Assembly (NCBI GenBank): GCA_028280525.1
Contig: JANQLR010000284.1
Coordinates: 1-32,498, forward strand
DNA length: 32,498 nt
Origin: Longimicrobiales bacterium
GTDB lineage: Bacteria; Gemmatimonadota; Gemmatimonadetes; Longimicrobiales; Gaopeijiaceae
Direction: 5' to 3'
Position 1 is the stretch's first letter, and the number at the start of each line of letters is the position of its first letter. The notes below the pieces were generated by a model. The model saw nothing but the letters and a program-made list of their open reading frames with translations. It was not told the origin of the DNA and did no database searches. The position numbers and the translations under genes are program-made. Shown piece after piece: positions 1 through 32,498 of this stretch.

Positions 1-911
1 TCTCCCAGTCTGGCCTGGAGTTCCGCCACCACCGTGTCCGGGAGCGCCCGGCAACTCTCGAGAGCGGTCGCGAAGCGGGCCGCCTCCAACGCCCACTCCA
101 GGGCGGACTGCAGCTCGCCCTCCGCGGCGGAGAGCCGGGAACGCATGACCAACGCACCCATTCGGGCCTGAACCTCACCGTGCCTCGTCGCGATTTCGAG
201 GGCCAGATCCGCATGATGCCTCGCCCGGGTCCGCTCATCCCGCTCGTACTCGACCCCCGACAGCATCGTGTGCACGAGGCCGGCACCCGCGAGGGGTTCC
301 AGCCCCTCGGGAGAGGACAGGGAGAGCGCGTGCTGGTAGGCGCGCTCCGCCCCGGCGAGCTCGCCGCACTGCATGCGCTGCCACCCGGCAAAGAGGATGG
401 GGGAGAGCAGGTCGACTCCTGCGCGCTCGGCAGAAACCCGGGCCTCCGTGCTCAGCCGGACGGAATCACTGCGGTTGCCGAGGATCAGATGGGCAACCGA
501 AAGGAGGGAGAGAACCCAGGCACGAAGCCCTGCGTTCCGCGAGTCGAGACGCTCGAGGGCGGCATCGCCCAGGGCGAGCGCCTCGGCGGTCCGGCCCTCG
601 TACAGCGCGAAGTAGGTTCGAACCGCGAGAACCAGTCCCGCGGCCTCGGGGGAGGCGGGCTCGGCGTATCCGGCACGCGCCAGCCAGCGCTCGGCGTCGG
701 ACCGCAGGCCTCGTGAGAGGAGCAGCCAGGCCTGCACCGCGGAGTGCACCGGGCTGACGACCGACGCCCTGGGCGAGGAGGTCGACAGCCACGCGTCGAG
801 ACGCGAGAGGTCGCCCTGGGCGAGAGCCACACCGAGGCCCTCCCCGTCGGCATCCGCCAAGGCCGCCTCCCGAGCGGGAACCGGGTGCTCGTCGGTGGTC
901 TGGACGCTCAA
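1..911 (-). CDS. TPR-repeat (MalT-like) protein, partial, C-terminus beyond the left edge
   Basis: An open minus-strand frame runs from about 911 to the window edge without a stop. It reads as helical, alanine- and leucine-rich protein with repeated TPR-like pairs such as ALALGDAALERLDSRNAGLR, AGAERAYQHALSL and GELQSALEWALEAARFATAL. This resembles the superhelical domain III of MalT/LuxR-type ATP-dependent activators. About 303 residues are visible. No AAA ATPase domain precedes the repeats, so this is either a stand-alone TPR protein or a TPR regulator whose DNA-binding domain lies outside the window. The preferred start is TTG at 911, because GGAGG sits nine bases upstream (921-925). An in-frame ATG at 1007 would add an arginine-rich stretch and is less likely. 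The gene is divergent from the TonB receptor, with only about 100 bases between them. A regulatory role is inference; the TPR character is read from the sequence. Confidence 0.75.
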   Translation of the reverse strand, partial: MSVQTTDEHPVPAREAALADADGEGLGVALAQGDLSRLDAWLSTSSPRASVVSPVHSAVQAWLLLSRGLRSDAERWLARAGYAEPASPEAAGLVLAVRTYFALYEGRTAEALALGDAALERLDSRNAGLRAWVLSLLSVAHLILGNRSDSVRLSTEARVSAERAGVDLLSPILFAGWQRMQCGELAGAERAYQHALSLSSPEGLEPLAGAGLVHTMLSGVEYERDERTRARHHADLALEIATRHGEVQARMGALVMRSRLSAAEGELQSALEWALEAARFATALESCRALPDTVVAELQARLG

Positions 912-979
912 GGTGGTGTACCTCCTGCGGTGCCATGGTCGGGTCCGATTCGCGCGGAGGGAGTACTCCCTTTGGCGGA

Positions 980-1008
980 TCGACGGTGGGCCCGGCGACC
1001 GTACCATT
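980..1008 (+). promoter_or_regulatory. Candidate promoter of the TonB receptor operon
   Basis: TCGACG at 980-985 (4 of 6 to TTGACA) and TACCAT at 1003-1008 (4 of 6 to TATAAT) are 17 bases apart. Transcription would start near 1014-1016, which is the proposed GTG start codon, so the message would be leaderless. The match is modest and the call rests mainly on its position just before the operator-like dyad. Confidence 0.35.
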
Positions 1009-1013
1009 GCGGT

Positions 1014-3428
1014 GTGCTTAATGATACGGGCCTATCATTTGTTCGGCGACCGGGCGGCGTCGGAAGGGGACTCCTCTTCGGAGTGAGCCTGGTGTGCGGC
1101 TCCGCCGGGGTGGGCGCCGCGCAGGAGGTCGGACGGATCGCGGGCGTCGTCGTCGAAGCGTCCTCAGGTCAGCCGCTCGTCGGCGTGAACGTGTCGGTAC
1201 GGGACATGGGCCTGGGCGGGACGAGCGATTCCGAGGGTCGCTACGCCGTGCACCACGTCCCCGCCGGACTCGTCGTGCTCGAGGTATCCGCCATCGGGTA
1301 CGCCGCCCGGACGCGAACCGTGCGGGTGGTTGCGGACCGGACGACTGAGGCCTCGTTCGAACTGGAGGTCGCGCCGGTCAGCCTGGGGCAGCTCACCGTC
1401 GAGGGCCGTACGACCGCTCGGGAACTCCGCGAAAGCCCCTTTGCGGTCACCGTCCTCGAGGCGCGGGATCTCGCCGGACGCGCCCTCACGCTCGACGACG
1501 CGATCGGTCGGGCGGCGGGTGTCCGCATCCGCCGGTCGGGTGGGCTCGGCTCTGCGTCCTTCTTCAACATCCGCGGCTTCGAAGGGCAGCGCGTGCAGGT
1601 CTTCATCAACGGCAACGCCGCCGACGTGGTCGGAGACGCGCTGACCCTGGACGACATCCCGATCCAGCTGGTCGAGCGAGTGGAGGTCTACAAAGGGGTC
1701 GTGCCGGCGCGCCTCGGCGGGGACGGGCTCGGCTCCGCCATCAACGTCGTGACCGTCGAGCCGGAGGATGGCTACGTCGACGTGGGGCTGACGACGGGGT
1801 CGTTCGGGCAGCAGCAGCTGTCCGCGACGATCGTTCGGCCCATCGGTCCGGTCTCCGCCGAGGTGACGATCAATGTGGACCGTGCGCGCAACGACTACGT
1901 CATGGAGAGCCCCTACGAGCCGGGCCTGGTCGTCAGACGCGATCACGATGGGTTCGAACGGTCCGTCATCGGGCTGGGGATCGGGACGTCGCAGCTCGGC
2001 TTCGACGAGGTGGAGCTGGAGGTCGCGCTCATCGACACCGGGAGCGAGATCCAGGGCGTCCAGGCGAATGTGCAGCATGCCGAGAGCTGGAGCGGATTCC
2101 GCTCCCTCCTCCTGCAGGCCTCGTCCGAAGGTGCCCGCGACGGGCGCCTCGACATCCGGAGCGCCATCGCGATCGTGGGCGCGCGCGCGGGTCTCGTCGA
2201 CACATCGACAGTGCGCTACGACTGGGGACGGAACGCCTTCCCAAGCCCCGTCGGCCGGGGGGAACTCGGCTACATCCCTTCGGACTCCGAGAACCGGACG
2301 CTGTTCTTTCGACAGCGAAACGCGCTGACCTACCGCGCCGGGGATCCCCGGGATGGCATCTTCGAGCACACGGTCAACCTCACGGGCGTCTTCGATGTCA
2401 CCCGCTTTCGACCGAGCGACCCGACGGCGAACGAGTACGCCGGCCGCAACGTCAGCGACTTCCCGGGGGATCTCGCATCGGCGGTGGTCGGCCTCTCCCA
2501 CGAGTGGCGCCCGCGTGGCGAGGGCGTGGTCGCCGTTACGGGTCTCCGGGGCTATGCAATGCGGTCACGCGGTACGCCGTCGACCTTCCTCAATCCGGTC
2601 GTCGAGGCGCCTCCCGAAGCGGAGACCGACCTCCTCGCTGCAGGCATCTCCGAGGCAATCCGCGTCCGGATCACGCCACAGGTGCTGGTCAAGGGGTCCG
2701 CGGAGCTGGCTCGTCGCCTGCCCACCTCCGAGGAGCTCTTCGGCGACGGTCTCTTCGTCTTTGCGGCGCCGACCCTCCGGCCCGAGGACAGCTTCAACGT
2801 ATCGGGGGGGCTCCAGTGGGATGGGCCGGTCGGAGACGTGCTTCACGTCGAGGCCGGTGTCACCGGGTTCTGGTCGAGCGTCCGCGACCTGATTCGGCTC
2901 GGGGGCGGCGTCGCGGGAGGAGCCTTCACGAACGTCGGTCGCGCCCGCATCGCAGGTATCGAGGCCGACGTCCGGGCCGACGTTTCCGACTGGATCTCCG
3001 CTGGCGCCTCTCTCACCTGGCAGGATGCGCGCGATGCACTCCGCTTCGAGCCCGGGACGCGCTCACCCAGTCCGACCTACGGCCTGAGGCTTCCCAACAT
3101 CCCGTGGTTGTTCGGATCGGCAATCCTCGAGGCTTCCCGCGTTGGCCGGCCCGGCCGTGACTCGCGCACTCGGGTCTTCGTCGAGGCGGACTACAGCGCG
3201 GAGTTCTTCTACGCCTTCGAGGTCAGCCGCCGGCAGAGCCGCCGAATTCCCGAGGTCTTCACCGTCGGGTTGGGCGCCGAACACAGCTGGCCCCGGCTCG
3301 GTCTCTCGGTCTCCGCGGAGGCACGCAATCTCGCGAACGCTCGCGTCCTCAACGTGCTCAACAATCCGCTCCCCGGACGTTCGTTCCACCTCAAGCTGCG
3401 CTACACCGCAGTTCCCTCTCTCCGATGA
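1014..3428 (+). CDS. TonB-dependent outer-membrane receptor (probable zinc or metallophore uptake)
   Basis: This is an 804-residue receptor importing a metal or metal chelate across the outer membrane with TonB energy. The N-terminus has a signal peptide (RRPGGVGRG, hydrophobic LLFGVSLVCGSAGVG, cleavage near AAQ). A carboxypeptidase-regulatory-like beta-sandwich follows (about 38-115: GVVVEASSGQPLVGVNVSV, SEGRYAV), then a plug domain (about 130-240: FFNIRGFEGQRVQVFING, VERVEVYKGVVPARLGGDGLGSAI) and a beta-barrel to the C-terminus. GTG at 1014 is chosen because it is the only usual start codon before the signal peptide. The proposed operator then overlaps codons 3-9. The stop overlaps the start of the next gene (ATGA), so the two are coupled. 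Substrate specificity is inferred from neighbouring zinc-free ribosomal proteins; iron chelates or cobalamin remain possible. Confidence 0.85.
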   Translation: MLNDTGLSFVRRPGGVGRGLLFGVSLVCGSAGVGAAQEVGRIAGVVVEASSGQPLVGVNVSVRDMGLGGTSDSEGRYAVHHVPAGLVVLEVSAIGYAARTRTVRVVADRTTEASFELEVAPVSLGQLTVEGRTTARELRESPFAVTVLEARDLAGRALTLDDAIGRAAGVRIRRSGGLGSASFFNIRGFEGQRVQVFINGNAADVVGDALTLDDIPIQLVERVEVYKGVVPARLGGDGLGSAINVVTVEPEDGYVDVGLTTGSFGQQQLSATIVRPIGPVSAEVTINVDRARNDYVMESPYEPGLVVRRDHDGFERSVIGLGIGTSQLGFDEVELEVALIDTGSEIQGVQANVQHAESWSGFRSLLLQASSEGARDGRLDIRSAIAIVGARAGLVDTSTVRYDWGRNAFPSPVGRGELGYIPSDSENRTLFFRQRNALTYRAGDPRDGIFEHTVNLTGVFDVTRFRPSDPTANEYAGRNVSDFPGDLASAVVGLSHEWRPRGEGVVAVTGLRGYAMRSRGTPSTFLNPVVEAPPEAETDLLAAGISEAIRVRITPQVLVKGSAELARRLPTSEELFGDGLFVFAAPTLRPEDSFNVSGGLQWDGPVGDVLHVEAGVTGFWSSVRDLIRLGGGVAGGAFTNVGRARIAGIEADVRADVSDWISAGASLTWQDARDALRFEPGTRSPSPTYGLRLPNIPWLFGSAILEASRVGRPGRDSRTRVFVEADYSAEFFYAFEVSRRQSRRIPEVFTVGLGAEHSWPRLGLSVSAEARNLANARVLNVLNNPLPGRSFHLKLRYTAVPSLR
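1020..1039 (+). promoter_or_regulatory. Perfect 7-6-7 dyad, candidate Zur/Fur-family operator (site 1)
   Basis: AATGATACGGGCCTATCATT is a perfect inverted repeat with 7-base arms and a 6-base spacer. Its TGATA/TATCA half-sites resemble those known for Fur/Zur-family operators. Related sites occur at 6153-6172 and 8360-8379. It sits immediately after the inferred transcription start of the receptor operon, where a bound repressor would block transcription. Confidence 0.6.
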
Positions 3429-4660
3429 AACCCATGTCCGCACCTCTCAAGCGTCTCATCCTGGCCGCCGCCGCGCTGGTCACCCTCCCCGCCTGCGGCG
3501 ACGACCCCACGACTCCCGAGCCGACCGAACCCGGAACGTTCTTCGTGGCGACCTACCTGCCGACGGACGCACCCCTCACCGGCTCGTCCTTCTTTCAGAG
3601 TACCGACCTCGATCTCGAGGACGGGTCGACGCTGTCCAACGCGGACGCCTTCGAGACGACTCCCTTTGCGTACACCTACGTGCGGGGCAACAGCGTGATC
3701 GTCACGCAGCACAACTTCGGCAACCAGGTGATTCGCTACGAACTCGATTCGGGGGGGCGCCTCGTCGAGGCCGGACGATTCTCCGCCCCGTCGGGCAGTG
3801 GCCCGTACAACGTGGTGTGGGCGAGTGACACGAAGGCGTATCTCTCCCTGCACTTCGCCGGTCGGATCCTCGTCTTCGATCCTCAGACGATGACGGTGAC
3901 CGATGAGATCGACCTCACGACGCTGGGCATCGCCCGCAACCCGGACAATCCGGACGATCGGAACCCGGATCCGGGCGTGATGGCCGTGCATCAGGGCAAG
4001 CTCTACGTCGCCCTCTGGCAGGTCACGACGAGCTTCTTCACGGCGGAGGGCTCGGATGTGGCGGTCTTCGATGTGGCGACGGACGAGTTCGAGCGGGTCA
4101 TCTCCGACCCGCGGATGTCCACGCCCGGCCGCATCGGGTACAACGAGTCGATGTTCGTGGACGAGTCCGGAGACCTCTACGTCCATGGCATCGCCTCCTT
4201 CGGCTTCGTTCCCGGCCAGCGGTCCGGGTTCCTCCGCATCCGCAACGGTGCGTCGGAGTTCGATCCGAACTACTTCTTCGACCTCACGGAGGTGACGACC
4301 ACCCTTCCGGGTGGGAGGGTCACCTACTTCGCGGGCCTACGGTACGCCGGGAACGGGGAACTCTACGGTCAGATCGAGGTGCCCGGACTTTTCTCGTCCC
4401 CTCCCGACTACGTCAGAGACCGCAACTATCAGCCGGTGCGGCTGAACATGGCCACTCGTACGCTCGAGGTGCTGCCGGTCCCGCCAGGCAACGGCTACTC
4501 GGCCGGTGTCGCCCTCGAGGGGAACCGCGTCCTCTTCGGGCTCGCCGCCGAGGCCGGTAGCGGGATCTACGCGTACGACCGCGTCTCAGGGGAGGGGAGT
4601 TCTCAGCCTCTCATTCGCACGACCGGTGTTCCGTCCAGCATCGCACGATTGGAGAGCTGA
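3425..4660 (+). CDS. Beta-propeller-like lipoprotein partner of the TonB receptor
   Basis: This 411-residue lipoprotein has a clear lipobox (LVTLPAC, lipidated Cys24) followed by an acidic, Pro/Thr-rich linker. The rest consists of repeated beta-rich blades (FFVATYLPTD, AYLSLHFAGRILVFDP, GKLYVALWQV, VAVFDVATDEFERV). This looks like a propeller of the DUF4374 or surface-lipoprotein type; the exact family is not certain. Its ATG overlaps the receptor stop (ATGA), so the two are translationally coupled and probably work together. Known analogies are XusB, a propeller lipoprotein paired with a TonB receptor in Bacteroides, and AztD, a periplasmic propeller zinc chaperone. By analogy it may capture or hand over the ligand at the outer membrane. 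No histidine-rich metal loop is visible. The cellular face (surface or periplasm) cannot be decided from sequence. Confidence 0.75.
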   Translation: MKPMSAPLKRLILAAAALVTLPACGDDPTTPEPTEPGTFFVATYLPTDAPLTGSSFFQSTDLDLEDGSTLSNADAFETTPFAYTYVRGNSVIVTQHNFGNQVIRYELDSGGRLVEAGRFSAPSGSGPYNVVWASDTKAYLSLHFAGRILVFDPQTMTVTDEIDLTTLGIARNPDNPDDRNPDPGVMAVHQGKLYVALWQVTTSFFTAEGSDVAVFDVATDEFERVISDPRMSTPGRIGYNESMFVDESGDLYVHGIASFGFVPGQRSGFLRIRNGASEFDPNYFFDLTEVTTTLPGGRVTYFAGLRYAGNGELYGQIEVPGLFSSPPDYVRDRNYQPVRLNMATRTLEVLPVPPGNGYSAGVALEGNRVLFGLAAEAGSGIYAYDRVSGEGSSQPLIRTTGVPSSIARLES

Positions 4661-4806
4661 GGAGGGGCGTTGTGGCGATCGTCCGGGGTGAGCTGTGAGC
4701 TGCGCCTTGCGGCCCCGCAGCGGCGCTCCTCAACCTGTGGGCACGCTGCACCCTGGTGTCCCCCCGTCCGTTCCGAACGCCGGGGGCCGTTGCCCACGGA
4801 GAAGGC

Positions 4807-6114
4807 ATGTCGGCGATGACTCCCTACCCCGATCCCGCGCCCGCACCCTGCTTCACCCGCGCGGGTTCGACCACCGCGGGGATCGGCGTCGCCGCCGTCG
4901 TGCTCGCTGCGCTGGCTGCCTGTAGCTCCGGAGATCCCGGAATTCCAGCGGTGGCCTCTGCGGACGGGGTCGGACGAGTGGCCGGTTGCATCGAGGACTT
5001 CGAACCGGGTCGGGATTACTTCCCCGAGAAGGCCCAGCTTCGGCACGCGACGGGGTTCAGCGTCACCTATCACGACCACTACAAGGTGCTTCGCATCCAC
5101 CCCCCGTCCGATCAGGGCGGGGGCGGGGACGTCATCGTCCTGTCCCTCTGCGGCACTCCAGCCCCCAACCTGATGGACGATCTCGAGGGCGCGTCCATCG
5201 TCTCGATCCCGGTGCAGACCGCCGCCGCGAACGAGGACCTCACTCTCACGAGGTTGCGGGTGCTGGGGCTCCTCGAGCGGGTTGTCGGGGTCGGGGGGCG
5301 AGGGATCTACGACCCTGGACTTCGAGGGCGTTGGGAGACGGGGGCAGCGGTCGAGATCGGCGCCTCCTTCCACGGTCCGCCTAGGTTCGAGGTCCTGCTC
5401 GAGACCCGACCAGGTGTGACCTTCCTCTCGACGGCCTCCCTGGAGCGCGCCGCCCCGTTGCGCCGCGCCCGGGAACTTGGGCTCGCCGCGGCTCCGTCCG
5501 TCTCGTGGGTGGAGCCGACTCTCCTCGCGCAGGCCGAGTGGCTCCAGCAGGTGGCCGTCTTCTTCGATGCCGAGGCGGTGGCGAATGGACGCCTAGGCTC
5601 GATCCGTGCGCGATACGACTCGTTGGCCTCCGCCGCGGTCTTGGCCGAGCGTCGACCGACGGTCCTCTGGATCGACCCGGCCCAGCAGGGGGATCGCTGG
5701 ATCGTACCGGAGGCGCACTGGAAGGCGGGAGCGATCGCGGATGCCGGAGGACGCTCGATCTTCGCGGATCCGGATGGGCGTCCGACGCGCGAGGTGACCT
5801 CGGAGGAGATCCTCACGGTGGCGGACTCCATCGACTTCGTGCTGACGGAGAGCATCGCCCTCGACGACGAGGGGTCGGCCGGAGTCCTGGAGTCTCTCCC
5901 CGCAATCCGCGAGGGGCGCCTCTTCAGCGTTCACCGACGAGCGCGGCCCGAGCACGGGGCGTACGACTGGTACGAGTCGGCGGTAGTCGAGGTCGATCGG
6001 GTTCTGGAGGATCTCGTGGCATTGCTGCATCCGGAGGTGCTCGCAGATCACGAGTTCCACCACCTCCGACCGGCCCGGGCCTCCGGGTTGGAGTCTGGTC
6101 GCAGAGGACGGTGA
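4807..6114 (+). CDS. Metal-chelate ABC transporter substrate-binding lipoprotein (paralogue 1)
   Basis: This is a BtuF/FepB-like (Peripla_BP_2) binding protein of 435 residues. A hydrophobic segment ends in lipobox LAALAAC (Cys39). The first lobe carries VGVGGRGIYDPGL, followed by the long connecting helix EWLQQVAVFFDAEA typical of the fold. The C-terminal part contains AYDWYESA, shared with the other two paralogues here. ATG 4807 is chosen because GGAGAAGG lies just upstream; GTG 4756 is possible but has no good ribosome site. It follows the propeller lipoprotein after 146 bases that hold only a small GC hairpin (4708-4719), so it probably belongs to the receptor operon. It should deliver substrate to the permease encoded at 8560. 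Ligand is inferred, not seen. Confidence 0.82.
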   Translation: MSAMTPYPDPAPAPCFTRAGSTTAGIGVAAVVLAALAACSSGDPGIPAVASADGVGRVAGCIEDFEPGRDYFPEKAQLRHATGFSVTYHDHYKVLRIHPPSDQGGGGDVIVLSLCGTPAPNLMDDLEGASIVSIPVQTAAANEDLTLTRLRVLGLLERVVGVGGRGIYDPGLRGRWETGAAVEIGASFHGPPRFEVLLETRPGVTFLSTASLERAAPLRRARELGLAAAPSVSWVEPTLLAQAEWLQQVAVFFDAEAVANGRLGSIRARYDSLASAAVLAERRPTVLWIDPAQQGDRWIVPEAHWKAGAIADAGGRSIFADPDGRPTREVTSEEILTVADSIDFVLTESIALDDEGSAGVLESLPAIREGRLFSVHRRARPEHGAYDWYESAVVEVDRVLEDLVALLHPEVLADHEFHHLRPARASGLESGRRGR

Positions 6115-6116
6115 GG

Positions 6117-6141
6117 GTGCGGCGAAGTTCGCCGGGCACAC
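6117..6141 (+). terminator. Hairpin after the first binding-protein gene
   Basis: GTGC and GGCG pair with CGCC and GCAC around an AAGTT loop, with a 2x2 internal mismatch. It begins three bases after the stop codon. There is no T tract, so the terminator role is tentative. Confidence 0.35.
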
Positions 6142-6143
6142 TG

Positions 6144-6172
6144 GACATGAAGTGAGAATGCGATATCAATAA
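6144..6172 (+). promoter_or_regulatory. Candidate promoter of the L28 gene, overlapping operator site 2
   Basis: TGGACA at 6144-6149 matches 5 of 6 of the -35 consensus. TATCAA at 6166-6171 is a reasonable -10 at 16-base spacing. The proposed operator at 6153-6172 covers the spacer and the -10, so a bound repressor would exclude RNA polymerase. Confidence 0.45.
6153..6172 (+). promoter_or_regulatory. Candidate Zur/Fur-family operator (site 2)
   Basis: AGTGAGAATGCGATATCAAT aligns with the perfect dyad at 1020-1039 with the same 7-6-7 layout. Five of seven bases match in the left arm and six of seven in the right arm; the spacer is not conserved. It lies about 105 bases upstream of a cysteine-less L28 gene, a typical Zur target. 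Confidence 0.5.
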
Positions 6173-6277
6173 GAGTCTGGGGATCCGCCACCACCTTGGG
6201 CGCGGACGCCTGCAGATGGTCGGGCCGGTGTCCGCTGCTCGACTTGCGACGCAAACCGTGCAACCGAGGAGCTTCCC

Positions 6278-6517
6278 ATGGCCCGCCGCTGCGATATCTC
6301 CGGCGCTCGCCCGAACGCGGCGAACAACGTCTCCCATGCGAACAACAAGTCGAAGCGGCGTCAGCTGCCCAACCTCCACACCAAGCGGATCTTCGTGCCG
6401 GAGCTGGGTCACCGCGTCCGGGTCCGAGTGACGACGAAGGTCCTGAAGACCATCGACAAGGTGGGGCTCCACCAGACCCTCAAGCAGCACGGACTCACGC
6501 TCCGGGACCTGCTCTGA
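6278..6517 (+). CDS. rpmB: Ribosomal protein L28, zinc-independent (C-) form
   Basis: This 79-residue large-subunit protein has the L28 signature (CDISGARPNAANNVSHANN, KRRQLPNLHTKRIFVPE). The only cysteine is Cys5, so the paired CxxC motifs that bind zinc in C+ L28 proteins are missing. In many bacteria such C- paralogues are induced by Zur on zinc starvation and replace the zinc-binding form. GAGGAG lies just before the ATG. It stands apart from other ribosomal genes and within 20 bases of a downstream DUF2911 gene, so the two are probably one transcript. Whether the genome also has a C+ L28 is not visible here. Confidence 0.92.
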   Translation: MARRCDISGARPNAANNVSHANNKSKRRQLPNLHTKRIFVPELGHRVRVRVTTKVLKTIDKVGLHQTLKQHGLTLRDLL

Positions 6518-6536
6518 TCTACCCGCCGGAGAACTC

Positions 6537-7535
6537 ATGCGTCTAAACTGTGCATCCCCACTCGCGCGTGTAGCGTTCGATACGGCGCCCCTCATCACGA
6601 TCGCTCTGGCGTTCGTCGCGGCCCCCGCCGACGCGCAGCGCATCGACCCGAGTCCCAGGGGCTCGTGGGAGCAGGATGTCTCGGGCACGGTGATCTCCGC
6701 TGACTACTCCCGGCCGTCGGTGCGCGATCGCGACATCTTCGGGGCCCAGGTCCCCTTCGGAGAGTTCTGGACGCCGGGCGCGAACGTCGTCACGAAGCTC
6801 CGGTTCTCGAAGGACGTCACCCTGCAGGGACACGAGCTGGCCGCGGGCGCCTACGGCCTCTGGGTCGAGCCGAGCGGGGACCCCGAGACGTGGCGGGCCA
6901 TGCTGACCGCCGACACGACACTCTGGCACTACCCGCACCTGACCGAGGACGACGGCTTCCTGGTGATGGAGGTGCCGCACGAGATCGTGGAGCTGCATCA
7001 GGAGACGCTCGAGATCTCTCTGGACTCGATCCGGACGGAGAGCGCGCTCCTGCGGATGCACTGGGGACGGGACCGGATCACCCTGGGAGTCGAGATCGAC
7101 CTGGGGATCACCTTCACGGTGACCCCGGACGAGGCCGCCCCCTACCTCGGGTCCTGGATGCGGGAGATGCTCCCGTGGCCGGAGGAGGAGCGGACCCGTC
7201 GTCGGGCGGCGGCCGAAGAGAACGGGTCGGTGGAGGCCTTCGACGCGTGGTACGACGGGCAGTTGGGGAGCCGCGCGTGGGAGGTCGAGCTGCTGGAGAG
7301 CGGCCACCTGGTCGTGGACGACGGGGGAGCACCGGAGTTCTACAGCCTCCTCGTGCCCCGAGGTGGGGGCTTCTTCGTCGCCGGCTTCCTCTTCCAGGGC
7401 GAGCCCGCCTTCTTCGATCCGACCAAGGGCAACCTGATCGAGTTCTTGCCCGGCGGCGACGGCGTCGCGGTGGAGGCGGAGGAGCGCGACTCGGACGGCG
7501 TGCTGCGCTATCGGATGACCCGCTCCATGGGTTGA
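6537..7535 (+). CDS. Secreted DUF2911 protein
   Basis: This 332-residue exported protein has a signal peptide (APLITIALAFVAAPADAQ) and a DUF2911 core. The core signature reads ISADYSRPSVRDRDIFG, then VPFGEFWTPGANVVTKLRFS and LAAGAYGLWVEPSGDPETW. The family is common in Bacteroidota and Gemmatimonadota, and its biochemical role is unknown. A C-terminal beta-rich segment (about 225-332) extends beyond the domain. GGAG precedes the ATG. It begins 19 bases after the L28 stop, so it is probably co-transcribed and shares the proposed zinc control. This is one of the few contexts that hints at a job for a DUF2911 protein, but the link is inference. Confidence 0.8.
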   Translation: MRLNCASPLARVAFDTAPLITIALAFVAAPADAQRIDPSPRGSWEQDVSGTVISADYSRPSVRDRDIFGAQVPFGEFWTPGANVVTKLRFSKDVTLQGHELAAGAYGLWVEPSGDPETWRAMLTADTTLWHYPHLTEDDGFLVMEVPHEIVELHQETLEISLDSIRTESALLRMHWGRDRITLGVEIDLGITFTVTPDEAAPYLGSWMREMLPWPEEERTRRRAAAEENGSVEAFDAWYDGQLGSRAWEVELLESGHLVVDDGGAPEFYSLLVPRGGGFFVAGFLFQGEPAFFDPTKGNLIEFLPGGDGVAVEAEERDSDGVLRYRMTRSMG

Positions 7536-7596
7536 AGCGGAGCGTCGCCCGCCGGGCCTTCAGATCCCGAGCGCCCGACGCGCGTCGTTCTCCTGC

Positions 7597-8268
7597 CTAA
7601 CGAGCCCGCGCGCGTGCCTCCTCGAGCGCCTCGCGGAAGCGACTCATCGGCTCGTTGCCGAAGAAGCTGACGATCTGGGCAGACTCGGTGGCTCCTCCCG
7701 GGATGAAGACGAAGGCCGGCGTCCCGGCCACCTCGAACCGAGCCGCCAGCTGCGCATCGGTGAAGACGAGCGGCGCGGGGACGTCGCGGTGCAGGCAGTC
7801 CGCGTAGAGCGCCTCGTCGAGTCCGAACTCTACGGCCCACCGTACGAAGGGTTCGGGCCCCGCGCCCTCACGACGCCAGGCGAAGGTGTTCCGTGCGAGT
7901 CGATCGTGCATCGCGGCCCATCCCTCTGGCCCCCCGACGGCGCCGGCGCAGAGGGCGGCTTCCGCGGCCGGGTATCCCCTGGGCAGACGCGGGATGACGT
8001 AGCTGTGCATCGAGAGCGCCACCCCCTCCTCTTCGAGGAGACTCCGGAGCGAGTCCCCGCGCTGAACGTGAAACTGCTGGCAGGTCGAGCAGGCGTAGTC
8101 GAAGAACTCCAGGATCGTGACCTGCTCCGGGTCGTCCACGATGCCGATGAGGCGGGCTTGAGCTGCTCTCTGGACCCACTCGGTGTCGGTCACCGTCCCC
8201 TGCGCGGACACCGGGGAGCAGCAGAGGAGGACCGCCAGGGCGATCGACAGGACCACGGGGAGATGCAT
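7597..8268 (-). CDS. Periplasmic DsbA-like thioredoxin-fold oxidoreductase
   Basis: This 223-residue protein has a signal peptide (VVLSIALAVLLCCSPVSAQ) and a DsbA/thioredoxin fold. The active site is FFDYACSTCQQFH, with catalytic CSTC at 60-63. The cis-proline loop is VAGTPAFVFIPGG near the C-terminus. The intervening helical domain contains extra cysteines (LCAG, ADCLHR). It would form or exchange disulfides in exported proteins. The start is ATG 8268 with GGAG upstream; GTG 8277 is an alternative. It is convergent with the DUF2911 gene and divergent from the permease operon, sharing the intergenic region that holds operator site 3, so it may be co-regulated. The region before its stop holds only weak GC palindromes. 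Confidence 0.85.
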   Translation of the reverse strand: MHLPVVLSIALAVLLCCSPVSAQGTVTDTEWVQRAAQARLIGIVDDPEQVTILEFFDYACSTCQQFHVQRGDSLRSLLEEEGVALSMHSYVIPRLPRGYPAAEAALCAGAVGGPEGWAAMHDRLARNTFAWRREGAGPEPFVRWAVEFGLDEALYADCLHRDVPAPLVFTDAQLAARFEVAGTPAFVFIPGGATESAQIVSFFGNEPMSRFREALEEARARAR

Positions 8269-8559
8269 CCGGTGCACTCCGTTTCGTTGAGCCGGCTCGG
8301 ACGCCTGGCGGTTGGAGGGGTGGCGAGGGCGCGTTCACGACGGGGCTCGCCTGTGTGCGTCTGAGAACCAATTATCGTTAGGGAAGGGTCCAGGTCGTCG
8401 CCACACCGGAGCGGAGTGCGTGTGGCGCCGGAGGGTTCGGCGCGCCGACTTCATGTCGAGGGGGGAAGTGATGCGGACGGGTGAGAATCGCGACACGCCG
8501 GCGGCCGTGCCTCCGTCCGGTCGATCTTTGACGGAGGCCACCGCCGGGGGCACGCACAG
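8269..8559. promoter_or_regulatory. Divergent intergenic region between the thioredoxin gene and the permease operon
   Basis: This stretch holds operator site 3 (8360-8379) and presumably both promoters. TATCGT at 8373-8378 could be a -10 for the permease operon, but no convincing -35 lies at the right distance. The 180 bases between the operator and the permease start are GC-rich with no clear gene. A long leader is therefore possible, but I could not assign a riboswitch. Confidence 0.5.
8360..8379 (+). promoter_or_regulatory. Candidate Zur/Fur-family operator (site 3)
   Basis: TCTGAGAACCAATTATCGTT has the same layout as the sites at 1020-1039 and 6153-6172. TGAGA, six bases, TATCGTT matches site 1 at 4 of 7 and 6 of 7 arm positions. 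It lies about 180 bases before the FecCD-type permease and 92 bases before the divergent thioredoxin gene. Confidence 0.45.
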
Positions 8560-9696
8560 ATGCCGACGGTAGTCCGCGCAGCAGCGGACTCCGCGCCGCC
8601 ATCGGTCGACGCGCGAGGGACGGGTCGGTCCGTGACTCCTCCGTCCCCAGGTGATCTTCGCGCCTCGCTTCGGCCGCTCACCTTCGGCCTGCTCCTCGCC
8701 GGGGTTGTCGGCCTCTTCCTCCTCGAGCTGATGATCGGCTCGGTGCACGTCCCCGCCGGCGAGGTCGTCCGCTACTTCCTGGGTGGCGAGACGACTGCGC
8801 CGGCGTGGGCGACGATTCTCCGGGAACTCCGGTTGCCCCGGGCGCTGACGGCGCTGATCTGCGGCGCCGCACTCGGAGCGGCCGGGCTCCAGCTCCAGAC
8901 GCTCTTCCGGAACCCACTCGCAGGTCCGTGGGCGCTCGGGCTGACCGCCGGGGCGCAGCTGGGGGTCGCGATCGTGGTCGCCACCGGGAGCGTGGTCGGG
9001 TCGGAGTTCCTGCGGCGCATCGCCTTCGTAAGCGACCTCGGGATGGTCGCCGGCGCCTTCCTGGGGTCGGGAACGGTGATGTTCATCATCGCCGTCGTCT
9101 CGCGGCGCGTGAGCACCATCACCCTCCTGGTGCTCGGGCTCATGCTCGGATTCTTCGCGCAGGGCATGGTGAGCGTCGTCCTCCACTTCACGACCGAAAC
9201 GCAGGGGCGCGTCTTCGCCTCGTGGAACGACGGGAGCTTCGCCGGCGTCCACTGGGAGCACTTTCCGGTCCTCCTCCCCCTGCTGGCGATCGGCCTTCTC
9301 GGTGCCCTCTCGATCGTGAAGCCGCTCAATGCCCTTCTGCTCGGGGAGCGCTACGCCGCGACGCTTGGCCTTTCGGTGGAACGTGCGCGCCTGATGGCTC
9401 TGGGCGGCGCCGTCCTCCTCGCCGCTCCCGTGACCGCCTACTGCGGTCCAGTGCTCTTCATCGGGCTCATCGTCCCACACATGGCGAGAGGGCTGTTGAA
9501 CACTTCGGATCATCGGGTCCTCATGCCCGCCGTCCTCCTGATGGGATCGCTCCTCGGACTCTCGGCCGACTTCGTCGTCCATCTCCCGTGGGAGCGACAC
9601 TTCCTGCATCTGAATGCCGTCAACGCGCTCATCGGCGCGCCCGTCGTGATCTGGGTCGTGCTGCGGAACCGTCAGATGCGCAGCATGGCGGTGTAG
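8560..9696 (+). CDS. FecCD/BtuC-type ABC transporter permease
   Basis: This 378-residue inner-membrane protein has about ten hydrophobic segments, the usual FecCD architecture. Family landmarks are LRLPRALTALICGAALGAAGLQLQTLFRNPLAGPWALG near the N-terminus and GPVLFIGLIVPHMARGL before the last helices. It forms the membrane channel, normally a homodimer, that takes a metal chelate from the binding lipoproteins and passes it to the cytoplasm. The first 40 residues are non-conserved and soluble; the ATG at 8560 has GGGGG upstream, but a GTG at 8632 is also possible. The ATPase starts four bases after its stop. It is the only permease of this type in the window, so three binding proteins may share it. 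Confidence 0.9.
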   Translation: MPTVVRAAADSAPPSVDARGTGRSVTPPSPGDLRASLRPLTFGLLLAGVVGLFLLELMIGSVHVPAGEVVRYFLGGETTAPAWATILRELRLPRALTALICGAALGAAGLQLQTLFRNPLAGPWALGLTAGAQLGVAIVVATGSVVGSEFLRRIAFVSDLGMVAGAFLGSGTVMFIIAVVSRRVSTITLLVLGLMLGFFAQGMVSVVLHFTTETQGRVFASWNDGSFAGVHWEHFPVLLPLLAIGLLGALSIVKPLNALLLGERYAATLGLSVERARLMALGGAVLLAAPVTAYCGPVLFIGLIVPHMARGLLNTSDHRVLMPAVLLMGSLLGLSADFVVHLPWERHFLHLNAVNALIGAPVVIWVVLRNRQMRSMAV

Positions 9697-9699
9697 CCG

Positions 9700-10737
9700 A
9701 TGTCGATGCTCCAACTCATCGATCTGTCGGTCGGCTATGGACGGGGAGAGCGTGCAACGGTCGTGGCGTCCGGGATCGACCGGCGACTGCACGCGGGGGA
9801 GCTGGTCTGCCTCCTCGGCCCCAACGGGGCGGGGAAGTCCACCCTGATGCGCACCGTCGCCGGGATGCAGGCGCCGCTGCGGGGCCGAGTCCTCATCGAC
9901 GACGGCGATGTCCACGCGATGGACGCCCGCGAACGCGCGAAGCTCCTCAGCGTCGTCCTGACCGACCGGGTCGAGGCCGGCCTGCTCACCGGATACGCGC
10001 TCGTCGGACTCGGGCGGTACCCGCATACGGGGTGGTCTGGGAAGCTCTCGGATCGCGACTGGGAGGTTGTCGAGGCGTGCATCGACCGAACCGGGGCCCG
10101 CGACCTCGCGCACCGGCACGTGAGCGACCTCTCCGACGGGGAGCGACAGCGGATCATGCTCGCCCGGGCTCTGGCGCAGGAGCCGCGCCTGATGGTCCTC
10201 GACGAGATCACGGCCTTCCTGGATCTGCCGCGGCGGGTCGATGCGATGCGCCTCCTGCGAAGGCTGGCCCGCGACACCGGCACGGCGATCCTCCTCTCCA
10301 CGCACGATCTCGACCTCGCGCTGAAGGCGGCCGATCAGGTCTGGCTCCTGCCGAGCGAGGGGCCCATGGTCGCAGGCGCGCCGGAGGACCTGGTCCTGAG
10401 CGGCGCCTTCGCCGCCGTCTTCGAGAGCGAGGGGGTCGAGTTCGACGCCCGCCTCGGGTCGTTCCAGCTCCACCGCAGATCGATCGCTGAGGTCGAACTC
10501 GTCGGGGGCGGGCTCGTCCGCGAGTGGACGGCCCGGGCGATCGAGCGACAGGGACTGGGCATCTGGGGCGGGCTGGGCGCGACACCGGGGATCCGCGTGG
10601 AGGTGCTCGACAACGGGGGAGGTTGGGAGCTGGAGATCGCAGGCGTCCGGGGTCGGGCGAGCTCGCTGGCCGATCTCGCGGAGCGGCTCCGCGGCGCGGA
10701 CGGCGCCCGGGACGCGGACGTCGAGGAGGCGCGATGA
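9700..10737 (+). CDS. FecE/BtuD-type ABC transporter ATPase with C-terminal extension
   Basis: This 345-residue ATPase drives the FecCD-type importer. Walker A is GPNGAGKST (40-48), the signature is LSDGE (144-148, a conservative variant of LSGGE), Walker B ends in LMVLDE (Asp168, Glu169) and the H-loop is STHD (His202). Typical FecE proteins are about 255 residues. Here about 85 extra residues form a small alpha/beta domain (VELVGGGLVREWTARAIERQ, WELEIAGVRGRASSLADLAE). Similar tails occur, as I recall, in metal-chelate ATPases of Bacteroidota; their role is unclear. The start follows the permease stop by three bases. The stop overlaps the start of the next binding protein (ATGA). Confidence 0.92.
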   Translation: MSMLQLIDLSVGYGRGERATVVASGIDRRLHAGELVCLLGPNGAGKSTLMRTVAGMQAPLRGRVLIDDGDVHAMDARERAKLLSVVLTDRVEAGLLTGYALVGLGRYPHTGWSGKLSDRDWEVVEACIDRTGARDLAHRHVSDLSDGERQRIMLARALAQEPRLMVLDEITAFLDLPRRVDAMRLLRRLARDTGTAILLSTHDLDLALKAADQVWLLPSEGPMVAGAPEDLVLSGAFAAVFESEGVEFDARLGSFQLHRRSIAEVELVGGGLVREWTARAIERQGLGIWGGLGATPGIRVEVLDNGGGWELEIAGVRGRASSLADLAERLRGADGARDADVEEAR

Positions 10738-11959
10738 GCCTCCGGGCGGAGAGGGCGGCTTTGGCGGGGTTCCTTCTCGCCGTCCTCGCCTGCGGAGGGG
10801 AGGAGACGGTGTCCAGGGGGGCGCCGGCCACCTCCGAGGCGCTTCCAACGCCCGCCGTTCCGTCCGTCGACTACGCGACCGGATTCCGCGTTGAGGCGGG
10901 GCCGGGGTACCGCGTCGTCTACGCATCCGCCGCCCCGGAGGCGTTGGAAGCTGGCGCCGAGCGAGAGTGGACGACCGCGCCCGATCGCATGGTCCTCGTA
11001 GCACGGGGGACCCGTCCGAGTCTTCCCTCGGAGCTCGAGACGCTCCCGCGTTTCGAAGTCCCTGTCGAGCGCGTGACCGTCAATCGCGACGCGGACGCGC
11101 TTCGCGTGAAGGCGCTCGACGCCCTCGACCGTCTCCGGGGGATCGGAGGCACAGGGATCTACGACGCGGACATCTCCGAACGGGTTCGTTCGGGCCGCCT
11201 CGGCGCGGTCGGCAGCGCGTTACACCGTACGACCAACACGGAGTTCCTACTCCTGGAAGAGATCGAAGCGGCCTTCTTCCGGGTGGCGAGCCTCGCCCAC
11301 GCTCAGCAGTTCGAGCGGCTGCGGGAGACGGGTGTGCCCGCTGTGCCCGTCTTCACCTGGGCCGAGCGCAGCTACCTCGGTCGGGCCGAGTGGCTGAAGT
11401 ACATCGCGCTCTTCCTTGGTGTCGAGGAGGAGGCCGATTCACTCTTCCGCGACATCGAGGCACGGCGGGATGCGCTCCTCTCGATCGTGGCCGACCAGCC
11501 CCCGGTGCCGGCCGTGTGGGCCTATCGATCCGGGGATCGATGGATCGTGCACCGGAACTCCCTCGAGTCCGAGCTGCTGCGGGATGCCGGGGGCGCGAAC
11601 GTCCTGGAGGATGCGGGCGCGGGCGTCTCCGAGGGACGCCGAGGCTTCACGGAGGGCGTTCCGATGACCGACGAGGAGTTCCTGATCGCGGCGCAGGAGG
11701 CCCGGTACTGGATCACCTGGGATCGCACCGACGCCGAGTGGCCTTCGCGCGCCTACCTGGAGCAGATCCCGGCCTATCGGGACGATCGGGTCTTCCACCA
11801 CCGGCTCCGACTACGCCCCGAGCAGGGGGCGACGATTGGTACGAGGGCGCCCAGGTCGACCCGACCGGGGTGCTCGCCGATCTGATGGCCCTCCTGCACC
11901 CGGACCGTCTCCCGGGGCACGATTTCGCATGGCTGGGGCCGTTGGGGCGGACGCGGTGA
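10734..11959 (+). CDS. Metal-chelate substrate-binding lipoprotein (paralogue 2), with a one-base frameshift
   Basis: This BtuF/FepB-like lipoprotein has lipobox LAVLAC (Cys20), IGGTGIYDADISERV in the first lobe and the connecting helix EWLKYIALFLGVEEEAD. The reading frame that starts at ATG 10734 goes out of register near 11824-11830, where a run of five G follows CA. It would then stop at 11885 with an unrelated tail. The conserved C-terminus (DDWYEGAQVDPTGVLADLMALLHPD) continues in the +2 frame to the TGA at 11957-11959. One extra G restores a 408-residue protein matching paralogues 1 and 3. The next gene starts with GTG overlapping that TGA, which argues the long version is the true one. 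The break is therefore a sequencing error or a very recent mutation; transcript slippage on the G run is a remote option. Confidence 0.8.
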
Positions 11960-13332
11960 GCCGCTTCACCCGTGCCCACGTCGTACACGCCCTCGGGGTC
12001 GTGCTGGTGGCGTGGGCGCTCCCGAGTGCGGGACAGGCGGTCCCCGAGCGCCTCGACGGTCTCGTGCTCGACGGTCGGCTCGAGGAGTGGGGCGAGCGCG
12101 CTCGCGGCGGGATCGCACGGACGCCCTCCGGACGGCACCTCGTCCTCCTCGCCCGGACCGAGAGTCCGATCCTCGCGCAGGCCGAGGGCACCCTCGCCGC
12201 CGTCTGGACCCCCGAGGACCCCGACCGCGAGGTGCGGTGGGACTTTCCGCGACGCCAGGGGTGGGGAGGACCGGACCCGCTCGTTCAGTCCGACATCGGA
12301 CTCGGCGTGCACCCCAACGTCCGCTCCTCCTCCTTCGAGCTGGCCTTCGAGGTCGGCGCTCTCGGACGCCGGCTCGGCGTCCGCCCCGGCGACGCGGTAC
12401 ACGTCCGCCTGCGTGACGGGGAGCGCACCCTGGTCGATCGCGAGATCGCGTGGCCCTCTCTCCCCTCTCCCCTGCCGGCGCAGGAAATCCCGGAGCGCTC
12501 GACGGGCGCGCTCCGCATCGTCGCGTGGAACCTCGAGAGCAACGCCCTGTTCGAGGCCGAACGGCGCCCTGCCATCGCCCGCGTCCTTGCGGCGCTCGAC
12601 GCCGACCTCCTCGTTCTGCAGGAGGTGTACGACTCGACCGCGGCCGTCGCCGGACGGGCGCTGGACACCCTTCTTCCGGGAGCCCTCGCCTGGCAGGCCC
12701 GCAAGGCGACCGACGTCCTTATCGCGGCTCGCAGCGAGCTGGGTCGCGGCCTCGACCTCGGCTACACCGACTGGGGTCGAGCGCTAGGGACGGTGTGGAG
12801 TGCTCCGGGCGGACCGGTCGTGGTCGTTGGGGTGCACCTCCCCTGCTGCACCGGCGGGGAGCCGCCCGCGGACCTGCGGCGCGCCGCCCTGCTCGAGGGC
12901 GTCGCCACCGTCGCACGCGCCCTCCCCCTCGATTCCGCCCCCGGGGCTCCCGCTCCGGTCCGTCTCGTCGTCGGCGACTTCAACCTCGTGGGCGCTGCGG
13001 ACGCGCTGGCCCCCCTGACGGAGCCGCGCGACGGAGACCTTCGCTTCACCGTGCTCGACGCCCCCCACCTCGACGGAGAGGAGACGCACACCTGGCTCCG
13101 TGCCGGCGGGCAGTTCACCCCCGGCCGGCTCGACTACGCCCTCGTCGACGCGGCCTCGGCCACCCGCATCGAACGCGTCTTCGTCCTCGACGACACCGAT
13201 CTGAATGTGGAGACGAGTGGCATCCGTCCCGGAGACGTCCTTCGCGCGAGCGACCACCTCCCGATCGTCGTCGACCTGCTCCCCGGGCCGGACGGAGCGC
13301 CCGACCACCCGCACCCGAGGAACGCGCCGTGA
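11956..13332 (+). CDS. Exported EEP-superfamily phosphoesterase with N-terminal beta-sandwich
   Basis: This 458-residue protein has a signal peptide (HVVHALGVVLVAWALPSAGQA). Residues of about 30-170 resemble a CBM9/DOMON-like beta-sandwich (LDGLVLDGRLEEWGE, AAVWTPEDPDREVRWDF). An endonuclease/exonuclease/phosphatase domain follows. Its catalytic motifs are IVAWNLESN, LLVLQEVYD, VVGDFNLVG, RLDYALVDA and SDHLPIVVD, the usual metal-binding and catalytic Asn, Glu, Asp/Asn and Asp-His set. It should hydrolyse phosphodiester or phosphomonoester bonds in the periplasm or outside the cell. GTG 11956 overlaps the stop of the previous gene and GTG 13329 overlaps its own stop, so it is fully embedded between two binding-protein genes. 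Why a phosphoesterase is here is unknown; releasing metal or phosphate from a ligand is speculation. Confidence 0.82.
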   Translation: MSRFTRAHVVHALGVVLVAWALPSAGQAVPERLDGLVLDGRLEEWGERARGGIARTPSGRHLVLLARTESPILAQAEGTLAAVWTPEDPDREVRWDFPRRQGWGGPDPLVQSDIGLGVHPNVRSSSFELAFEVGALGRRLGVRPGDAVHVRLRDGERTLVDREIAWPSLPSPLPAQEIPERSTGALRIVAWNLESNALFEAERRPAIARVLAALDADLLVLQEVYDSTAAVAGRALDTLLPGALAWQARKATDVLIAARSELGRGLDLGYTDWGRALGTVWSAPGGPVVVVGVHLPCCTGGEPPADLRRAALLEGVATVARALPLDSAPGAPAPVRLVVGDFNLVGAADALAPLTEPRDGDLRFTVLDAPHLDGEETHTWLRAGGQFTPGRLDYALVDAASATRIERVFVLDDTDLNVETSGIRPGDVLRASDHLPIVVDLLPGPDGAPDHPHPRNAP

Positions 13333-14558
13333 AGATGCCCCTGGATCGAACCGCCGTCGGCCTGCTCGCGTTGGTGTTGAGCGCCGGGGGCTGCCAATCG
13401 GAGGCCGGTGACCGGCCCGGTCCCGTCCCGGGCGGCGAGGCCACCGCCTCGACCGCGGACGCGAGCTGCCCCACACCGCGCCACGCCACGCACTTCCGAG
13501 TGACCTGCCGGGAGGGCGTGCGGGTCGTCGAGACCTTCGGAGAGATCACCTCCTTCCGTAGCCGGAACGAGGTCGAGGCGGTGAGTGATGTCGTGGTTCT
13601 CGTACCGCGCGGAGAGGCGATTCCGCCCTTCGTCTCCGAGCTCGACGACGCGCACGTGATCCGGGTCCCGGTGGAGAGCTACGCCGTCAACAACGACGAC
13701 ATCATGGGGCTGACGATGGATCTCGGTCTAGCCGACCGGATGCGGGCCGTGGGCGGACGGTCGATGTACGACGACGGGATCCGGGCCCGGGTCGAGGCGG
13801 GGGAGCTGGCCGAGCTGGGCTACTCGTGGCACCTTCCGCCCGACCTCGCCGTCCTCCTGGAGCGGGCACCCGAGGCCACCTTCCTGGCGATGGATTCGCC
13901 GCACAACGTGCCGGGGCTGGGACGCTCCCGGGAGATGGGCCTGCAGGTCGCCCCCACCTTCGTCTGGGCGGAGCGAACGGTGCTCGCCCGCGCAGAGTGG
14001 CTCCTCTTCTTCTCGATGTTCTTCGCGATCGAGGAGGAGGCACAGGCTCGCTTCGATGCGATCGAGGAGCGCTACCAGGCGCTCCGGGATCGGGCCGCAG
14101 CGGTCCCGGAGCAGCCCACCGCGATGTGGGGCTACTACGGGGGCTCGGGAGTCTGGTTCGTCATGACCAACAACCTCGAGTCCGGGCTCCTCGAGGACGC
14201 GGGAGCCCGGAACATCTTCGCGAACGATGGCGAGCTGCGCGCGGACGGAGAACGGTTCACCGGTGAGCGTCTACTGGTGGAGGGTGCCGGAGCCGAGCAC
14301 TGGATCATCGGGGACATCCACCAGGCCGATCTTCCGGCTGGCGACTATCTCGACTCCTTCGTGGCGTGGCGGGAGGACCGTCTCTACCACAACTACCTCC
14401 GTACCAAGTGGGAGCTGAACGGCTACGATTGGTACGAGGGCGCGACGGGGCGTCCGGACGAACTCCTCGCGGATCTCATCCACCTGATCCACCCCGATCT
14501 CCTCCCCGACCACGAGCTGAAGTTCATGGGTCGGTTCGACAGGGAGGCAGGGCGATGA
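13329..14558 (+). CDS. Metal-chelate substrate-binding lipoprotein (paralogue 3)
   Basis: This BtuF/FepB-like lipoprotein of about 409 residues has lipobox LSAGGC near residue 22. It carries VGGRSMYDDGIRARVEAGEL in the first lobe, ERTVLARAEWLLFFSMFFAIEEEAQARF as the connecting helix, and GYDWYEGATGRPDELLADLIHLIHPDLLPDHE at the C-terminus. It is clearly paralogous to the proteins encoded at 4807 and 10734. GTG 13329 overlaps the preceding TGA and has GAGGA six bases upstream; ATG 13335 is an alternative start. Its stop overlaps the ADOP start (ATGA). Several acidic and aromatic residues in the putative cleft differ from its paralogues (for example YYGGSGVWFVMTNN), which suggests a different ligand or ligand form. 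It probably docks with the same permease. Confidence 0.85.
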   Translation: MKMPLDRTAVGLLALVLSAGGCQSEAGDRPGPVPGGEATASTADASCPTPRHATHFRVTCREGVRVVETFGEITSFRSRNEVEAVSDVVVLVPRGEAIPPFVSELDDAHVIRVPVESYAVNNDDIMGLTMDLGLADRMRAVGGRSMYDDGIRARVEAGELAELGYSWHLPPDLAVLLERAPEATFLAMDSPHNVPGLGRSREMGLQVAPTFVWAERTVLARAEWLLFFSMFFAIEEEAQARFDAIEERYQALRDRAAAVPEQPTAMWGYYGGSGVWFVMTNNLESGLLEDAGARNIFANDGELRADGERFTGERLLVEGAGAEHWIIGDIHQADLPAGDYLDSFVAWREDRLYHNYLRTKWELNGYDWYEGATGRPDELLADLIHLIHPDLLPDHELKFMGRFDREAGR

Positions 14559-17020
14559 GGAAGGTCGCGGCCCGGAAAGTGCCGCAGGCCCTCGCCGCCC
14601 TGTCCGATCTGCGGATCGTCCCCAGGGAGCTGCGACGCTCGCCCTGGGTGATCCTCCTCACCCTCGCAACGCTCGGTCTGGGGCTCGGCGCGGCGACCGC
14701 CGTCTACAGCGTGATCCGAACCGTTCTGATCGCGCCGCTGCCCTACCCCGAGGCCGATCGGCTCGTCCGGATCCACTCCGTCCGCGGCGGCTCGGAGGGG
14801 CACATGTCGATGCTCGATCTTCAGAGCATCGAGGAGACCAATCTCTTCGTCGACATCGCGGTGCACACCGACGACGGTGGTGGATACACGATGGCGGACG
14901 GCGAGGGTGTGCCCCATCAGGCGTCGGCGATTCTGGCGAGCGCCAACCTCTTCGAGGTGCTGGGCGTCCCGCCGGTTCGCGGCACGACGTGGCCGGAGCT
15001 GTATGATCGCGAGCGCGCCTACGGCATCGTCCTCGGTGACGACCTCTTCCAGAGCCGGTTCGCGGGAGATCCGGAGATGCTGGGGACCACGATCCGGTTG
15101 GACGGGTCCCCCGGGTATGAGATCCACGGGGTGATGGGACCGGACCTCGACTATCCCTATCGCACCGACCTCTATCGCTCCCTCTTCATCACGGACACGA
15201 ACCCCGGCTATACGGATCGCTCCTCGCGCCGGGTACGTGGCCTCGCCCGCCTACGGGCGGGCGTCGCGGTCGAGCAGGCCCAAGCGGCCGTCGATCGCGT
15301 CGCCGATCAGCTGGCGGCCAACGAACCGGCGACCAATCGAGGCGTCTCCTTCCGGCTGATCCCGCTGCGGGACTGGTACGTGGGCGATACCGTCGCGCAC
15401 CTGGTGCTCGCGTCCCTCGGCTCGGTCCTCCTCCTCGCGCTCGCGGTCGCCAACGCCTCCAACCTCCTCTTTGCGCGTGGATTCGCCCGCGAGAACGAGC
15501 TCGCGATGCGCCTCGTCCTCGGGGCGCCGCGATCGCGGATCGTGACGATGCTCGTGCTCGAGGGTGTGGGCATCGCCGCCGCCGCGGCGGCGCTCGGATG
15601 GATCGTCGCCCGGGCCGGCGTCTCGGCGCTGGTGTCGATGGTCCGTCTCGACCTTCCCTCCTGGATGGTGGTCGAGGTGGACGGCGGTGCCCTCGGTGTG
15701 GCACTCCTGGCTGCGTGTCTCGTCGGCGCGATGGCCGCCGCCGTGCCCGCGCTCCGGCTCTCGCGACCCTCCGCACTCCACGCGGCGCGGAGCTCCGCTC
15801 GCGGCGGGCTCGGTCGTTCGCGGGCGCTCAGCGGCGCGCTGGTAAGCGCGGAGGTTGGGCTGGCCGTGGCGGTCCTGACGATCGGGGTCTCCGTGGCCCG
15901 CGGCCTCGACGGCGTGCTGCGCGTCGACCTCGGCTACGACTCGGAGAACGTCCTCGCCTTCAAGGTCAATCTCCCCTGGTACCTGTACGGCGACGACGCG
16001 GACGTCCACACCTTCCATCGCGAGGTGATCGCGGGACTCGAGGCGCTCCCCGGTGCGGTGGCGGCGACCTCGAGCACGAACCTGCCCCTCGCGGTCCCAT
16101 CCCCGACCGACCACGTTCGCTTGCTCTCGGGCTCGATCGACGTCGAGGTGGCGGAGACGGGCGCGCCGACCGCGTGGAGCCTCGTCGACCCCCGACACTT
16201 CGAAGCGATGCGGATCCCGGTTGCGCAGGGACGCGCCTTCCGAGCGACCGATGCTCCCTCTTCGGAGTTCGTGGCGATCGTGACGGAGGACGAGGCGGCC
16301 CGCCTCTGGCCGGGTCAGGACCCGCTGGGGCGCACCGTTCGCGCGGTGGCCGGGGCTCGTTGGCCCTTCCTCGATCGCGAGTTCCGGGTGGTTGGAGTCG
16401 TGCCGGCGGTACGTCACGACCCACGCGGGTCGGCAGTCCCGCACATCTACCTCTCCTCCACGCAGTTCGTCGCCGAGAACACCCACTTCGCGGTGCGATT
16501 CGCTGCGGGTGAGGCGGCGACCCGCGCGAGGGCCGTCGAACGGGTGGTGCAGACCGTCGACCCTCTGCAACCCGTCTGGGATGTCGGCACCCTCGAAGCT
16601 CGGCGCTCGGATCAGGTGTGGCGGGAGCGGATCGTGGGCTCACTCCTGACGGTCTTCTCGGTTTTGGGACTCGGTCTGTCTGCCACGGGCGTCTTCGGCC
16701 TCGTCGCCTTCTCGGTCGCGCAGAGGCGACGTGAGATCGGGCTCGCGTCGGCGCTCGGAGCGGGGCGTCGGCGGATCGTGGTGTCCGAGATGCTGCGGGC
16801 ATGGAGGGTAATCTGGCCGGGGCTCGTGGGTGGCCTGCTCGGGGGGATGGCAATGACCGTCGCAGGCTCGTCCCTGATCCCCACCATGGCGCCCTGGGAC
16901 ATCGTCGTGGCCGGCGGAGCCATCGGACTGCTCGGGATCGTGGCCGCCCTCTCCGCGCTGGGGCCGAGCCTCAGGGCGGCCCGGATCGAGCCGACGGTCG
17001 CGCTGAACGAGCAGGGCTGA
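14555..17020 (+). CDS. ADOP-family permease (MacB-like/FtsX duplicated permease)
   Basis: This 821-residue membrane protein matches the Acidobacterial duplicated orphan permease family. It has an N-terminal MacB-like periplasmic domain after the first membrane segment (VILLTLATLGLGLGAATAVYSV), then an FtsX unit with ENELAMRLVLGAPRSRI. A second periplasmic domain follows, then a second FtsX unit with RRREIGLASALGAGRRRIV. Such proteins lack their own ATPase and are usually found next to PadR regulators; their substrates are unknown. Here it is the last gene of the metal-transport operon, coupled to the binding protein by ATGA. This placement is unusual and suggests export or surface assembly of something used in metal capture, such as a lipoprotein or metallophore. 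That role is inference. Confidence 0.88.
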   Translation: MRKVAARKVPQALAALSDLRIVPRELRRSPWVILLTLATLGLGLGAATAVYSVIRTVLIAPLPYPEADRLVRIHSVRGGSEGHMSMLDLQSIEETNLFVDIAVHTDDGGGYTMADGEGVPHQASAILASANLFEVLGVPPVRGTTWPELYDRERAYGIVLGDDLFQSRFAGDPEMLGTTIRLDGSPGYEIHGVMGPDLDYPYRTDLYRSLFITDTNPGYTDRSSRRVRGLARLRAGVAVEQAQAAVDRVADQLAANEPATNRGVSFRLIPLRDWYVGDTVAHLVLASLGSVLLLALAVANASNLLFARGFARENELAMRLVLGAPRSRIVTMLVLEGVGIAAAAAALGWIVARAGVSALVSMVRLDLPSWMVVEVDGGALGVALLAACLVGAMAAAVPALRLSRPSALHAARSSARGGLGRSRALSGALVSAEVGLAVAVLTIGVSVARGLDGVLRVDLGYDSENVLAFKVNLPWYLYGDDADVHTFHREVIAGLEALPGAVAATSSTNLPLAVPSPTDHVRLLSGSIDVEVAETGAPTAWSLVDPRHFEAMRIPVAQGRAFRATDAPSSEFVAIVTEDEAARLWPGQDPLGRTVRAVAGARWPFLDREFRVVGVVPAVRHDPRGSAVPHIYLSSTQFVAENTHFAVRFAAGEAATRARAVERVVQTVDPLQPVWDVGTLEARRSDQVWRERIVGSLLTVFSVLGLGLSATGVFGLVAFSVAQRRREIGLASALGAGRRRIVVSEMLRAWRVIWPGLVGGLLGGMAMTVAGSSLIPTMAPWDIVVAGGAIGLLGIVAALSALGPSLRAARIEPTVALNEQG

Positions 17021-17114
17021 GTGGGCCGGCGATGCCCTCGGCTCCCTCAGCGCGTCGCTCGCGAAGCCCGGAGCGATCATGAAGGTCGCGTGATGACGGG
17101 ACCATGGTTCCCAG

Positions 17115-18086
17115 CTACCTCTTCAGCCTCTCGTCGAACCAGCGGTCCATCTCGCGCCGCACCTCCGGGAGGTGTTCGATGAGCGCGTGCGATCCGCCCT
17201 CCGCCACGACGAGTCGGAAGGTCCGCCCCAGCCGGGCGAGGTGACCGGCCATCGTCAGGCTTCCGGAGACCGGGACGCGATCGTCGTTCGCGCCGTGGAG
17301 GAGGAGGATATCCGTGGATGCGGAGATCTCCTCGGGCCAGTACATCGGCGAGATGCGGCGGAGCGCCTCGACGGGGTCGTCTTCCCACCCTTCGAGGACG
17401 CCCGGGTAGACGAACTCCTCGAACTCGGCCCGGCGCGCGCTGTTCACCGCGTCGCTCCCTCCTCCGATCAGAACCGCGGCGCGGATCTCGTCCGTGGCGG
17501 CGAGCACCCGGTAGCCGAGCCCCGCTCCGCGCGAGAAGCCCCAGTAGCCGAGGCGGGACGGGTCGGCCCCGTCGAGCGTCTTCGCGAGGGCGAGGAGGTC
17601 GAGGATGTCCTGCCGATCCCCGGAGCCGAGGTTGGGCGTGCCTTCGCTGCCGCCCTCCCCGCGGAGCGCCGATGCGAGAACGATGTAGCCGCGCTCGGCG
17701 AGCCGATACATCTCGAGGATGTCGACGAAGGTGATCCGGCCCCATTCGGCGGTTCCGCCGTGGCCGAAGAGGACGACGGGGAGCGGGCCGTCGGACTCCC
17801 GGGGCGCGAAGGCGTACCCGCGGATCTCCAGACCGTCGCTGAGGTAGCGGATCCGCTTCGCCGTCACGGTCCGGCCCGAGGCGTAGCGCTCCCAGTCCTC
17901 ACGAGGGATGACCGCCTGCATCGCTTCGGCCTGCCACGCGGGGTCCGGCGACTCGTCCATGAAGGCGAGCCACTCGTCGTAGTGGTCGAAGGGGAAGGTG
18001 TACGGTTCCTGCGAGCTCCAGGGAGACTGAGCGGAGACGGGGAACGCGAGGAGGAGGAGGAATGCTGCGCGAAGGGGAGTCGTCAT
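17115..18086 (-). CDS. Secreted alpha/beta hydrolase (dienelactone hydrolase/prolyl oligopeptidase-like)
   Basis: This 323-residue protein has a short signal peptide ([16 protein letters not shown]). Its alpha/beta hydrolase core contains [12 protein letters not shown] (oxyanion region), [14 protein letters not shown] (nucleophile Ser in GFSRG), [16 protein letters not shown] (acid) and [10 protein letters not shown] (catalytic His). The triad is complete. The N-terminal 100 residues lie ahead of the core. It probably cleaves an ester or peptide bond in the periplasm; the substrate is unknown. It is convergent with the ADOP gene and divergent from the S14 gene. Membership in the metal-response set is possible, but no operator-like site was found in the shared 150-base intergenic region. 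Confidence 0.85.
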
Positions 18087-18169
18087 GCCGTTCGGACGAG
18101 CGCGGCGGGTGGACGGGTTGCCCGGATCCGGAGAGGGTCCCGCGCCCACGACACCGAGTCCTCGACCCG

Positions 18170-18211
18170 TTGATCCACGCCGCGTTTCTGTTAGTTTCGT
18201 AGGCTCAACAG
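18170..18211 (+). promoter_or_regulatory. Weak promoter and imperfect dyad upstream of S14
   Basis: TTGATC at 18170-18175 is 16 bases from TAGTTT at 18192-18197. The -10 overlaps an inverted repeat with CTGTT and AACAG ends (18188-18211). This differs from the TGAKA-N6-TATC motif found elsewhere in the island. The match is weak. Confidence 0.25.
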
Positions 18212-18237
18212 TCGAACCACGGGAGTATCGACGACGT

Positions 18238-18543
18238 ATGGCCAAGAAAGCCAAGATCGAAAAGAACAACAAGCGGATCGCGCTCGCTGCGCGGTTTGCC
18301 GAGAAGCGCGCCGCCCTCGTGGCCGTGGTGAAGGATCCGGAGGCCACGCCCGACGAGAAGCGCGAGGCGATGGCGAAGCTCCGCAAGCTTCCCCGCGACT
18401 CCGCCGCGGTGCGTGTCCGTAACCGGTGCAACTTCACCGGTCGTCCGCGGGCGTACAACCGCGACTTCGGCATGTCCCGGATCGCCTTCCGCGAGATGTC
18501 GCTTCAGGGGCTCATCCCCGGCGTGCGGAAGTCCAGCTGGTAA
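18238..18543 (+). CDS. rpsN: Ribosomal protein S14, long zinc-independent (C-) form
   Basis: This 101-residue small-subunit protein starts [20 protein letters not shown] and ends with [17 protein letters not shown] and [13 protein letters not shown]. The long length and the single cysteine show that it is the C- form, without the four-cysteine zinc site of the short S14 (about 61 residues). It stands alone, outside the spc ribosomal operon where S14 is normally encoded, as expected for an alternative paralogue used in zinc shortage. A strong hairpin terminator follows. The ATG at 18238 has GGGAG about a dozen bases upstream. Regulation by zinc is inferred from the family and from the L28 and transporter neighbours. 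Confidence 0.92.
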
Positions 18544-18575
18544 GAACCGGCGAGTCGGACACTCCCAGTGCGTTG

Positions 18576-18609
18576 ACGGCGGCTCGATCTTCGGATCGGG
18601 CCGCCGTTT
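18576..18609 (+). terminator. Strong intrinsic terminator with UUCG loop after S14
   Basis: A 14-base stem (18576-18589 with 18594-18607, one G-T wobble) is capped by a TTCG tetraloop and followed by a short T run and GCCGTTT. It lies 33 bases after the S14 stop and may also serve the minus-strand gene ending at 18697. Confidence 0.85.
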
Positions 18610-18696
18610 GCCGTTTCCGGCGTGTGACGTCGCGGGGCCGAGTCGGGTGTCGATGAGCACCGTCCCGGATCGTGGGGGGCGGCGGAAGACCTTCCC

Positions 18697-19167
18697 TCAG
18701 CCGATCTCGACATCCTGAACGCCGGTCTGCGAGCGACGCGTCTCGACCCGACCGCGCATCAGGTCCTTCACCGCCTCCACGCGCGGGATCGCCACGAGGT
18801 GAAGGATCGGCTCGGACCGGTCGGCGGTGTGGAGTCGCAGGTGACCGCGACCCACGAGCCGCAACAGGAAGGGCTTCGCCACGCGGTAGTCGCGGACGCG
18901 GTAGAGCTCGACCTCGTCCAGGTTGCGGCTGAAGACACCCACGTACCGCTTCACCCGTTCGCTGGTCAGCTCGTACCGGGTGGAGTGCGTCATCAGCGCC
19001 CGCTTCCCGACGGCGAAGACGGGGAGCGCCAGCCCGAACCAGACGTAGGCATGCGTCACGGCGGCGACCCCGCCGATGATCCCGCACCAGAGGGCCTGCC
19101 CCGCGAAGTGACCGGCATTCGTCCACTGCGAGGGCCGGCCGACCCAGATCGTCTCCTCGCCGCTCAT
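18697..19167 (-). CDS. Membrane protein with bacterial PH domain (bPH_2/YdbS-like)
   Basis: This 156-residue protein begins EETIWVGRPSQWTNAGHF. It has two hydrophobic segments (about 25-58: LWCGIIGGVAAVTHAYVWFGLALPVFAVG), then a PH-like beta domain (YELTSERVKRYVGVFSRNLDEVELYRVRDYRV, GHLRLHTADRSEPILHLVAI). This is the usual layout of YdbS/DUF304 proteins, whose function is not well defined. Its ATG overlaps the stop of the large upstream gene (ATGA), so the two are translationally coupled and may interact at the inner membrane. Confidence 0.85.
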   Translation of the reverse strand: MSGEETIWVGRPSQWTNAGHFAGQALWCGIIGGVAAVTHAYVWFGLALPVFAVGKRALMTHSTRYELTSERVKRYVGVFSRNLDEVELYRVRDYRVAKPFLLRLVGRGHLRLHTADRSEPILHLVAIPRVEAVKDLMRGRVETRRSQTGVQDVEIG

Positions 19168-21887
19168 CGGTAGATGAGTCCGTCCAGGTCGGGTGGGCCG
19201 GCAGAGACCCCGTCGTACTGGAGGAGGTCGTACAGAACGAGGTCGGCGGGGTCTTCACTCGCGCGGATCTCCCGGTACCGGGCGACCCAGCGCTCCGGGA
19301 GCGACGTCTCCAGAGCCGAGTCCGCCGCACCCGGGGTGAGGAGCCATCGATAGCGGTACGCCAGGACGCCGCCCCCTTCGCTCCGCAGGCACTGCGAAAC
19401 CGTGCCCGCGAAGTGACGGCAGTGCTGCGTCAGCAACCTCGCCATCGCGGGGCGCCGGCGGTCGCGCACCAGTCTGCCGAGCGCCGCCTGCACCGTCAGC
19501 TCGGCGAGGGCGACCGGCATCTCCGGGTTGTCGATCGCGAGCGACAACGCACCGACATCGAGAGTCGGCACGGGTGCGGCCGGACCCGGGTTCGGGGACA
19601 TCCGCCCCTCCGGCGCGCCGAAGTAGATGATCCCCTCGGGGTCGTTGAAGAAGGCCGTCGTGCCGTACGTCGAGGCCGCGGCCTGGAAGAGATCCCAGAT
19701 CGGCCGGTAGGCGTCGGCGAAGGCGTTGCCGCCGAGATCGAACTGGATGCGCGCGTTGCAGATCCAGCCGCCGTCGGGAGCCCAGATCGTCCGGGTACTC
19801 CGGTCGAGGATCCGGTTGTCCTGGACCGTCGTCCACGTCCGATCGATCGCGAGCGTCCGACGCGCCTCGCAGTGCGTCACCGAGAAGTCGGTCAGTCGCG
19901 CCGTGAAGCTCCCGAAGAGGGCGCGGAAGATGTCGCCCAGGCCGCTCATCCGGCAGAAGGCCGCCGCGACGCCCCCCGCCGCGCCGTTGTCCGCGAGCGC
20001 CCCGCAGAACTGACCCATCTCCCCCTCCGCCCCGGGGTCGTTTCGCACCGCGCCCATGTAGCGCTGAAGCAGGTCGTCGACGCCGGCGCACAGCATCAGC
20101 CAGGGCACGACGGTCCGTGGTCCGGCCGGCACCACCCGGTTGGTCGGCTCCTCGCCGCACCTCCACCCGCTGGTGAACTCGAGGAGGTGTGCGCGGTCGT
20201 TCGCCAGACCGACGAGGTGAGCGGCGCGCGGCAGCTGGCGGTCTCCGGTCACGGCGAAGTACCGGTCGACCTCCGCCGTCAGCGCCCGCGCGTTCCCGGC
20301 GCGGGCGAGCGCCTCGGCGACGACGGGCCACTCCGCCTCGAGGTCGGAGGCGCGACGCGCCCGCAGCCGAGAGACCAGGTCCCGCGTGGGCTCGCTCGAG
20401 CGAAAGCGCTCGGCCTCGATCTCCGCCGCGACCCGCGCCCCCTCCAGGAAGGGACTCTCCGCCTGGTCGAGCCGAGCGACCCGCGCCGCGAGCCGATCCA
20501 CGGCGGCGGCTTCGAGCTCGCCGATTCGCCGGTCGAGTCGCGCACCTTCGCGTTCCCAGGCCTCCGGCGAGACGAAGCTCCTCATCTCCTCCCAGCCGAT
20601 CGCGAGCGAACGGGTGCGTCCGGTGGTGGCGGCGTCGGAGGCCGCCCGGCTCTGCCCATCCGCGGCGGCCGCGGCCCGGCGGGCTCGGCGAGCGGCGGCC
20701 GCTCGGGCGGCGCGGGCGGAGGAGCGGGCCTCGCGGACCTCGTCTCTCTCCTCCTCGGCCACCGAGACGATCGCCTCTCCCTGGATGTCCGGCGGCGTCA
20801 CCATCGCCCAGCGCGCCTCGCGCGTGTCCCCCGCGGCGAGGAGCGCGTCCACGTGCGCGGCGAGGATGGCGTCGCCCGAGGCGGACATGACGTTGGCCCG
20901 GATCCGCTCGAAGGACGCGCGATCCGCGGGCCAGAGAAGGAGGTCCCGCTGCGCGTCCTCGATCGTCGAGACGTTCTCCCAGGTCGTGCCCCACGCCGTC
21001 CAGAAGGAGCTCTCGGAGGCGGGGAGTGCGGCGAGTCGGGCCACTTCGTCGTCGAAGGCGGCGCGGGCGGCGTTGATCTGCTCGACCGCGGTCTGAAAGC
21101 GGACCACGTTGCCGCGTCCCAGCGCCCCGTGGATGTGGTCCCACGCCCCCCGCTGCCCGCCCCCTCGCATCGACAGCGGCAGGATCTCACGCCGACACTT
21201 CGTGGCCTTCTCGTCGAAGTTCCTGCGGTCCTTTCGCGAGAGGTCGGCGTACCTCTTCTCCGCCACCGGCTCGAAGCGGCTGTCGGAGAGGAGGACGAGC
21301 GCGGCGATGCGCCGATCGCCGCGCGGCCCCTCGGGGAAGGCCTCCTCGTACTGCCGGAGCCACCGCGCGAAGACGTAGCACCACTGCCGGTCCCCGCGCG
21401 CGCTGCGCCAGGTTCGGGTCGCGCTCTCCTCCCAGTCGCGCATCGCGTCGGCGTAGTCCTCGACGATGCCGCGGGAGCGGCGCTCGTCTCGTGCCAGGTC
21501 GACCGACACGAGCGAGGCGTTGCTCGGGAGCTCCCCGATCAGCCGCTGCTGCGCGGCGTCGAAGTAGAGCTCGCCCCCACGTCCCCGCCCCTGCCGCAGC
21601 ACCATCAGGCCGGTCCCGGGATCGTACTCGCCGAAGAAGTCCCGGTGCTGATTCCGGCCGGTCTCCGCGCGCATCCACACGGTGCCATCCGGATTCCCGC
21701 GCAGATCGAAGTTGATCTCCTGCGCGGCGATCAGGCTCGTGTAGGCGCCGCGGTAGCGGCCGAGGACCGATTCGAGCGGAGCCTGTGCGGCGGTCCCCTC
21801 GGCGAGCGGGAGGAGCACGGCAAGCGTGAGGAGCGCGAGGGGTCGGACACCTCGGTGGCGAGGAGACGGAGAGACGTTCACGGACAT
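19164..21887 (-). CDS. Large secreted protein of unknown function
   Basis: I do not recognise a family for this 907-residue protein. It has a signal peptide (GVRPLALLTLAVLLPLAEGTAAQ). A small N-terminal beta-rich domain follows (about 38-110: LGRYRGAYTSLIAAQEINFDL, GTVWMRAETGRNQHRDFFGEY), which could be a lipocalin- or repeat-like sandwich. The middle is helical and Ala/Arg/Glu-rich, likely coiled coil (EERDEVREARSSARAARAAA). A C-terminal half carries at least eight spaced cysteines (WRCGEE, LMLCAG, QFCGAL, AFCRMS, THCEAR, WICNAR, QHCRHF, SQCLRS), which suggests disulfide bonds. The start is ATG 21887 with GAGG upstream; ATG 21926 is possible. It is divergent from the histidine kinase gene. 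Confidence 0.75.
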   Translation of the reverse strand: MSVNVSPSPRHRGVRPLALLTLAVLLPLAEGTAAQAPLESVLGRYRGAYTSLIAAQEINFDLRGNPDGTVWMRAETGRNQHRDFFGEYDPGTGLMVLRQGRGRGGELYFDAAQQRLIGELPSNASLVSVDLARDERRSRGIVEDYADAMRDWEESATRTWRSARGDRQWCYVFARWLRQYEEAFPEGPRGDRRIAALVLLSDSRFEPVAEKRYADLSRKDRRNFDEKATKCRREILPLSMRGGGQRGAWDHIHGALGRGNVVRFQTAVEQINAARAAFDDEVARLAALPASESSFWTAWGTTWENVSTIEDAQRDLLLWPADRASFERIRANVMSASGDAILAAHVDALLAAGDTREARWAMVTPPDIQGEAIVSVAEEERDEVREARSSARAARAAAARRARRAAAAADGQSRAASDAATTGRTRSLAIGWEEMRSFVSPEAWEREGARLDRRIGELEAAAVDRLAARVARLDQAESPFLEGARVAAEIEAERFRSSEPTRDLVSRLRARRASDLEAEWPVVAEALARAGNARALTAEVDRYFAVTGDRQLPRAAHLVGLANDRAHLLEFTSGWRCGEEPTNRVVPAGPRTVVPWLMLCAGVDDLLQRYMGAVRNDPGAEGEMGQFCGALADNGAAGGVAAAFCRMSGLGDIFRALFGSFTARLTDFSVTHCEARRTLAIDRTWTTVQDNRILDRSTRTIWAPDGGWICNARIQFDLGGNAFADAYRPIWDLFQAAASTYGTTAFFNDPEGIIYFGAPEGRMSPNPGPAAPVPTLDVGALSLAIDNPEMPVALAELTVQAALGRLVRDRRRPAMARLLTQHCRHFAGTVSQCLRSEGGGVLAYRYRWLLTPGAADSALETSLPERWVARYREIRASEDPADLVLYDLLQYDGVSAGPPDLDGLIYR

Positions 21888-21959
21888 CGGCGGCCTCGGA
21901 AGATGCGGGAGGGCTTCACACGGCATCTTCAATGCTCCGATCCGGCTTCGGCGCCGACC

Positions 21960-21977
21960 ATCCCGTATTCGCGGGAT
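21960..21977. promoter_or_regulatory. Perfect 6-6-6 inverted repeat between divergent genes
   Basis: ATCCCG, six bases (TATTCG), CGGGAT form an 18-base perfect dyad. It lies centrally in the 150-base gap between the large secreted protein and the sensor kinase. It could be a regulator site for both; the downstream NarL-type regulator is an obvious candidate, but there is no direct evidence. Confidence 0.4.
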
Positions 21978-22037
21978 ATTGTTCGGGCCGGCGTGCCGGG
22001 CGTACGATCGCACCCCACGCCGCCCCCGCGATGACCG

Positions 22038-25000
22038 ATGCGCCCACGGATCCCCCTCGTTCTCGGTGTACTGACCGCCCTGATCGGGGCGCCCGACGCG
22101 AGTGCCCAGGATGCGCTTCCCCCGCTCTCCGAGTACCAGGTCCGACGCTTCCTCCCGGAAGACGGCCTCCCCGTCCGATGGACCGGAGGACTGTCGCAGT
22201 CGCCCAGCGGAGAGCTGTTCGTCGCGACGGGGGACGGGCTCTATCGCTTCGACGGCTATCGCTTCTCGTCGGAGGGCCTGGACGCCTTCGCAGGGGTCTT
22301 CCTGCTCCAGGACCTTCTCTTCACCGAGGCGGGCCGGCTGTGGCTGCGCGCGTCCGACCGTCGGATCGGCTTCCACGACGGGCGCCGCGGGGCGCTTCTC
22401 GACGCCGGACCGGACGGCATCGACGCGGTCTTCAGCTTCTCTTCGACCCCGGGCGCGACCTGGCTCGCCACCGAGAAGGGGTTGATGTGGCTGCCGGTCG
22501 GGACGTCCGAACCGGTCCCGGTCGAGGCGGATCGAGTGCTGGACGACCTGAGCGTGGCCATCGTCGCCATGCCGAACGGGGAATGGCTCCGCATCGGAGA
22601 GGAGCGCCTCGCCCGCGTGGAGCGGGATGCGGCCGGTGCGCCGACGGCCTTCCATCCGTTCGGCCCGCGCTACCGGATCCGGTCGCCGAATCGGTCGTCG
22701 TACCTCCCCGACGCCGCCGGACTCTGGCTCTTCACCGAGGACGGCGTCCTCCGGGTCCGCGATGGCGCGCTTCGCGACGAGGCGGTGGAGGTGCGGGGAG
22801 GTGGGGGGCGGGTTCTGCCCTCGGAGATCGATTGGCTCCGCGATCGCTCGACCGCGATCGGCGCGAGCGCCGCGGGCGGCCTCGAGCTTCCGCCGGTGGC
22901 GCTCCCCGAGGGTGGGACGGCGGACCGCGCCTCCCTCGCGCTCCGCGCCCGGACCGGCGATCTCTGGGCCGTCATGACCAGCCCCCACGACGAGCGCCAG
23001 CGCAGCCACCTGATTCGCATTCGGGAGGGGGCGGCCGAGCGGATCGTCCTCTCGGACTGGGCGCCCGCGACCGTCGTGAACGGGCTCCTCGAGGACCACG
23101 AGGGCAGCATCTGGATCGCGACCGACCAGGGCGCGCTCCAGCTGGTCCCCCGCAGAGCACGCGCACTCGACGCAGCCCAGGGAGCCGTCGCGTCCTTCAC
23201 GACCGCCGTCCTGGCCGAGGACGATCGGCTCTGGATCGGTTCGTGGGGCGGCGGTCTGCAGCGATTCGAAGGCGGGGTGTCGTCGACCTTCCTGCGCGAG
23301 GATGGCCTCCCCTCGGACCGGATTCGCGCCCTCTTCCGTTCGAGCGACGGCACCCTCTGGGTCGGGACCTCGAAGGGCGCGGCGCGGCTCAGGCAGGGGA
23401 GGTTCGAGGCAGCTCGACACGCCCCCGACATGGCGGATCCGGGCACCCTCGAGGTCCGGGCCCTCGCGGAGACCCCGGACGGGAGCCTCTGGATGGGCGG
23501 TGCAGCGGGGCTGCGCCGCCGGAGCGCGGACGGCTGGGTGCCCGCGGCGGACCCGGCGCTCGAGGACGTCGACATCTGGATGCTGCACACCGACGCGGAG
23601 GGCGTGCTCTGGATCGGAACGCGCAACGGCCTGCATCGCTTCGCCGACGGCGTGTTCGAGCGGGTGGCCGACCCCGATGCACCGGCGGGCGACCTGGTCG
23701 TCTCGGCGTACGAAGAGCCCGACGGCACGATCTGGTTCGGGAGCTACGGGAGCGGGCTCTACCGTCACCGCGCCGGCACCTTCGCGAACGTCCGCACCGA
23801 CGACGGCCTGCACCACGCGGGCGTCTGGAAGATCCTCCCGGACGACGCCGGCGGGCTCTGGATGTCGAGCGACCGGGGCGTCTTCCGGGTCGAGCGCTCG
23901 ACGCTCCATCGGGTCGCGGACCGGGCACCCGGCGCGATGCTTTCCCCCGTCGTCCTTCAGGAGGCCGAGGGTCTCCCCAGTCGCGAGTCGAACCGCGCCT
24001 CCCCCGCGGGCGCGCGCCTGCCCGATGGTCGCCTCGTCTTCAACTCTCAGGACGGCCTCTCGGTCATCGACCCGGAGGTGGCCCAGGGCGCACTTCCGCC
24101 GCCCGTGACCCGGATCCGGTCCGTCCTCGCCGACGGCGAACCGATCCCGGACGGCGCCGACCGCCCGACCGTGCCCGCGGGGACCCGACACCTGAAGTTC
24201 GAGTTCTACGCCCTGTCCTACCGAGCGCCGAATCAGATCCGGTACCGCTACCGGCTCGAAGGCTACGACGACGCCTGGTACGACGTGGGCAGCGACCGGC
24301 AGGCCGCCTACACCAACCTCCCACCCGGCGACTACACCTTTTCCGTCCAGGCGGCGGGACCGGGCGGCCAGTGGCAGGCCGGCATCTCCTCGCTTCCGGT
24401 TCGTCTTTCGCCCTTCTTCTGGCAGCGGGGACCGGTGCAGCTCCTCGGCCTGGTACTCGTCCTCGCGGGTCTGGTCGGCGCCTGGCGCTACCACCTGGAG
24501 CGCCGTCTGCAGATGGAGCGGATGCGACTCCGCATCGCCGCGGACCTCCACGACGATGTCGGCTCCAGCCTTAGCTCCATCGCGCTCCTCGCGGAGATGC
24601 TCCGCGCACGACCGAGGTCGGAGCGTGTCGAGCGGGATCGGCTGGAGCGCATTCACCTCGCCGCCTCCGACACCATCGAATCGCTTCGGGAGATCATCTG
24701 GCTCGTCGATCCCAAGCACGGGAACACGACCGAGCTGATCGCGAAGCTCCGGAGGATCGCGGCGGATCTCCTCGAAGGGACCGACTTCGAGTTCCACGTC
24801 GCCGAGGTCGAGGAGGCCCCGCTCTCGATGGCCGTGATGCGAAGCGCCCTCCTCATTCAGAAGGAGGCGCTCCACAACGTCGTGCGTCACGCAGGGGCGG
24901 ACGCCGTCCAGATCGAGGTGTCGCAGCGACGTGGCATCCTGCGCCTGGACGTTCGAGATCGGGGCCGCGGCTTCGACCCCGAAGCGTCACACGGCGGCTA

Positions 25001-25106
25001 CGGCCTCGAGAACATGCGGCGTCGAGCGAAGGAGGCCGGCGGGCGACTCGCGCTCGAGTCCGGGGACGGCGGGACGCGGATCGTCTTCGAGGCCAGGATC
25101 GCGTGA
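22038..25106 (+). CDS. Two-component sensor histidine kinase with periplasmic propeller (Reg_prop, Y_Y_Y, HisKA_3)
   Basis: This 1022-residue sensor has a signal peptide or N-terminal anchor (IPLVLGVLTALIGAPDASAQ). A periplasmic double propeller carries many Reg_prop blades (LWIGSWGGGLQRF, LWVGTSKGAARLRQG, LWIGTRNGLHRFADGVF, IWFGSYGSGLYRHRAGTF). The Y_Y_Y domain is at about 720-790 (YRYRLEGYDDAWYDVG, YTNLPPGDYTFSVQAAG) and one membrane helix is at about 800-818. The dimerisation/phosphoacceptor domain is HisKA_3 type (ADLHDDVGSSLSSIALL, His838). The HATPase has N-box Asn947 (EALHNVVRHAG) and DRGRGFD. It would sense an extracellular or periplasmic ligand and phosphorylate the NarL-type regulator encoded 93 bases downstream. 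Related hybrids often sense carbohydrates; the ligand here is unknown. Confidence 0.93.
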   Translation: MRPRIPLVLGVLTALIGAPDASAQDALPPLSEYQVRRFLPEDGLPVRWTGGLSQSPSGELFVATGDGLYRFDGYRFSSEGLDAFAGVFLLQDLLFTEAGRLWLRASDRRIGFHDGRRGALLDAGPDGIDAVFSFSSTPGATWLATEKGLMWLPVGTSEPVPVEADRVLDDLSVAIVAMPNGEWLRIGEERLARVERDAAGAPTAFHPFGPRYRIRSPNRSSYLPDAAGLWLFTEDGVLRVRDGALRDEAVEVRGGGGRVLPSEIDWLRDRSTAIGASAAGGLELPPVALPEGGTADRASLALRARTGDLWAVMTSPHDERQRSHLIRIREGAAERIVLSDWAPATVVNGLLEDHEGSIWIATDQGALQLVPRRARALDAAQGAVASFTTAVLAEDDRLWIGSWGGGLQRFEGGVSSTFLREDGLPSDRIRALFRSSDGTLWVGTSKGAARLRQGRFEAARHAPDMADPGTLEVRALAETPDGSLWMGGAAGLRRRSADGWVPAADPALEDVDIWMLHTDAEGVLWIGTRNGLHRFADGVFERVADPDAPAGDLVVSAYEEPDGTIWFGSYGSGLYRHRAGTFANVRTDDGLHHAGVWKILPDDAGGLWMSSDRGVFRVERSTLHRVADRAPGAMLSPVVLQEAEGLPSRESNRASPAGARLPDGRLVFNSQDGLSVIDPEVAQGALPPPVTRIRSVLADGEPIPDGADRPTVPAGTRHLKFEFYALSYRAPNQIRYRYRLEGYDDAWYDVGSDRQAAYTNLPPGDYTFSVQAAGPGGQWQAGISSLPVRLSPFFWQRGPVQLLGLVLVLAGLVGAWRYHLERRLQMERMRLRIAADLHDDVGSSLSSIALLAEMLRARPRSERVERDRLERIHLAASDTIESLREIIWLVDPKHGNTTELIAKLRRIAADLLEGTDFEFHVAEVEEAPLSMAVMRSALLIQKEALHNVVRHAGADAVQIEVSQRRGILRLDVRDRGRGFDPEASHGGYGLENMRRRAKEAGGRLALESGDGGTRIVFEARIA

Positions 25107-25199
25107 ACGCGGGATGGCGCGGCCCGGTCCCCAGGCGCACCGTCCGATACGCCCGCCGCCCAACCACGAGTCCTCTCTCCGCCGGACTGGAAGCGCGCC

Positions 25200-25841
25200 G
25201 TGAGTGACGCCCCGATTCAGGTATGGATCGTCGAGGACAACGTCCATCTCCGCGACACCATCCGGGATCTCGTGGACGAGGCCCAGGGGATGGCGTGCGC
25301 GCTCGCAGCGGGGTCGTGGGAGGAGGCGCTCGACGCGCTCGGTCGAGGTGACGTCCCGCAGGTCGTCCTCACCGATCTCGGACTGCCGGGGATGAGCGGG
25401 ATCGAGGGCATCGCCCGGATCCGCGATCGATCGCCCAGCTCCGCCGTGGTGGTCCTGTCCGTCCACGAGGAGGACGACCAGGTGTTCGACGCCCTATGCG
25501 CAGGAGCGGCCGGATACCTTCTCAAACCGGCGTCGTCCGAACGGATCGTCGAGGCGATCCGCACCGCGCACGGAGGTGGTGCTCCGATGAACGCCTTCGT
25601 CGCGCGAAGGGTCCTGCAGACCTTCGCGGCGCAGCGGCCCGAGAACGACTACGGCCTCACGAAGCGAGAACGCGAGATCCTCGAGCTCCTCGCCGAGGAG
25701 TACAGCCAGAAGGAGATGGCGGCGCAGCTCTTCCTGAGCCCGCACACCGTCGACACGCACCTCCGGAACATCTACGCGAAGCTCCACGTGCGGACGCGTG
25801 CGGGGGCTGTGGCCAAGGCGCTGCGGGAGGGGCTGCTCTGA
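25200..25841 (+). CDS. NarL/FixJ-family response regulator
   Basis: This 213-residue regulator has a receiver domain with acidic pocket VEDN (Asp13), phosphoacceptor Asp59 (LTDLGLPGMSG), Ser87 and Lys109 (GYLLKP). A LuxR-type helix-turn-helix follows (LTKREREILELLAEEYSQKEMAAQLFLS, HTVDTHLRNIYAKLHV). It is the cognate partner of the HisKA_3 kinase upstream. GTG 25200 gives the normal receiver start VSDAPIQVWIVED, with a GGAAG ribosome site nearby. Its targets are not known; the divergent secreted protein is a plausible one. Confidence 0.93.
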   Translation: MSDAPIQVWIVEDNVHLRDTIRDLVDEAQGMACALAAGSWEEALDALGRGDVPQVVLTDLGLPGMSGIEGIARIRDRSPSSAVVVLSVHEEDDQVFDALCAGAAGYLLKPASSERIVEAIRTAHGGGAPMNAFVARRVLQTFAAQRPENDYGLTKREREILELLAEEYSQKEMAAQLFLSPHTVDTHLRNIYAKLHVRTRAGAVAKALREGLL

Positions 25842-25860
25842 GGAAATGACCGGGAGCCGA

Positions 25861-26187
25861 CCGCAGCTCACAGACCGGCCGTGCGTGCTCCCGGACCAGC
25901 GCAAGAACGGGCTGGACCGCCAGAAGCACCCTTCTCCTGGGCCATCTCCTGCGCGATCTCGCCGACCGGAGCACCACCACCGTCCTGCTCCCTCACGTGC
26001 TGGAGTCGCTCACGAGCATATGCGATGAGACTCACCTGCTCGCCAGGGGACGGATCGAGCGCTCCTTCGACAGCCATGAGTTTGCGGTGAACGGGAGCGC
26101 TTCGCCGACGTGGAGGAGGAAGCGCGGCTAGAGACGATCCGGGCCGGTTCACGGAGATACCGGACCTTTCGCCGTCGAGACGGCTGA
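25861..26187 (+). pseudogene. Decayed C-terminal half of an ABC transporter ATPase
   Basis: Three short stretches in successive frames read as the end of an ABC ATPase. From about 25861, QLTDRPCVLPDQRKNGLDRQ resembles a Walker B/D-loop region of the type RPxVLxLDEPTNGLDP. After a frameshift near 25928 comes LLLGHLLRDLADRSTTTVLL, continuing PHVLESLTSICDETHLLARGRIERSF, which matches the H-loop and C-terminal part. After a second frameshift near 26095 comes ERFADVEEEARLETIRAGSR, ending at 26187. The glutamate and proline of Walker B are lost. There is no upstream Walker A half, so this is a truncated, non-functional remnant that fills most of the 396-base gap. Confidence 0.7.
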
Positions 26188-26237
26188 GGTAGGGTCCCCA
26201 AGAGGACAGCTGAACCGCAACGCTGGGGTGACCTGCC

Positions 26238-28949
26238 GTGACTTCTGGGCCCTTCCTGCGCCTCCTGGGTCCACCGCGACTATTCCACGCGATCCGTTCG
26301 GACCTCGCTCCACTCTTGGGTCCTTCCAAGCCTCTCGCACTCCTGTCGCTTTTGGCTCTGGAAGTTCGTGTCACTCGCGCGAAGGCGACCCGCCTTCTCT
26401 GGCCGACCCATCCGAGGGATCGGGCTCGAGCATCGCTACGGAGTGCGCTGTCGCGACTTCGGGAGCGCGTTTCGGAGAACCTCGTCGAGGACCACGGAGA
26501 CCATCTCGTGTTGCGGCAGGGGATGATCGTGTGCGACGTGACAGCTCTCGTCCAAGGAAGACTGCTTCCGCCGCTACCGGCCATCGCCGCCAGCGTCGAG
26601 GGTCGCTTCTTCGATGGCGGGTGGGGCACATACGGTCGCGCATTCGAGGCTTGGACAGAGGAACGCGAGGACGCTCTCACCCCGACGCTGGTACGGTCGG
26701 TGGATCGAGCGTACACGGCATACTCCCGGGCAGATCGCCATCGCGATGCGCTCTTCCTGGCCCGTGCAGCGCTGCGGCTCCTTCCCGATACCGAGGCGGG
26801 CATCGAGCGCTACGCCAAGGCCTCGGTGAAGGCGGGGTGCCCTGAACTCGGGCTCCGCGAGCTCGACGAGTTTGAGATGCGACGGAGAGTCCAGCTGGAC
26901 GAGGAGCTGACGCCGCACATCGAGAGACTACGCGCAACGCTGACGGAGGCTGCCGGTAATCAGGATGCCACTGCCGAGCTTCTCGCCGAGATCCCGGTAG
27001 CCAAGGGCCCGATGCTTCAGAGTACCGAGGGCCCTATCGACGCGAGCGACCGGGTGGGTGACCGATTCGCCGCGCCCCCCGGCCGGCGGAGTATCGGCGG
27101 AAGACCCATCATCGGCGTTCTCCTTCTACTCACCGGGACGTTGTCCGCGGTCTGGGCCCTGGTCGACCGACCACGGCCTGTTCATCTGATCGGTGCGGAT
27201 GCGAACAGAAGACCTGTTCGTATTCAGGTGCACCCCGGCCGCGCCGTGGTCCAAGGCCTTCTGGCTGATCTCCCGGGCGCGCAGTTCGTCTCAGGCGCGT
27301 CGGGTGAGCTTCTCGCGTATGCGGCACACGTCGAACCGCACGGTCACGACCTGGTGGTGCTTCGGCCCGGTCACCCACCTGATACCGTCCTGAGCGACCG
27401 GGCCGACGAGGTCCCCAAAGCCCTATCTCCGAACGAGCGTTCGCTGGTCTACTTCTTCGGGAAGCAGCTCGAAGACGGCACGTACTTTGGAGCGTTCAGG
27501 ATCGTCGACCTCGATTCTGCGGAGAGTTCTCGGGAGCTGATCCGAGTGGATGATGGCTACAGCTCTTGGGCCGATTGGTCACCGGATGGGACCAAGATCG
27601 CTGTCATGGCCGTTCGGCACTCCGGCCCAGAGCTCTACGTCGTGAACCCGGACGGCACCATCCTGTTCAGGGAGCGGTGGCTGGAAGGCCGGGACGTCGC
27701 ATGGTCGCCCGATAGTCGGTTCCTGGCTGTGCTCGCGGATGAGGCCGGGCAGGGCGGGATACTCGACGCCTCGGATTGGTCGATCCTGCGACCTTCGCCC
27801 GCGCTCCGAGGCGGACACTCTCCACTATGGGTTTCCAGCAGACGGCTGCTCTATCTCGCGAGGGGCAACGAACCCGGTCGGACGCTCCGACTCTACGATC
27901 TCCTTGAGGGGCGCGACACCCACGTCGCCGATGCCGCTGGACTCACCGAACTCATTGCGCTCGACCCCGGGTCCTGGGATCGGTGGGGATCCGAGGTGCG
28001 ACTTCAGGCAATTGGCGCGGTGGATTCAGAGCTCGGCGACATCCGCCTTCGCGGTCCCCGTCTGGTTGGAGTCGGCGAGACCTTCCAGCTCACTCCGGAG
28101 GCCGAGTCCCGTGCAGGGACCTCACCCGTACCGGTGCCCGACCAGACTCGGTGGATCGTCACCAACCGGGAGCTCATCGCGCACAACGGTCCCAACCGGT
28201 TCAAGGCACTCGCACCGGGGCGGACGAAGGTCGAGTTCTCCTATGCGGGCTGGATGAATGACTCGGTCCTGATCGAAGTGCGCGAGGTGTTGTCCAGCGC
28301 TGCACTTGCGCCGGTCTTCGAGGAGTCTTGGGCCACGAACGGATTGAACAGGTGGGTCCTCGTCGGCGAGCCGCGGCCAACCATCGTGCCGGCGGACCCA
28401 TCGGGACCCTCCCGAATGCACCCGAACGGTGACCAGAACTTCTTGAGTGGCACTCTTTCCCGCAGAGCGTTCACTGCGGTCCAGGGCCTGACGGTGAGCT
28501 TCCGCGCTCGGCTCGCTACCGCGGGTGCGCCCTCCGACAACCTCTTCGCGTCGATCCTGCCGGCAGGGGATGTCGGTGAGTGCCGTGATCACGCGGTTCA
28601 TCCCATTGCTCAGTTCGTGGTCCACAGAGGAGAGGGGCGCACGCTCCTGCAGTACGGGGGGCCGGCAGACCATCTGAGGGTCGAGCTGCCGATGATTCCG
28701 GATCCGGGTCCATGGCAGGACTTCGCGCTCCAGATCTGGCCTGACGGTGCGGTCTGGCTCCTCATCGGCGGCAGGCTGTACGGGCGACTCGATCCACGCC
28801 CCCCGCCACCAGCCGTCTGTCTGTTCCTTGGCGGTCGCGGTGAAGACTCCCGGCTCGAGTTCGGCACGGTCCGCGTATACGAAGGCACTCGGTTCAGACT
28901 CGAGGAGGCTCCGCGGACCGAAGCGGGGACGGGCGAGCAGGCCTCCTAG
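26238..28949 (+). CDS. SARP/BTAD transcriptional regulator with membrane anchor and propeller, Big-like and lectin-like sensor domains
   Basis: This is a 903-residue one-component regulator. Residues of about 1-100 form a winged-helix (FLRLLGPPRLF, LLSLLALEVRVTRAKATRLLWP, ASLRSALSRLRERV). Residues of about 110-245 are BTAD-like TPRs (YAKASVKAGCPELGLRELDEF). A single membrane helix lies at about 290-311 (IIGVLLLLTGTLSAVWALV). The remaining 590 residues should be outside the membrane. They include TolB/PD40-type blades (YSSWADWSPDGTKIAVMAV, GRDVAWSPDSRFLAVLA), a Big-2-like module (TRWIVTNRELIAHN, FKALAPGRTKVEFSYAG) and a concanavalin/LamG-like sandwich (LTVSFRARLA, FGTVRVYEGTRF). GTG 26238 is the start. 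The base composition looks lower in GC than the zinc island. The ligand and the target genes are unknown; the neighbouring lipoprotein is a likely target. Confidence 0.82.
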   Translation: MTSGPFLRLLGPPRLFHAIRSDLAPLLGPSKPLALLSLLALEVRVTRAKATRLLWPTHPRDRARASLRSALSRLRERVSENLVEDHGDHLVLRQGMIVCDVTALVQGRLLPPLPAIAASVEGRFFDGGWGTYGRAFEAWTEEREDALTPTLVRSVDRAYTAYSRADRHRDALFLARAALRLLPDTEAGIERYAKASVKAGCPELGLRELDEFEMRRRVQLDEELTPHIERLRATLTEAAGNQDATAELLAEIPVAKGPMLQSTEGPIDASDRVGDRFAAPPGRRSIGGRPIIGVLLLLTGTLSAVWALVDRPRPVHLIGADANRRPVRIQVHPGRAVVQGLLADLPGAQFVSGASGELLAYAAHVEPHGHDLVVLRPGHPPDTVLSDRADEVPKALSPNERSLVYFFGKQLEDGTYFGAFRIVDLDSAESSRELIRVDDGYSSWADWSPDGTKIAVMAVRHSGPELYVVNPDGTILFRERWLEGRDVAWSPDSRFLAVLADEAGQGGILDASDWSILRPSPALRGGHSPLWVSSRRLLYLARGNEPGRTLRLYDLLEGRDTHVADAAGLTELIALDPGSWDRWGSEVRLQAIGAVDSELGDIRLRGPRLVGVGETFQLTPEAESRAGTSPVPVPDQTRWIVTNRELIAHNGPNRFKALAPGRTKVEFSYAGWMNDSVLIEVREVLSSAALAPVFEESWATNGLNRWVLVGEPRPTIVPADPSGPSRMHPNGDQNFLSGTLSRRAFTAVQGLTVSFRARLATAGAPSDNLFASILPAGDVGECRDHAVHPIAQFVVHRGEGRTLLQYGGPADHLRVELPMIPDPGPWQDFALQIWPDGAVWLLIGGRLYGRLDPRPPPPAVCLFLGGRGEDSRLEFGTVRVYEGTRFRLEEAPRTEAGTGEQAS

Positions 28950-29046
28950 TCGGTTCTCCTGGCAAGGCGAGTTGACGGCGGCGTGACGCCCGCGTGCGCA
29001 TGCTCGCTACCCTCGCCCCAAGTATTCCCATACCTGGAGGTGAGCC

Positions 29047-30573
29047 GTGAACCGAAGCACACTTGCGCTCGTAATCTCGGTGGTGGCGGGCGCCGCCTGC
29101 GAGCCCCCAAGCCCTTCATCCCCGGTCGATCCGGATCCCTCGCCGGAGCCTGTCGCGTTCGAAGAGCTGGCCACCCAAGTGGCCGGGGCGATCATAGGCA
29201 CTGTTCAGGCGAAGACGTTTCACGCTGGCGGTGCGGGCAGATACCGAGAGATCAAGACGGGGATCGCGGGCTCTGGCCGCACGGACGTGCAGCCAATGAA
29301 CGGTCTGTCGAGCGTGAGCGGCGGGGCACTTGTCGTTTCGACAGACGCCACGCTCGGCCTCTATACGTCGGGCGGCGAGGGAATCGGCGCCCGCGGAGAA
29401 GGAGACTCGTCACAGACCCGGAAGAGCGTCGAGGGACCCGACGAATCGCTCACCTTCGAACTCGTTCCCGGTCTGGAGGGCCAGATCGTCGAGTTCGAGT
29501 TCGCCGCGAAGCTATACAACGGCGATGCGATCATCATCGCGGAGGCGGGTGTGGAGGGCTACACCGTCCGAAGCGATACACTCCAGTTCGCCGCAGCCAG
29601 CGAACGGAGAGTCCTGTTGGCGTACCACGACCGACCGGTGGATCGGATTACCTTCAGGGTCCCGGTCGGCCGAGTCTCGTTCACGTGGCATCGTCGGTGG
29701 GCGGCCATCCGGCTCGGCGATGTGATCGCGTACGAACCGCCGGTGGCGTATCCACCCATCGTGTTCAGCCGGTCATTCGGCCAAGGGGCTCGGTCCATCT
29801 GGGCCGTAAACCCGGACGGGAGCGGCGAGACGGTGATGCTCGATGTGCCCGGGGTGGACTATGGTACGCCACGATGGGAGTCGAATGGTGAGACCCTCCT
29901 CATCAGCTCCGACCAGGCTGGATCGGAAGATGTCTATCGTTTCGATCCGGCTACGGGCCAGATCACGCAGCTCACCTTCGACCCGGCCAAGGAGTACGGA
30001 GGGACCACATCTCCCGATGGGTCCATGATTGCGTTCACGAGGACCCGGAATGGTGTGGGGAAGATCGTGATCATGAACCCGGACGGCACCGGGCAACGTG
30101 AGATCACCGATGGCTCCTTTCGCGCTTCGAACCCGGAGTGGGCTCCCTCCGGGGAGTGGATTGCCTTCCTTTCGCAGCCCCTCGGCGGCGGCAACAATCA
30201 GGTTGCGCTGATCCGACCCGATGGCAGCGAGCTTCGCGTCTTGAACACTCCGATCATCGAGGGGAACAACCCCGCCTGGTTACCGGACGAGGAGTCGCTC
30301 ATCGTCTCGGCCTTTCCCTTCATCGGTGCGCAGTGGGGGCATCTCTACAGAGTGCGGATCTCGGACTCAGCGGTGACTCAGCTCACGGATGACACCACCG
30401 TCGCGGATGGGGACCCCATGACCGCTCCCGACGGAAGCACGATCGTGTTCAACCGTTCACCCTCGGGAACCAGCATATGGAGTCTCTATCTCCTGGACCT
30501 CGGCACCAACGAGGTCACCTACCTCGCTGGTGATTCGAACGACTTCTTGTCTTGGCCAGACTGGCGGCGCTAG
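29047..30573 (+). CDS. TolB-like beta-propeller lipoprotein
   Basis: This 508-residue lipoprotein has lipobox VVAGAAC (Cys18). A 200-residue N-terminal beta-rich domain follows (TLGLYTSGGEGIGARGEGDS, LVPGLEGQIVEFEFAAKLYN). A six-bladed TolB/PD40-type propeller completes it (SIWAVNPDGSGETVMLDVPG, DVYRFDPATGQITQLTFD, KIVIMNPDGTGQREITDG, LYRVRISDSAVTQLTDD). GTG 29047 is chosen because of TGGAGG nine bases before it. It follows the SARP-like regulator by about 100 bases and shares propeller style with the sensor half of that protein, so it may be its target or ligand carrier. The actual function is unknown. Confidence 0.8.
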   Translation: MNRSTLALVISVVAGAACEPPSPSSPVDPDPSPEPVAFEELATQVAGAIIGTVQAKTFHAGGAGRYREIKTGIAGSGRTDVQPMNGLSSVSGGALVVSTDATLGLYTSGGEGIGARGEGDSSQTRKSVEGPDESLTFELVPGLEGQIVEFEFAAKLYNGDAIIIAEAGVEGYTVRSDTLQFAAASERRVLLAYHDRPVDRITFRVPVGRVSFTWHRRWAAIRLGDVIAYEPPVAYPPIVFSRSFGQGARSIWAVNPDGSGETVMLDVPGVDYGTPRWESNGETLLISSDQAGSEDVYRFDPATGQITQLTFDPAKEYGGTTSPDGSMIAFTRTRNGVGKIVIMNPDGTGQREITDGSFRASNPEWAPSGEWIAFLSQPLGGGNNQVALIRPDGSELRVLNTPIIEGNNPAWLPDEESLIVSAFPFIGAQWGHLYRVRISDSAVTQLTDDTTVADGDPMTAPDGSTIVFNRSPSGTSIWSLYLLDLGTNEVTYLAGDSNDFLSWPDWRR

Positions 30574-30593
30574 TCGAGGCCTGAGGATCCGAC

Positions 30594-30646
30594 GCCCGCC
30601 CCCGCCGAACGGCGGAGGGGGCGGGCCGAGGAGTCCGGCGGACTCC
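30594..30646. terminator. Two GC hairpins after the propeller lipoprotein
   Basis: A long GC stem spans 30594-30626 (GCCCGCCCCC pairing with GGGGGCGGGC). A perfect 7-3-7 hairpin follows (GGAGTCC, GGC, GGACTCC; 30630-30646). They lie 20 bases beyond the stop. There is no clear T tract, so they may act as an RNA-stabilising or weak terminator structure. Confidence 0.55.
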
Positions 30647-30726
30647 GGAAGGCCGGTATAGGACCGCGATGCCAGCTGAGCGTATCGTGTCGTTCCCACC
30701 CCCGTCCCCGCCCTTCCGCCCATCGC

Positions 30727-32004
30727 ATGGTCCATCCTCGACCGCATCCGTCGTCCGCCCGCCTCGCCTGCATCGTCGCCCTGCTCGGCCTCTCGTCGTG
30801 TGCCGACGCCGCCGGCCCTCCGCCATCCCCACCCATCACGGGCGCCTTCGAAGGCCCGCTCCGCGTCGCCACCTGGAACATCGAGGACATCCGGACGGCG
30901 GATGTCCTGAGCGGCGACAACCCGCGGCTCATCGAGGCGGCCCGGGTGATCCAGCGGCTGGAGGCGGACATCCTTCTGATCAGCGAGCTGACCTACGACG
31001 TGCCGGAGGTCACCGGGGACGACTCGCGGCGGCCGGGGAGCAACGCCTCCTTCCTGGTCGAGAACTACATCGCCCGAGCGTGGGAGGAGGGGCTCGCTCC
31101 CATCGACTACACGGCGTGGATGCCGCCGACGAATACGGGGCTCGCGAGCGGGTTCGACCTGGACAACGACGGCGTGGCGGTGGTCGACTACCCGCCGGTC
31201 ACCCGGTCGGATTCGCTGGGGACGCCTCCCCGACAGACCGCCGATGAGCGCGCGTACGGGAACGACGCCTGGGGCTTCGGCACCTTCCCCGGGCAGTACG
31301 GGATGGCGCTCTTCGTGCGACCGGGGCTGAGCATTCGGGAGTCGGACATCCAGACCTTCCAGACCTTTCGATGGAGCGACCTGCCCGACCCGAACGTTCC
31401 GGTCGAACCGTCGGGGACACCGTGGTACTCGGACGAGGAGTGGGAGGAGATGCGGCTCAGCTCGAAGACGCACGTCGTGATCCCGGTCGAGGTGCCGGGC
31501 CTGGGGACGATCAAGGTCGTGGCGTCTCACCCCACGCCGCCCGCCTTCGACGGCGCGGAGATGCGCAACCGGATGCGCAACCACGACGAGATCCGGCTCC
31601 TCCGGGCGATCATCGACGCCGATCCGGGCGTCCGGAGCGACCAGGGGGAGGCCTCCTCGATCTCCGGGGACGACCTCTTCGTGATCGTGGGCGACCTGAA
31701 TGCGGACCCGGACGAGGGGAGCACCTGGGGGAATCCGATTCTGGACCATCTGCTCACCCACCCCCGGGTCCAGAGCGATATCACGCCCACGGCCTCCGAG
31801 TCGACGCGGGCGTGGTACCCGGATCTCGACGCCGACGACACGGCCGGGTGGGGACTCCGGGTCGACTACGTGCTCCCTTCGGTGGGGCTCACGGTGTCGG
31901 GGAGCGGGGTCGTGCGGATCGACCCGGACGCCCCCGTGGTGGTCAGCGACCACTTCCCGGTCTTCATCGACATCGAGACGGGCGCGGGCAGCGCGAGTCG
32001 CTGA
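30727..32004 (+). CDS. EEP-family (endonuclease/exonuclease/phosphatase) lipoprotein
   Basis: This 425-residue lipoprotein has lipobox LGLSSC (Cys25) and a complete EEP domain. The motifs are RVATWNIEDI, ILLISELTYDVPE, VVASHPTPPAFDG, FVIVGDLNADPDEGS, LRVDYVLPS and VVVSDHFPVFIDIE, the usual Asn, Glu, His, Asp/Asn and Asp-His residues. A large insert (about 110-215: SGFDLDNDGVAVVDYPP, GQYGMALFVRPG) is typical of long secreted EEP lipoproteins, found in several phyla. It should cleave phosphoesters outside the cytoplasm. It is a different subfamily from the EEP protein encoded at 11956, which lacks the insert and has a beta-sandwich in front. No operon partner is clear. Confidence 0.85.
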   Translation: MVHPRPHPSSARLACIVALLGLSSCADAAGPPPSPPITGAFEGPLRVATWNIEDIRTADVLSGDNPRLIEAARVIQRLEADILLISELTYDVPEVTGDDSRRPGSNASFLVENYIARAWEEGLAPIDYTAWMPPTNTGLASGFDLDNDGVAVVDYPPVTRSDSLGTPPRQTADERAYGNDAWGFGTFPGQYGMALFVRPGLSIRESDIQTFQTFRWSDLPDPNVPVEPSGTPWYSDEEWEEMRLSSKTHVVIPVEVPGLGTIKVVASHPTPPAFDGAEMRNRMRNHDEIRLLRAIIDADPGVRSDQGEASSISGDDLFVIVGDLNADPDEGSTWGNPILDHLLTHPRVQSDITPTASESTRAWYPDLDADDTAGWGLRVDYVLPSVGLTVSGSGVVRIDPDAPVVVSDHFPVFIDIETGAGSASR

Positions 32005-32014
32005 ACCGGGGGCG

Positions 32015-32029
32015 CCCGCTCCTTGCGGG
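32015..32029 (+). terminator. Short hairpin after the EEP lipoprotein gene
   Basis: CCCGC, TCCTT, GCGGG form a perfect 5-5-5 hairpin 10 bases after the stop codon. It is not followed by a T tract. Confidence 0.3.
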
Positions 32030-32112
32030 TCGCGGCCGGGTCGCGTCCCCCGGATCCGACCCCGGTCACCCCTGCGGAGCCTCGGAGGGGTTGATGAGTC
32101 ACAGGTCGTATC

Positions 32113-32145
32113 ACTACACTGCAGGTACGAATACTGCACTGTAGT
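32113..32145 (+). promoter_or_regulatory. PadR operator upstream of padR
   Basis: ACTACACTGCAG, nine bases, CTGCACTGTAGT form an inverted repeat with one mismatch in 12. The match weakens over the next bases outward. It ends 12 bases before the PadR start codon, the expected place for autoregulation. The ACTACA/TGTAGT half-sites resemble those known for PadR-family repressors. Confidence 0.7.
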
Positions 32146-32157
32146 TATCGAGGCTTC

Positions 32158-32487
32158 ATGCGCGCTCTGGGCGAGTTCGAACAGCTGATTCTGTGGGCGA
32201 TCCTTCGGGTGGGGGCGGACGCATACGGTGTGCCGATCGGTCGAGAGATCGAGGAGCGCAGCGGGCGGGACGTGTCGCCGGGCGCCCTCTACACGGCGCT
32301 CGGGCGGATGGAGGAGCGGGGGCTGGTGGAGTCGTGGACCGAATCGGGGGACGAGGCCCGCAGTGGCCGACCGCGACGGTACTACCGGCTCACGCCCGTC
32401 GCGGCGCAGGAGCTCGAGGCGTCGCGCGCCCGCCTGGCCGCGATGTCGGAGGGCGTGATCGACGCTCTGCGCGAGATCGCGGGTTGA
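32158..32487 (+). CDS. PadR-family transcriptional repressor
   Basis: This 109-residue PadR subfamily-2 protein has the winged-helix core FEQLILWAILRVGADAYGVPIGREIEERSG, the recognition segment VSPGALYTALGRMEERGLVES, the wing RPRRYYRLTP and a C-terminal dimerisation helix. In Gemmatimonadota and Acidobacteriota such genes are typically followed by an ADOP permease gene, which would lie just past the right edge; only 11 bases follow here. The dyad at 32113-32145 is probably its own operator. The effector is unknown. Confidence 0.93.
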   Translation: MRALGEFEQLILWAILRVGADAYGVPIGREIEERSGRDVSPGALYTALGRMEERGLVESWTESGDEARSGRPRRYYRLTPVAAQELEASRARLAAMSEGVIDALREIAG

Positions 32488-32498
32488 TCTCGGACGAA

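Follow-up and report, generated by a model that had tools for sequence, protein, structure and literature searches.

Two groups of proteins come closest to the gene pair described here. The first comprises secreted proteobacterial proteins of Paracoccus, Shinella and Ensifer, all of them unnamed: P0005 (WP_230378896.1) and P0006 (WP_205295343.1) of Paracoccus, two proteins of 938 and 941 residues with the central motif present in both, P0008 of Shinella (686 residues), and P0007 of Ensifer (WP_275027758.1; 518 residues), in which the central domain is absent. The beta domain that opens these proteins also appears as the extracytoplasmic end of Ser/Thr kinases encoded at L078:1585-3324 in Streptomyces and at L085:3483-5388 and L086:3585-5355 in Frankia, the latter two being recognized as kinases by eye and carrying this domain at the C-terminal end. 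The second group is represented by stand-alone bPH_2 membrane proteins of plasmids. As to the function of PH-domain proteins, DdE and DdF of Enterococcus are required for the export of a leaderless bacteriocin (PMC8657885).

Here, we consider a window of 32,498 nucleotides from a Longimicrobiales bacterium, where the original prediction, made from the DNA letters alone, placed an unrecognised secreted protein (P0001) next to a bPH_2 protein (P0002). The positions of both genes and of the putative parts of P0001 are collected in Table 1.

Table 1. Location of P0001, its putative structural parts and P0002 in the window.
Feature	Positions	Strand	Residues	Basis
P0001 gene, putative exported protein	19164..21887	minus	907 aa	coding statistics
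P0001 putative signal peptide	21783..21887	minus	1-35	by eye and hydropathy; ends TAAQ
P0001 putative N-terminal beta-rich domain	21498..21770	minus	~40-130	low-confidence model, six strands; hhalign
P0001 C-x5-W...F-E-P-V...C domain	21183..21410	minus	~160-235	BLASTP, profile, hhalign, pattern
P0001 Ala/Arg-rich stretch, putatively helical	20463..20747	minus	381-475	composition, low-confidence model
P0001 Cys-bearing C-terminal region, 8 Cys	19389..20159	minus	577-833	sequence
P0002, stand-alone bPH_2 membrane protein	18697..19167	minus	156 aa	PF03703; ATGA overlap with P0001

Coding Status and Architecture of P0001

Since the window has 70% GC and long open frames are cheap under such composition, the coding of P0001 was tested. 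GC content at its three codon positions is 0.72/0.55/0.90, neighbor genes being alike, and this order holds in every full 100-codon block. Codon log-odds calculated with a model trained on ten other genes of the window gave +339.5 for the P0001 frame and +90.3 for the runner-up, which is the exact antisense, with negative values for the remaining four frames. The open frame of 873 residues on the opposite strand (19413-22034) has codon-position GC that is the mirror image of that of P0001. P0001 is a genuine gene. The predicted reading frame and its stop/start junction with the bPH_2 gene are both confirmed, the former by these codon statistics and the latter by the ATGA shared by the P0001 stop and the P0002 start (..CCGATGAGC..).

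The N-terminus of the protein resembles, by eye, a Sec signal peptide with the hydropathy peak at residues 16-35. Ten cysteines are found at positions 170, 231, 577, 600, 628, 645, 673, 710, 823 and 833; residues 1-576 contain only the first two, both belonging to the central signature described below, so that 8 of 10 fall into the C-terminal part. A beta-rich N-terminus is consistent with two single-sequence AlphaFold2 models, one of the whole protein and one of residues 36-260, and the proposed coiled-coil middle corresponds to an Ala/Arg-rich stretch (34% A and 20% R over residues 370-430), modelled as a helix at residues 381-475 with low confidence. With pLDDT of 39.9 and 47.2, respectively, both models were too poor for use and were discarded. 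Structure prediction, suggested earlier as a check, thus delivered low-confidence models only, and Foldseek with the one of residues 36-260 yielded no hit at E ≤ 0.001, the top rows being assorted folds.

Search for Relatives of P0001

Neither Pfam nor NCBIfam contains a match to P0001 at E ≤ 1, an enzyme or adhesin family included; nothing significant was found in PADLOC, PDB or PHROGs, where the single row had E 0.52. The statement that the protein cannot be assigned to a family therefore proved right for every library tried. At E ≤ 1e-3, relatives were absent from 5 other genomes of the genus, from 153 other genomes of the order (154 with its own) and from 60 other genomes of a class sample (61 with its own) partly overlapping with the genomes of the order. 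Pattern scans of 84,980 GTDB species genomes and of viral contigs, both reaching close relatives only, revealed none, and no relative was found in plasmids and phages. The order was also searched with a 300-residue N-terminal query devoid of the signal peptide, resulting in 25 non-self matches at E ≤ 1; of four that were translated, three looked by eye like antisense frames and one like a beta-propeller protein, and these four were taken as chance. Judged by these searches, P0001 looks like an orphan present in one searched genome only.

Comparison With the Paracoccus and Shinella Proteins

By eye, P0001 resembles secreted proteins that have a G-x-Y-x-G-x-Y start, an F-x-P-V motif and late cysteines. 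Two consensus-like queries, used only for the retrieval of real records, led to a protein of Skermanella (P0003) and a Streptomyces Ser/Thr kinase (P0004), both with the beta domain, and to the two Paracoccus proteins; the Shinella and Ensifer proteins were reached from these records. The two Paracoccus proteins and P0003 have no match in Pfam at E ≤ 1; in NCBIfam there is none for P0005 and P0006 and one row for P0003 (E 0.077), below its cut-off. The layout of the Shinella protein, as seen by eye, includes a signal-like start, one beta domain, the signature, helices and a Cys-bearing C-terminus. A genome scan added the two Frankia kinases and a further copy, from Paracoccus versutus (L083:3001-4266, L084:5001-6212), which looks broken, with one match spanning two short annotated genes, and was for this reason omitted from the domain profiles. 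The number of sequences behind these profiles is 3 for M, 4 for C and 8 for B.

For the central domain, BLASTP of P0001 against P0005 gave E 0.003 as a single comparison, and 12 of 4000 shuffles and 1 of 459 decoys taken from real frames did at least as well as P0001 in the HMMER profile score, though these shuffle figures, like all those that follow, overstate the link because the family was chosen after the resemblance had been noticed by eye. With hhalign, residues 140-260 aligned at E 1.4e-4 (probability 52), and the score of 28.6 compares with a shuffle maximum of 18.0, none of 300 shuffles being as good. The signature C-x5-W-x(15-40)-F-x-P-V-x(20-26)-C occurs in P0001 at 170-231, and its pattern turned up in 5 of 200,000 shuffles and in none of the 459 decoy frames. 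Among 90 loci compared, it was confined to the 3 that are copies of P0001 itself, two Paracoccus proteins and one Shinella protein, and it was absent from the Ensifer protein. The second signature cysteine, lying beyond the region that entered the profile alignment score, is located 23 residues past F-E-P-V in P0001 versus 24 in the family, as counted by eye.

For the beta domain, the tests diverge. P0001 contains LGRYRGAY and misses the cysteine of the family motif G-x-W-x-G-x-Y-x-C; hhalign found none of 300 shuffles as good at a probability of only 7, and the HMMER score was unremarkable, with 156 of 4000 shuffles and 11 of 459 decoys doing as well. The family's C-terminal domain, with four cysteines and V-T-K-x-x-C, fails the profile tests in P0001 and is similar by eye only in spacing: HMMER gave no match, and 121 of 300 shuffles were equal or better in hhalign, as were 209 of 300 for this domain in the ordered three-domain test. 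The ordered sum of three domain scores was reached by 0 of 300 window-shuffles, 0 of 200 full shuffles and 0 of 98 real frames, the latter being the subset of the 459 decoys with lengths of 500-1400 residues.

At the level of the entire family, a search of its own genome with the profile of four proteins missed P0001 at E ≤ 0.1, and hhalign of a longer core reached a probability of only 3.7. Applied to the 61 class genomes, the four-protein alignment gave nothing convincing (4 genomes with matches of E 0.015-0.09). No match was found for family alignment A3 in viral contigs or for P0008 in phages. A PDB row for the four-protein alignment, the photosystem II extrinsic protein (E 0.0067), covers the helical part and was taken as an effect of composition. 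The sensitive profile search proposed for this protein thus supports its central domain and fails for the C-terminal domain and for the whole-family profile. P0001 is a probable, very distant relative of the Paracoccus/Shinella family, and it is called a relative rather than a member because its C-terminal domain fails the profile tests.

The Adjoining PH-Domain Gene

Identification of P0002 as a bPH_2 protein was borne out by PF03703 (E 9.5e-10, 39 bits against the Pfam cut-off of 22); in PHROGs it matches phrog_3707 (E 9.8e-9). A hydrophobic segment precedes the domain, with the hydropathy peak within residues 30-54. No match was found in any of the 57 other genomes of its bacterial family, and 75 plasmid records match P0002, 54 of them predicted to be conjugative. 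The best reach ~38% over the full length, for example, 38.6% identity over 99% of the length for proteins of Providencia plasmids, and in the alignment of six proteins of this type motifs are kept along the whole length. Judging by sequence, P0002 falls within a family of stand-alone PH proteins that is frequent on conjugative plasmids. In four annotated plasmid neighborhoods (Pseudomonas, Rts1, Aquimarina and Klebsiella), the PH gene is not directly preceded by any P0001-sized gene on the same strand; upstream lie an efflux adaptor encoded on the opposite strand, a DUF2726 gene in two cases and a small hypothetical gene. A fifth record carries no annotation.

The proposed check on conservation of the P0001-P0002 pair found it in a single genome among those searched, with no relatives of P0001 in the 153 other genomes of the order and none of P0002 in the 57 of the family, and gave no support for a conserved pair. 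Since the P0002 family is distinct and widely shared, the two genes are unlikely to be an old and fixed pair. The proposal that the partner gene suggests a membrane-associated complex found no support, as the pair was seen once and the plasmid relatives of P0002 whose neighborhoods were read adjoin other genes. By the positive-inside rule, the PH domain would be expected on the cytoplasmic side and P0001 in the periplasm, leaving almost no P0002 loop for contact. From the role of DdE and DdF in bacteriocin export, transport or envelope protection would be a reasonable guess for P0002.

Genomic Surroundings

Divergently from P0001, a Reg_prop/Y_Y_Y/HisKA_3 sensor kinase and a LuxR-type response regulator are encoded at 22038-25841 (+), which could control P0001 and P0002. 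In other genomes of the genus the best kinase matches of useful length are 37% identical, and four fetched neighborhoods of its relatives contain neither P0001 nor P0002. On the other side, beside P0002, a gene for ribosomal protein uS14 (18244-18543, +) stands alone among non-ribosomal genes; it may be a second copy, of the metal-free type. Its best relatives, at 72%, 68% and 61%, belong to its own family and genus, which mildly argues against the contig being foreign contamination. A uS14 match is present in 34 of 38 genomes, its own included, and extends across all 99 residues in only 3 of the 37 others (61-72%); neighborhoods of these relatives also contain neither P0001 nor P0002. Genes at 744-14558 (+) encode a TonB receptor, FecCD permease, ABC ATPase and Peripla_BP_2-like binding proteins, the latter numbering three by eye; this is a cluster for the uptake of a metal, heme or cobalamin, apparently with several binding proteins for one permease. 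The 903-aa protein encoded at 26238-28949 (+) has a PD40 propeller match and starts, by eye, like a BTAD regulator; its alignment with the PD40 protein encoded at 29047-30573 is weak.

Discussion

The reading that we give about an even chance considers P0001 as a very diverged relative of the Paracoccus/Shinella proteins, acting as a periplasmic binder or scaffold and encoded by an accessory gene that was acquired with P0002 or beside it. The protein would be exported by the Sec pathway to the periplasm, where it is probably disulfide-bonded. It would share the central domain with the family and probably also the beta domain at the N-terminus; helices and a C-terminal region of its own come next. 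Its function would most likely be that of an extracytoplasmic binding or scaffold protein, whose beta domain may bind an envelope component or a small ligand, presented by the helical part. The occurrence of this domain on the outside of actinobacterial kinases suggests a sensing or binding role. Translation of P0001 and P0002 may be coupled by the ATGA overlap, and the two genes were probably gained together or next to one another.

The possibility that P0001 is a lineage-restricted orphan, whose Cys-Trp-FEPV likeness to the family is a coincidence found by looking, appears less probable and still deserves attention. The family was picked post hoc, whole-profile scores are weak, the C-terminal domain is unsupported, and the protein is without relatives across 154 genomes of the order and 61 of the class; however, the signature with its Cys spacing seldom arises in shuffles (5 of 200,000), no shuffle of 300 equalled the central-domain hhalign score, and the two parts follow in the same order.

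We consider improbable a dedicated envelope complex with P0002 as inner-membrane anchor and P0001 as its periplasmic partner, perhaps under the divergent kinase and regulator. The ATGA overlap, the joint absence of both genes from sampled relatives and the adjoining Reg_prop/Y_Y_Y histidine kinase with its LuxR-type regulator are in line with such a complex, but P0002 relatives elsewhere adjoin other genes, the pair was seen once, and the topology expected for P0002 leaves it almost without a periplasmic part. It is very improbable that P0001 is an adhesin or degradative enzyme diverged past recognition, since neither type of profile matches it and Foldseek of a low-confidence model found nothing at E ≤ 0.001, even though the large size, signal-like start, cysteines and neighboring Y_Y_Y-type sensor kinase would suit such a protein.

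Returning to P0001 as a diverged relative of the Paracoccus/Shinella proteins, a broader and rather doubtful extension is that the beta and Cys-Trp-FEPV domains make up an unrecognised mosaic superfamily of extracytoplasmic ligand-binding modules, distributed over several phyla in large periplasmic binders or in the outer domains of Ser/Thr kinases. P0001 would then be its most distant branch so far, recruited locally, together with a mobile PH protein, to form an envelope module of two genes. In kind, P0001 is ordinary, a putative accessory exported protein, and it draws attention mainly by pointing to an unnamed domain that secreted proteins have in common with the ectodomains of kinases. 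If the preferred reading is true, an apparent orphan acquires a family, and a domain not covered by any Pfam or NCBIfam model in the scanned proteins links secreted proteins of large size to the extracytoplasmic parts of bacterial Ser/Thr kinases, whose ligands may then be searched for through either of them. The neighboring PH gene would then be a mobile accessory unit and not part of an old complex.

Compared with described systems, P0002 is 34-42% identical in full-length alignment to plasmid stand-alone bPH_2 proteins, such as that of IncT plasmid Rts1 (WP_200129352.1), and has in common with them the motifs ELYRV.DY...P and R..VE..R...GVR, whereas the plasmid genes have other partners; on Rts1 and p33Kpn22-2, for example, DUF2726 is encoded upstream. 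P0001 begins its putative beta domain like the actinobacterial Ser/Thr kinases (Streptomyces P0004 and Frankia L085 and L086), with G-x-W/Y-x-G-x-Y, and differs from them in having neither the kinase domain nor the cysteine in the motif, this match coming from hhalign only. Unlike the Paracoccus/Shinella family, P0001 lacks the beta-domain cysteines, possesses an Ala/Arg-rich stretch, places the last two family-like cysteines 37 residues apart instead of 9-11 and has a C-terminal domain without a profile match to that of the family. With the Paracoccus, Shinella and Ensifer proteins it shares a signal-like start, a putative N-terminal beta domain, a putatively helical middle and four late cysteines, the first two of which are 17 residues apart in both P0001 and P0005, and with those of Paracoccus and Shinella the C-x5-W...FEPV...C domain as well.
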